DNA of 64,000 bases, taken from positions 29,499,501 through 29,563,500 of the forward strand of contig OX485805.1 of the NCBI GenBank assembly GCA_950295325.1. The letters are read 5' to 3'. The stretch comes from Polytrichum commune (Eukaryota > Streptophyta > Polytrichopsida > Polytrichales > Polytrichaceae). Position numbers and translations under genes: made by a program. Of the stretch, positions 1 through 64,000 are shown piece after piece (positions within the stretch are counted from its first letter, which is position 1; each line of letters opens with the position of its first letter). The notes beneath the pieces were generated by a model. It was not told the DNA's origin, made no database searches, and saw only the letters and a program-made list of their open reading frames with translations.

Positions 1-3000
1 GTGAGCATGGTAATTATGAAATCTCATCCTCAGGGCGCCATCCTCGCTATGGGGAGAGCACAAGCCATGAGGTTATGTCAGGACGTCGCGGGTATGGTAA
101 TGGAGGGGAGTATGTTGCTGTACGCGAGAACACAACTGCAAACGGCCGTCGGCTTGATGCGAGTGTATCGACAAGCGGGAGCTTGTACAGCAGCAGTGGC
201 AGCGATACCGTGAGCCACAGCTACAATACTGCGACTGACCTGGGTTCGTCGGATGCAACAATGCTTCATGATTTCTCGAGCCATAATGAGGATCCTGGCC
301 CGAGTGAGAGGTGGAACAACGGCCCTGTCCCCAGCTTGTCCGTAAGTGCGCGGGCAATTGGTGCGCTTCTGAGGCATTCGGGATTGGTTTTTCGGGAGGA
401 GAATTCAAGCTTACCAGGTCCTTTGGTTGGGTTATCAAGGTCAAGTGCAGAGGATAGTGGTGGTGCTGGATTCTCTGGTAGAGCAGGTGGCCACAATACT
501 GGTCCGGCCAATTCCTCACCATCGCAGGATACATCTGGGTCGGGGAGAATTCGGGGACAAACTGGTACTCAAAGTGGGAGTCTAGCAGAAGGAATAAGTA
601 GGGCAGATGGTGTTCTGCAGGGAGGTAGCCAGATACTGGGTGGGCTTAAGCAGCGGTTATTGTCTTTCATCTTGCAGGGCATAAAGGATGATAACACAAG
701 TCCCGCCACGGTATGTTATCAATCTCAAATCACTGTTTTGTTTTATCTTTCTATTCACTTTTGAGTCATTGAATTGATTATTATCTTTCTTAAATAGTAA
801 TCAATGAGAATGCAACTGATGTTATCATATCAAAGACCATTTTGATTCTTGAAACAAGAGGTATCTACTCTTGACAACTAGAAGGTTTTCAATGAAAATT
901 TTCTATTTGAAATTTTCTATCTGATCGATATCAATAATGCTTGGTTATGCAACAATTTGAGATCAGAGGATACGATCAGTCTATAACCGAGTCATAACCG
1001 GTTGATAACTGGTAATGGTATGTATAAACGGCCAACACTGATATGTGCCCCTCTCATGTTACGGAGCTGCTATGAAGGCAGCTATTCTTTTCACTGGACA
1101 TGCTCACTGGAAGAGCTACTGATTTCTTAGTGAGGATTCTATTGACGCATTAGGCTCAATCAACTCACACAAAATTCTGAATTCGTATTGAATCCAACTT
1201 CTTTTTGTATGTCATGAAAGCAGAAAGCTCAACAGCTCAAGCGTTTCTATTACCATTTCCAGCACTATGTGGATTTGGTGATGTGGAAGGTGGGTGAGAC
1301 CAATTCACTCGTGGTGATTCTCTAGTGCATGCTGTAGGAGCTGTGGAGTTATATGTGAACCTTATTTTCAATATGAAGTTAAATAGCTGGCAATACTTGT
1401 AGCATTTTAGGGAAACGGCTGAGGGTTCAGGAAGCTGATAAGTTTGTTTGATTTGACAGGTACAATTTCTGGATCGGTATCATATACTCATCAAATTTGG
1501 GAGTGTTGATGGCGTGGTGAGTATATTGCTCTGAATGGTACCAGGTTTATGGATTTTTTTTTTGTGCCTCGTAAATGTTTAGGAGTAATTTAAGCACCTT
1601 ATAAACTGTAAGTGCTAATGGGAATAGCTACTTTGGTTATGCAGGTATTGAGGAACTCTGAAGCCTCACATCAAACAGCATTTTTGGCAATCTATAACCT
1701 GGAGACTACCCAAATCCTGGGTTTTTATCAGGTACAAAAATTATTGCTCAAGCAAGCGTAGTTTTCTGAGAGTTCTGTTGGATGTGCACTTTCGTACTTG
1801 GTTTTTTTTTTATATGATCTTAGTTCCCTCACCTTTAATTTTTATTCTCAGTGCAACTTCTCCCTAAGTCAAATTTCTTGTCTCCACAGAATTCATCTGA
1901 GGAGTTGCTGCAGTTAGTAGAGCGTCACTGTGATCACTTCAGAGTGGCCCCACAGTATCCATTGTACATGAATTTCATTTCTAGCTTTGCAAACAACTCC
2001 TACACCCGGGAGCAGTTACGTAAGCAAAAAGTTGCCTGCGTCAGCAGCAAAGGTAGCTACAGTCAGGTATATTTATCATTCATGATATTGTAAGGTAGAT
2101 GTGCCTTATTTGATTATTATTTTTTGCTACTGTGTACAAGTTGGACTCGCAAGGTTGAAACTTCTGTGTGTTTGTAAATGTATGTGAAGAAGTCAGAACA
2201 ATCTTGGATAGTTTGGAGCTAATGTTGATTCTTTTATGAATAATCAAAATCCACTAACAGTGAGCTGTAAGAAGGCCAGATGTGTCCCCTCAATTATGTT
2301 GATTGTTGTACCTAGAATGGCTAACAGGTTTTGAGCGGTAGTTAAATCCAATCTAAATACATGTCTTTCTGCTGTCTATTCTTAGATCTGCACCTAACCA
2401 ACCTCCACTTAAATATAGGTGTCTGAGAAAGATAAGTAACCGAGTTGGGCCTGCTTACCTGAGTGCTAACCTGGCTCGCCACCTAGAAATAGTTGCCTAC
2501 TCTACTGGAATTAAACAGTGTGCAAGGTCAGAAAAGAAGTGCAGAAGGAAAAGAGTAATCATTGATTCTTTGTGTTATTTAATCCACAACATTTACAATG
2601 AATGAGCCAACCAAATTTGGTATACAACATTCAATAACAGTTGTTATTGGTTGCATATTATTTTGAAGCAATTTTTAAACTAATACAACTTTGTGTGCAT
2701 TTTTGTGCATCCAGGTAGTGAAGAGGACACTAGCTGCGCTGCCTTATAATTCCCAATCTCAGAGCCCATCAGCATACTTCGACCAGTACCTCTTCCACTA
2801 TGATGAGAAGGTACAAAGGTCGAGTTTGTAATCTACCTATATAATCTATCACAGTATTCTGTGGATCTTTCTGCGTTTTTTTACAATGTGATAATGTAAT
2901 TTTGTTTGTTGTACAGCTAATATCATCTACCGATCGCCACAAACCCTGCATGGAGCATCCTATCAAATTTATTTCCAGACGGCGGCCCAACACTCTCAAA

Positions 3001-3763
3001 TTCAAAATTAATCCTGGTACATGGGCCCTTCAAAATGAAACCTTGGTTTAGTTGCAAGGTTTTTCTGTAGTGTCATTTTGTGAGGTGATGCCAAAATGTT
3101 GCATGGATGTGGAAAAGGAGTTTCTGTCTGCTCTTACAAGGTTTGTGTATCTTGGAAAATCTGTTCGACCCAGTTGTATATTACATAACGTAGACGTGGA
3201 AATTGGGTACTTTTCTCTCTCCATCTACTTCTTATAGGATATGAAACACACAATTTAGTGCAAGATGATCAGGCAATCCAAATCGTGCCCATAGGCATTT
3301 GCCTCAATTTTTGGAGCTCATATGAATATCTTAATCATTATCAAAGTGCAGATTCTTGTGCTCATTAAGTGATCGTATAGGTCCCCCTAAACATGTTGAC
3401 TATTGAGCTTAGAATGGTTAGCTTATTTTGAGCACATAGTCCAATCTCTTTTAAACACACGTCTTCTTTGTGTCCATTTTTAGATCCATACCCAACTACA
3501 TACCACTCAAATAATAGGTGTCGAGACTGTTGTGTTGGAAATGGGCACATCTACCTTATGTTATCAAGTAGTTGAAATGGGACCTGTGGCCTTACCATCT
3601 TCTCTCTGTGAATGGTGTCTATGCAGGCTTGGAGCTTGGTTCAAATGATGGGCACATTAAACGTGTAGCATCCTTTTTGTTCCATCCCATTTTCCCCTTC
3701 GCCATCTCTGTTCAGCAGTCATTCATGCAAACCACCATTGTGAACTTCCACTTTAGACGATGA
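1..3763 (+). CDS. DET1: DET1 (DE-ETIOLATED 1) homologue, 3' part, 5' end outside window
   Basis: DET1 is a nuclear repressor of photomorphogenesis that works with DDB1 and COP10 in a CUL4-linked complex. Exons read from the sequence: 1(partial)-710, 1224-1289, 1460-1516, 1645-1731, 1890-2066, 2715-2810, 2917-3016 and 3627-3763, all joining in phase with GT/AG introns. Family landmarks seen are GLKQRLLSF before the first visible donor, a YYHFQHYVDLVMWK exon, FLDRYHILIKFGSVDG, the NSSEELLQLVERHCDHF exon, a YFDQYLFHYDEK exon, HPIKFISRR, and the C-terminal end FLFHPIFPFAISVQQ to FHFRR-stop. The first exon is open from base 3 in the same frame, so the gene runs off the left edge. It carries a long Ser/Gly-rich stretch (about codons 25-200 of the visible part) that looks disordered and poorly conserved. 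No frameshifts were seen. Identification is from remembered family motifs, not a search. Confidence 0.93.
2225..2460. repeat. Dispersed repeat R1, copy in DET1 intron
   Basis: Degenerate copy of an AT-rich dispersed repeat. Its core is a run like 'tccaatctctttt', 'aaacacatgtctt', a 'gtccattcttagatc' segment and then a 'caccactcaaat..aggtgtc' segment. The same core recurs near 3385-3530, 44700-45075, 45130-45420, 48160-48310, 55780-55985, 59915-60070 and 61010-61160, in both orientations. No coding potential. Ends are not sharply definable here. Confidence 0.5.
3290..3560. repeat. Dispersed repeat R1, copy in last DET1 intron
   Basis: Better preserved copy of the R1 repeat, inside the 610-bp intron before the last DET1 exon. 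It starts near 'catatgaatatcttaatcatt' and ends near 'gggcacatctacctta'. It aligns by eye, in reverse orientation, with 44710-45060. Probably a non-autonomous element; its superfamily is unknown. Confidence 0.5.
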
Positions 3764-4700
3764 GAATGTGTTTGCATACCTTTCCTATATGTAAAGAGTT
3801 TTCAGGAAAAAAAACCACTTTGCAGGACATAATTATGGATACACTTGACATTGTTAGGAGCCGCATGAACATCCTGTGAGTGTTGGTGTGGCATGGCTTT
3901 TTTCTTCCTTGTTTACTTGCCCACCAAGTGACTTGGAACCATTCCATCCAGTTGATGATTGAGAGGAAGATTTCCGAACATTTTATTTTGCAAGATAGAT
4001 AGATAATTCAACTCTAAAACAGCGTTCTCTTATACAGTGCTCGTAAAACATTTTTTGAGATGGGTAGGTAAGTAGACTCGTTCTCCCTTAATCATGGGAC
4101 ATGAATTCTGGAGAAAGTGCTGGGGCTATTGGGTATATTAGTAGAGAATGGAGTCCTGGTGGGATTTTATGTGGTTCGGAGGCACTGTGCTGTAATTACC
4201 CCAAAATTTTCTTTGGAATCTCTTTGTATTGAGACAAGTATGACTCTATGTTGATGAAACAGAATTTGGTGCTCTGCAGTGGCCATCTACTTATCCAAAT
4301 GTACATATTTGATAGACCTAAAATATTTGCAAATATCATAAAGAATATAGTGCAGAGGACTTTGTCATGCTGCCTGCCAACCCTAAGTACTAGAGAGTGA
4401 GATTACTTTATCAATGAACAATTACTAACAATGGTACTCATTGTAGCCATACATATGATGTACAAAACACAGTAACCAACATGCATTCTTAATTACTGTA
4501 AACCAGATTGCAAATGTAAGTAACAATTGTGGTCCAAATTTGGCTCAAGTGTAGGTTGTGAGAAGATTTGCAAGCCACATCTTCGACATATTTGACAAGA
4601 AGTGAAGACAAGTGAAGCCCAAGAGAAGACAAGAGAATAGTCAAACTTGGATTTTTTTCTCTTTCAAAACTACCCTTTTTTAGGCATATATTAAAAAAAA
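3764..4700. other. DET1 downstream region, no gene seen
   Basis: AT-rich sequence after the DET1 stop codon, which must contain the 3' UTR and polyadenylation region. No convincing coding exon, RNA gene or intact repeat could be recognised; short open frames lack any family motif. Confidence 0.5.
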
Positions 4701-4712
4701 AACACATTCACT

Positions 4713-4881
4713 TTTCGGTGCGTAGCCATCTTCTTGGTCCACATTCGGTTGACATCTAGTGAGGGGCCCGAGGCTTTCAAAATTGGGTCAAAATTGGGTC
4801 AATTTTTTTAAGAAGTCGGACCATTGAAAAAGGCCCTCTTCCATGATCCGACTTCATGGTCCATAGTGTAAACCAACCCTT
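4713..4881. repeat. Truncated MITE related to the 6319-6751 element
   Basis: The right part ends in 'catggtccatagtgtaaacc' followed by 'aaccctta', matching the right terminal repeat of the element at 6319-6751. The internal phrase 'ggtccacattcggttgaca' also matches inside that element. The left terminal repeat is absent, so this is a truncated copy. Confidence 0.55.
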
Positions 4882-6318
4882 AGTGTCACTTACTATTTGA
4901 AATTATGCAATGCAATAACTTCTTTTTAAAGACTCCAGTCTTACTTTCAAAGGTTGTATAGGTTGTTCACACATTAAAGAACATGAATGACTTTGCTTTG
5001 ACATGTAGTGGCATATGACATTTTATGTCACTATGGTAACTTTTCTAATGACACTTCTTATGGATATGTTTGCAAATACTGTCAACCCAACTCACTTTTA
5101 GTTCATCTACTTTTGGTACATTTTGCATCCTCACATTCATGTCACAAAAAATAGTGGCGAATAATTGAAATTTGGATGAAAGATTAGATCATAAATAATA
5201 ATAATATAATGAAAATAATTGTAACATTGCAAATTTATGATGCCCAAATTCTTTTACAAGCAATGACAAATCATTTTAGGTTTCCGTTTAGTGTTGGCGA
5301 CACTACACAAGCGGTTTACAATTAGGAATGAGCAAGACAAATAGAGTTGATAACTCTTGAAACAAGATATAGTGTAGTTGTTGCTATAATTTGAATTGTA
5401 ATTATTTATGGAGCTCTTCACATTAAGGACCTCAAATGGAACAAGGGCTGCAAACTCCCATGTCATCAATTTTGGTGATCATTTCTTCAATACCAAGAGG
5501 AAAACAAGTGGGAGAGTCTCTTCCTCGGATGGGGGCCAATCGATCATCATCCAATTTTGTTTCAACGGTCAAGATCATCCGAGGAATGTGCACATAGCCT
5601 AATAGGCACATACGCTAATTTCCGACGTGTTGGCTTCTTTAGTCAACCCTCTTGCTAAGTTTAGTATGTGTCTAGCTCCTACATTAGCCCAACTCCCCCA
5701 AGTTCTCCTCTTTTGAAATTGGGTTTTGACACTAGATGCTTGAATGAGCTCTTAATAGTAAAGTTGTCCAAAGAGAGATGAGACTTGCCAAGTTCGATTT
5801 CTCATTAAATGTTGTTGTATATAAACGTATTGTTATCCTAAAAAGCTCCCTAAGTTCATTTTCATATTATGATGAATTTGTCATTTAACATCAATGATTG
5901 GAGTATTTTAGTGGATAGAGAAACTTATCCACTCTTTCTCCCATTGTTGGCACGTTTTAGGCAACAAAGATAAACAACAACAAAACAATAATTTATTTTC
6001 CCGCTATTATTGTGAGAATCTTGTACCCACATGCTCCCGAAACGGTTCTTATACTATAGATAGGGCTTTCACGTGAGTGGTGCATTGGAATAAAAGAATC
6101 ATAAACACCTCTTGATAATAACTTCAATAACAAGGTGAATTCTTAAGGAAGACGAATGAGAGTAAACAATATGGCCCTCTCTCACGTTGTGCGGCTTGCA
6201 AAAAAAAGTTTCTTTTTCTTTCTTTCTTCCTAAGAGCAAACAATATTTCCACATCTTTAAGGTGACTCCTATGGTCCATTGAAGCTTCTCTTAGTTAAAA
6301 ATTTCAACATGAGAACCA
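4882..6318. other. AT-rich intergenic stretch, no gene seen
   Basis: Contains a degenerate copy of the AATTAGTG-type MITE (about 4880-5090, with 'tgtcacttactatttg' at one side and 'tggtaacttttctaatgaca' at the other). Otherwise there is only low-complexity AT-rich DNA and short open frames without recognisable motifs. Confidence 0.4.
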
Positions 6319-6751
6319 AGGGGCGGTTTACACTATGGACCATGAAGTCGTCCCACGGCCGTCAAAGCGATGTGATTGGACGTTGAAGTCGTCCCGGGAC
6401 GACTTGGGTTTACACCAAGGAAAAAATGGCAGAGTGACCACGGAGGTTGAGGTCCACAAAATATTATTTTTTAAGCCTACTCTATCCACTGCCATGGTCC
6501 AACGGGTTTTCCGTTGGGACAAGCAAAAGAGGTGGTCCGGGAAAAAGAGCAAGGGCCCATGTCAGAAAAATGCCGTTTTAAGCCTTTTTGGTGCATGGTC
6601 ATTCTTCATGGTCCACATTCGGTTTACACCTAGTGAAGGGCCCATGAACCATGAAAACTAATATTTTAGTAACTCGGACCATGGAAGTCGTCCCACGCAA
6701 AACATGCCTCTTACGTGGGACGACTTCATGGTCCATAGTGTAAACCGCCCC
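6319..6751. mobile_element. MITE with GGGCGGTTTACACTATGG termini
   Basis: Terminal inverted repeats are obvious: left 'gggcggtttacactatggac', right the reverse complement 'gtccatagtgtaaaccgccc'. The inversion extends inward through 'catgaagtcgtcccac' on both sides. The element is followed by TAA; the left flank reads CAA, so the presumed TNA target duplication is imperfect. An open frame of about 100 codons spans the element but has no motif. GGG-rich ends and a 3-bp TNA duplication fit PIF/Harbinger-type (Tourist-like) elements; this is inference. Confidence 0.75.
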
Positions 6752-6985
6752 TAAGTTGTACTATCTTAATTTTCAAAGGTCCAAGGAACTTCCACGAGTA
6801 TTTTTGAATACGTTTTGGGTACCTAACACCGACACATTTAATATATTTTAAACCAAATGTTGCCAACTAGGACCTTTTCTAAATGAAGACATTCTATCTA
6901 GTACAGTCTCCCAATCATTTTATATACACACGTCTTGCATGAATATTGGTTTCTAGAATATGAATACATATGAATAGTACACTAG

Positions 6986-7009
6986 TGTTTCTTCTTCTTC
7001 TTCTTCTTC
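6986..7009. repeat. Microsatellite, CTT repeat
   Basis: Short uninterrupted run of the trinucleotide ctt. Confidence 0.8.
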
Positions 7010-7189
7010 TATATGTACTTTCTTTGAGCACCATTATTACAACTTATACTATTTTCTCTTGGTTCTTGTGATGTGTGTTGCTCAACATACGTTCAAGCCC
7101 ATCATTAATGTTATTTTGTTCCGAATTGTTATATGAGTTTGTGAAATGTGTGAGCTCAAAATTGTGAAACGGAATGCCTCCGTACCACA

Positions 7190-7213
7190 AGGATATATAT
7201 ATATATATATATG
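7190..7213. repeat. Microsatellite, TA repeat
   Basis: Short (ta)n tract within AT-rich intergenic DNA. Confidence 0.8.
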
Positions 7214-7529
7214 AATGTTATTTTTAGGTCAACTTCCATTTATATTAAGATATCATTTTGGGGAATTGGCTTGAAAGATCATTGAACCATTTTTTTAATC
7301 TTAAATTAGTTTACTTTTCAAAAAGCACCTCAACGGTGAAGGATAACTCAATAAGAAGGTGGTACGCCCCTCGTGCAAATTATGTCTTGCCTCTATAGTA
7401 CACCTTACCAATAAGTGAGTGTGGACATGTGGAGTCTAGAGTGAATGTGGACCCACTAAGGCATCTCCTTGTGGTTTACAAGTACAATTTCATTTGTAAC
7501 TTGTAAATGCAAACTCCAACTTGCTTTTA

Positions 7530-9135
7530 GTGCAAAATTGTTTAGAGGAAATTGTGGTGCCGGATGCGCTAAGTAGACGGGAAGAGTTCCAAGCAATGAG
7601 AACCATCCAAACCTTGTGGCTAATGTTTACCGGTGAAGGAATCTTGTGATGCAAGATACGGGAGGGGTACATTAAGTACCCCGAAGCACAAAAGAGTTAG
7701 GCGAGCTTCACAAGAGCAAGGTGCTTGAAGAGGTCAAGTTGGTGGACAGATTGTTCAAGTATAAGCAAAGTTGGGTGTATGTGCCACAAGGCAAGTTGAC
7801 GCTATCGGTTTTGAAGGAAGAATATGATAGTTACATTGCCGGCCATAAAAGAAAAAGAATAAAGCACCATAGAATGGTGTCAAGGAGGTACCATTGGCAG
7901 TGCATAAAGGAGGATATAGCTCACTTTGTGAAGGCTTGGATGAAGTGTCAAGTGAACCGAACCTCTTACCAAAAGCAAAGCGGCTTCTTGCAACCGTTGC
8001 TTATCCCGCCGGAGCCATGACAGAGTATGTGCATGGACTTGATCACAAGTTTGCCGGAGTCACAAGAGTATGATGCCATTTTGTTGGTGGTAGAGCGGTT
8101 TTGCCAAGTTGGCACACATGGTGCCGATTGTGGGAACCGCAACCGCGATGGAGACCACATAGCCTTTCCTCAAAGGATGGTTGAAGCACCACGAGTTGCC
8201 AAGAGTGATTGTGTTGGATCAAGATCCAAAGTTCACAAGTGCATTTTGGAGGCACTTCTCTAGGGAGGTCGGAATGAAACTAAGGTTTAGCACGTCCTTT
8301 CATTCCCAAACGGATAAGAAAACGGAGTATGTGAATGGAGTGTTGAAGCAATACTTGAGGAACTTGGTGGGGGCGGACTATGTGGGTCGAGCGGAATTTA
8401 ATTGCAATGTAGCCATGCACTTGGCGACCAAGGGGTGGTCTTTCGTGGTGGCTTTATGGAGTGGATGCGCTCCAACCTACTAACCTAGCTCTCGAGGGAG
8501 CACATTGAACACTAGAGTTCAACCAAGATGGTGAGGACTTGGCCAAGAGGCGTGAATAAGTCTTGGAGATGACCAAATTGTTGGTGGAGAAAGCCCAAAC
8601 GTGCTACAAAGAGCAAGTCAATGCCGCAAGACACGAAGTGGAGAATGAGGTGGGCCAAAAGGTGTTGTGAAATGTGAACAACTTTTTATGGCCGGAAGGC
8701 CCCACTCCAAAGTTCATGCCCAAAATTCGAGCTCCTTTTCTCATTGTGGAATGAGTGTTCAAGGACATGTATAAGTTGGAATTACCGCCCGAGATCAAAG
8801 TGCATCCGACATTCCATGTCTCATTACTAAAGCCATTTAAGGAAAACACCTTGTGGCCCGATTGCAAGCAAGTGATTAGGCCACCTTTTGACCTTGTGGA
8901 GGTCATTTGGAACATGAGGTAAGAGGGCATCCTCAAGTGTAGGAAGCCAAAGTGATTTTTTTTTTTAATTTAATTTAATTTTTACAAAGGAGGACTTGGT
9001 GAAATGGTGAGGATACCATAAGAAAGAAGCCGCTTGGGTAGCGACAAGAGACATGATGAATGTCAAGGAATTGGTGAAGCACTTTGAAGAAACTAAGGCT
9101 ACACATTCCAATAAAAAGAAGCGTAGGCATTGATG
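7530..9135 (+). pseudogene. Decayed Ty3/Gypsy chromovirus pol: RNase H end, integrase, chromodomain
   Basis: The 3' half of a Gypsy polyprotein, broken by stops and frameshifts. In order: a VVPDALSRREEF motif near 7550 (end of RT/RNase H); a spacer; an integrase zinc-binding region near 7830-7960 with CQVNRTSYQKQ; the integrase core (YDAILLVVERF near 8070; VIVLDQDPKFTS near 8210-8240 with the second catalytic Asp; HSQTDKKTEYVNG near 8300 with the Glu); LPPEIKVHPTFHVSLLKPF near 8780-8830; then chromodomain pieces with LVKW, GYHKKEAAWVA and MNVKELVKHFEE at about 8995-9090, ending in a stop at 9133. An AT-rich insertion near 8955-8985 splits the chromodomain. A C-terminal chromodomain identifies the chromovirus branch. 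Gag, protease and most of RT are missing upstream. The element is not functional. Confidence 0.85.
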
Positions 9136-9154
9136 AGGATATCAATCTTCTTTA

Positions 9155-10765
9155 GTGGGGGAGAGATGCTAGTAGCACACCTAGCTTCGAGGCAATGCCG
9201 TCCACAACATGTACTTGTTCTTTGGCTTAAGGCAATAAAATTCAACTTTAGTGGTACAAAGAGAAAAGTATGAGATGAGGTCCTAGTCTTAAACTTGTGC
9301 TTGGTTAGTGGAAGAGGGGGAATAGACGTGCCAAACTAGGTTGGGTAAGCTGAGTAATTGGGGCCATGGCTAGGAGGGGCCTTGGATAAAACCAAGAAAC
9401 TTCTTAGCTGTGGGCTTGTCTGGGTGGGGGCAAGGTGATGGCACGTGCTCATAAAAGTGCTACCCGTGAGCTAATGAGAGTTGGCGCATGGGAGTCATGA
9501 ACCCATGTCTCGAAAGAGCAAAGTGGGAACCGAATCGGGCGGGACTTGGCATCACCCCCGTGCGATCGAGGCGTGGCTTAACAATGGAAAGCCATCTCGG
9601 AGTTGCAACCGAGACAACTTAGTGAAAGCGTTAAGGTCCGGCCTAGATGTGTCATGTTAGGCTAGTGGAGCCTAACGGGGGAGGCCCCAAAGGAGGGGCA
9701 ACCCAAGAGAGTCCCAAAGTAGGTAGGTCTAGTGTAGGTTAGGTCCTTGGACGAGAGATCCAAGGTTGCTAACGGACCACCTAGGAACGACACCTTTGGG
9801 ACTATGCCAAATTTGAAGATGCATTGTGGGGGTTGCGCCCTAAGGTAAACACAATGCCGTACCATAGAGGATGGCAACTTGAGAATTGGTGTGCCGACTA
9901 CGAATATAGTCGATGAGGGCATCGATTCCGTTTGGTGGGGGTGAGTGTCGCTCACCTCTCCATGAGGAGTGCCCGAAACACCATGGGCACAAGGGGGACC
10001 CCGGAGTGACATTCGGGACTTATAACGCCGTTGGTGAGAGGGTCCAAGTGATCCTAGTGTGGGTGAGGGCCCCGGACGTTGGGAATGCCTCCCACCCATG
10101 GAGACTAGGAGGCATGAAGGTAAGGCCATGAGCTATGCGTAGCTTATGGTGTGTAGATTCTAGAATGCTCAAGAACACCTCAATCGGAGGTGTGAGCTAG
10201 GAGTTATGATCATTTGAGTGGGGCGTTGTCCTGGGACAATGCCCTGGTACAACAGTGGCCTGGAAGTGGCTTCCGGGGGCTGTTGCTGGGGGCTTCTAGG
10301 CCCAACGGCTAAGGGAAAATGTCTACTTGGCCCAACTCTTGGTACATAGACAAAAGGTTTCTCAACGGTAGGGTAGGCCCCCCGCCTAGAGTCCTAGAGG
10401 CTTATATGGGTGAGGTGGTATGGCCTCACCCACTCGAGGCCGAACGACACGGCCTCCATGGGCATTGGCTCAATGTGAGGGCATAGTTGCCTAGTATGGT
10501 TCGGGTTGTTATGGTGTTGCTCCGGCAGCACGATGATCAATATAAGACTTGACTTCCATGAATGAAAGTCCACATCTAAGAATTAGTTACCGATTAAGTA
10601 GTGAGCCCTGAAAGCAAAGTAGGAGGGTTGGTTCCTCTCTTATGAACTATAAGGTCCGGGGTAGGAGGAGCTAACCATTAGCATGGCAGAATGCGAAGGG
10701 TTAGCGCTTGTAACCTTTGCTAGAAATGAAAATTGGCAAGATTGTTAAGGGGGCTAGCAAGGGTT
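9155..10765. other. Probable polypurine tract and 3' LTR/remnant of the chromovirus, no gene
   Basis: The purine tract 'agtgggggagaga' at about 9157-9168 follows the chromovirus stop and is directly followed by 'tgctagtagcacac', a plausible LTR start. Downstream DNA is relatively GC-rich and has no convincing coding sequence. The LTR end could not be fixed because no second copy is in the window. Confidence 0.4.
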
Positions 10766-10773
10766 GCGACACG

Positions 10774-11420
10774 TGTTGACTTTAGTGTTTGTTTCATTTC
10801 TATACTACATTGAGGACATTCGAGTGCCAAAGGGCTTACATTAGCTCTTTGAAGTATTCTGGAATTATTTTGCATCTACCCGGATCCTTTAGGTGTTGAC
10901 TTGAATGTTTGCTTCATTCTTACACTAGTTTGAAGACATTTCAGTGCCAAAGGGCTTAGACTAGCTCTTTGAAGTATTTTGGAGTGATATTGTATCTTAC
11001 CCGATCGTTTAGGTACTGCTTTAAGTGTTTGCCTCATTCCTATACTAGTTTGGGGGCATTTGAATGCCAAAGGACTTAGATTTGCTCTTTGAAGTGTTGA
11101 GGAGTGATATTGCATCTAATCGGATCACAAATGTGCTGACTTGAGAGATGACAACGTTCCTTGAGTGCTTAAAGGTCTTTAGAGCTTTAAGAAGCTTAGT
11201 TTAGCGCTCTTGAAGGCTTATGAGTGATATAGCATCTTATAGGAGTAATAAGATGCTGACTTGTAAGATTACAACATTCCTTGAGTATTTTGAGGTTTTT
11301 TAGGTTCCAAGGAGCTTAGTTGTGTTCCTTGAAGATTTTGAGTTGCTTTGCACCAACTTGAAGAGTGAAGGTGTTGATTTGAATGTGGAATGACCTTGAA
11401 TGAGTAGTTTGAGTTAATTC
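10774..11420. repeat. Tandem array of 120-bp repeats
   Basis: A motif like 'tgttgactt.a.tgtttg' recurs at 10774, 10894, 11014, 11134 and 11254, exactly 120 bp apart, and again at about 11372. Each unit carries a 'gtgccaaagggctta' block and a 'gctctttgaagtatt' block. The first three units are similar and the last three more diverged. The array lies directly upstream of the Copia gag start. Confidence 0.88.
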
Positions 11421-11481
11421 CACATAGTTTGGTAAGCTTGGGGTGCATTGAGTGAATGAAAGCTTGCATTCAAGTCACAAA

Positions 11482-14400
11482 ATGGTTTTTAGTGAGGGCG
11501 ATGGACACATCACGTTCGACAAGTTCGGCCGCAACAAATTCAATCTTTATAAGTTCAAGTTGGAGATAATGATGTTCACCAAAGATCTTTGGGAGATCGT
11601 GGAGGGTTTGGAGTTGCCGCCACTGTTCACGGCGAGCGACAAGGTTAAGAAGGTGTACGAATGGTGATGCAAAAAAAATTTGCCATCATTGCCATGAGTT
11701 TGGCGGACAAGGAAATGACGCATATCAAAGGGTGTAAATGACCGGTAGAAGCATGGAAGACCTTGTGCAACATTCACGAGACCAAAAACTTGTCCAACAT
11801 CTTGTTCGTAAGGCGCAAGTTCTTTACTATCAAGATGGACGAAGGCGCCGACATCCTCGACCATATCAACAAGGTAAAATCCTTCGCGGACAAACTCACG
11901 TGCTTGGAGGTGCCCATGAAAGACGATGATGTATTCATGACCTCGTTGGATAGCTTATCACCCTCGTTTAACCATTTGATCACCACATTGGAGACGCAAC
12001 CATTTTTGGAACTCACGTTGGACTTCATCACCGCACGCCTCATGTACGAGGTGTCCAAGAGGAAGGAGAATGAGCCTCGAGGAGGTGATGTGGCCATGTT
12101 GTCACCCCAACCTCGAGCGTTCGACAACAACGAACGACACCCCGAGGTGCTACAATTGTGGTAAGTTGGGCCACATTGCTCGCAATTGTCAAAACAAACG
12201 CAAAGTGAATGCAAAAATTACAAGTTTGAGCGATGATATTGCATTTATCTTGAGAGATGAAACATCTAACACCGCCGCCACTAGATGGATTGTTGATTCG
12301 GGGGCCTTGCAACACATGACACAACATAAGTATTTTTTTGACACTTACGAACCCGTCTTGGGTCGCAAAGTGCTTATGGGTGATAACGGCATTGTAGAGG
12401 CCGTAGACAAAGGCTCTATACTAGTAGAAACACGTGTGAAAGGTCGTGTGCGGAGCATTAGAATGCATGACATGCTTCATGTGCCAAAAATGCATTCAAA
12501 CTTGCTTTCGGTGAGCAAACTCATTTCGAGGGGTTTGAAGGTGCATTTCAACTCGTTGGGATGCGTGGTGAGGGCAAACAATGGGGAGATGTTGGCCGTT
12601 GTATAGTTGGAATATAATTTGTACCAATTGAACACGAATGTGATGAATGGGGCCGAAACGAGTTCTTTGGCGCGTTCCGATGGGAACTCGTATTATTTGG
12701 AATTTGGCACAAGAGGTTGGGGCATCTTAACGTGAATAGCGTGAAAATGCTTCAAAGCATGGTGAGCGGGATGGACGTGGGAGCGGGGAAAGGTGATGCG
12801 CATTCATTCGCATGCGAAGGATGTGTGAAGGGCAAACAAGCGAGGCAATCATTACTGACGGATGGAGATACCCGCGCCACGAAGATCTTGGAGCTCGTGC
12901 ATTCCAATGTATGCGGGCCGATAAAAATCATGTCCATTGGAGGCGCAAGGTATTTTCTCACATTCATTGACGATTTTTTGCATAAGATTCGGATGTATGT
13001 GCTTAAGGCCAAAAGCGAGGTATTGGCAAGGCTTAAAGAGTGGAAAACCTTGGTGGAGAGGCAATTGGAGCACGTAATGAAGGTTCTTAGGACGGACAAT
13101 GGTGGGGAACATGTGTCAAAGGTATTTGATGATTTTTTGAGCAAACATGGCATTGCATGGCAAACCTCATTACCTTACACGCCGCAACAAAATGGAGTGG
13201 CGGAATGATCGAACCGAACCATTGTGGAGATGGCGCGATTCATGCCCAACGCCTCGGCCATGAATTTTGGGCGGAAGCGGTGTGCAATGCGGTGTACATG
13301 CGCAACCGGTGTCCAACCAAGGCCGTGGATGGTAAGACACCCGAGGAGGTGTGCAGCGGGAGGATGCCGCACATCTCCCACATGCGCGTTTTTGGTTATG
13401 TGGCTTATACGAAGGTGCCGGATCAAAGGCAAACGAAGTTGGACGCGAATGACGTCAAGTGTTTATTTTTCAGATTTTATGAAGGCACCAAGGCGTATCA
13501 ACTCATTTGCTTGAAGACGAAGAAAATCATCAAGAGTCCAGACGTGGTGTTTTTCGAAGACAAAACAGATTTGAAGGATTGTCCAAGTGGGAGAGTTGAG
13601 GAAGTACCCGTGGTCAAGGTGGACATATCTCCAAATCGGACGTGGAGGACTTGGACGCGAGCGGCAACGTCTCGGAGCAAGACGAAGAGCACGACATCGA
13701 GGAGGATGCGGAGACCAACATACCGGCTGCAAAATCCACTCGTAATGGAGAGACATCGAAACTTAACCATGGTAAGAAAACCGCAACCAAACCACTTCCA
13801 CCACTGCAATATGGCAATGAAACCATGGGCAATTCTAGATACCCGGATAGGCCACGCAAACTGCTTGGGGAATGATTGAAGAGCCACTTTCCGAAACCCC
13901 AAGACAAAAAACATTCAAACATGACAATCGTTGGGGAACCTAAAAACTTGAGAAAGGTAATTGAATCGAGTGATGCAAGCGAGTGGGAGTTGGCTATGTA
14001 GAGGAATATGAATATCTTATAGCCAACAGCACGTGGGAGTTAACTCCATTGTCTAAGGGCCGCAAGGCCGTAAAGTGTAAGTGGGTGTTTCACACGAAGA
14101 AAGATACGAGAGGCGTGATAGTGCGTTTTATAGCAAGGTTGGTGGCCAAAGGGTTCTCGCAAGTGGAAGGTATAGTTTTTGGCGAAACATTTGCACCCGT
14201 GGCCAAATTCAACACCATACGAGCCATCCTCGCAATCGGGGCCGAAATGGGATTGGAGATGTATCAAATGGACGTCAAGACGGCATTCTTGAACAGCGAA
14301 TTGGACGTGGTCATCTACATGGAACAACTGGAGGGGTTTGTACAAAAGGGTCGGGAACATCTCGTATGCAAGTTGAAGAAATCGCTCTACGGATTGAAGC

Positions 14401-15513
14401 AATCCGGACGAGCATGGTACGAGTGCATTCATATATTCTTTGTGAATAGAGGCTTTATGAGGAGCTATGCGGACCATTTGTTGTATGTTCTACAAACGTG
14501 CGACTACATTGTGATTGTAACTATATATGTAGACGACCTCATTATCTTGGCAAGTAATGTGGACATGATCAACGAGTTGAAGTCAAGCCTCGAGTGCGAA
14601 TTCGAGATGAATGACCTTGGCGAGTTGCATTTCTTCCTTGGAGTTCATTTCGAGAGGGACATGAGGATACACACATTACCATGCATCAACAAAGCTACAT
14701 CGAAATCATTTTGGAGCGATTCGGCATGGGTGATTGCAAGCCCATCGCAACCCCGTTCGACACCAAAACCTCATTGGCAAAGCTTTCGGAGGAGGAGTAC
14801 AAAGAGCATTTACACGAAATGAAAGATATTCCGTATCAAGGAACGGTGGGGTCGTTGATGTACGCAACGGTGGCCACAAGACCGGACCTCGCATTTGTGG
14901 TAATCGTGGTAAGCCGATTTATGTCGAAACCAGGTCCGATGCATTGGATGGCCATCAAACGAATCATGCGGTATTTGAAGGGCACTTTAGATATGAGGTT
15001 GTGTATTGACGGCCAACATATCGGCATAAAAGGTTATTCCGATGCGGTGATGTGGAAAACCGTAGTTCCACCTTGGAATACATTTTCTTTGTTGGAGAGG
15101 GGCTTGTTTTGTGGAATAGCAAACGGCAACAAACAGTGACACAATCTACAATAGAGGCGGAGTACATGGCCATGAACCGATGCACGAGGAAGGCCATTTG
15201 ACTTAGGTAGCTAATGAAAGACATAGGTTGTGTACAAGAGGAGGCGACGACTATGATGTGTGACAACCAAGGTTCTATGACACTCGCCAAGAACCCCACC
15301 AACTATGATAGGTCGAAACATATAGATGTGCAACATCATTTTTTTAGAGAAAATATTAAAAACAAAATTATAGAGTTAGAATGTTGTCCAACACAATATA
15401 CGATAGCAGATATTCTAACAAAGACATTAGCGAGAGATAGGCATGAGTTGTTAAGTGAAACAATGAGGTTGGAGTACAATGTCATCTCGCAAAGTGAGAG
15501 TATTGGAAGATAA
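11482..15513 (+). pseudogene. Ty1/Copia retrotransposon gag-pol, frameshifted
   Basis: All Copia domains appear in canonical order but are broken by frameshifts and stops. Gag starts at ATG 11482 and shifts frame after 11667; it has a CCHC knuckle CYNCGKLGHIARNC at about 12150-12190. The protease motif WIVDSGALQHM is near 12283. The pre-integrase zinc region (LGHLNVNSV to CEGCVKGKQ) is at 12717-12840, and the integrase core (TFIDDF, LRTDNGGEH, PYTPQQNGVAE) at 12900-13208, with an in-frame stop just after. Reverse transcriptase covers 13983-14670, with KWVF, DVKTAFLN and catalytic YVDD at about 14528-14540. RT then changes frame near 14680 (FGMGDCKPIATPFD). RNase H includes the MMCDNQGSMTLAKNP motif near 15260, and the frame ends with a stop at 15511-15513. 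At least four frame breaks make autonomous activity unlikely. Confidence 0.93.
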
Positions 15514-15720
15514 TGTTAGGTTGCATTGGTGACATTGTCCCATATGGGTTGTCAACGCTGGTCCTTACCCATACATATAAATAAAGGCATAAAGGGAGAA
15601 GCTAATCACTCTCTCCATTGTATGCAATCCTTATATATTGTGTTCTACCTTCCTATGATGGTCTCTTTGCTTTCTTCTCTCATTTCCCGATAATTCCTAT
15701 ATAATGATGGGTAATCTTCT
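15514..15720 (+). repeat. Probable 3' LTR of the Copia element (end uncertain)
   Basis: Begins TGTTAGG immediately after the pol stop and the purine-rich 'gagagtattggaaga'. It contains 'acatataaataaagg', a plausible LTR promoter TATA. No matching 5' LTR was found before gag, so the right boundary cannot be set. Confidence 0.5.
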
Positions 15721-16490
15721 TGCAGTCTTGTACTTCATCTAGTTGTTTTTAAAGCTCAACCGGTTCATTTGTAATTAACAGGCAGCTCACAAAATCTATA
15801 AATTCCAATCCACATGACACCGGAACTCAAATCTAATTTTGAAATTTGAAATGATAGATTCATGATTCACAATTGTCTCATCTACACCAGTATCACCTAT
15901 TAGTGTGGTTCACCAGTTGGAATTACGTGCTACTAAAAAATTCTACCAAAAATATCATTGTCTACCAATAATTATCTCAATTAGTGTGTGTTATTATTTG
16001 GAGTTACGCAATGCCACAACTATCCAACAAGAATGTGATATTCTACCAAAAAAATTCATTTATGTTTTGTAATGTCCAAAAAACCTATTAAACTTTTGTT
16101 AGTAAAAATTGAACTATTGAGTACGATTTATGCCAAGTAAGTATTAGTTCTCATCATGTCATTATGGTTGTGGGCATGTCACGCAATAAACGGGGGAACT
16201 GATTGCTAGTTACAGATAAACTAGTTGCATTTGAGAAATAACCGGCTGAAGTTAAAGACTTTAAGAAATCACCCATCACTTTAGACGAATGTATGGAATA
16301 AACCTCAAATCGGTAAAGAAAAACCGAAAATCCGAAATCACAACATCTCCATAGAAGGATTAAGTAATCCCCTCTTGGTGTCATTCCCATGACACAATCC
16401 GTTAGTGCTGTGATTGCGTTTTGCTTGGTGTCATGCACCATGACTGCGTTCCACTTCATGTTATCCCGCGGTGTTCCGCTACCCCCTTTC
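15721..16490. other. Intergenic, degenerate MITE piece, no gene
   Basis: Contains a degenerate piece of the AATTAGTG-type MITE at about 15890-16120 ('aattagtgtgtgttatta', 'ggagttacgcaatg'). No coding sequence recognised. Confidence 0.4.
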
Positions 16491-16830
16491 CTTAGGGTTG
16501 TTTCACACAGGCTCCAAAGTCCCAACTTGTGAACCTCAAGTAATCACTGAAATATGGTTAAATATCATTAAAGTCGGATCTCGATTATTTTATGCAAAAA
16601 TATTTTTAAGACTTGTGTCAAGTGTCAAGTCTAGCTTTTTGCTTGACCCAACTCGCAACACAAGTCCCAAACCTCACCTCCCAAAAAAATCACCATGTAG
16701 GCATCCATGTCATAGTTGGGACTTAGGACTTGGGACCCGTGTGAAGTGGTAAGTCCCAACTTCCATGCTCTCAACGGTTGAGATTGCATGGATTGACCTC
16801 ATGTGACTTGGGGCCCCGTGTGAACCGGCC
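16491..16830. mobile_element. Probable MITE with GGG/TTCACAC-type termini
   Basis: The left end 'agggttgtttcacacaggc' and the right end, read on the other strand ('aggggccggttcacacgggg'), form imperfect inverted repeats, followed by CCAAGTC-like sequence on both sides. The left flank is TTA and the right flank TTC. Terminal style matches the other MITEs in the window. Confidence 0.45.
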
Positions 16831-16904
16831 CCTTCCTAGTGGTTCGAAGAACCCTTCCATGTTTTCTTTATTTAGACAGTCGCAGGGGTTAAGAATGCAT
16901 ATAA

Positions 16905-17229
16905 GGCCCAAACCACACGGGAGGAACGGCAATGAGTTGGATGAATAGCATTGGTTCAAATGAGCAAGTGGTTGCCACATGAGAGGAAGTATGGGGAGTG
17001 GCAACAATGACTTTTTAGCTTCGGATTTTGCTTTGGATCTTGCTTCGGGATCTACTTGGCAATAAAGTAGAGTGACATGGCACAATAAATGTGGTTCGCA
17101 ACTACTGGGCACTAGTGCCCGGAAGTTCACAATATAAGGAGAAAACGAGGAAAAAGAGACTTTTCTTGGGCAAGGTGCCATGTTGGAGGAAGTTGTGAAA
17201 CTTCCTCTGCCTCTCGTGTGGCAAGGGCC
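16905..17229. mobile_element. MITE family M2, copy 1 (GGCCC...CCACACG termini, TAA target duplication)
   Basis: About 325 bp, nearly identical to 59254-59580. Inverted ends: 'ggcccaaaccacacgggagg' on the left versus 'ggcccttgccacacgagagg' read inward from the right. Flanked by TAA at 16902-16904 and 17230-17232. An apparent open reading frame across it also occurs in the other copy, but it has no motif. Confidence 0.85.
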
Positions 17230-17232
17230 TAA

Positions 17233-17800
17233 ATTCAGAAGCAAAAACCTTGCTGCAGGGACAAATAATGCTGCCCTGTTGGCCCTCCCATTCAACTTTG
17301 CTGGAGCTGATCAACAACGTGGATCACGGGCCCGCACATTGATGGATGCAAAAGCCAAGGATGAAGACGAAGTGATTAATTACTCAAAGAAATCGATTGA
17401 TGGTCTTGAGACACACACGCGTGCATGGGAAATGCACGGGGGAGTCACTCAAGTGGAGGCCACACATGCCCAAAACCCGGAGGTTTGGACCAAAAATCGT
17501 TTTGGACATGGGGCCACACTACATGTGCAAAATGAGCCGCCATTTTCGTTAGTTTAGTGACATTCCACCTCAAAGATGACTGGTTTACGGAAAAGATTGA
17601 AATATCAATTTTCAACATCTAGACCCGATCTTGCAATTTTTATTGGATCCCAAAATGATGGGTTGTGTTTTCTTCCCATCTTTTTTCAAGAGTTGGCAGT
17701 CTGGTGGGAAGACAGACCTCCCTTCCCAGTTGCCAGTTCTATGAAGAATCAACCTCTTATTTAGTTCCTGGTATTCTAGGAAGGTGACGTTAGTGGGAGA
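17233..17800. other. No gene recognised
   Basis: Open frames of up to about 125 codons overlap the MITE end and have no recognisable motif. No RNA gene was seen. Confidence 0.4.
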
Positions 17801-17829
17801 AACCGGCAGTTTCATTGCATGTATGGTCC

Positions 17830-18423
17830 CCCCTTCAATCTTGTTCATCCTTGAAGCAATTTACGTGCACATTTATCTTCAAACTTCATTTCACGATTAG
17901 AATCAGAATTTGGAACATTTCCTTCAAGGGTTATTCCCACCTCGACACAATAAACTTCATGTATAAGAGGAATCTGCAGTGCCACAGTGGAAGACATTTC
18001 TCACTTTTCATGTTCCCGCACTCGAACAAATCAACTCATGATTTCAAAGTCTTGGACTTGCAGATTCAATGGGGAACCCACATGAACCAAACTATATCCT
18101 TAGCTTATGTGCACGTTACGCTAAAAGCACACTTGTCTGTTAAGCAGAGTTCCCTTCACAATTATCAGGACGATTTGGAGTTTCTTTATTGAGACTTTAT
18201 TTGTTTATTATTTTTATTTGTTTATTTGTTTTGATTATTTTATTTTCTAAATTCTTTTTAAGGATTTGGAGTGTTTCGTTTAAGGAGAAGGGGTCACATT
18301 CCCATGACCTGATCAACGTAAGAAACTTAATTTATAAGAGGCTTCTACACTGCCGCAGAGGAGGACACTCTTACTTTTCACTTCCCCTCACATGCAAATT
18401 TAAAGCTACACTCGAACTGATCT
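17830..18423. repeat. Left part of a decayed repeat array, interrupted by the transposon nest
   Basis: Phrases such as 'gaacaaatcaac', 'catgatttcaaa' and 'gacttgcagattc' (18020-18070), and a second degenerate unit at 18250-18420, recur at 26520-26620 and 26800-26940 on the far side of the 18.4-26.3 kb nest. Units are diverged, roughly 250-400 bp. Confidence 0.45.
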
Positions 18424-18527
18424 GTCGTGTAAATACCGATCGTGTGTCACTGCAGCTCAAGTACCAACCACCACTAACAAACAACACTAAAATATAGCAA
18501 GGTCACACATGAACAACACATCTCGAC
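18424..18527. repeat. Direct repeat A, left copy
   Basis: About 104 bp, nearly identical to 18866-18970. It contains 'taccgatcgtgtgtcactgc' and ends '..catctcgaca'. Read on the - strand it begins TGTCGAGATG, like an LTR 5' end. Confidence 0.85.
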
Positions 18528-18863
18528 AAAGAAGGAAGATAGTAGAACACTCATAAGAGTTCTAAATCTCTTTTCAAATGCACATAATTAGTCAAACTAT
18601 CTCTCATTCCACCAAGGGAGAATCCAAGAGTGTAAGTAGATGGAGAAGAACTCAAGATTTATTGCAAATCATGCAATCTACACCTCACACAAGCTCTCTC
18701 CACACACTAACTTACAAGACTTGACTTGGCAAGAATGCCAAGCCAAGGAGGAGGCTTCTTACTTAGGAGCCTCACTTTCCAAAACTAAGGTTCATCCATC
18801 CAACTCTAAATGGATGAAGCCCACGGGATAAGGTGCGGCCGCCGACGCCGCATACCGTGACAG
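18528..18863 (-). repeat. LTR-like direct repeat B, copy 1
   Basis: About 335 bp, over 90 percent identical by eye to 22769-23105. Read on the - strand it begins TGTCACGGTATGCGGCG and contains AATAAA ('gcaataaatcttgag'), consistent with an LTR. It lies exactly between the two copies of repeat A. Boundaries are taken from where the two B copies stop matching. Confidence 0.75.
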
Positions 18864-18865
18864 CT

Positions 18866-18970
18866 GTTGTGTAAATACCGATCGTGTGTCACTGCAGCTC
18901 GAGTACCAACCACTACTAACAAACAACACTAAAACATAGCAAGGTCACACATGAACAACACATCTCGACA
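18866..18970 (-). repeat. Direct repeat A, right copy; likely start of a 3' LTR on the - strand
   Basis: Read on the - strand, the polypurine tract 'aaggggggca' (complement of 18971-18980) is followed directly by TGTCGAGATG. This is the classic PPT/LTR junction for the - strand Gypsy module at 19.3-21.2 kb. Confidence 0.7.
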
Positions 18971-19294
18971 TGCCCCCCTTAGTTGACTATGGAGTCCCGC
19001 CAAGCAGCTAGGACCAACGCCAATCTAATGGTATGGATAATGAAGGATTGCTCCGCAACCAACTAGCGTGGCGAACGTCATCCCAAGAAACTGTAGGCTG
19101 GGTGCAATGTGAGCCCCATCCTTAATCGCCTCTGATGGTTGGCCATCGGATTCCACAGAATTAATTTCACCGCCTCATGTCGATTGGGTATCTAAGCCAT
19201 AACTTCCCATCTTCCATTTGGGCAGGCACAATATAATGAAAACCACACATGATCATTAAGTACGATTGGTGGGAGCACCAAGTACCGAAGATCC

Positions 19295-20287
19295 TTAACA
19301 TTGAGGACAACTCCACTGTCCAGATGGTAGAGAAGTCAAGGGTGGCCTCAAGCATGCCATGTGCCAACCACGTTGACACTGATTACACAAGAGCATAGTA
19401 GCCACCCCTTTCTTCTCTCCACACACAAAACATGGAAGACCCTCTGGCACGATGGCCAGTTCAGGATGAACTGTACCCTCAATGGGTAGATGACATGGGG
19501 CACAGTTTTTGGAATGCTCGCGACATTCCCTGCCATCCTTGTCTTCCAACAACAACAAACCACTCGGCAACACCTCCTTCACCCGAAGGATAATGCGCCC
19601 CGCCCTGACATCCAATGTCGTAGGCGCCTCATGTTGAAGATAAACAAAATCCCCTTGCCGAAATTTCTGCAATTGAGGTCAATAAGCACCACTGCGAATG
19701 CGTGCATAACGCAATGTGTCACGGTGTTGAGCAATGGACAAATTCTCCATGGCCATAGGCATGGCTCTATGGAAGAATTGAGCCCGCTCCTGCAAACACT
19801 CTGCCCAAATGTTTGGGTCATCCAAGTCCACAACAAGAGTTAACTATTCCCGAATAGAACTCGGGAGAATAGGCTCACGTCCATACAATAACTGATACGG
19901 GCTGTAGGATGCCAAAGAGGCTTGCCTACTAAATCGATAGCCCATAGCAATTTAAGGCAACATGAGGTCCCAATCCCGGTGGCTTCCCTGAAGTAATCCA
20001 TACTTCCTCAAACCATGCTTGGTTGTCTGAACAACCCGTTCAGCCAAGCCATCTGCCTCCGGATGATCCCGAGAGGTGGTACGGTGATCTATGAGCACCC
20101 CAGTGCACAACTCCTTAAAAGCACCAATGAACTCCCTCCCTTGGTCCGTCAACACCTCAGCCGGTGCTCCAAAACGTGTTAACACACGATCCAAAAAGGC
20201 GGCCGCGGCCAACTCTGCAGAGTTTTGGGGTAGAGCAACAAGCTCAATCCATTTGCTAAAATGCTCCACCATCATGCAATGCCACAA
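19295..20287 (-). pseudogene. Gypsy integrase fused to a C-terminal PHD finger
   Basis: Read 5' to 3' on the - strand, the fragment begins in the integrase core (MMVEHFSKWIELVALP near 20270). It continues through VLTDQGREFIGAF (catalytic Asp, about 20135) and HPEADGLAERVVQT (catalytic Glu, about 20050), then YQLLYGREPILP near 19890. A linker follows (FRQGDFVYLQH; GRIILRVKEVLPSGLLLLED). It ends in a PHD zinc finger at about 19295-19430 with the full C4HC3 pattern: C-x2-C, C-x2-C, H-x2-C and W-x2-C-x2-C (CFVCGEKKG; LLCNQCQRGWHMAC; GQWSCPQC). The N-terminal zinc domain and first catalytic Asp of integrase are missing, and stops occur near 19850 and 19945, so it is a relic. A PHD finger where chromoviruses carry a chromodomain suggests chromatin-directed integration; that is inference. 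Confidence 0.85.
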
Positions 20288-20290
20288 CTA

Positions 20291-21175
20291 TCATAGAGAC
20301 AACCACTGGTTATCACGATGCCTTTGCAATGAAAGGCATAAAACAACAGTCCATACTATGGTATGAAGATCCATGGCTTGGCCCAACACGAAGCGTCGTT
20401 GGCCCTTAGAAAGGTCGGGATCTGCGGTGGTGCCAGTGCGGAATCCTATAGCACGCTCCTGTTCGTCAGCCATTGGTTCGGTGTGGGTTTTGGTGTGAAC
20501 ATCCCACACCATACCTGGCCCCCGATCGCGAAAAGCGAATGACTGTGGAAATGTCATAAATGTGGGAAAGGCCCGCTGTGGTGCCCTTACTTTATTGACC
20601 AATGCCAACGGGGGTAAATCATCTCGAACAACCGGCAAAGAAGTCCGGTTTGGATCCAAGATGTCATTCACCTTTTGATCAAAAGGTGGAGGCACTGCAA
20701 AAAATGTTGCAGCTAAAGTAGATGACGGTGTGAGGTTGGTCCAAATCCACTAAGGCTGGTGGCCATAAAAACCAATGCTCGCGGCATCCACAAAAATGGG
20801 ATCTCCAAGGTGTTGACGAACATAATGATCGCCTTCCAATACCTTGTCCCGAGAGTTTCTCAACAAAGATACATTCTAAAAAATATACCCTGGAGGGGAA
20901 GGTTGGTGGAAAAACCACCACTGCATGAGGCGGATGAGGTCCCAAAATAGACTAGTCCTGGGATCCTCTAGTCCTCCGCCTGCTCCAGCACGTGAATGGC
21001 CCTGGCATGGCCATCCCGCAATCACCATATCCACTGGATCCAATTGTCGTAAGTCGGCCTCACTGATGAGTGTGACATCACGAGGGAGATGTGAAAAACA
21101 TCCATTAATGGCAGTCGGGTGTAACTGCTGAGGATACAATACCATCAACTGGTGAACATGGTGGCTGAGCGACAC
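20291..21175 (-). pseudogene. Retroelement-borne Dnmt3-like cytosine-5 DNA methyltransferase, inactivated
   Basis: C5 methyltransferases transfer a methyl group from S-adenosylmethionine to cytosine in DNA. Read on the - strand, visible motifs are VDMVIAGWPCQGHSRAG (motif IV with the catalytic PCQ Cys, about 21040), then GLEDPRTSLFWDLIRLMQ, then PPGYIF followed by a stop exactly where the ENV motif (VI) should begin (about 20880). Next come DPIFVDAASIG and WTNL (motif VIII region, also with a stop), GPGMVWD, EPMADEQERAIGFRTGTT, and RRFVLGQAMD near 20385, resembling motifs IX-X. Motif I is missing: the coding stops matching near 21175, where + strand gag starts. The order and the 'GLEDPR..LF' context resemble Dnmt3/DRM-type enzymes rather than MET1 or CMT. 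Two nonsense codons and the absent N terminus mean it is not active. It lies directly upstream of the integrase-PHD module in the same orientation. Confidence 0.8.
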
Positions 21176-21179
21176 TTGC

Positions 21180-22835
21180 GGAAGCTTTCACCATTGTTGA
21201 GCAGTGTGATCGTGCCTTGTGTCAGCACGACGCCACTGACTTGGTGTCCATACTAATGGATTCTAGCAAATCCCGGAAGGTTCCGGTTGCGGCTGCGAGG
21301 TTGGCGGAGGCAGAGGTGGACAAGACCTTGCATTGTTGGTCTTGTGGGCAGGTGGGCCATGCTAAGAATGATTGTCCTTCGAAGCAAAGGCAAGCCCAGA
21401 CCGTCACTACTTCGAAGCGGAATCCATTTGTTCCCGCTAAGGGCTCGGCGAAGGGGGCGGGTAAACAATTATCCAAACAGTTGAAGTGTTCCCATTGTGG
21501 GCGGAACAATCATGCGGTAGAGAACTGCTTCGGTCTCCATCCAGAGAAACGTTCTTATTCCGAACGGGAAAAAGACGTTGGAGGCAAAAATTGGTGTCTT
21601 GGAGAAGAGGTTCAAAACTTTGGCGTCATCTAGCCAAATTTTGGACTCACCCTCTACCTCTGGCACTAAGGCTAGTTCATCCACTCCAGATTATTTTATG
21701 TTCGGAGCTTAAGGATAGGTGGTGAGTTCCGTGGCGGTGACACATGCTCAAACTGTGTCACGAGGCGCGCCTCCGACCAAAGGGGAGTCTGTGGACAGCT
21801 TACGTGCTGGGGACAATGGTCCCGCGGATCAGATTGGCCAGGCACGTCTGCCATTGTCTTTTGGTTTGGTTGATGTTGCCCAATCTATTAGTGCTTGTCA
21901 TTTGAGCTTGGAGGCTTCGAATCCGGCGACCGATGTGGTGCACACTTTGTAATCTAAAGTGTTGCACACTCTTTTGTTCACAGTAATGGAGTGGTCATCA
22001 TCGGATGTCCAACCCGCTAAGGTTTTTCCACCTAGCAGGTAGGATTTTGGAGGGCAAGGCATCCCCGCCTTCTTTGACTGTAGCTCAAGCCACCGCGGAC
22101 CTTCCTACCACGGAAAATTCGGAAGAAGCGGCCAAACGGCGAGCGAGGCTTGCGGCTGAGGCCATTGCATCTTTTAACGCACACACCTTAGATGGCCAAG
22201 ATCCAACCTCATCTTATGATTCACCAGCCTCTGTAGGCGCCGCTTACCTTTCAAATGTAGCTGCTCGACCTGCTTGCGAGCGTCGAGGCATTCGACCTGG
22301 CGTTGTACGGATGGTGAATGATTCTGGCATTTTGATGGTCAGTCGGGCTGGTGACAACCCTATTCGAGTTGCTCCACAGTGTGTGATGATGGATTCAGGA
22401 GCACAACCTGTTATGATCGGCAAAAAATTGGCGTAGGCATTGCAGTTGACAACCGACGACTTGGCTTCATGCCCATTTACCATCGTCACATCTATTGGCC
22501 ACGTGGAGCGGGCCACTGGTTATATTTGGGAGCCATTACAGCTTCGCTTCCAAGTGAAACTTGGAGATTCACCTGCACCTCTTCTTCTCATGTGTGTGGT
22601 GACGGATGCGACCAACTATGACATTTTAGTTGGTCAGCAAGCACTTTACCCCCTCGGTTTTGGTTTGGACAACTGGACTGAGGAGGCTTGGATCCGACCA
22701 GGTTGGTCAGCTGGAGACGGCCGTAGGGAACTTATTCCTGTGGCCTTTGCAGCTGCATTCTTGCCAAGTGAGAAGGAAGAGAGTAGAACACTCATAAGAG
22801 CTCTAAATCCCTCTTCAAATGCTCACAATTAGTCA
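21180..22835 (+). pseudogene. Gypsy gag (two CCHC knuckles) and retropepsin fragment
   Basis: A + strand module facing away from the methyltransferase/integrase module. Gag: EVDKTLHCWSCGQVGHAKND forms a CCHC knuckle at about 21325-21380, and a second Cys-rich motif CSHCGRNNHAVENC lies at 21487-21530. After a frame break, the protease motif VMMDSGAQPVMIG sits at about 22384-22425. A second frame then continues as retropepsin (TNYDILVGQQALYPLGF near 22610-22665) until it runs into LTR-like repeat B at about 22769. No reverse transcriptase follows. Frames shift at about 21630, 21960 and 22437, so it is dead. It may be the 5' part of the same family as the - strand module, inverted by rearrangement; no sequence proof. 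Confidence 0.8.
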
Positions 22836-23105
22836 AACTATCTCTCACTCTACCAAGGGAGAATCCAAGAGTGTAAGTAGATGGAGAAGAACTCAAGATT
22901 TATTGCAAAATCATGCAATCTACACCTCACACAAGCTCTCTCCACACACTAACTCACAAGACTTGACTTGGCAAAAATGCCAAGCCAAGGAGGAGGCTCC
23001 TCACTTAGGAGCCTCACTTTCCAAAACTAAGGTTCATCCATCCAACTCTAAATGGATGAAGCCCAAGGGATAAGGTGCGGCCGCCGACGCCGCATACCGT
23101 GACAG
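22769..23105 (-). repeat. LTR-like direct repeat B, copy 2
   Basis: Second copy of B, same orientation as 18528-18863. Together the two copies flank a 3.9-kb region. Unlike copy 1 it has no repeat A at either side. Confidence 0.75.
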
Positions 23106-23938
23106 ATCAATTATGATCTTAAAGTGTCGGGGCTCAACAACCTTTCTCATTACTCTCTCTGTAGATGGAGGAAGATGGGAAGAAAGATCCGCCTAGGAAA
23201 AATGATGGAACGTCGTAGAAAGAGATGGCGGAGCCCTGCCGCTCCGAGATCTGAACCTCAACAGGGTTGTCCTGAGATTTGAATACGATTGTGAAGTGAA
23301 CACGGATCCTAACGCACAGGAGAGTGAACAAGGTAGGTAGGAGTAGACACGAAGCCAAGAATCGTGAGGCTCTATAGCAAGATTCAATAAGATTAGAGGT
23401 GAACAACAATGGAAATGTAGATCAGAGAATAGTAAACTTGAGAAGGGATGGCTGCAGGAAGATAATGTGATCTAGTGTTGGTCGCACTAAAGCAAGGCAA
23501 GTGGTAAGAAGAAGAGCGTGAACCTCAAGATCCAATTACTATTGCAAAGGCCACAAGGTGGGAAGGGTAAATCGAGAATCAAAGTTACAGAACAGAGCAA
23601 ACGGAAGGCGCCAAGTGATTGAGGATCGTTGACTCAAGGAGGGGGATGGAGACGTTTGCGGCCAAGGTTTGTTATGGATACGTGCAACGTTTTGATCCAA
23701 TGATGGAAGAGGAAGGAAGCTGGATTGCGGGAGTGGAGAAGAAACACGACGTGGAGATGGAAGATGCGATCTTGGAAGGATTGGCGGAAGCAAGTCAGTA
23801 GAGCGGAGGAGGAGATGTCAACCCCTTTAAAGGTCATAATGGTGAGATCCTCCCATTAGATCTGGAAAGGAGCTTTAGTGGTTTCTTAAATTCTTAGTAA
23901 GAAAGGACGCCATTAAATTTTAAATCAATACGGAAAAG
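23106..23938. other. No gene recognised between repeat B and the LINE
   Basis: Open frames of up to about 90 codons on both strands lack any motif. May be internal or 5' sequence of one of the retroelements. Confidence 0.35.
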
Positions 23939-23939
23939 T

Positions 23940-26272
23940 TGCTTGTATGTATTGAGTGTTTGAAAGATCAGCTCCTTATAGGCAAGTTTGTTGGCCCCAA
24001 GCCGCCACCACAAACGATGAGAATGTGGATCCAAGCTCTTAACCAAGAACTGAGAGATTTATCCAAACTATTAGGCACCCCCTTTGGGCTAAACCTCAAT
24101 ATTCACGACGTAGATAGCTTTCTATACAGGAAAATTGCGAAGAATCTAGATTATTGGAGTAGCATGAAGCTTTCTCTTGCCAGGCGGGCGGTAATTTGTA
24201 ATCAGGTGCAACTCTCCACTCTGTGGTTCTTCATCACGGTCTGGGGAGGGTCAAATAAAATTTTGAAGAAGATTAGGGGCGCAATCCGTAATTACATGTG
24301 GTCCGGGAAGGAACAACTTACGCGTACGATAGTAAGTTGGAGAGAATGTTGTCTAAAGAAGAAATATGGAGGCCTTGGGTTAGTGGATCCCCATGCGGCC
24401 AAAACTAGCCTACTATGGAAATGGATAGTTAGGGCCATGGAACCCGGTGAATCAAATCTCCAACTTATGCTTAGATAGAGGTTAGCCAGGTTCAATCCAC
24501 AAAGAGGAAGAAGTTGGGGGGTAAGCCTCGATTGGTTTACAAATAAACAACACCAAGGCTTTCTGGGATCAAAGATATGGAGCCACATTAGCAAAGCGTG
24601 GAAGGTCATGGTTAAAGGACTTTATCAAATTCCCCCTCGCACTAGAATGGAATTACTGCACTCTAATATATGGTGGTCCGATGGGGTAGAACTTTTAACT
24701 AAAGGATTCACATACGCTAAAGGGCTCCACCTTTACCGCCAAGGCATCCAATGTGTAGACGACATATGGGATAGTAATGTACAAGAATTTATTACATGGG
24801 ATAGAGCGCGTGAGAAATTTAAACTTTCGCCTGCGGAGGAGGGGGACTGGAAAGAGGTGATGGAGAAGATTGCAAGACAATGGCGACACCTGCTAGAGGT
24901 TGATTCAGACACTACCTACCGTGGAAAGTGGATTGGTTTTTATGTGAACATGGAAGTAGACCTGGCCTTTGTGTTATGTAGTGACACCGATTTTGCAACA
25001 CCATGCATGCAATGGCATAATCTCACATTGCCTATCCTAGTACAATGTTTCACGGTTGGCACCCACTCGCGGTGTTTAAGTGTGTGGAAACATCCTCTAG
25101 GTGAGATGGCAGGGTTTTTTCATGAGGTCAAGGTCATTAACACCAATAGAGGACCTAAAAAGGAAGGAGAGAAAGAGAAAGAAGAAGTGATGTTCTTCTA
25201 TGGTAAAGTGGCCTCCCACTGTTGGGATCTAGATAGGTGGAGGTGGATTGATGAAGTTCACTTCTTGGACTATTAATAATACTAAGGACAGTAGGGAGTC
25301 CATAATTAATAAGAACCCGGGTACAACCCGGGCGGCAGAAAAATGGCAGGGTTACCTCCTGGGCAATTACAGGTTCTACTAGTCACTAGTCTGGGATCCG
25401 CTTCGAGCAGGGAAAGAGGCCGCCTTTATGTGGTCAATTTGGCACAAAGCCATGGCAGTGAATGAGTGGAGGGCCCGCATTGCTCCGGCATCAATTTCCA
25501 AACAATGTGTCTTTTGCCTTCCTAACACTAGTGAGTCGGTCGAACATAAGTTTTGGGACTGCATCCAAGCACGGAGAGCATGAAGATGGGGTACCTTCAT
25601 TATGCATGAATTGTGTGGGGGTTAGGTTTGGCAACTATGATTGTTTTAATTGGAAGCAAGCTTTGTTTGGGGAAAGGATCCCCAAAAAATACGGCAAAAA
25701 GATCAAAATCTGGCACCTCCTTAGAGGTATTACTTTGTGGACCATTTGGATCGAGAGGAACGACAAAGTGTTCAACCATGAACAATGGCATGAGTCCAAG
25801 GTCAAACATCGGATTTGGGACGAATTGATCATCTATGCCAATGCGGCTTGGAACTGGGTTGTGGAACAAATCAAAATCAATAGATTTGCGACGGAGGCTA
25901 TGCTGCAGGGTTCCGACAAAACGTGGGGGCCTAGGAATGTGTTATGTAGAAGGCACAATTTGTTCATTGAGTGGAATCGGAAAAGGCAACTTAGATAGGG
26001 GTCAAGCTTGTGCTTGTGGGTGGTACTTGGGGGTTTGGGGTTGTCCTTGACCAGTGGGGTGGGGGAGGTCCTTGGCTTGGTGGGTGTGGGGGTTGTCCAT
26101 GATGGTGATCGGGTCTTTTGCTTTTTACGTGGTGGTGTTTCGTGCCCGAGGGGTCCCGCCTCCCCTCGGTGAGGGCGTGTTTTCTTTTCTCTTGGTATGA
26201 ATTTTTTGGCGTTGGCTTGTTTGGCCTTCTGTCTCAAAAAAGAAAAAAAAGAAAAAAAGAAGAAGAAGAGTC
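23940..26272 (+). pseudogene. LINE ORF2, C-terminal half, with 3' A-rich tail
   Basis: A 5'-truncated non-LTR retrotransposon. From about 23960 the frame carries the region after the RT catalytic core, with WSSMKLSLARRAVICNQV, LSTLWFFITVW, IRNYMWSGKEQ and WRECCLKKKYGGLGLVD at 24140-24400. After a stop near 24478 it resumes at 24608 to 25276. It ends with a zf-RVT-like domain near 25395-25590, with MAVNEWRARIAP, CVFCLPNTSESVEHKFWDC (Cys/His zinc pattern) and ARRAW, in shifting frames. The 3' end reads 'ggccttctgtctcaaaaaag' and runs into an A-rich tail to about 26272. These features fit plant L1-type LINEs. Endonuclease and the RT palm are absent. Confidence 0.88.
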
Positions 26273-26284
26273 GGGTAGACTTGC

Positions 26285-26945
26285 ACATTTGGCAAACAGG
26301 AACCAAAATACTGTATATCCTGACATTATGTGCACATTTAGCTAACAGCACAATATTTTTTTAGCTGAATTCCCTTTCACAATAAGGAAGATTTGGACTC
26401 GAGTGTTTTCTACAAGGAAAAGCCTGGATCACATTGGGGTCACACTTGCACCTTTAAAACAACAAAATCAACGCCGTAAGAGGAATATGTATTACTAGTA
26501 CAGAGGAATATATTTGTATTTCTCATTTTATCGCAGAGGCGAAATTGCAAACGAACAAATCAACACACCTTTTCCAAATGTCAGACTTGCAGGTTTGGGA
26601 ATTTCCCGCAGGAAACAAAACATATTCGGCTTTGACATATTTTACTCTCCATAGAGGAAGATAGACAAGTGCTACATATGTTGCTGTTACTTCACAGCAG
26701 GAATCTGTAAAGATCGTCCCTGTGAAATGAGGATTTGGAGTGCTTACTTGAACTAGGGCAAGGTGTCGCATTTCCACCTCAGAATAACAAAATCCATCAA
26801 AGCATCATTTGTGCCAGAGGACGAAATTTTCAAGTTTCCTTTCCTAAGATCTATCAGAGGCGAACTTTGTTGCAATTGAACAAATCAACACATGATTTCG
26901 AACGTTACACTTGCAGATTTTTGAATCCCCACAAGTAACAAAACT
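26285..26945. repeat. Right part of the decayed repeat array
   Basis: Units containing 'gaacaaatcaacaca', 'cagacttgcagg' and 'gaatttcccgcagg' (26540-26620), and again 26800-26940, match the units at 17830-18423. Suggests one array split by insertion of the retroelement nest. Confidence 0.45.
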
Positions 26946-27287
26946 TATCCTTTGACATAATACCATCCATAAAATTACACAGAGCCGGAAATTAACGGGC
27001 CGTGCTCATAGTATTGCTGCTCGCTTCGCAGGAATCTGGAGCACAGATCCCCTTGTGCTTTATTATCCACAATACTGATATTTAATACTCACGGAGAGAG
27101 TCCTACTCCCAGAGCGTGCAGAGAAGACTTGGTAATATAGTATTGATGGACTTGATTCCGTCCGAAACGTGGACACAATTTTACCCAATTCGGCACATGT
27201 GCTGGACATTCGCTGTTCTGGAATAAATAATTCCAGACAAATATTTGGCTAAATTCCTAGAATTAGCTCGCATGAGGGGCATGCAGC
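26946..27287. other. No gene recognised upstream of the hAT element
   Basis: No open frame or repeat with recognisable identity in this stretch. Confidence 0.35.
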
Positions 27288-27464
27288 ATCACAAGCAGTG
27301 TTCAAGATTGAAGTCTTCAATGCCCTTCAAACGCGATTTGGCCCTTCAAAATATACCTCTCTCAAAACAGCCCTTCAAAATGCAACCCCAAACTCAAAAT
27401 GAAAACTTCACTTGACGTCTTCAAAATGTTTACACCCGTCAACACTGTAGCGCTACAGTGACGA

Positions 27465-27553
27465 GGAGGTCGCTACAGTGACAACCTCAACACCTAGCAA
27501 ATGATTCATTCAACATCGATCTGACTTGGAATTCAACTTTTTAGGTCTTGCAA
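27465..27553. repeat. 89-bp internal direct repeat of the hAT element, copy 1
   Basis: Starts 'ggaggtcgctacagtgacaa', ends '..aactttttaggtcttgcaa'. Nearly identical to 27820-27908 (one mismatch seen). The end looks like an intron acceptor at the transposase exon. Confidence 0.9.
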
Positions 27554-27691
27554 AAGATTGGAATCCAACCCTTTCTTTGGTAAGCATTGAGTCAGTGTTG
27601 TAGTGTGATGTGATTCAATCAATGTGAAATCAGTGCTGATTTGGGTCTACAAATTTAAAGGTTTGTGATGTAATTCACAGGCTAATCACGA

Positions 27692-27859
27692 ATGAATGTT
27701 TTTTGTGGGGTGAAGGCCAGCACACTGGTAGTGGTGGAGCATGATGGTGGGGTTCTGAAAGGATCATCAATTAGTGCAATTGCAGCTGCGAGTGCATTAG
27801 GGGAAGGAAGCACAGTCGTGGAGGTCGCTACAGTGACAACCTCAACACCTAGCAAATGA
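27692..27859 (+). pseudogene. Captured ETF alpha-subunit exon inside the hAT element
   Basis: A 55-codon open frame from ATG 27692 contains ASTLVVVEHDGGVLKGSSIS followed by an AIAAASALGEG segment (about 27715-27808). This closely resembles the mature N terminus of electron-transfer flavoprotein alpha (STLV.xEH.GG..K..SLSA..AA..L pattern), a mitochondrial electron carrier. The similarity stops at about 27810, where hAT repeat sequence begins and the frame soon ends at 27859. Only one exon's worth is present, so it is a gene fragment carried by the transposon, not a working gene. It could make a small peptide if transcribed. Identification rests on remembered family consensus. Confidence 0.6.
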
Positions 27860-27908
27860 TTCATTCAACATCGATCTGACTTGGAATTCAACTTTTTAGG
27901 TATTGCAA
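27820..27908. repeat. 89-bp internal direct repeat of the hAT element, copy 2
   Basis: Second copy of the repeat at 27465. Together the copies bracket the ETF-like segment, so the capture was accompanied by duplication of flanking transposon DNA. Confidence 0.9.
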
Positions 27909-29067
27909 CGATGAATTTCCGTGCTTGGGATTTATTGATCGGGTGGCCAATAAGGTGTACGAGTGGTTGGGTAAATCAGTAATTCGTCGTGGAATTTTGG
28001 AGAAATTATTGCTTGCATTCCGTGAAGAGTCTCGTGCAACTTTACAGATCCATTCGGTGAGATGGTTATCCCGTGGCTTGGTCATGGAGAGATTGGTATT
28101 TTGTATGCCTGCAATTTTAGAAATTTGGGAGGTTGAAGAACCCACATGGTACAAGGATCTAACTTCTCTTCAGTTCCAATTTTTCATTCACATGCTAGCT
28201 GATATATTATCAGAGTTGAATAAGGTCAATCGCAAGTTTCAATTTGATCTTGTAGATATCACTAGCATAGCTTCTACGATTGATGTAACAATCAGCTTGT
28301 TTCGTAGACACTATCTGGGTGTAAGTTTTGGCCTGACAACCAAACACCTAGGGAAGTTTCTCCGCGAGATGGTACCCAATGGGCAAATATTGTATGTTGA
28401 TAGTTTTGGGTGTGAAAAAATGCATATCTTGCATTATGATTCCATGCCCGAGTGTGACGTAGGAGGCTCATTGGAGGCATGCATCATGTTGGGGAGGCAG
28501 TATGTGCAGAAGATCATCGATTCACTCAATGATCGATTTCCTGACTCGTCCATTTTCAATGCGGCCCGGCTTTTTAGCCCGAAGCACTATCCCGTAGATG
28601 AATTGGACAGAGGGACATTAACGGAACAATGGTTGAACCGGTTGGTGACACATTTCCGTTGGAGCGATGACCTTGTTAATCAATGCAATGCGGAATTGCT
28701 AGAATTCGTGGAGATGTTATGTTCCGTTTGTGAACGCCGAAGTATGCAAGAAGCTTGGGTTTTTTGTGGCAATGACCGGGAGTTCATGATTAATTGGCCA
28801 ACTATGATGTCGCTATGGCAAGCCATACTTGTGATCCCAACTAGCACTGTTGTTTGTGAGCGTGGTTTTTCAAAGCAAAATTGGGTTAAGAGTGAAAGGA
28901 GAACTAGACTCAACCTTGACACACTAGATGCTTTAATGAGGGTTAGTCTAAATGGGTTAGGAGTTGAATTCATGGATTGGGATAGTATTTTTGAATCTTG
29001 GAAAATTGGCACAAGAACCAACAAGCGTAGGGCATTATCACTAGAAGAGGTGGAGTTAGATGGTTGA
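27899..29067 (+). CDS. hAT transposase, C-terminal part with dimerisation domain
   Basis: An uninterrupted frame of about 385 codons ends at the stop 29065-29067. It appears to begin as an exon after an acceptor at about 27899, reading YCNDEFPCLGFIDRVANKVY, typical of the central region of ZNF862/DUF4371-type hAT transposases. Further landmarks are RWLSRGLVMERL and, near the end, TMMSLWQAILVIPTSTVVCE continuing into RGFSKQNWVKSERRTRLNLD: the hAT C-terminal dimerisation domain with the conserved ST..CER.FS signature. The N-terminal BED zinc finger and first part of the catalytic region are not visible, so the protein is probably truncated, although no stops interrupt what remains. The codon start is uncertain: no in-frame ATG lies near the beginning. 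Confidence 0.85.
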
Positions 29068-29277
29068 TTCTTAATTCTTCACATTGTATTGGAAGCATGC
29101 ACCATATAAATCATGCATAAGTTTAATATGAGTTTTTTATATTTTATTTCTATATTACTGAATTGACGTCTTGAATTTGAACTAGCCCTTCAACCGAAGG
29201 GCTCAAATTTTAGAGCCCTTCAAAATGAAACTCATATGAGGGCTTCAATCTTGAACACTGATCACAAGGACCCTGTC

Positions 29278-29384
29278 ACAACACCACATCTATGGGTGCG
29301 TTTTCCCTTTGGTTTCAATTCATTTGGCGTTGGCCCGGTTGGCCTTCTGTCTCAAAAAAAAAAAAAAAAACAACACCACATCTA
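29278..29384 (+). mobile_element. Short 5'-truncated LINE 3' end with 15-bp target duplication
   Basis: The 15-bp sequence ACAACACCACATCTA occurs at 29278-29292 and 29370-29384. Between them lie about 77 bp whose end, 'ggccttctgtctcaaaa' plus an A17-like tail, matches the 3' end of the LINE at 26220-26260. This is a complete signature of target-primed reverse transcription with extreme 5' truncation. Confidence 0.9.
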
Positions 29385-29579
29385 GAAAAGGGGTAGATAT
29401 TCCACTACCATCTATAATCCTGCTAGATTTTAGACAGAGGTTTCAGTTAATTAACGTTATAATGTAGTAGGTAAAAGTCACGCACTTGGTACTGCTAGCT
29501 GCTGTTTACTAAAATGATTAGAGCCAAACTGGGTCACCGGTGGTTGGTATTGGGTCAACCTGCTAGAATATGTGTCAGT

Positions 29580-31420
29580 GTTGAGTATAAGTTGCAGCAA
29601 CTCTTGAAGGGCTAACCTATCCATCATCACTGCATGAGTTGCGTGAGCGATCGATCGATCGATTGAGCTATCGATTGAGCTATCGATCGAGGCTTATAAG
29701 TTGCATTGTATAATTTGTGTGCAGGCAGGCGTTGCGTTCACTTGATTCTGTTTTCACCTGATCTTTCGGTTTTTATCTCACTCACTTCAAGAGAACAAGC
29801 TCTGATTGATTCGTGGAGTTTGATCATCCGGTGGGATGCACAAGTGTTGATCAGGGTGATTTGGTTTGGTATAGAGCACCCTAACCTGCTGCATGTAGGC
29901 TTGTAGCTAGCCGGCTGCGAAGGATCAGCTTGTTTTGAAGGTATTAGTTTACTTAATATGCAAAGATTGAAAGCGTTTTCTTGTTTTGTTTGCAATTGAT
30001 TAAGGGTATCGAGGTTAAATGATCGATCTCAGAGAGTTGATGATATCCTCGGGGTAGGTGGTTAGCTAGCTGCAACTCTAGTGTTCCCCTTCAGAGCAGT
30101 TGCTGTTTCGAATCACTTGTAGAAATGATGATTTTTCTGAAATTATGCTTTGAAGTTTGTCATATCACAAAGAACAGAAATTGATGCTCTGGAAAGAGGG
30201 CCGCATTGAGAGGAAGCCTGCATTGAAAATGTAACCATGCATTATGCATTACAAATAGGCTTGCACTTCAAAGTCGTTCTTATGAAAACTAGTTAGATAC
30301 AGTAATTTTTGTGTTAAAGCGCAATTTATAATTTGTACTTCTAAGAACAGTTATAAAATTTCTTCGAATGCATAGTCTCCAATGAGGTGTTTTTTTAGGA
30401 GCTCAAATTAATCAGGTTGTAAACACGCTGACCCCTGCCGCGAGTGCTACAAATAGATGCCAGATAATTCTGAAAGAGACGATAATTAATTCGCTGGGTA
30501 TACTATTGATGAAAGCTAGGTTGATTCGTCACAGAGCGAGGCACCTAATTGTGCGCTTAATTTAGTTGTCTCAGATTTTTGCAGCTCGGTCACTTGTATG
30601 ATATAACAAACTTCGAAATATTCGTGGAGTTGACCTATGTATGGACTGCCAAGTTTATGCTGTAGTGGCAAGTGGTCGATGATCATCAGAGTGAAATATT
30701 CGAAGCACCCTGCATGGACGTAGGCTAGGCTACGATGGCTAAGTATAAGAACACTTTCGTCACATTAACCCATCTTCAAAGTCATTATGTTTGTCATTGA
30801 TCAAGGAGAGATACTTAGGTTTCTCAGAGTAGTCGATTTATTCACTGCACCTCTTGCGGAAGGGTTAACTCATCATAGTGGCGTCAGCGATCTTCGAGAT
30901 AATTCAGAGGCGCGTTCACTACTTTTTATAATTTGCCTCTTAGCCTCTTTTCGCAGCTCACTCACTAATTTTCTGAAACAAGCTGCTTCGATCATTGATT
31001 CATGGAGTTGTTCATTATTTATATATATACTGCAAGTGTCGATCAGTTTGAATATTTCGCCAAATATCACTATGTTTCAAACTTCAAAGGCTATAAATCA
31101 TTATGGTTGTAATTAATCCAGGGTAGGCTAGGTTTCTTAGTGAGTCGATCGATCCATTCACTGTAACTCTTGAAGTTGGGTTAATTATAGCATCACATAC
31201 AATTATGCCACAATCATCCATCGAGCTGAGGCTCCTTGTGCCTTTGACTTCGTTGCCTAGTCGTCTCAAACTCTCGCAGGTTTTGATACATTCGTGGTGT
31301 TGATCGAGTATCTGCACTAGTACTGCATATATCAAGTGTCGATGATCAGGGTGAAGTGATTCAAATTAGCGCCCTGCATGCATGTAAAAGGCTACAGCCT
31401 ACGAATTAGCATCAGAAACC
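29580..31420 (+). repeat. Decayed direct repeats resembling the NIP leader region
   Basis: About four diverged units of roughly 300 bp (near 29580-29905, 30480-30740, 30775-31105 and 31110-31420). Each holds parts of 'ttcactg.a.ctcttg.a', 'attcgtggagtt', 'caagtgtcgatcag' and 'caccctgcatg'. The sequence 'gtttgtcattgatcaagg' at 30790 reappears just before the first NIP start (31494-31512). No coding exon recognised. A short gatc-rich run sits at 29647-29690. Confidence 0.55.
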
Positions 31421-31564
31421 CATATTTAATCATTTGTTGACCACGAATCAAAATTACCCTGCATTTTCAATTCAAAGACTGAACATCATCTTGTTTGTCA
31501 TTGATGATCAAGGGAACTCGGCAGGGAGAGGGTTTCTCACAGGGACCAGAATCTAAACTGCAAG

Positions 31565-34173
31565 ATGACAGACATCCAAATTCAGATGCCAGGCATGTTG
31601 CCACGCTCCTCCCTCAAGAACTACAACAACGGCAACACAGGTCACGACGATGCGGGAAGATCAACTTCCCAGGACGACCTAATCGAGCCAACATCCTCAT
31701 CTTCAGCCTGCGATTCCGCAGGAGGGTGGTACGAGACCTTGAGGCCGCGAATCTCCCTCCTGCAGAAGGCGGCGGCCGAGCTAATCAGCACATTCATCCT
31801 GGTGTTCGCGGGGTGCGGGGCCATCATGGTGGATGCACATCGGGGCGGGGTGGTCACGCATGTTGGTATTTCCGTCACGTTCGGGCTCGTGGTGGCGGCC
31901 ATGATTTACACCGTGGGCCACATCTCGGGAGCTCACATGAACCCCGCGGTCACCATCGCGTTCGCGCTCACCAAGCACTTCCCGTGGCCCCAGGTGCCTG
32001 TGTATGTGGCGGCCCAGTGCGCGGGGGGGATCGCGGCGTCGTTCGCGCTCGACTTGATCTTGCATCCCGCGGCGTTCGAGGGCGCGACATTGCCGTCGGG
32101 AAGCGACGCGCAGTCGCTGGTGCTGGAGATCATCATCACCTTCGTTCTCATGTTCGTCATCTCCGCCGTCACCACCGACAAACGAGCGGTGCGTGGTTTC
32201 TTCCTAATACTACCCTTCTCATCTATTCAAAATTGGCTTCATTCATTCATTTACTATTAATTTATTGCACTAAGAGCATCACCACCCATCCTACAAAATG
32301 CAGGGTGGATCATCCTCACAATAAGTTCAAGTCACCCGGTTTGCAAGCCGGGTGACCCACCCATGACTTGTATACAAGGTGATAAAACAAGGAAGAAACA
32401 AAAGCAAGATGAATCTCATTGGCACCTTGGAAATTGGAGAGGAATATGGAGTTTGTCCTTTGTTGTTTAGGGGGCTCCCTTTTTGTTTTGGGGCCGGAGC
32501 TCCGACTTGCAAAATGACCCCAATTTGCAAGCCAACCTCAACTTCCAAGCTGGCCCTACCAACAAATCATCCATTTTGCAGGATGGGTGGGGCACTTTTG
32601 CAAGCCGCCTCTCACAATATAAGTTCAAGTCATCCGTTTTTCAGGATGGGTGGTGATGCTCTAAGAGAGAAAACTTGTCCATTCCAATCATCTGTTAGAA
32701 CTTGTCTGTTGTAACTTATGGTGAGAAAATGCACAAATTAAATAAACTTAATTGGCCACCGGAGGTTTTGGGTTGCGAACCACAATCAAAAACCTTTGGT
32801 TGGCAACTGATTTTATTTATTTTATGCATTTTCTCATCATAAGTTACAACGGACAAGGTGCAGTAAATAATTGGAATGACATGATTGGAATCTAGTCCTA
32901 ATACGAAACGATAGGCATTCTCGAGCATAAACCTTTTTGGATATTTTTTGGAACATGTGTGCATTATAATTGTTATAACCGGTTGCTTCCAACAACTCTT
33001 GTGGGTTCTTTTGTCCATGAAGAGGACATTTCTTTTGTAGCTATATTTTACGTCCATGAGTAGACTTGTTATATCCGGTAATGGGCAAGAGTTGATAAAT
33101 GTCTCTAAGTTGCTCTTGCAAGTTGATCATCCACTCTCCTCTCGTATGTTATGTAGTGCATTATAGGCATGGTACCATATGATGGGTTACAATGCAATGC
33201 ATTCCCTACCCTTTTGTGTCCACACATTTGACTCCATAGAGTGAGCATAAATTAACAAAGGGAAGGTTTCCCACTCCACATAGAAATTAGTCCAATGGAT
33301 CAACTTGGGAGTTGTCTCCTCCCGTTAGCCATTGCTATTCGCACAATTTTGATTTTCAAGTTTGAGAATCATTTTGCTTGAGATTAGAAGATTATAGGAG
33401 GTCAAAGCAAAGATCCTCTTTCTCTTGAATTATCACATAAACCTTCCCAATCATGTTAACTAGATACTGAAACTAGAACAGCATTTATATTATGGGCACA
33501 CAAGGGAGCCCCTAATAGGTCAGGATGCTCAATTGACCTTAGGAGTTGTTTGTGCCATTGCTTGCAGTGCGGTGAATTGGCAGGAATCGCCATCGGCTCG
33601 ACGATTGCCTTGAATGTCTTGGTGGCCAAGTGAGTACTGTGACTTTCTATAATTTGGCACTATGAGTATTTTATGAAGACTATGAATCCACTTAAAATTT
33701 ATAGCATTTTTTTTGGAGTTGAAAATATGTGCATAGTGTGTGTGGATGGCGATCCTTGCTTCATAAAACAAGTACAAAATTTACCATTCCAATCCGAACA
33801 GAAATGGTATCATTGGGTTCCTTCGCTCTTTCCAAGCATGTTGCTCCTCCTCGTTGTGTTGTAACAAATCATCAATTCATTAGAAGCATGAGTTGTTGCC
33901 ACCAAGAATATGGTGCATTTGAAGTTTGCAGTCAGTAAATTTTGTGGATCACTGAATGTTTGCAACCATGGCAGGCCGATTTCCGGAGCGTCGATGAACC
34001 CCGCAAGGTCTATCGGTCCAGCAATTGCATCCTCAAATTACCGCGCCCTGTGGGTGTACATCCTCGGTCCAATTGTCGGTGCGGCCGCCGGAGGGTTAGG
34101 CTACCATCTCATTCGCCTCCCAGCGAAGGACATGGCCTGTAATCAAAAACCTGCCAAGAGCTTCCGCCGTTGA
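31565..34173 (+). CDS. NIP-type (NOD26-like) aquaporin, gene 1
   Basis: NIPs are six-helix membrane channels carrying water, glycerol, boric acid, silicic acid or similar small neutral solutes. Exons 31565-32188, 33568-33629 and 33975-34173 give 294 residues, with GT/AG introns. A hydrophilic N terminus of about 65 residues precedes helix 1 ([18 protein letters not shown]). The first NPA box is in [13 protein letters not shown] (Asn about 126) and the second in [14 protein letters not shown] (Asn about 237). Ar/R selectivity residues read from alignment to NOD26: Phe106, Val225, Ala234, Arg240. NIP I proteins have Trp-Val-Ala-Arg, so this is an unusual Phe variant. The loop also has AKPISG where AGPVTG is usual. 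Start: ATG at 31565, the first in frame. Substrate cannot be assigned. Confidence 0.93.
32274..32661. mobile_element. MITE in NIP gene 1 intron 1 (GAGCATCACCACCCATCC termini)
   Basis: Left end 'gagcatcaccacccatcct' and right end 'aggatgggtggtgatgctc' are inverted repeats, with TAA on each side (32271-32273, 32662-32664). Length 388 bp. GAGCATC-type ends and a TAA duplication suggest a Tourist/PIF-like element. Confidence 0.88.
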
Positions 34174-35177
34174 GTTGATTTAGGCATCCTCTGCATCATC
34201 CAATGCCAACAAATTGAATCACTGCGGTTGAACTGGACACTATAACCTCATCGACATAGCCCTAATTCAGCTCAGGCAACGGTGATGGGCGCTCTGTACG
34301 TAGAATGTCGGTTCCTGTCAGAAACTGCAAGGATTCGGGGAAGGATTAAGTTATATAATGAGATCCTGGCGGATTTGTACATTCATAAACCGTAAACCCT
34401 TGTGCTATCTGTGAACATAGATTGAAAGTGGAGGCTACGAAATTGATGCAAAGGAGGATGATGACCATAACAAGTGCGATACATCACTTTTTTCTATCCC
34501 AAGGTCAAATGTACATGGTTGTTAGTAGTAAACCTAATGCTCCGAGTTATTTGAAGATAGAGAGTCGTAATAGTAGTGGTGCTTGGACTTGGAATTCTTG
34601 CGACCAGTTTTTCCTCCCCTGGCCGCCAGCGGAGAAATGAGGATGCTCAGAGTTGGAAGGATGATGATCAATGATGACTTTCCTCACCTCGTCGACAGGG
34701 GAGTTGGTGTAATTGACTCAATTTGTGAGACACTCATTTGTAATAAAAATTTCGCGGAGTTGAAGATTGCTCTTCGCACATAAATACCTGTTCTACAAGA
34801 TTGAGTTTCCAGTGATGCGGAGTTGCAATGATACTTGGGTAATCCTAAGAGTTCATGAGTCCATTTGGGGAAGGAAAGAAATGAAACAAAGAATAACATT
34901 TAGGTTGTTTTATGTTTTACCCACCAGTCCAATACTGTGTCCGGGGAGATTTTCCTAGTGTTTCCAAGTCTAACTGGTTAAATGTTGTGATCTTTCGGGT
35001 GCCCTTCATTTTATTGAGGTATATTCCATAGATTCCTCTAAAAGGATCCCTAATTTTCCTGAAGTCTTGAACTTCAAATGGTTCTTTGTCACACTCAACC
35101 GGCTCATCTGTAACTAGCGGTTAGTTCTCCCTGTTCATAGGTCCAATACAATCCTAACAGAGGCGTGGTGAGTCTTA
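34174..35177. other. NIP gene 1 downstream region, no gene seen
   Basis: Includes the presumed 3' UTR ('gttatataatgagatcctgg' near 34350). No further coding exon or repeat with clear ends. Segments near 34230-34450 are recognisably similar to 40015-40260 downstream of NIP gene 2, so the duplicated block extends past the coding regions. Confidence 0.5.
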
Positions 35178-35676
35178 GGGTCACTTCACACACGAGCCAA
35201 GAGCCGTGACCATGAAATTGTGGGAGTCCAAAAGAAAGTGTCCAAAGGCCGTCCCAAGACATCTCCAAAATCATGTAGTGTGGTCATGACCCTCAAGTGT
35301 AGTGTGAAGTCATATGTGGCCGGGCCCTCAACCAAATGCTATTTCAATGAGTTTCTATTCATGCGGGTCCTCACACATGATAAAAATAGAATAAATCAAC
35401 GGTTGTGAGCGTTCGGAATGCCATGGTCTCCCGGTTTTGTGTTAAGCCTACCTCCAAGAGGTGGTTTTTGAAAATAGTCCAAGTGACCATGAAACATGAT
35501 TCATTCGATGCCATGTAGGAACCCATGTACACTCTACATCCATTTTGCATTCACATACTCCATTGGTCCCATAAGCGTAGTGTGAAACTTACTTGGACTA
35601 GCTTTGCCTTTTCCACCAATGGGAGTGCTTAAAGTGTAATGGTCATGGGCTCTCAATCTCATGTGTGAAGTGGCCC
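35178..35676. mobile_element. MITE family M1 copy (GGGYCACTTCACAC termini)
   Basis: Left end 'gggtcacttcacacacgagc', right end 'ctcatgtgtgaagtggccc'. Flanked by TTA at 35175-35177 and 35677-35679. Internal 'gagccaagagccgtgacc' and 'atggtcatgggctctcaatc' are shared with copies at 53228, 56094, 57077 and 60354. Confidence 0.9.
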
Positions 35677-37600
35677 TTATTAGGCTTATGTAATATTAAG
35701 ATCCATTTGGACATGCTACATTGATGGGCTTATGTTTGAACTTTTAAACATAGGTAGATTAAACAATGAGAGCAAAATGTAGATGGGTGAGTTTACACTA
35801 GGGTCGATGACCAAAGAAACTCCTGAAATGAGCGATCAAATTGATCAAGAGTAAAGATTTGGACCCCAAGGATTTTACATCAGAGTTTAGGGTCAAATAT
35901 ATGAAAAAATGAAGTGGCGATAAAGTGTCATCACTTTCCTATCAAATCTCGACAATCCCCTTCAAGAATATACTCCTAGCTTGAAATGCCAATCCTCAAG
36001 TTTGGTTCCAATCTTCAGTTCAAGAGTATGGTCTATTCAAGGGGTGTTTGAAGGGGTTTTCAACCTCACGTTTCTTGGACCCAAACCCTAAAATAAGCTT
36101 GCCCTAAGTATATGATATACTGAAGGTTGATTGTTCACTAGCAACATAGATAGTGACTGATTCAAAGTGAAGCTAGGAATGCATTGGAGTGAGATAGACA
36201 TGGAAAACAAAGATAGCACACAATTCATAATTGGTCATTCATCCAATCTAATATAAAGATCATTGAAACGTGTCACAATTTTTCTTTCATGGAGACATCA
36301 TCCATAATACCTAGATTTTGTCCATGAGTGAAGTAATCGGTCATGTTTCATAACGAGCTCGAGCGACAAGTAGGTGGATGACTTCCCTCTTTTGTGGGGC
36401 TCTTGTGGTTATTTAGTCCAAAGATGGTGATAAATAGGTTGAGAGTGTAGGGTTGGGAATGTGATATAAGGTAGAGCGTGCTATATCCAACGCCCCACCC
36501 AAGAGCAACACCTATAAATGCCTCCTAATCTTGTACCCAGAACACGCCTTAAAATATTTAAATGTCTCCGACGCAAAGTGGAGGTGGATTTGGGTGAAAA
36601 ATATGGTGGTTGTGGGAAAATGCAAGGTTGGTTTTGGGCGAAAGTGGGATTGGATTTGAGCAAGCATCGGAACATAGCTAGGGGTGGCTCACTTATAAGT
36701 ATTTATTAAGATCCCACATGTAAAACTTATAAGAACTCAATTTCTTATTGAGTAGAAAGTTGGTTTTAGTGTGGGGGTGGTTTTGGGCAAAAGGTGGGGG
36801 CGGTTTTGAGAGAAAACGGGGTTTGTTTTGGTTGAGTAATGGGGGCATTTTGGGCGAGTGCCGAAACAGTTTTGGGAACCGTTTGCAATGAAAATAGTGG
36901 GAATCTAGGGACAAATTTAGGAAACTAGGATAAGTGATTTCAAAATTTTATAATATCTCCATATGATGTGCAATTATTTATTTATTTTGTTTCTACTATG
37001 TCTAAGCCAATTTGCTAAGCCAATCATACCATACCACTAATCCCAACGAACTACCAAAAAAGGCTAAATAGCTTAAAGTGCTGGTTAAAGCTCCCTCTAC
37101 CTTAGTGTTACAGAATTATAGAGTAACATGCAGGGCGTTGAGGGAGCTCAGGAGAGATTACTTGCATACAAATACAATCAAATGGAAGCTTGAAGATGAT
37201 CACGAAATTATAACAAAAGGCCATGTGGAAATTATTTATTATCAACGACAAATATGAACTTCCCAATAGGGTGATCCCACATGTCTACTGCTCATAGGTA
37301 CAGTTGATGACAATCTGTTAAATCAGAACACACATTTAAGTGCATGTGACCCCATCAACTGTGACATGTTGTTTACTGATTCGGGTATATTAAGCCAATG
37401 GTGTGTACACAAAGTAAATAACAAATAATATAACACCAGAAATGTGATCTTGTTACCTTGTAAAAAATCCAATGTTTACTGAAGTGAAAAGAAATGCGCC
37501 AAACTTTAAGGTTTAAAGTAAAGGTAAAAGTAGAAGTACAATTAAAGTAAAAGTAAAAGTAAAAGTAAAACCAAAGCATAAACAGAACCTTCAATGAATA
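35677..37600. other. Intergenic, no gene recognised
   Basis: AT-rich, with a G-rich stretch at 36760-36850 made of degenerate 'ggttttgggc' repeats and an 'aaagtaaaagtaaaagt' simple repeat at about 37500-37615. No coding exon or RNA gene was found. Confidence 0.4.
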
Positions 37601-37630
37601 AAGTAAAAGTAAAGTTGGAAACCTAGCTAC

Positions 37631-37639
37631 TATATAAAG
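37631..37639 (+). promoter_or_regulatory. Likely TATA box of NIP gene 2
   Basis: 'tatataaag' in a 'ctac-tatataaagg-cgacc' context, about 280 bp before the first ATG at 37919. Position and match fit a core promoter; there is no transcript evidence. Confidence 0.45.
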
Positions 37640-37918
37640 GCGACCATTGTTATATGTTGGTAAACCTTTTGTATTTTCCTGAACAGAATCCCATATCATT
37701 AACCCACCAATATCATTGCTAAAAGCGTTGAGAGAAATCAACGCCCTCATTGTTATTTGTATCAAGACCCAGAGTTTTTTGATTACTTTGTAATTTGAAG
37801 ACTAAACATCATCGTGTTTGCCATTAATAAAGAGAAGGCAAGGGTTGTCGGTTTGAAGTTTGTCACAAAGTTCAGAATCATCACTGCAACAACCAACGAT
37901 CGACACAGAATAACACAA

Positions 37919-39639
37919 ATGGCAGACATCCGAATTCAGATGCCGGCCGTGCCTCCCGCTCCTCCCTCGGGAACAAAGTGGGAAGATTATCTCGTACCCA
38001 TGATGACCCAATTGAGCCGAATTCTTCAGCAGATCACCCCGCAGGGTCGTCGTACGAGACCCGAAGACCTTGGATCGCTCCGCTGAAGAAGGCAATGGCC
38101 GAGCTGATCAGCACATTCATCCTGGTGTTCGCGGGGTGCGGGGCCATCATGGTGGACACACTGCGAGGCGGGGTGGTCACACATGTTGGTGTTGCCCTCA
38201 CGTTCGGGCTCGTGGTGGCGGCCATGATTTACACCGTGGGCCACATCTCGGGAGCTCACATGAACCCCGCGGTCACCATCGCGTCCGCGCTCACCAAGCA
38301 CTTCCCGTGGCACCAGGTGCCTATGTATGTGGCGGCCCAGTGCGCGGGGGCGGTCGCGGCATCGTTCGTGCTCGGCTTGATCTTGCCTCCGGCGGCCTTC
38401 TTGGGCGCGACGTTGCCGTCGGGAAGCGACGTGCAGTCGCTGGTGCTGGAGATCATCATCACCTTCATTCTCATGTTCGTCGTCTCCGCAGTCACCACCG
38501 ACACACAGTCGGTACGTGATCGCCTCCTCCTTAATTATACCCTTTTCATCGAAACTTGATTAAAAGGTACCACTAAGGTAGATGACTTTTGAATGGTCAC
38601 TTTTTCCGACGAGCCCACTTGTCCTAGGATATGAAACACGCAGTTAGTGCAAGGTGATAAGCAAATTCAAGTCGAGACCGTCGCCACTTTCCTCACAATT
38701 CCTGGAGCCCTGAAGAACATCTTCGTCATTATCAAAGTGAAGGTTCTCGTGCTCATCAAATTGGTCATATACTGTAGGTCCCCCACCCAAGACATGAGTT
38801 TAAGAAAGATTGGACTACATGTTAAGAAATCGTTGATTATTCGAGGCTCAGATGGTCAACGTAATTGTTCAAGAAGAAACTCAAAAAAATCTTCACTTTG
38901 GTAATGAATGTAAAGATATTCATACGAGCCATGTAATCATATTCATGAAAACATTTGGTGTGAAAACCATTTGGTGACTAGCGCCATTTGAAAACCCCCA
39001 TTTGAAAACCTCGGTCCCCCCTTGAGTAGGTTCATTGGACTTATGTGTTGTTTTGGTCTGCTTTGCAGCACGGCAAATTGGCAGGAATCGCTGTTGGCTC
39101 CACGATTGCACTAAATGTCATGATGGCCAAGTAAGTTCCATAACCGTAACTTGCATTTGGACAAACATTCCGATCAATGCATGCATGTGCTGTACGAGAT
39201 GATTAGCAACTCCAAATTGTGCATGTAGTCATTTGCCTCATACTTCTTGTTGATCCCAGAAATCATGTTGACTATTGAACTTAGAATGGAAAACCGGAGG
39301 ATGTCAACATGTAACCGGTTGGACATGCAAACACTAGGATGTCAACCGGTTATGTCCAAAAATCTCCCCGATCACTGATCTACGTTAAGTAACTCTCTAA
39401 TCATTGAGTATTGGCATGTTTGCACCCGTGGCAGGCCAATTTCCGGAGCATCAATGAACCCCGCAAGGTCGATCGGCCCAGCAATGGTGTCCCTGAACTA
39501 CCATGCCCTGTGGGTGTATATTGTCGGTCCAATTCTGGGTGCTGCAGCCGGAGCATTAAGCTACAGTCTCATCCGCCTCCCAGAGGAAGAAGGCTCCGCC
39601 TGTGACCAAAAACCTGCCAACAGAGAGCCCGGTTGCTGA
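37919..39639 (+). CDS. NIP-type aquaporin, gene 2 (tandem paralogue, shifted N-terminal frame)
   Basis: Paralogue of the gene at 31565 with the same exon plan: exon 1 ends at 38511, exon 2 is 39069-39130 (62 nt, as in gene 1) and exon 3 is 39435-39639. Both NPA boxes ([24 protein letters not shown]) and the same Phe/Val/Ala/Arg selectivity set are present, and the membrane core is open throughout. The oddity is the start. The ATG at 37919 matches the start of gene 1 (MADIRIQMP versus MTDIQIQMP) but is in a different frame from the aquaporin and reaches a stop at 38084-38086. The core frame is open from before 37978 without an ATG until 38095 (MAELISTF), at the beginning of helix 1. Starting there gives 227 residues lacking the cytosolic N terminus. 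It may be an N-terminally shortened channel or a recent pseudogene. Confidence 0.8.
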
Positions 39640-40963
39640 TCATAGTGCAGTGTAACAAAAGTTAGAATTCTCCAACTCAGATGACACGTCATCAGTTTGT
39701 CCGCCTAGGACGTTACCTCAGCTACATGTCAGGACAACCTCCCTGTACAAGGTGATTAACTGATTTCCAAAGACTTCTCTGAGAACCTTCCGTCAAAACT
39801 CCCGGCTCTTCTCAGCAGTTCGCCACGACACTATATAGGGACATTATAGCTGTTAGTTTTACAAGACAGAGTTAGTGTGCTTTATAGTAGATAGGTAGCA
39901 GGCATCAATTCATGTATATGCATACAGACAATTGTGAATAAAAGATCTACGCATTTACTGTCAGTCACTTGTGCACACTTGGAGAGATTATGCTTGCATA
40001 AACCTATATGTTCAACAGTTGAATTGGACATAACCTCGAATCAGGTGACGGTAATGGGTACTCTGCAAATCTTGGCTCCTGTCAGAAACTGCAAGGATCC
40101 ATAGAAGGATTAAGTTGTTGTTAAAACATAGACACAAATGAGAAGCATGGAAGGAGACTTGTATGTATATATAAAACCTAACCTCTAAACCCTTTACCCT
40201 AATATAATAGACATACATTGAAAGCAGAGGCTCCAAAATTGGTACAAAGGATGATGGTGACTGTAAGTAGTGCCATACAATGTTATCTCCATACCATGGT
40301 TAATTGGGTAGGGCTGGGAATAATCAAATACTATATCATGTTTATTCTCTCTTATCAACAGATGCAGCTTGATAAACTTGGGTGAAGCATGGTCATTGAT
40401 ATTATTAGAACATAGCGGCTAGTAAAAGTTGAACAATGTTATGAAAACATATGTTTATGCCCAATAAATAAAAAAACCAATATGAAAATCAAACTCCTCG
40501 CGATAAGGCACATGCCAAGGCCAAAATTCTTTTATCTTGGCCCACTAGTCTTAGTTTCAAAACCGACGTTTTCGAATGTGTGTGGCCTCCACATGAGTCC
40601 CCCCTCCGGTCTATGAGGGGTAGGAAAACATACATACATGCATGGACACATACATACGTGTATCGTATATCGTATATCGTATGTACATGTACATCATACA
40701 CACACATATATATATATATATCATACATACATACATACATACATACACGTGCGCATCATCATTATTCTCACTCGCAATTCTTTTGTGCCAGGTTAGCATC
40801 TGTGTTTTGTGGGTTAAGTATGGTGAGTTCACATCTGTGTTGTGGATTTTCAGCAATTTGATTTCCGAAAGAAAACTCCGATTGCAGATTCGACAAGAAG
40901 GAAGGGTGAAGAGAAGTGTGTCGGAGAGTGAGTGAGGGCGGAACTGCTAGTTGTTTTGGGGTG
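39640..40963. other. NIP gene 2 downstream and CoaD upstream region
   Basis: Holds the presumed 3' UTR of NIP gene 2 and the CoaD promoter. Apart from the microsatellite at 40630-40750, no gene or defined repeat was recognised. Confidence 0.45.
40630..40750. repeat. Compound microsatellite (ACAT/ATCGT/TA)
   Basis: Runs of 'acat', three copies of 'cgtat', then (ta)n and again (acat)n. It lies about 215 bp upstream of the CoaD start codon, so it could be polymorphic promoter DNA. Confidence 0.9.
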
Positions 40964-43645
40964 ATGGCGGCGATGGCTGGAATCAAACCTGACAAGTACT
41001 CCGCTGTGGTGCTCGGAGGCACCTTCGACCGCCTTCACGCAGGTCACCATATCCTATTGAAGGTACGTGAAAATTTGGAAGCAGGCTTTGTTTAATTTCG
41101 TGTAAGCAAGTGCAGGGTTCTATATCGCAAGAACAGGACCAAGAGCCTCCTAATCGTAGGCACTGGAATTTTCGTCCTATACGATTCTCCTCAATTCAGT
41201 GCTCTCCTTTTTCAAATCGCCCACAAAATTCTGTATCCTCGTTTCTACGAAGTGCAATTTCACGAGATTGAGGTTACCTCGAAGTGATGTTAGCAGGTTG
41301 CATAAACTCTCTCGACTACTCTTGAAAGTAGGTTTACTCCCATTAAGAAGAATTTGCGTATGTATTTCTGTAAATCCATCATCCCCGCCATCGACCTTCC
41401 ATGCAAAAAAATTGGGATCCTCGATTTAGAGACTGGAACAAAAAGAATGCTCGGGAGGATATCTTTCTTTGTATGATTTCAGGGCGCAAGGGAGTGAGCT
41501 AGAGGGAGGGAAGCAAGCAATCGGCTCGAGTAGATAAAAGTTATTGCAGCACGATGGGAAATTTTTAGGTTTGCGGTGACTTATCAAGATTGCTCAAAAA
41601 TGCAAGATGTATGTTACCATTTGCGATAAGAATTTGTTGTTTCTGAAAATTTCTTTAGTTCTAAGTACATGATGCTTGCAGGCAGCGGCAGAATTAGCAA
41701 GGGAGAGGGTGGTGGTGGGTATCAGCACTGGCATCATGCTGGCCAACAAAGAGGTGTGCTCATTTTCTTCTTTCTTGGTTTTAGGATTTTTTGGTTGTTA
41801 GAACACTAGAAATCTGCAGGATATTTGGAGTTTTTGGATTGACCTTGCAATCTGAGGGTTGGAGGGGCTTTAGGAGCAAGTTCATCCACCCTCAGGCTGC
41901 AAGCTGAATGACCATCACCAGACTAACTCTATGGTACTGGCTAAACAGTGAAAATACATGGCTACTAAAGGATCGGTCTGCACAAAAGGTTGTTCAGATT
42001 GCAAATCTCAAGCAGTAACTACACTAAACATCTGATTTAGTGTGGCCCACACTATTCATCATGAACCCACACTCAGTGCCTTGCAATCATTGGGTGGCAA
42101 CTATGTAGAGAGGGTGTCATATGACACTTGGTGCTACATGACAAGTCACAAAGACGAAGACCACTCTAATAACATGACACACCAATTTTAATTCTACACT
42201 AAATCAGATTTTAGTGTAGTCACTGGCATCCACTAGAGTACTGCTGGTGCAGTACTTTGTGTCCGACATTAGGGTTCAACGTGTGACCCAGTTGAAGCTA
42301 GATATTGACTGTTGCAGAATGCACCTGATAAGCTTCAGTTTTTTTTGTTAGCAGTGGATCTTTGTAGAAGGTCCTGCACAGGTCACTTCGCACTTGAAAG
42401 AACCGAGGCCGAGATAGTGAAGAGCAATGTATGGAGATTCTACCACCAGCCAATGTATCCTGAAAGGCTACTGTGTTTCGGAAATGGCAGCGACATTCTT
42501 AGATTTCTCTATATTGCATAGGAAGAGACACCGAGTCCATACAATTAGCGGGTTTATGATCGTCATAATCCTGTTTCTTCGATTGAGGCTAAAAATTGGA
42601 CTGTTGTTGTTGTCACCCCAGTTTGCAGACTTGATTGAACCTCTGGATGTGAGGAGGCAAGCAGTAGAGGATTTCATTAAGGTTTGCTACTCATATCCTT
42701 ATTTACTTCTACATCACTGTTTTATGGATGACTGATTTAGTGAAGGAGCTGGATCCTTTTTTATGCATCGGTAATCTGCAGGTGATAAATTGACTTACGT
42801 GCAATTTAGCATACCCAAGTGCTTTTACCCAAAATAATCTGATTCTCAAGGGGTGTTTTGAGAAAATATTGAGAAAGGTGGGTTTGCTCTTTGGGGGTGG
42901 ATGATGGAGAGTGGATTCTGGTGCAGGGCAGTCAGTAAAGCCAGGACTGGAGGTGCAAACTGAGCCTATCACAGACCCTTATGGGCCATCTATCGTAGAT
43001 GCGGGGCTTGAAGCTATTGTTGTAAGGTTAGCATCAGACTAATTCAACCTTTAGTTAATGTTACAATCAACATTCATTCACCTCATAATTCAACCTTTTA
43101 GGATTTTCTATGATAAAATATAGAAACAAAAAGGTTAAATTTGCAACCCTGCCTGTGGTGGGAATTGGTCCAATGTTGTTGCAGTTTGATGTGAAATCAG
43201 TATTTGTATATGACTTTATAAGTTTATAGGTTTATAATGACGGCCACTTCCAGCATCTCCTAGCAGTGGATGCATGTTGATAATCTAATGAATTGTTTTC
43301 TTTTAGTATCCAGTATTGAAAAATGGTTTGTTGATTTGAGAATAGCACGGAGACCATAAAGGGAGGAGAAGCGGTGAACAAGAAGAGGGCTGAACGGGGT
43401 CTCTCACACCTGCAGGTAGGGAGCTTTGTCCCCAAAAAAATTCTGCCCCTGGTTAAGTGCACAGTTTCAGAACCTTGTTGCAACATAATTAGAAATGATC
43501 TGGCAGATTTTAATGACAGATTGCATGTGGTTCGGTGGTACAGGTGGAGGTAGTAGACCTGATCATTGAAGATGGGTGTACCGAGAAGGTAAGTTCCACC
43601 CAATTGAGAGAGCGTGCGTCTAAACTGATGCGACCGGAAACATAA
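40964..43645 (+). CDS. COAD: Phosphopantetheine adenylyltransferase (plant CoaD type)
   Basis: Transfers AMP from ATP to 4'-phosphopantetheine, giving dephospho-CoA, the fourth step of coenzyme A synthesis. Exons: 40964-41062, 41682-41753, 42622-42681, 42932-43026, 43346-43415 and 43544-43645; all phases join, giving 165 residues, close to the plant family length. Landmarks: [20 protein letters not shown], with the nucleotidyltransferase T/HxGH motif; [59 protein letters not shown]; and VEVVDLI followed by VSSTQLRER, the ISSTxxR signature. Stop TAA at 43643-43645. No transit peptide is visible, so it is probably cytosolic. The last exon contains a perfect donor-like AAG/GTAAGT at 43586-43594, just before the signature. 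The start is the first ATG of a GC-richer leader. Confidence 0.93.
42019..42219. mobile_element. MITE in CoaD intron 2 (CTACACTAAA termini)
   Basis: Left 'ctacactaaacatctgattt' and right, read inward on the other strand, 'ctacactaaaatctgattta' form inverted repeats. A related copy in reverse orientation lies in a UROD intron at about 51645-51835, sharing 'gtcatatgacac' and 'aagaccactctaat'-type phrases. The target duplication is unclear. Confidence 0.75.
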
Positions 43646-45639
43646 CACTGTTATCAAACTCCTCAGGGTAAAGCTTTTCCACTGAAGAATATGCAACAGA
43701 ACTTGTTATAATGCAATACATTGCGCAACAAGTTAACCTGTGGCCAGGTGTAAATACTCAAGGCCTAGTGGATTCTCTCCTCAAATGCCAATCTCAACCA
43801 GAGCCAACAGAGGTGGAACTTTGTGTCGTTGAAGGATATACTGTAATCTCTCTGTTGCACATCTTGGAGTGTGTACATACTTTATGAGTCCCTCCAAGTG
43901 TATTAGTAGCAGCACAAGAGAACTTATTGTTTTGTCACTGCAAATATATCTGATCAACCACATGTAATTAAACTTTTGCATTTGTGAAAAGCCTGTGCTG
44001 GTGAGAAGAGTCTTGCATGCATCCTGAGTAGAAAGGGATCAGGCTGTGGAACTGCTTCTCCTTGTTGGATGGATACTTGTAGAGTTTCTGTTGGGGTGGT
44101 TGGTCTGTATATGGAAAGGTTCTTTTATGAACTGTGAAATGTTTATTTCAAGTAGAAATGCTAGGAAGAGGATGGTCATTCACTATTCTGCATCCCACAA
44201 TTTAAAGATATTTGTCATCTATTTTCCTTTGTGTGCACAGAGGTCCTGGCGCTTCAATGTTACAGATTTTAGAGATAAATCTTTACAGGGTTGTGAAGAA
44301 GCTTGAGTTTGCATTTCTGTATGTATTCACTTTGATGTCATTGCAGCTCTGCAAATTCCAATCAGTGATCACTTATCACAACTGTTCTGCTTCTCCAATA
44401 CAACAGATGTCTTATACAGAAGCTCTTAAATGGACTTAAGCCCCCTCTCGATTTGACCCTAACTAAAACTCGTCATATTTGCTAATAAGTCTGAACCACT
44501 TTTTCAAAGTGCAAGTTCATACTGGTAGTGCGATGAACTGGTTCCCAAGCCTTGCAGATTTTAGTGTAATGGCTCTTCCCACATGACAAGGGTTTTATCC
44601 CAAGCAGCTGCCACATCATCAAAATATCTTTGCAGAGTGCATGCAATCTCATATGCTTGTAGCGAAAACTTCTATCCCCTCATGTAGACAAGCTGAATAT
44701 GCTTACTTATCTTAATTGGACACGTATAGTTGAGTGGTATGTGGTTAGGTGTGACTCCAGGAATGGTTACCAAAAAGGCATGTCTCTAAAAGATATTGAA
44801 CTACGTGCTCAAAATATGATAATCAATCTAAGCTCATTAGTCAACATGATTGATGGGACTTATATGACCATTCATTGAACATGAGCATCTTCACTTTCAT
44901 AAATGATTAAGGTATTTACATGAGCTTCAAAAATGATGGGGTAAGTGGTTGTGGCCTCAAGTTGGATTTGCTAACCATCTCATATGAATCACGTGTATCA
45001 TATTCTAGGAGAAGGGGGCTAATCATAATAAGTAACCATTTAAGACCCATCTACCTCACATAACCTTGCCTAGGAATTATTGCATAGTTTGCCCTTGAAT
45101 TAACCACTATGTATTTTATTCCAACATAACAATGATATGAATACCTATCTTTGAGTGGTAGGTGGTTAGCTGTGGATCTAAAAACGGACAACAAATAGAC
45201 ATGTGTTAAAAAGATATTGTTCATGTGATGGCCCCTTAGTTATGTGACTAATGAGGATAGAATGGTTAAGAAATTTTGAACACGTAATCCAATCTCTTTA
45301 AAACATGTCTTTATGATGTCCATTCTGAGATCCTCAAATAACCACACACCACTCAAATGTAGGTCATCAAATAACTTAGTGACCAAATAAAGCCCATTTA
45401 CCTCTCCTTTATCTCAGGTGTAATATTGGGCTGTCATTGATAGCAAACAACATGGCGAGGGCAACTTTATATAAAAATTCAAGTATTACGGTGTGGGCCA
45501 ATGGGTATCAAGGGTAGTCATTAAGCTACTACTACAGAAGAACCTTGGGGGAGGGAGGGAAATCTTTTAGTAGCTATAGGGTTGGCATTTGCTTGTGCTA
45601 AAACCAAGTATTAAATGTTGCCACATGGACATCCACCTA
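43646..45639. other. CoaD downstream region with R1 repeats, no gene
   Basis: Two R1 dispersed repeat copies (about 44700-45075 and 45130-45420). Short open frames (such as 44212-44439) have no motif and no plausible splice context. Confidence 0.45.
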
Positions 45640-45740
45640 GGATTGGCAAGCATTGTTAGTGGTGGGTTGGAATACAAACTAAGTAAACGCTCCTTCTGGC
45701 TTAAAACCCTTTGTTTAAGATCAAGTGGGGAAGGGCCTTA
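45640..45740. repeat. Approx. 100-bp direct repeat flanking a non-LTR insertion, left copy
   Basis: Begins 'ggattggcaagcattgttag', ends near 'gggaagggcctta'. Matches 46677-46780 with only a few differences. Confidence 0.85.
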
Positions 45741-46676
45741 TAATAAATAAAATAAAAGTAACGTCGGGGTTTGGTTTGTACACCGACGTGAATGGGAGCC
45801 TATTCCTCTATATCCTATGTTCATGTTTGACCAAGTGGCACCGTAAGAGTACTTCGTCCCTCACGGGAGGTGGGCTCCATTAGTTTCCGAGAAAACACAA
45901 TACCTAGTATCTAGTGGGAGTATACAGGGGTGTAAGGGGGTCTACGGGGGGTTGTTTGTTGTCTAGCTTCCTTTTGTTTAGTATTAGGTCTGTGAGGTAT
46001 TTGATGGCAATTTGGTGTAGATGTTTCATAAGTGTTTTGATCTCATTTTTGGGTATTTTTTGTTTTTCTAAGTCTTTAATTGGTTGTTTGTGAATAGCCC
46101 CTCTAACACTTGTTGTGATGGTGATGAGAGGGTTGACTTGCCAACCGGCTGTTCTAAGTGTGTGTATGAGTGGGTTGTATTTAGCGGCTTTCTCACTGTG
46201 TGTGGTATTTGGGAATTTGTCATGGCGGGAGGTGAATTCAATGAATTGTAAGGTATTTGATGGGGTTGGCATTAGGGGGGGGGGGGGTTGGCTATCTGTG
46301 GGGGCGCCAAGTACGCATAGTATGTCTGGTCTAAGTCTCGCTAGGCATGTGCATGGTATAGTGGGACATGTGCATTGGAGTAGCCATTGTGGAACTGTAT
46401 TGTCTTGTGAACTAGAATTTTGGTTGCCTGCATTTATGAGTGTGTAGTATCTCGTGTGTTTATTTGATTGGAGCGTATGTGCGATTTGGTGGATTGCTTT
46501 ATTATGGCGTGCTATACTTAGTCCCTTTATGTGTGGATTTGAACATGTAGAGAGTAAGTGTAGCCATGTGTCTATGGTATTATTGGGGCATATCAAAATT
46601 TTAGAGTTTGTGTGATTTGGGCGTCTATAATCCTGGGGTTCTTCCAAAATTGGTTGGAAAATTTGTGGTTGATTTG
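45741..46676 (-). mobile_element. 5'-truncated non-LTR retrotransposon fragment with restriction-like endonuclease
   Basis: The insertion lies between the two 100-bp direct repeats. On the - strand its 3' end is a 'ttttattttatttatta' tail next to the left repeat. It contains the 247-codon frame at 45904-46647. No internal RT motif is present, so only the 3' part was inserted. Confidence 0.6.
45904..46647 (-). CDS. C-terminal zinc-knuckle and endonuclease-like domain of a non-LTR element
   Basis: An uninterrupted 247-residue frame. Near residues 18-35 it has ILICPNNTIDTWLHLLSTC, resembling the C..CP...DT..HLL..C zinc region that follows RT in elements using a restriction-like endonuclease. 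Further on it has RPDILCV, then LQFIEFTSRHDKF, EKAAKYNPLIHTLRTAGWQV and SVRGAIH. An RPD, an E-x-T and a K-(x)n-KY are the expected PD-(D/E)xK-type elements of R2/Utopia-like endonucleases. Neither a host gene nor a full element is evident: the frame starts inside the insertion and lacks RT. An alternative is an independent PD-(D/E)xK protein. Family assignment is inference from motif spacing. Confidence 0.55.
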   Translation of the reverse strand: MEEPQDYRRPNHTNSKILICPNNTIDTWLHLLSTCSNPHIKGLSIARHNKAIHQIAHTLQSNKHTRYYTLINAGNQNSSSQDNTVPQWLLQCTCPTIPCTCLARLRPDILCVLGAPTDSQPPPPLMPTPSNTLQFIEFTSRHDKFPNTTHSEKAAKYNPLIHTLRTAGWQVNPLITITTSVRGAIHKQPIKDLEKQKIPKNEIKTLMKHLHQIAIKYLTDLILNKRKLDNKQPPVDPLTPLYTPTRY

Positions 46677-46780
46677 GTAAGGATTGGCAAGCATTGTTAG
46701 TGGTGGGTTGGAATACAAAGTAAGTAAAACTCTCCTTCTGGCTTAAAACCCTCTGTTTAAGATCAAGTGGAGAAAGGCCT
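46677..46780. repeat. Approx. 100-bp direct repeat flanking a non-LTR insertion, right copy
   Basis: Second copy of the 45640 repeat, beginning 'ggattggcaagcattgttag'. Confidence 0.85.
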
Positions 46781-48920
46781 TTAAATATTGTAAGTGTTGT
46801 AAGTAATACTTACAATATCTACTATGTTTTAGAGGGGGGTTGGAATAGGCTTGGGAGTAGGCTCCATGAGAATTGGTTTGAACCAATAGGAGGTGATGTT
46901 TTAGTGATTTGAAGTTGTAAAGGTGGTAGTCTAGGGAGATGGGAGGTAGTAATAGCCTTGAGAGTGGAGTGCAAAGAGATGTCTTCAACCAATGGGAAGC
47001 TATGCTTGAAAGGTTGGGAGTTGCAACACCCTAGTTAGAGTGAAGATAATTGGACCTTCAAAGTCTTCCATGCATTCGGTGTTACATGCACCTTCCCCAC
47101 CCCTTGCAATCTTGCACATTTGCATATACCTATCTATAAACCTAGCCGCAATTGGAGTTCATCTCTACTTATCTTCCAATAAATGTCACAAAACCCACCT
47201 TTTTGTAGTTCAATTATCAGCCTTATAGAATTATTGCTCAAATTGTTATTGGTCCATTGCATAAAAGTTCAATCTTCATGTCTTGTTTCCACCATCATAT
47301 TCCAGTAAATAGATTCATGAGAGTAAGACTTCTTCAAAAGCTTGATTGGTGTATCGTGAACATTGGTTGGTATAATTACAAAAAAGACAACTCGTTAAGA
47401 AAAATGAAATGAAAAATTGAAGACACCAAACACATTTTGACTGCAATATGATTGGTTTATTTATTTATTTATATTTTTAATCATGTCTACCCCTTAACAA
47501 TATGCAACACAAATAATTTCTCTTTATATATTTTATGTACAGAAAACAAGGTTTCCACACAATAATGTGTGTACGTTGTTATATTTGATACAGTAACATA
47601 TTCATATATAAATATATGAAACAAGCTTCCAAAACCCCTTGTCTCATCTGGGACCCCTTACATACATAAATACCTCTAAGGTACTAAGGCCTTAAAGTAA
47701 CACCTTCCTTTCGGTGACACCTATTTTTAATCCTTAAGCCGTCAACAAGTGAGTGCCATTGAGCAAGTCAATGTTAAAATCAACTAATCATATGCGGCAT
47801 TAAGTATGAAATAGCACCACTTTGCCCATTCATAATAGCGGTGTAAGAAGGATGCAAAAACACTTTTAGAAGAGCACCAGCTTTGACCAATCACAATGGC
47901 TAATCACGGATCTATCCGCTCAACGAGGTGGTGTAAGGTATGTGGGTGTTATTTGGTTCCTTTTTCATGTTCTCCAACTTCTACTGATTACATTTACACA
48001 ACAAAACTTGTGTTGCATTAGAAAATCTACAATGGAACATCTACAAAATCTGGATTGAAAATTAGACCTCCCTTACTTTAGTTATGGTTATTGAAAGTGC
48101 ATGTTTGTTGATTTCTTAATTGAATACATGGATCCTCCCAATTGTATTCATTATCAAGTGTAGAGTAGTTATTAATATTTGAAGAGATAGTCCAATCTCT
48201 TTTAAACATGTGTATGTATGATGTTTGCTCTTTGATCCACACTAAACCAGATACCAATCAAATCTAGGGGTCCAATTAAGAAAAGTAACCACATAACACC
48301 CGCATACCTTAAGAAATGATTCACAAAAGAGGCATAGCACCTTCATTTAACAGAAGATCCTTACCTACAATAAAGTTGATGTTATAGTGATCCTCACTCA
48401 GCAATCCAAACATCAATAGATGCCCTAGTAAAGAGTAAAAGGCTCTTTCTTTAAATTGACTTTGCAAAATTCTTAGGTTGCATATGAATTTAATATTAAT
48501 ATTAATATTAATTTCTGTAGACTCTGTATCGATTCGCTAATTTATTTTTATTTAAAAAAAATCCAAGCTACTTAACCTTCCTGAAATAGAAAAAGTTTCT
48601 TAAAGTGTTGCTTTAAGGCCTCAGTACCTTACATATCGCTGCATTTCGGAATTTGTAAATTTGACGCAATCGGTGGCTTCAGTAAATTTGTCAATTCTTT
48701 CTTGAGGAGAGGAGAGGAGAGGAGAGGGTGCGATGCTTTATCCCCAAGTGGATATGGTGGCCCTGCAACCGGATTCTCATTCATCTCTGAAACTTGGAAA
48801 GAAGGTCCTGGTAAGTTAGGCCTTCAAATTTCTCCCTGTTCCTCACGTCGGACCGATTACGATCCCATTTGCAGACATCTCATCTCTCTTGTTGCAGTGC
48901 TGCTGCTAATCCACGCGCTC
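46781..48920. other. Intergenic, no gene recognised
   Basis: AT-rich. A degenerate R1 repeat lies at 48160-48310 and a short GAGAG-type microsatellite at 48705-48728. No coding exon or RNA gene is recognisable. The GC-richer DNA from about 48700 probably belongs to the UROD promoter/leader. Confidence 0.45.
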
Positions 48921-48924
48921 CACC

Positions 48925-51900
48925 ATGCTCTCCTGGTAAGATAGCTTCACCAATTTTGCGCAACAACAGAAGAGGAATGTGCAATATGTTTGAGTTTGTG
49001 ATTGGATTGTGGAATTCTGGGGCTCACACAAGGTTGCAACCAATCACTTACCTTGAAGTGGAGGCGAAATAATGTGAGGAAGAGGAAAAGAAAAAGGGAG
49101 GGATTCTTTGTACCCTTATGACGGAGGTTTTGGGTGTGGTGGAATGGCAGGGCACGGCATCCCAGTGTATTGGGTGGGAGCGCCCTTGTGGGAAGCAGCA
49201 GCAGCGGCAGCAATAGCAGTGAGGTATTGGGGGAGAGAGTGCAGGTCGCGGGAACCTCAAGTGGGGTGCCACTAAGACGTCGGGAATGGATGCCACCTGC
49301 GAAATGCAGCGTTGATTCTACTTCTTCAGGTTTGTTTGTTTCTTTCTTTCTTCACTCGCCTTTTCATTCAATTTGTGCGTTGTACCCTATAGTAGTCTCA
49401 AGGATAAGCTCTCTTGAGCCTCCCATGCGGGTCAATTCAGCTTCATTTTTGTGCAAGAGGGAGGGATGTCCTGTCCTTTTCCCATCGCCATATGCAAGCA
49501 TTTGTCAGTGTTGCCATTAAATTTTTCCCTGAAATTTTCCCAGGAGAATTTTTATCTTAACTTACCGCCATGGCTTCCACCTTACATCCGCTGGAAAAAG
49601 GCGAGGTGGAAAGTAGAAAGGATAAGCTCTCCTGAGCCTCCCATGCGGGGAAATTCAGATTGTCCTGTCCTCTCTCCTCTTCCCCATCGTCACATGCCCT
49701 TCGCAAGCACTTGTCAATGCCGCCATTAAGTTTTTCAAAAATTTCCGTTACATGTCCTTCTTCATTTACTGCCATGGCTTCCAACTTACATCCGCTGGGC
49801 GATGTGGAAAGTGTCAAGGAGAAGCTCTCTTGCGAGAGCGCGGTTGCTCGTAATTCAGTTCTCTTTTTTTCTCATTCTGATGGCTTATTGGGTGGATGTC
49901 TTCTCTCCTCTTCCCCATAGCCACATGCCCTACGCATTTTGTCAATGTCGCCATTACGTTTTCTGATCATTTTGAGTACATTTTTTTCTTCACTTACCGC
50001 TATGGATTCCAACTTACATCCGCCGGGAAAAAAGGCTAGGTGGAAAGAGAATTTTCCTTCCTTCGGGGTTTAGGGTTTTGGATTTTATCCGCCAAGAAAT
50101 ACTCAGGTAGCTGATTGATTTCTGAGGATATCCAGGCGCTCAAATTCCAGACACATTGTTCGACTATAGGTGCAGGCAATGACAAAGCTGTACACTTTTG
50201 CATGTAATCCATGTGGTCCAGAATCCAACAAGAATGCTAAGGCGGGGGGCTTCTCGTGGGCTTTGCACTGTAGAAAGCATGGTTTTCCGTCTTTTGTTTC
50301 AGAAGATTTTCTGAATTACTCTGAAAGATGATGAGTTGAGTCAATGAGCAACCTAAACTCAGTTTTACTTGGTTGTATCTATTCTAGCATCAATAGGAGG
50401 TCAAGTATTCGTCCTGGAAGACAATTCTTGTAACATCCATGTCACCATGGTCACGACACCCTCCCTGTGATCATCCTAAAGAGGACTTCACAATTCCTTG
50501 ATATTGTTAGGATACGCGTATTTGAGGATATTTTTTATTTCGATATCATTCATGTCTATATACCATGCAAGAGACTTCATACCTAGATAAAATCACCCTA
50601 AGCATCAATCTGGTATCAGGCTGGTACTGACCCAACCAATAACTCGGGTATACAAAGATTCTCTCATTTAGTGATAACCACAAAGTATCGATATTTGTGT
50701 GGTGTTACAATTCTGATACAGGTCGAGTAGGTTCTTGGATACCATTATTGATATTGTGTATCAATACCATGCTTTCACCTCTATACTGATCTAACATTGG
50801 TCATAACCAATTTTGAACTGGTATCAACTTCTTTTTTTTATACCACCCGGGTATTAAGATTATACAATATTTTTATATTAAACGGTATTTGAGGATATGC
50901 TTGTTTACCATACACGTCTATGTACCATGGAAGAACCTTCAAACCTAAGTATAATTACTCTAAGTACGAAATTGGTATTAGACTGGTATTGACCCAACTA
51001 GTTACTCGGGCACAAAGATTTTCTCATTTCATGATACCCACCAAGTATTGATATTTGGTTGGTGTTACAACTTTAATAGCAATTGGGAGGCTCTTTAATA
51101 CCACTATTGAGATCGTGTATTGGTTTGGGCTTGCAGATCCTTTGCTAGTAAGGGCAGCCAGGAAAGAGAAAGTTGAGCGGCCCCCAGCATGGATGATGAG
51201 GCAGGCAGGCCGGTATATGGCATCCTACCGCAAATTGACAGAGAAGCATCCATCATTCCGGGAGAGGTCTGAGAACACAGACTTGATAGTGGAGATTTCA
51301 TTGCAACCATGGAAGGCATTTAGGCCAGACGGTGTGATCATATTCTCAGATATTCTGACACCCCTTCCCGCGATTGGTATCCCGTTCGAGATTGATGAAT
51401 CCAAGGGCCCCATCCTGGACACTCCTATCAGATCAGAGGAAGGTCTCAAAGCACTGCACAGTATCGATCTCGAGAAAGTCGACTTTGTTGGAGAGTCTTT
51501 GAGCATTTTGCGACAGGAGGTATATATGGTCCTCAAGTACGATTGCAAATTTTTATATAATATAGGGCCTGTCTTGGGCTTGAATGTATCCATAGTCTTG
51601 AGAATTGCAAAATAGTGAGAAACTAATTTGACCTACATGTCTCGACTATACAAACTAAACATCTGACTTATTGTGGCATTAAAATTGGTGTGCCATGTTA
51701 ATTAGAGTGGTCTTCGTGAGTTGTCATGTAGCACCAAGCGTCATATGACACCCTCTCTAGCCAAGTGATTGTAAGACAATTATTGTGGGTCGATGATGAA
51801 TAGAGCGGACCACACTAAATCAGATGTTTGACATACTAGTACCGGGTTAGGATTGAACTTTTTTTATTTCATTATGGTGATTTATCTGGTTGCCACTACT

Positions 51901-54005
51901 GTGATTTTTATATATGCTTATACTGGAAGCGAGGAATGAATCATTTAGACTCTTTGGATCAGGTTGGAGATGGAGCAGCAGTGCTTGGATTTGTAGGCTC
52001 ACCATGGACCTTAGCAACTTACATTGTGGAAGGTGCAACCACCCGAACTTACACAAAGATCAAAAGTATGACACATTTGCAACCCGAGTTGCTGAAATCC
52101 ATCCTATCCCACCTGGCAAATGAGATTGCAGAATATGTGATTTTCCAAGTCAAAGCCGGTGCACAATGTATTCAGATATTTGATTCCTGGGGCGGCCAGC
52201 TTCCACCACACCAGTGGGATCAATGGTCAAAACCTTACATCCAGCAGGTATCCACTTAATCCATGGGAATGTCTTACTATTTTGCAATATTCCTTTGCAT
52301 GTCATGGCAATCATCTCTGAGTTTGCGTCCAAGTGCACAAGTTTGAATCAATACTGTTTGGAAGAGTCTACAGGCACAGCATCACCAAATGCCCTCTTTA
52401 GCAGTGTTGACTGGTATCACCTTTTTGGATACCACTCGGGTATATATAATGAGGATTTGACAATTTTCTGATCTTGTTAGGATACAGTGTATTTGACGAT
52501 ATTTTTTCTTTTGATACCATTCAAGTCTATATACCATGCAGGAACCTTCAGACCTAGATAAATTTACCGCAGTATCAGTATGGTATGTGGCTGGTATTGA
52601 CACAAATAACTACACAGAGAATTCCCTTATCTAGTGATACACACTAAGCATCAATATGTGACTGGTGTTACAATTTGATACCGGTTGGGTAGGTTCTTTG
52701 ATATCATAAGTGTGATACTGTGCATCCACTTATTTAGCAGTCCAACATTGGTCTTGTGCCTCGATGTGGCACCTTGATTCTTACGAATTTATGGTTTTTT
52801 GTGTTTCTGTAAGCAGCTTGTGGCGAAAGTGAGACAAGGATGTCCGGGGGTGCCTTTGGTGCTTTATGCAAATGGAAATGGTGGATTGCTTGAGAGGATG
52901 GCAACGCTTGACGTTGATGTAATAGGACTTGATTGGACAATAGATATGGCCGATGGTCGCAAGCGACTGGGAGATTCCATAGCTGTTCAAGGCAATGTTG
53001 ACCCTGCAGTTCTTTTCGCTCCTTTGCCTGCAATTACTGAAGCCGTTGAGAGGTAATCCTTTGCCATACATATGAAATTGACAATATAAGTATTGAAGCA
53101 AGGTATAAGTTGCATGTGTTCCGATGTACCTATTACTCTCAACACCTTTTTTTGTGAGGTCTTTGAGATGCATTTGTTGTTGTTTTACTTCTGACTTCTA
53201 AATTCGACTTAGAGAAGCCATATTTAAAGTTCACATTACACTATGGCCAAGGACCGTGACCATGAAATTGTGAGGGCCCTTGATACTCATCCAAAGGCCA
53301 TACCATGGAAATTTGAAAAGGAAATTTGTGTCATCATGGGCGTCAAGTGTAGTATAAAGAAATGCGTGACCGGACTCTCAACTGAATGCTATTCAGTCCC
53401 ATCCTACTCATGTGGGGCCTTCTATACAATAAATTATACAAAATTGAGTGTTGTGAGATTTTGAAGTGTCATGGTCTTCGGGTTTTGTGGTAGACTCACC
53501 TTTTTGAGGTGGTATTGACACAAAATTCGGTAGAACATGAAACATCATCCATTGCATGCCATATAGGACTCCATGTAGGTTTGTTCATCCATTCAAAATT
53601 CCTTGGTTCCTTAGACCTTCAAGCTCTAGCGTACAGTGAAGTAAGTCGGCGTCAGCATTTTCCACCAATGAGAGATTCTAAATTATAATGGTCACAGGCC
53701 CTCAAGCTCTAGTGTAAAGTGCTCCTACTAAGTAGGCATTTATTTCTGTCACGGTTTTCAATGAAGGTGTAAATTGCTCTTTGCCAACCTTTCATATCAA
53801 TAAAGTGGCTCACTGATGAAGCTGGTGTTTGTTTGTCTGCAGCGTGGTGCGAAAGGCTGGAAACCAAGGTCATATTCTCAACTTGGGACACGGTGTTCTT
53901 GTGGGTACCCCAGAACCAAGTGTAGCTCACTTCTTTGACACCGCACGTAGCCTCAGTTACAATACTGAAGCTACACCTCAATTGGCAACCTCTGCTCTCT
54001 CATAA
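48925..54005 (+). CDS. HEME: Uroporphyrinogen decarboxylase, plastid-type
   Basis: Removes four carboxyl groups from uroporphyrinogen III to give coproporphyrinogen III in haem and chlorophyll synthesis, in plastids. Firm exons: an exon ending at 49329, then 51137-51519, 51963-52247, 52817-53052 and 53843-54005, all in phase. Landmarks: the substrate-binding signature [14 protein letters not shown], then [49 protein letters not shown] (second signature), [35 protein letters not shown] and [20 protein letters not shown], ending in TAA. The exon ending at 49329 encodes a Ser/Arg-rich, acid-poor stretch typical of a transit peptide. It has no in-frame ATG, so an earlier exon is needed: ATG 48925 with an 11-nt exon (to 48935) joined to an acceptor at 49150 fits the phase, but this is tentative. 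Confidence 0.92.
49400..50050. repeat. Threefold tandem repeat in UROD intron 1
   Basis: Units of about 190-240 bp start near 49400, 49619 and 49811. Each has 'aagctctcttg' near the start, 'ccccatcg.cacatgccc' and 'gtcaatgccgccatta' in the middle, and 'cttacatccgctgg' followed by 'gtggaaag' at the end. The first two share 'gcctcccatgcggg'. Confidence 0.88.
50493..50806. repeat. Dispersed repeat R2, copy 1 (UROD intron 1)
   Basis: About 310 bp: 'gttaggatacgcgtatttga', 'catgtctatataccatgca', 'ctggtactgacccaac', 'ggtgttacaattctgatac'. Shared with 50873-51125 and 52440-52755. Confidence 0.85.
50873..51125. repeat. Dispersed repeat R2, copy 2, abutting the UROD exon 2 acceptor
   Basis: Shares 'gtatttgaggatat', 'gtctatgtaccatgg', 'actggtattgacccaac' and 'ggtgttacaact' with copy 1. 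Similarity runs to within about 15 bp of the splice acceptor at 51136. Confidence 0.85.
51645..51835. mobile_element. MITE in UROD intron, related to 42019-42219
   Basis: Reverse-oriented relative of the CoaD intron element: 'aaactaaacatctgactta' at one end, 'cacactaaatcagatgttt' at the other, and 'gtcatatgacaccctctct' inside. Confidence 0.7.
52440..52755. repeat. Dispersed repeat R2, copy 3 (UROD intron 3)
   Basis: Contains 'gttaggatacagtgtatttg', 'gtctatataccatgcagga', 'ggctggtattgacac' and 'ggtgttacaatttgatacc', matching copies 1 and 2 in the same orientation. Confidence 0.85.
53228..53730. mobile_element. Degenerate MITE family M1 copy in UROD intron 4
   Basis: 'tcacattacactatggccaaggaccgtgacc' style left part (aligned in pieces with 57077) and an 'aatggtcacaggccctcaag' right part ending '..gtgtaaagtgctcc'. 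Termini have decayed and no duplication can be read. Confidence 0.65.
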
Positions 54006-54600
54006 GCTTACATCATCACAATTTTACTTGCTACAGTGGTAGGTAGGCGAGGTAGGATTCCCACTTTGAAATGCATGTGCAGACCCCGATTTCAGGTATA
54101 CTCAAAAAGCCACACATCGCAATGTCAGTAATTAGAGTGTGGTGATGGTTGCCAATGACAGAATTGATTTACTTGAATAGTTGGTATTGTTTAGGTATTG
54201 AGGTGATCAAGGCTTAAGAGTTGACATTAAAGAGCATTGACATCAATTTAACGTGATTCTCTTCTCGCATCGTGTCTTTCAGTGCTATCCAATTATCTTT
54301 CACCACGATGCACGTCCTTCCGAACAATGCTGCTGGATAGATCATGTTAAATAGTAGTTTACTAGAACCATGGATGCGATTGGTCTTGGCATGTCCTCAT
54401 GTACGTGTGTGTGTGTGTGTGCGACAGTGTGCTCACGCGTTTTGTCTTGAGATTGCTGTTGGCTCTAACTCACATGATTTGTGAATGATGAAGATTTGTA
54501 TAGCATTTTGGGGAACCTTTACAAGGAGCCGGTTGCCAATTATTCCTTAACTCTCCCTAGTTACTGCACCACTTTCTACAATTTTACTGTGCTAATATAG
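54006..54600. other. UROD downstream region
   Basis: Presumed 3' UTR and intergenic DNA. A short (gt)n microsatellite lies at about 54404-54421. No gene. Confidence 0.5.
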
Positions 54601-54610
54601 ACTTATTAGG

Positions 54611-54962
54611 CAACTACACTAAATAGTCTTATTAGTGTGGGTAGAAAATTAGCTTGGAAATAATTAACGTGGGTAACTCTAATTGTGTAGTTGGGGTGGA
54701 AATAATGTGGGTCCAAGAGCCCAGACCCTCCCCTCAATCTTCCTTGAGATTCCTGATCAAGTTACATAAAATTAAAGGGTATTTTACATCAAATGTAGCA
54801 TAAAATAAAATATGCACCCACAGCAATTTCCTAGAAAAGCAATTAATGTGGCTTAACCTTATTTCACACTTATTTTGAACTCAAGGCTTAGTGTGGGTTG
54901 GAAACTAATGCGGGCTTTAGAGAATTATTGTGACCCACACTAATAGGACTGTCGAGTACTAC
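54611..54962. mobile_element. Probable MITE with ACTACACTAAATAGTC-like ends
   Basis: Left 'actacactaaatagtcttat' plus 'tagtgtgggta'. Right, read inward, is an imperfect 'agtactcgacagtcctatta' plus 'gtgtgggt'. Similar ends occur at about 57901 and 58694. Confidence 0.5.
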
Positions 54963-56093
54963 AGGATAGGTATTGGTGTTAGCCACCCTCATTATGGAGT
55001 GTAACAAAGTGGATGTTGTTGACACAATATTGTTGTTGTATATGTGTGATGTGCTAGGTTCCATGTAAATGGGACCAACCTAACAAAATTTAACTAGATA
55101 TTCATGTTATAAACAATAGAATTATGTGATATTTAAGTCAAATTTCAATTGGAAGATAAGGCATGAGGGAGCTACAAACATTTATGTCACTGCACCCCAT
55201 GTCAATAGCTTCTAATACCTTAGAGCATCCCCACCAACTCCGCAATCAAGCTTGCCAAAGCTATCCAATTTCTAGGAGGTGGTGCATGTCAATTTTTAAA
55301 TTTTTAAATATAAAATAATAATTGAATTTGTTTTTTTTTAAAAAAAAAAAATCAATTGTTGGTATGCTTCAATTCAGTAATAGAGCATGTACTTTATGGA
55401 CCCAAACCCACTGTTCAGTGCATTAAAACTGAGTTTGTCCCACCCTCTACCATATATTGTATGCAATAGACACTTCAAAATCCCATGTCATAGTGGCGGT
55501 GCCTATTTCTTATTGGCTTATGGTCCATAATAGTAGACGTGTGCTCATCCTCTCTTGGGCCTTGGGTATCAACCCAAAGCAGTCTCCAACATCGATTCAC
55601 CACTAGAAATGTTTTATTCATTTCTTGCCTAGCAATTTGGTGTATTTGTTGGGCATGCTCTTACAAACCTCCAATTGGCTATCATCCCAAGTTCATGAAG
55701 AGGTTTTTGGAATTTGGCAAGCAATGTCCACAAGCAGTGTACAAACTATCATCTTTGAAGGTAAACTAAGTGTGCCTAATTTATTTACTTATCTTAAATG
55801 AACACATGTATTTGAGTGTTATGTGGTTAGATATGGATCTAACATCATACACTATAAACACGTGTGTGTAAAAAAGATTGGAGGACATGCTCAAAATTTG
55901 GTAACTAATCTACGTTTAATAATCAACATAATTGCAAGGACCTATATGATCAATTAAGAAGAAAATACCAATCCATATAATAACACTTGGATTTTGATAT
56001 TCCGTTTGATAATGAATCAGATATTCATGTGAACCCCAACAATTATCAAGATAAGCTCTACGGCCTCGATTTGGCTTTCCTAAGGGCCACTTC
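54963..56093. other. Intergenic, no gene; R1 repeat near the right end
   Basis: AT-rich, with an A/T homopolymer run near 55330-55350. An R1 dispersed repeat copy lies at about 55780-55985. Short frames have no motif. Confidence 0.4.
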
Positions 56094-56574
56094 ACACACG
56101 AGACTGAGAGCCCGTGACCATTACACTTCAAGCACTCCCATTGGTGGAAAGTTTGCTTCACACTATGCTTGAGGGACCAACGGAGTATGTGAATGCAAGA
56201 TGGATGTAAAGTCTACATGGATTCCTACATGGCATCGAATGGATCATGTTTCAAGGTCACTTGGATTATTTTCAAAAACCACCTCTTGAAGGTGGGTGTA
56301 ATACAAAACCGGGAGACCATGGCACTCCGAACATTCACAACCATTGATTTATTCTATTTTATCATGTGTGAGGATCCGCATAAAGAGAAATTCATTGAAA
56401 TAGCATTTGGTTGAGGACCCGGTCACATATGACTTCACACTACACTTGAGGATCCGTGACCACACTACATGATTTTGGAGGTGTCTTGGGACAGCCGTGG
56501 ACACTTTTTTTGGGGCTCTCACAATTTCATAGTCAAGGCTCTTGGCTCATGTGTGAAGTGGCCTTAATACTAAT
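56094..56574. mobile_element. MITE family M1 copy
   Basis: Left 'gggccacttcacacacgaga', right 'ctcatgtgtgaagtggcct'. TAA at 56091-56093 and 56575-56577. Internal phrases are shared with 60354-60851 almost base for base. Confidence 0.9.
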
Positions 56575-57076
56575 TGCATGTCTAATATCATAAGAGAAGT
56601 GCGCTAATAAAACAAACCCAATCATTTAAGGCCTGTATTCTTTAGTGGCATCTTGCTTCATCTTATACTTATACCACAAATAAAAATGTTCATGGTTGCA
56701 TGTGGGAATTGTCATCACACTCAATCACCACCATGCAAGTCCCATGGCATTAGCTGTGTGTCATTGAAGCGATTGCTAATCTAGAACAATGGAAATTTTG
56801 TGATTCTCAAGTGAACAAGGCTTACACCAAATATGATATTTAGCATCACTTACTATTGGGAGTTACACACAGCTATAACTTTTTTATTCTTAATATATGT
56901 TTCCAAAAAGTAAAGATGTTAATGTTCTATAATATTCATATGACAATTTGATCTTTTGTTGATAAAAATTGAGATATATGATCAATAGTTAAAGCATAGC
57001 GTAATTTCAAATAATAAGTCATACTAATACCATGAACAATGTAGTGTTTTGGGACTTGTCTACTAACAACTACTAA

Positions 57077-57681
57077 GGGCCACTTCACACATGAGCCAAG
57101 AGCCGTGACCTTGTAATGGTGAGGACCCTTGACTCTCATCCAAAGGCCGTACCATGGGTGTTTGGAAAGCCGTTTTATGTAGTCACGGGCCCTCAAGCAT
57201 ATTGTGAAGTAAGAATGGACCACATTGCAGGACTATTGCATATTTTGTTGGCGGAAAGAGGGGAGGATTTGGTTTATATAATATGTCTCAAATTCTATCA
57301 ATTTGAGAGAATTACTTGGTGGTGTTTGTTTGTCCTAGAATATATCCTAGAATTTGTTATGGAATCTACCTTGCAATTTGTCCTACAATTTGTCTTAAAA
57401 TATGTCATGCTGGGGAAAAAAATTTAAAATATTATGGTCTCCCGGAATTTGCTTCAAGCCCACCTCTTGGAGGTGGACCTAACAAAAATTCCGGGAGACC
57501 ATGAAACCTTATCCATAGTCCGCCATGTAGGACTCCATTTAGATTTTTCATCCATGAAGTCTTCTTTGGGCCTGTAGGTCTTCACCTTCGTGTGTGAAGT
57601 GACAGTCTCCGCCCTTGCCACCAATGAGAGCTCTTAGATTGCCATGGTCACGGGCTTTCAATCTTGTGTGTGAAGTGGCCC
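57077..57681. mobile_element. MITE family M1 copy
   Basis: Left 'gggccacttcacacatgagc', right 'cttgtgtgtgaagtggccc'. TAA at 57074-57076 and 57682-57684. Contains an inner degenerate repeat of 'tatcctagaatttgt'-like units at 57340-57410. Confidence 0.9.
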
Positions 57682-57900
57682 TAACCCTATATCACACACC
57701 CCTCCCCAGCCCCCCGCCTCCCAACTAGGCACACCTATTGGAAGGTAGGCAATATATCTTATCTTGTATAAAAGGAGAATACTTAAGCAACATCATACTA
57801 ATGGGCATCATTCACATCGGTTTCAAACTTAAATGTCAATCATTTTCTTTTCATTTGGAACTCATATGTTGGTAGCATTGGTTAGTGTCACCAACCTTAC

Positions 57901-58694
57901 AACTACACTAAATAAGTAGTGTGTCTCCATGTTGATTAGTCGTGTTGGCCAATGTGGATTTTTGCAATGGAGGAATTAGCCCATTGGTTGTTGGGGGGGG
58001 GGGCAAATGTTTGTTGGCTATTGTCAAGATTTGCCTAGGTCGACAAGTGGCAGCGCAGGTGACAACCACAAATGAAACATAGTGGTGGCAGGATGTACAG
58101 GTGGTAGGTCCATGTGGTCCCTCGTTATTGAAGGTGGTGACAATGGCAACCTATATATGTAGTAGAAATTTTGGTATTCTTGCATAAATGTCCTTATATG
58201 TGAGAGGTTAGCAATAGGATCAAGTGTACTAGAGGCCTTTGAATATATTATGTTTTTGTAGCTAAGCACCAACCATATGTAGATCTAATGTGTCCATTTT
58301 TTGTGCTTGATTTTTGTGTGCTTTGGGGACAAGTTGTTGATATATTAAACAAACAACCATTAAAATGTACTATAGTCCATAGTCCTAGTAGTGTAGGCCA
58401 CAATAATTCTAGAACCCCCATTAATTTGCAAGCCATGTTAAATCTCTAGTTTTATATCAGTTTGGGCCACATCTTTTTTTTAAATGTAGGAGACTGATGT
58501 GGGTAAATATTTTATTTTATGTTATTTTCATCCTTGAACTAGTGCTCAAACATGTTGGTTGGAAGTCTCCTGAAGACTTAGGGGAAGAGTCAAGTTTCTA
58601 GCCGCATTATTTGCAGTTGGCCTAGACAATTAGTGTAACCCACATTAATTGACTCTAGATTCATTTTCCACCCAAGCATTAGGACTATTTAGTG
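57901..58694. mobile_element. Possible larger element with ACTACACTAAATA ends
   Basis: Left 'aactacactaaataag', right 'actatttagtgtac' (inverted relation). Internal DNA has no coding motif. End definition is weak. Confidence 0.35.
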
Positions 58695-58998
58695 TACATG
58701 AAGAATATTAATAAATATACTTCGATGCATGATGACACCAACCTTACACAAGTGCCTACCAAAAATCTATACACAACGGAGGATGTGATGATGGTGGTGG
58801 TTGTGGTGGTGGTCAATGAACAAGAAGAAACTGAAAGATCACAACATGTAAACGATTGGCCTTGGAAAATCACTAGGATCTCAACCAACTCTGCTCAAAA
58901 ATCTCCCCAGACATTGGTGGTGGTCACCCCACCGTTCCCCACCCTTTTTGCCTAAAATATAAATAAATTATTCAAAGAAAATGATCACATGCCAAAGA

Positions 58999-59145
58999 TT
59001 CCCCCCCCCCCCCCCCCAAAACAAACAAACATGTGAGAGAAGACAATGTGGAAAGGTGGGGGACTACAATTGCAAAGGTGGGAATGGTGAGGGGAACCAA
59101 GGGAGGTGGCAGGCATGGTATGGACCTAAGGGAGGGGGGGGGGGG
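58999..59145. repeat. Poly-C and poly-G homopolymer tracts
   Basis: A run of about 17 C near 59001 and a run of about 14 G near 59132 on the same strand. They could pair as a C/G stem; run lengths may be affected by sequencing. Confidence 0.85.
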
Positions 59146-59253
59146 GGAGTTATGTGGTGGGTCATAGGGGTGCATATGGCAAGTACACACAAGCATGGGG
59201 AGCATATGCTTGCATGGGCTTATGGGGTTGGTTGACATGGGATATCACTCTGA

Positions 59254-59580
59254 GGCCCAAACCACACGGGAGGAACGGCAATGAGTTGGATGAATAGCAT
59301 TGGTTCAAATGAGCAAGTGGTTGCCACATGAGAGGAAGTATGGGGAGTGGCAACAATGACTTTTTAGCTTCGGATTTTGCTTTGGATCTTGCTTCGGGAT
59401 CTACTTGGCAATAAAGTAGAGTGACATGGCATAATAAATGTAGTTCGCAACTACCGGGGACAAGTGCCCGGAAGTCCCACAATATAAGGAGAAAAATGAG
59501 GAAAAGGAGACTTTTCTTGGGCAAGGTGCCACGTTGGAGGAAGTTGTGAAACTTCCGGTGCCTCTCGTGTGGGAAGGGCC
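59254..59580. mobile_element. MITE family M2, copy 2
   Basis: Nearly identical to 16905-17229, with the same inverted ends (GGCCC..CCACACGGGAGG / CCTCTCGTGTGGGAAGGGCC). Flanks are TGA on the left and TCA on the right, so the duplication is not exact. Confidence 0.85.
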
Positions 59581-59628
59581 TCATATGCACGGGTGCAACA
59601 TACCAGGACAACATGGGTCCAAACTACA

Positions 59629-59837
59629 TTGAATATCCCAAGTAGTGTGTGTTACTATTCATACTTACATGGTGCTCTGTTCTATTTAATGAGGATGTAA
59701 TGTTTTATCAAGGAAATTCATTAATATTCTATTATGTCCAAACAACTTGTTGAACTTTCATTAATAAATATCGAACTCATGAGTAAGACGTTATTACACT
59801 ATGTAACTTTGAATAATAACACGCACTAATTGGGATA
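59629..59837. mobile_element. MITE family M3 (AATTAGTGTGTGTTACTATT termini)
   Basis: Left 'agtagtgtgtgttactattc' and right, read inward, 'aattagtgcgtgttattatt' are inverted repeats. A better copy lies at 61403-61605. Confidence 0.75.
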
Positions 59838-60353
59838 CTCAATGTAGTAGTCTACATAATGTATGTGGGCCTTATGTTGTCACTATTCTTAGTTGGACGT
59901 AACAAACATTCTAGTCACCTATATTTGAGTGGTACATGGCAAGGCTCGTTACAGTAGTTGGAAATTGAACACCAAAAAAAACATGTGTAACAATGAGAGT
60001 AGACTACGTGCTCAAAATATAGACACCACTCTAGGTTCAACAATTAATACTCTTTAAGAGATATGTGATTTCTAAAACCTAGGATAGTAATCATGTTCTT
60101 CATAAAATTCCTCAACAAGGTGACATTGTTTTGTTGATCCGAAGTTTTTTTAATAATTTTTGGACATTTTTGGGCATAAATTAAAAGAAAATCAATTGCA
60201 AGAAGTAGTTGATCCAAACATTTAACATCTTATATGTGAATCCCAAGCGGACATTCACACATATTCAATATGATATTGTTAATTCGAGACAAATGGAAAG
60301 ATCTTCATGAAAGGTGTACATACCCATGGCTCCGGTCAGAACTGGACATCTCA

Positions 60354-60851
60354 GGGCCACTTCACACACGAGACTGAGAGACCGTGACCATTACACTTCA
60401 AGCACACTCATTGGTGGAAAAGGCGGAGCCGGTCCAAGTTCACTTCACACTACACTTGAGGGGCCAACGGAGTATGTGAATGCAAGATGGATGTAAAGTC
60501 TACGTGGATTCCTACATGGCATCAAATGGATCATGTTTCATGTTCACTTGGACTATTTTCAAAAACCGCCTCTCAGAGGTAGGCTTAACATAAAACCGGT
60601 AGACCATGGCACTCCAAACGTTCACAATTGTTGTTTTATTTTATTTTATCATGTGTGAGGACCCGCATGAATAAAAATACATTGAAATAGCATTTGGTTG
60701 AGGTCCCAGTCACATATGACTTCACACTACATTTGAGGATCCGTGACCACACTACATGATTTTGGAGGTGTCTTGGGACAACCGTGGATACTTTCTTTTG
60801 GGCTCTCACAATTTCATAGTCACGGCCCTTGGCTCATGTGTGAAGTGGCCC
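60354..60851. mobile_element. MITE family M1 copy with TCA target duplication
   Basis: Left 'gggccacttcacacacgaga', right 'ctcatgtgtgaagtggccc'. TCA at 60351-60353 and at 60852-60854, showing the target duplication is 3 bp of the form TNA. Confidence 0.9.
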
Positions 60852-61402
60852 TCATGTGGTTCCCATCAAGAGAAATGTCATGGTCCCAATCTTGTGCAAC
60901 AATTAATATTGTTTGTGGAATCCAAATTAAAATTGCCCACAATAGGGCCACGTACCTTGTTTTTGCCCTCAAAAGGATGTCATGTGTGCATGCCTTATTT
61001 GGTCCTTCATTTTGATTGGACACCTGTATTTGAGTGGTGTGTGGTTTTAGGTTACAGCTAAGAACGAACACCAAGTGACACATTTGTGTTATTAACCTAC
61101 ATGCACAAAATTCATCAACCATTCTAGACTCATAGCCAACAAAACCGGGGGGGACCCACGTACTATTCATATAAAGAATTAGCACACATGCACTTTTAAT
61201 AACCATAACTAAATCAAGAAACGTCCAATTTCTACTCGATGCTTCATCATGTAACTGCTAATGTAACACAAGTTCCGGTGCATAAATCTCTTCAATAGAA
61301 GTGGTAGAATACAAAAAACCCACCAAATGTACCCACATACCCTACCAATGAAACTTCTCAAACATACCTAAATTCAAATCTTGAAGAGTTCTCACTTCAC
61401 TT

Positions 61403-61605
61403 ATTATCCCAATTAGTGCGTGTTACTGTTCATAGTAAGAAAAAGCAAGAACGTCTTACTCAAAAGTTCAGTTTCTACTAACGAAAGCTCAATAGGTTGT
61501 TCGGACACTATAGAACATAAACGACATTTCTCGGTAAGATGCTTCATTCTCAATAAATAGTCATAGAACTGCGTGACTCCACATCGTAACACACACTAAT
61601 TAGGT
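61403..61605. mobile_element. MITE family M3 copy
   Basis: Left 'caattagtgcgtgttactgt' and right, read inward, 'taattagtgtgtgttacgat'. The internal 'ggttgttcggacactataga' phrase is shared with 59629-59837. Confidence 0.8.
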
Positions 61606-61978
61606 CAACCGGTGTACAAGTGTGGGGACTTTATCGAGTTTCAAAATACGGAGTTTGAAAGGCTTGAATGTGTTCATTAGGACACTATAATTGGGATAGA
61701 AGAAAGAAGCGGTTGCATGATCTGAGCTGGCTTTTGGATAAGATGGCAGTCGACTGCATTGGTTTTCGCTTGCTAACTAGACAAGAACAATACTTGAAAC
61801 TGAACGCATGGCGGGCCACCTCTCTTTAATTTTTGCATCTGCGTTCACACCGCACATCTGGCTCTTCTGGAATTAATTAGAGGCAGTGGCACAATCGGAA
61901 ATAGTGTGGATGTTCTAATTGAGTCGTCAACCCTTTCTTTGGGCGGTGCATGCGAAAAGGAGGAGTACTAAGGGCCGC
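61606..61978. other. Intergenic, no gene recognised
   Basis: No recognisable exon, RNA gene or repeat. Confidence 0.4.
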
Positions 61979-61981
61979 TTT

Positions 61982-62480
61982 ACACCTAGAGGCCGGGCCA
62001 ATTTCCCTTGAGGCCGATTGCACAAAATTTCAGCCTTTTTTGGGTTGGAGGCCGGCCTCTACTACACATTATAATAAGATTATACCGGGGGCCAATTTTC
62101 CCATATGTAAAGGCCCTCAGGCCAAGAAGCCAAGCTGATTCAAAAAAATTAGCCTAATCCAACGGATGTAGCATAATCTAAGATAGAGCCTTTAGATTGT
62201 GGCCAATGGATCTAGTTCACTTTAAAAAATTATACTTTATTTAAGAAGATTTTTTTAGTGGAATATGACATTGGCCTTCCATTTTGGGTGCACCCAATTC
62301 AACGAGCTCGGGCCGTGTCATAACATACATTTTTTAATTTAAAAAATCATACCACCAAATCGGCCCGGCCTCTAGATGTAAAGGGGTTGGGGCCGATTTG
62401 AGCCTTTTGACCAATCACAAACGAGGATTTCAAGCCTCTTACACAACGAATTGGCCCGGCCTCTAAGTGTAAAGCGGCCC
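61982..62480. mobile_element. MITE with GGGCCGCTTTACACCTAGAGGCC termini
   Basis: Left 'gggccgctttacacctagag', right 'cctctaagtgtaaagcggccc' (nearly perfect inverted repeats). TAA at 61979-61981 and 62481-62483. Several internal 'ggcccggcctct' copies, some inverted, suggest subterminal repeats. Confidence 0.92.
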
Positions 62481-62483
62481 TAA

Positions 62484-62906
62484 GTTAGCACCTGACTGAA
62501 TCGTCGCTTTTTTATTGCACCTTGAGAATTTAGCATAAAATAAACTCGACCTTTTCTGCCCATTCTATTTATAATATTACTGAATTTCCATCCTGAGGGG
62601 GACCGGTCACCGGAGAACACATGCCATGGCCAAGGGCTCGAAAATGAGAGAGAATTATCGTAAGGTAGGAAAACCGAAAACGGGTTGTGGTTGTTTCATC
62701 TCAAAACGAAAACTTCTCGAAGGCCCTGTTAAAATCCAATGAAGACCATCACTTAGTTCAAATCCACGTTTTTAAGGACCAAACGACATATCTAAAAAAT
62801 TAGGACAAACGACATTAAAGAAATGAAGAGGCTAACATACAAACGATGATCAAGTCCTCAGCTTACTAATAACGGGCTAATAATATTGATCCGGAGGCAC
62901 TGAAAC
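62484..62906. other. Intergenic, no gene recognised
   Basis: No supported feature between two MITEs. Confidence 0.4.
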
Positions 62907-62909
62907 TAA

Positions 62910-63283
62910 GGGCCGGTTTACACTACGGTGGAGAAGTCCACCGGTCATGAAAAAAAGGGTGTTTCTCAATTGTGATTGGTCGAAAATGCAACTCTTGACC
63001 GGTGGGTGTTTACACTAGGTGAAGAAAACAATGGTGGTGAACTTTTCTCATGGATGATAAAATGACATGGCCGCCTACATGGCGGCACTTTTTGGAGTTG
63101 GGCTTCTCCGGAGGAGGAGTTTCTTGTCCGGCCTCAAGAGGCCGGAGAAGCCCAACTCAATAAAAATATTTTATTGCCTTTAATTCTTCTCCGGCACATC
63201 CACCATTTGCCTCATATAACCATGTCTTGGCCAAGCATTCTTGACCGACCGGAGGCCTTCTCCACCGTAGTGTAAACCGGCCC
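62910..63283. mobile_element. MITE with GGGCCGGTTTACACTACGGTGGAG termini
   Basis: Left 'gggccggtttacactacggt', right 'accgtagtgtaaaccggccc' (perfect over 20 bp, continuing into 'ggagaag'). TAA at 62907-62909 and 63284-63286. Internal 'gaggccggagaagccc' repeats. Confidence 0.95.
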
Positions 63284-63286
63284 TAA

Positions 63287-64000
63287 GAGGATTCCAGGAG
63301 AGGGTGTCAACCAAAACAAAACATGTTCTATAGATCTTACACAAGAAGAAAAAGAGGTTGAGTCGTGAGAATGAGAGAGGATACTACCATATTCCAAGGA
63401 GCAATTGAAAACCACACATAGTTGGTTCAACATCATCCAACATTGTTTCCAACATAGTTCCAAACGATTGTGATCAAAGAGTATGTGGCAACAATGGTAG
63501 AGATTTACGGAACCACTCTAGAAAGGCACCATTTCCTCACACACATGGATCACATAATTCTATTGTGTGATCCATGTGTCACAACTCTTGCATTGCCCGA
63601 GCATCAAACCTAAGATCATGAGGACAAAATCTCTTCATGGGAGGGGTAAATGTTAGATGCAATTTAGCAAACCTTAGGATGAAAGAGAGGGAGTGTAAAG
63701 CAAAGGGAGGACGCTCAAGCAACAACATCAAGAACAATACCAAGGGAAAATAACTGTGAACCACAACGGCGGGATACAACTGTAATGGAGAGGAGCGTCT
63801 GGGAACATACAAGAGGAACTACACTGAGCCACCAAAGACGGGGTATCTTGCACATAGAAGGGGGAATCATGTATTTCAACAGCCATGAGAGGTAAAAGAA
63901 GTCGGGTATCAATGACGCAATAAGTAAGTATCATCCGGCCATTGAGAGGGTAATTAATCCGAGTACCACGAGGGTATTAAGGGGCCCTACCAAGCCATTA
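63287..64000. other. Right edge of window, no gene recognised
   Basis: Short open frames without motifs. Holds a perfect 14-bp inverted repeat ACACATGGATCACA at 63541-63554 and 63566-63579, with an 11-bp loop. Confidence 0.45.

What the first reader, a model, noticed from the sequence alone, without database searches (positions are those of the whole stretch)
19295..21175. Retrotransposon module encoding a cytosine DNA methyltransferase, an integrase and a PHD finger
Seen on the - strand, in order: Dnmt3-like motifs (AGWPCQGHSRAG with the catalytic Cys; GLEDPRTSLF; a C-terminal RRFVLGQAMD), then a Gypsy integrase (TDQGREF, HPEADGLAERV), then a complete C4HC3 PHD finger, then a polypurine tract and LTR-like TGTCGAG start. 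I recall reports of cytosine methyltransferases acquired by retrotransposons in a few eukaryotes. A methyltransferase placed before integrase, with a PHD finger at the C terminus, would be a striking architecture in a land plant. Inference: such an element could methylate its own or target DNA and use the PHD finger to choose chromatin.
Basis: partly seen in the sequence, partly recalled or inferred. Interest (0 to 1): 0.88.

Follow-up and report, generated by a model that had tools for sequence, protein, structure and literature searches.

The report
Jumping gene with own DNA methyltransferase
This stretch is a broken, rearranged copy of a plant jumping gene whose more complete relatives carry a predicted DNA-methylating enzyme and a predicted histone-reading finger; at least 65 copies with the enzyme's sequence lie in the same genome, some with long open reading frames, so whether such a parasite marks its own DNA could now be tested.

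Summary
On the minus strand, 21187-19298, a cytosine methyltransferase, a Gypsy integrase core and a C-terminal PHD finger share one frame (7 internal stops). The element runs 18423-23104, inside a 4-bp GATC duplication. But the methyltransferase-integrase join is a deletion scar: reverse transcriptase, RNase H and the integrase zinc domain are missing, and gag-protease lies inverted. Relatives show the native plan: gag-protease-methyltransferase, a UAG stop (63 of 63 genomic copies that reach it) in a tobamovirus-type CARYYA context (59 of 63), then RT-RNase H-integrase-PHD, flanked by split repeats A-coding-B-A-B. The methyltransferase is DNMT3-like by profile and predicted fold. A Gypsy-Dnmt3 element with DIRS-like repeats is published from the alga Klebsormidium (2018); this is a land-plant variant of that kind. 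Not in the text seen there: a stop predicted to be leaky that would make the methyltransferase at Gag level, a PHD finger, 4-bp target duplications on split repeats, and a second green-lineage order (RT-RNase H-methyltransferase-integrase-PHD). Self-methylation of cDNA and PHD targeting are inferred, untested.

The parts
18419..18422 (.). target-site duplication GATC (left copy)
   Evidence: matches 23105-23108; exact 4-bp duplications in 9 of 10 copies read
18423..18528 (-). repeat B, outer copy (element 3' end, ...ACGACA)
   Evidence: (96% to 18864-18970)
18530..18863 (-). repeat A, inner copy
   Evidence: 13 differences in 334 to the outer copy
18864..18970 (-). repeat B, inner copy; B/A junction ACA-GC-TGTCAC kept in relatives
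18971..18981 (-). polypurine tract CTAAGGGGGGCA-like, next to inner B
   Evidence: same place in L018, L020, L022
19298..19432 (-). PHD finger, C-terminus of the pol frame (stop at 19295-19297)
   Evidence: Pfam PF00628 E 6.2e-11, residues 586-630 of the read
19433..20272 (-). integrase core (from MVEHFSKW on) and C-terminal region; zinc domain and first acidic residue missing
   Evidence: rve E 6.7e-10; 83% identity to L001 ORF2 709-1034; matches L021 8601-10000
20273..20294 (-). deletion junction: methyltransferase tail, ORF1 stop, RT, RNase H and integrase zinc domain absent
   Evidence: L021 6227-8600 has no counterpart; near-same breakpoints against L017 and L019
20295..21175 (-). Dnmt3-like cytosine methyltransferase without motif I; PCQ present, glutamate of ENV replaced by a stop
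   Evidence: PF00145 E 3.5e-11; 60% identity to L001 ORF1 788-1068; 89-92% DNA identity to three genomic copies
21154..22756 (+). inverted gag zinc knuckles plus aspartic protease (DSGAQPVMIG), 83-86% to relatives
   Evidence: zf-CCHC E 7.2e-5; matches L021 3326-4927 in plus orientation; 48% and 60% to L001 ORF1
22771..23104 (-). repeat A, outer copy (element 5' end TGTCACGG)
23105..23108 (.). target-site duplication GATC (right copy)

Best explanation
This is a decayed, rearranged copy of a Gypsy retrotransposon family that encodes a Dnmt3-like methyltransferase with Gag and protease and, past a conserved UAG stop that is likely leaky, a reverse transcriptase-integrase with a PHD finger; the methyltransferase would methylate the element's own new DNA inside the particle and the PHD finger would help choose the insertion chromatin. 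Shown: the domains, the order gag-PR-MTase-UAG-RT-RNaseH-IN-PHD in relatives, the split repeats, the 4-bp target duplications, the deletion and inversion in the window copy. Inferred: Gag-level supply of the methyltransferase (it lies upstream of the stop), methylation of cDNA before or at integration, and recognition of the unmodified H3 tail by the PHD finger. The window copy itself can do none of this: 7 in-frame stops, no motif I, no RT.
For: Native order: L001 ORF1 1162 aa (gag, CCHC, protease, methyltransferase) and ORF2 1047 aa (RT, RNase H, H2C2, rve, PHD); the three full-length copies of the window's subfamily map the same way, and in the second subfamily ORF2 is open over 1047 aa in 4 of 7 copies, with RT to PHD by Pfam in the one tested, L026. 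Stop: of 65 genomic copies read, 63 reach the junction; TAG in 63 of 63, CARYYA next to it in 59 of 63 (CAATCA 25, CAATTA 22, CAGTTA 11, CAACCA 1; exceptions L039, L073, L082, L086) (first seen); L001 has it too. The motif's role is from PMC5382211 (passages). Split repeats A-coding-B-A-B: 3 of 3 copies of the window's subfamily, picked for having two A repeats about 9.7 kb apart, and 6 of 7 of a second subfamily. Duplications exact in 9 of 10. DNMT3 class: profile search gives DNMT3A 69 bits, HaeIII 33, HhaI 27, DRM 27; AlphaFold model of the L001 domain pLDDT 85, pTM 0.88; all 50 listed Foldseek matches are DNMT3 entries. Selection: median dN/dS 0.305 over 20 pairs. Mechanism parallel: DNMT domains of SymbioDIRS elements methylate CG de novo in yeast (PMC5890265 section 10).
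Against: No expression, readthrough, methylation or histone-binding data were available for this host. In the published yeast assay the Klebsormidium Gypsy-Dnmt3 domain gave no methylation, which the authors call inconclusive. The copies behind the stop count are related and not independent. The dN/dS sample took only copies with an open methyltransferase frame, so it leans low, and one young pair (dS 0.023) gave 1.15. A search with the window's own decayed read ranks bacterial-type enzymes (31 bits) above DNMT3B (20 bits). PCQ differs from the PCN of animal DNMT3. Some relatives keep the domain without a recognisable PC or ENV motif, such as P0150 and P0156, so activity is not needed in the whole clade. 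The PHD ligand is guessed from relatives.
Confidence: 0.6

Rival explanations
1. The methyltransferase is kept for a host-friendly or self-limiting effect: it likely pre-silences new insertions, lowering harm and copy-number growth, rather than protecting cDNA.
For: The host genome has two DNMT3-type loci (L046, L047) and a DRM-type exon (L045) that could act on such marks; de Mendoza et al. raise this option in their discussion; 38 of 45 differences between repeat pairs of four copies are transitions, in line with methylated, deaminating DNA.
Against: At least 65 copies, and 0-2 mismatches per repeat pair in six copies of the second subfamily, show recent spread. Transitions do not tell whose enzyme set the mark.
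Confidence: 0.2
2. The methyltransferase has become a structural or RNA-acting part of the Gag-protease protein and does not methylate DNA.
For: Some green-lineage relatives keep the domain but lack PC and ENV motifs (P0150 and P0156 in ORFs with RT and integrase; P0070, P0084 and others with a partly truncated domain); the Klebsormidium domain gave no methylation in yeast.
Against: In the window's own genome ten of eleven loci tried gave an open frame through the domain and all ten keep PCQ and ENV (G_L rows); the invariant and nearly invariant columns include PCQ and EN.
Confidence: 0.15
3. The window locus is a chance neighbourhood of a host methyltransferase gene fragment and a Gypsy integrase.
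For: The methyltransferase and integrase are directly joined and the element is rearranged.
Against: Same order in L001 and genomic copies, complete element ends with GATC duplication, the relatives found are element proteins, and the host's DNMT3-type loci lie elsewhere and outside the element clade.
Confidence: 0.01
4. The gag-protease inversion is native: the family has two divergent reading frames and the window only lost the middle.
For: Both inner ends are cut at one point (21154-21175), as a single deletion would give.
Against: L001 and the full-length copies L017, L019, L021 have gag-protease in the same direction as the methyltransferase. The inverted part is 83-86% identical to these copies and the rest 89-96%, as expected for a piece joined from another copy.
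Confidence: 0.03

Closest known systems
KnitGypsy-Dnmt3 of Klebsormidium nitens (de Mendoza et al. 2018, PMC5890265; abstract, introduction, start of results, sections 9, 10, 11 read; the rest by term search)
   Same: Gypsy domain set, divergent intronless Dnmt3 in the polyprotein, DIRS-like order of repeats, purifying selection on the Dnmt3 domain
   Different: Its main text does not hold 'PHD' or 'readthrough', and calls the acquisition independent in the K. nitens lineage. Figures and supplements not seen; its sequence was not compared here. Here: land-plant host, at least 65 copies, CARYYA stop context, 4-bp duplications
SymbioDIRS-Dnmt3 and SymbioLINE-Dnmt of dinoflagellates (same paper)
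   Same: Retrotransposon with a DNMT; the DIRS type also has A-coding-B-A-B repeats and a Dnmt3
   Different: Tyrosine recombinase or LINE endonuclease instead of a DDE integrase
Ty3/Gypsy and DIRS elements with DNA methylases in green algae and charophytes, as summed up in PMC6338049 (passages), and DNMT3 in retrotransposons of streptophytes in PMC12344493 (passages)
   Same: Says that such elements exist in green algae, so type 2 below may overlap with reports cited there
   Different: Says they are absent from land plants such as tracheophytes; no architecture given in the passages seen
Type 2 relatives found here (P0077, P0083, P0103, P0109, P0125 and others)
   Same: Related methyltransferase and C-terminal PHD finger
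   Different: Methyltransferase between RNase H and integrase; one clade by methyltransferase (96/91), opposite side from type 1 by integrase
Proteins of liverworts: Marchantia polymorpha Mp_4g09160, Mp_6g11220, MARPO records; Calypogeia fissa
   Same: Protease-methyltransferase order with zinc knuckles where long enough; filed as hypothetical or unnamed proteins
   Different: 44-49% identical to L001 over the searched part; P0035 lost PCQ and runs on into RT
Chromodomain Gypsy elements (chromoviruses)
   Same: Gypsy pol with a chromatin-reading module at the integrase C-terminus
   Different: PHD finger instead of a chromodomain (Pfam)

Membership tests
Gypsy (Ty3) LTR retrotransposons | gag, protease, RT, RNase H, DDE integrase in that order | tested here: met
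   L001 and genomic copies; the window copy lacks RT and RNase H
Gypsy (Ty3) LTR retrotransposons | two like direct LTRs, one at each end | tested here: not met
   repeats are split A-coding-B-A-B; so 'Gypsy by domains', not by repeat layout
Gypsy-Dnmt3 elements of the KnitGypsy kind | Dnmt3-related domain within the Gypsy polyprotein | tested here: met
Gypsy-Dnmt3 elements of the KnitGypsy kind | DIRS-like repeat order with Gypsy domains | tested here: met
   3 of 3 and 6 of 7 copies; comparison text
Gypsy-Dnmt3 elements of the KnitGypsy kind | sequence kinship with the K. nitens copies | not tested
DIRS/PAT (tyrosine-recombinase) elements | tyrosine recombinase and no target duplication | tested here: not met
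   rve integrase; exact 4-bp duplications in 9 of 10 copies
Dnmt3 methyltransferases | closest to DNMT3 by sequence profile and fold, blocks in unrearranged order | tested here: met
   (three aligned blocks in DNMT3A order); only PDB chains were compared
Dnmt3 methyltransferases | PCN in motif IV as in animal DNMT3 | tested here: not met
   PCQ, as in the host's DNMT3-type pieces GFPCQDLS
Dnmt3 methyltransferases | grouping with DNMT3 in a tree | tested here: inconclusive
   DNMT3A/B join the element clade (94/82) while the short host rows fall with the bacterial rows
Dnmt3 methyltransferases | de novo DNA methylation activity | not testable with these tools
   published only for SymbioDIRS
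Type I leaky stops (tobamovirus kind) | UAG followed by CARYYA | tested here: met
   59 of 63 genomic copies, and L001
Type I leaky stops (tobamovirus kind) | measured readthrough | not testable with these tools
   needs a reporter
Chromoviruses | C-terminal chromodomain | tested here: not met
   PHD only

The most novel reading that the evidence does not exclude
A mobile parasite of green plants that packs its own de novo DNA methyltransferase at Gag dose through a leaky UAG, writes 5mC on its own cDNA before insertion, and reads unmodified H3 with a PHD finger on its integrase to pick the site; one old capture of a Dnmt3 in a PHD-bearing Gypsy lineage of the green lineage, later moved once between two places in the polyprotein, and integrating by a DDE integrase from DIRS-like split repeats.
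Probability: 0.25. Interest if true: 0.88.

Novelty: new variant of a known kind. Interest (0 to 1): 0.62.

Why it matters
Plants silence retrotransposons with 5mC, so an element that carries the writer of that mark is a paradox. [quoted passage not shown] this genome and the liverwort records speak against that for land plants at large. The family offers young, numerous copies in one plant genome, so the question whether elements methylate their own DNA can be asked with methylomes, reporters and peptide arrays. If the stop is leaky, the enzyme is made in excess over RT, which points to a role in the particle. Split repeats with a DDE integrase also raise the question of how such ends are made.

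Tried and rejected
Rejected: chance neighbours; divergent native frames; a bacterial or phage origin: the viral collection gave 7 loci with 32-55% local identity to the domain, whose surroundings I did not study, and the bacterial rows fall outside the element clade. Conventional LTRs: the polypurine tract abuts inner B in window, L018, L020, L022, and a like tract stands at the same place in L001, while the outer ends are A and B with target duplications.

Led nowhere or weak: whether the rearranged copy is itself multiplied was not tested, as the junction search did not complete; among the 41 repeat-A matches scored out of 941 candidates only the window pair lies 4.2 kb apart. Host name: not found; 28 NAC exon matches that pair into 14 genes, 107 AP2 matches, two DNMT3-type loci, 7 large contigs and 408 Mb fit a bryophyte, by recalled numbers. 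One against two captures: elements separate from DNMT3 with 100/99 and 100/98, type 2 is one clade in both, but whether type 1 is a clade is open (41/85; p-AU 0.08). One search was a mistaken call on a protein alignment. Literature: in the listings (titles and abstract starts) and the passages read I saw no report of this family in a land plant, of its stop codon or of its PHD finger; only the held library was searched.

Full report
What is in the window. The minus strand from 21187 to 19298 encodes, in one frame with 7 internal stops, a cytosine methyltransferase (PF00145), an integrase core (PF00665) and a C-terminal PHD finger (PF00628). Two repeat families bound the element: A (22771-23105 and 18530-18863, about 96%) and B (18864-18970 and 18422-18528, 96%). 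Read on the minus strand the order is A - coding - B - A - B. The outer ends are TGTCACGG... and ...ACGACA, flanked by GATC on both sides, so the element is 18423-23104. Gag zinc knuckles and an aspartic protease (DSGAQPVMIG) lie on the plus strand at 21154-22756.

What it looked like before it broke. A protein search with the frame (X at stops) gave 15 relatives, 43-83% identical; in those long enough to show it (P0005, P0009, P0010, P0013, P0014, P0015) the protease stands just before the methyltransferase. A genome-contig scan found L001, a 9,285-bp contig filed under a cyanobacterial MAG whose ends overlap by 127 bases, as a high-copy element assembles; I take it for eukaryotic contamination. 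L001 encodes gag-CCHC-protease-methyltransferase (ORF1) and, in the same frame after one stop, RT-RNase H-integrase-PHD (ORF2). In the window's own genome (G000, 408 Mb, 64 contigs) PF00145 has 123 scored matches out of 352 candidates; 17 of the 123 lie in open frames of 1,360-1,386 aa. Of these 123, 62 were fetched and read and all 62 are element copies (50.8% identity to the L001 domain at the least); one more, C2:4703606, is a host DRM-type exon; 60 were not read. With three further copies that makes 65 read. Three full-length copies of the window's subfamily and seven copies of a second one were fetched whole or in two pieces.

How the window copy was made. Against L021, L017 and L019 the window consists of the 5' repeat, then gag-protease turned round, then the methyltransferase without its start, then integrase core to 3' end. 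L021 615-3325, 4928-5346 and 6227-8600 have no counterpart, which removes leader, gag start, motif I, the ORF1 end with its stop, RT, RNase H and the integrase zinc domain. The inverted part is less alike (83-86%) than the rest (89-96%), so template switching between two element RNAs during reverse transcription is the likely origin (inference). Repeat A copies differ at 13 of 334 sites and B at 4 of 107, 14 of these 17 being transitions.

The stop between ORF1 and ORF2. Of the 65 genomic copies read, 63 reach the junction (not L044 and L071). The stop is TAG in 63 of 63. The next six bases fit CARYYA in 59 of 63: CAATCA 25, CAATTA 22, CAGTTA 11, CAACCA 1; the exceptions are CAGTTG (L039), CAATCT (L073), TAGTTA (L082) and CACTTA (L086) (earlier counts on fewer copies, where one row, L019, was shifted by an alignment gap). 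L001 has CAATCA. These copies are related and not independent events, but the amino acid after the glutamine changes (S, L, P) while the nucleotide pattern stays. UAG-CARYYA is the type I readthrough signal of tobamoviruses, benyviruses and pomoviruses (PMC5382211, passages). The methyltransferase is thus upstream of the predicted leaky stop and would be made with Gag; RT, integrase and PHD would be the rarer extension.

Repeats and integration. A-coding-B-A-B was seen in 3 of 3 copies of the window subfamily, chosen because two A repeats lie about 9.7 kb apart, and in 6 of 7 copies of the second subfamily, chosen for a 1,386-aa frame on the plus strand; the seventh, L023/L024, showed no repeat pair in the stretch fetched. 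Target duplications are exact 4-mers in 9 of 10 copies: GATC, GGGC, CAAT, GAAG, TTAT, TAGC, CATC, ATTG, ACTT; L019 has GTGT/CTGT (read by eye from the printed flanks). The inner B/A junction reads ACGACA-GC-TGTCAC or one change from it in the copies printed and in L001, a near-palindrome that looks like a joined circle. So a DDE integrase inserts a molecule with DIRS-like split repeats; how that molecule is made is not known. De Mendoza et al. state the same repeat layout for KnitGypsy-Dnmt3.

What the methyltransferase is. A profile of 25 rows finds DNMT3A best in the PDB (69 bits), then DNMT3B (64), above HaeIII (33), HhaI (27) and DRM (27). The AlphaFold model of the L001 domain (pLDDT 85, pTM 0.88) has only DNMT3 entries among the 50 listed Foldseek hits. 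Searching with the window's decayed read alone ranks a bacterial-type enzyme first. In a tree of 48 rows the 41 element methyltransferases form one clade (100/99) apart from DNMT3A/B, two host DNMT3-type rows and bacterial rows; against a clean DNMT3 reading, the host rows, short joins of exon pieces, fall with the bacterial rows (94/82) and not with DNMT3A/B. Without long and bacterial rows the split of elements from the four DNMT3 rows stays (100/98). dN/dS among 8 loci with an open domain: 28 pairs, of which 20 with 0.05<dS<1.5 have a median of 0.305 (0.17-0.60); 7 pairs with L001 are saturated and one pair at dS 0.023 gives 1.15.

Two architectures in the green lineage. The PHD search found 198 proteins, 120 of them listed; of these 120, 40 carry a methyltransferase-like domain in the same ORF. 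Of the 40 with both RT and integrase in the ORF, 14 have it between RT and integrase, 2 before RT, and 24 lack it there (some, such as P0047 and P0048, probably because it sits in ORF1). Named sources include Volvox, Tetrabaena, Astrephomene, Haematococcus, Klebsormidium and Marchantia. Type 2 (RT-RNase H-methyltransferase-integrase-PHD) is one clade by methyltransferase (96/91; 100/100). By integrase the tree splits (100/98) into a side with all 20 type 2 rows and 4 rows without the domain, and a side with all 8 type 1 rows and 18 without it. A number of type 2 domains show no PC or ENV pattern. P0103 looks by its name (GHRQ01002908) like a transcriptome record, so some such element may be transcribed.

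How it likely works. Shown: parts, order, stop context, ends. Inferred: the enzyme is packed in excess and methylates the new cDNA, which could make it look like host DNA, shield it from cytosine editing or set the chromatin of the new copy; such roles were raised for related elements by de Mendoza et al.. The PHD finger is nearest to those of CHD4, PHF12, KMT2D, UHRF1 and KDM5; from recalled knowledge many of these read the unmodified H3 tail, so the integrase may be led to H3K4me0 chromatin. De Mendoza's yeast assay was positive for SymbioDIRS and inconclusive for the Klebsormidium domain.

Place among known things. A Gypsy element with a Dnmt3 and DIRS-like repeats is published for K. nitens, and a 2019 paper speaks of Gypsy elements with DNA methylases in green algae, so the kind is known. 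New in this evidence: a land-plant family with at least 65 copies, the conserved stop context that puts the enzyme on the Gag side, the PHD finger, the 4-bp duplications, and the two domain orders side by side. The 2018 paper's main text holds neither PHD nor readthrough; its figures and supplements were not seen. Host: very likely a land plant of bryophyte type (comparison numbers recalled).

Noticed in passing
window 11980-15136 (+): Decayed Copia element with gag_pre-integrs, rve and RVT_2.
   Followed up: no
window 27880-29067 (+): hAT transposase fragment with Dimer_Tnp_hAT.
   Followed up: no
window 31483-32352 and 37831-38556 (+): Two aquaporin (MIP) exons with similar sequence, about 6 kb apart; other long open frames overlap them.
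   Followed up: no
window 16774-17310 (-) and 59165-59623 (-): A repeat seen twice, sharing the peptide LLCHVTLLYCQVDPEARSKAKSEAKK and more.
   Followed up: no
window 23924-25998 (+) and 45907-46809 (-): LINE-like RT C-terminal remnants by eye; Pfam gives nothing above 0.001 for the frames tested.
   Followed up: no
L001 (CADCWO010000201.1): A cyanobacterial MAG holds what looks like a circularly assembled eukaryotic retrotransposon; P0003 is likewise named after a Candidatus Obscuribacterales MAG. Such elements may contaminate prokaryote bins.
   Followed up: partly
P0150, P0156 (Astrephomene), P0070 (Volvox), P0073 (Tetrabaena): IN-PHD proteins carry a methyltransferase-like domain for which no Pfam DNA_methylase is precomputed and whose PC or ENV motif is missing or changed: possible loss of activity with the domain kept.
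   Followed up: partly
P0035 (Marchantia Mp_6g11220): Methyltransferase with the PCQ loop deleted, running on into RT without a stop.
   Followed up: partly
G000:C3:29567000-29569517 (L056): Another copy of the family lies about 6 kb beyond the window's right end.
   Followed up: partly
L018, L020, L022, L001 B/A junction: Near-palindrome GACAGCTGTC kept between distant relatives although the repeats diverge; looks like an integrase-joined circle junction.
   Followed up: partly
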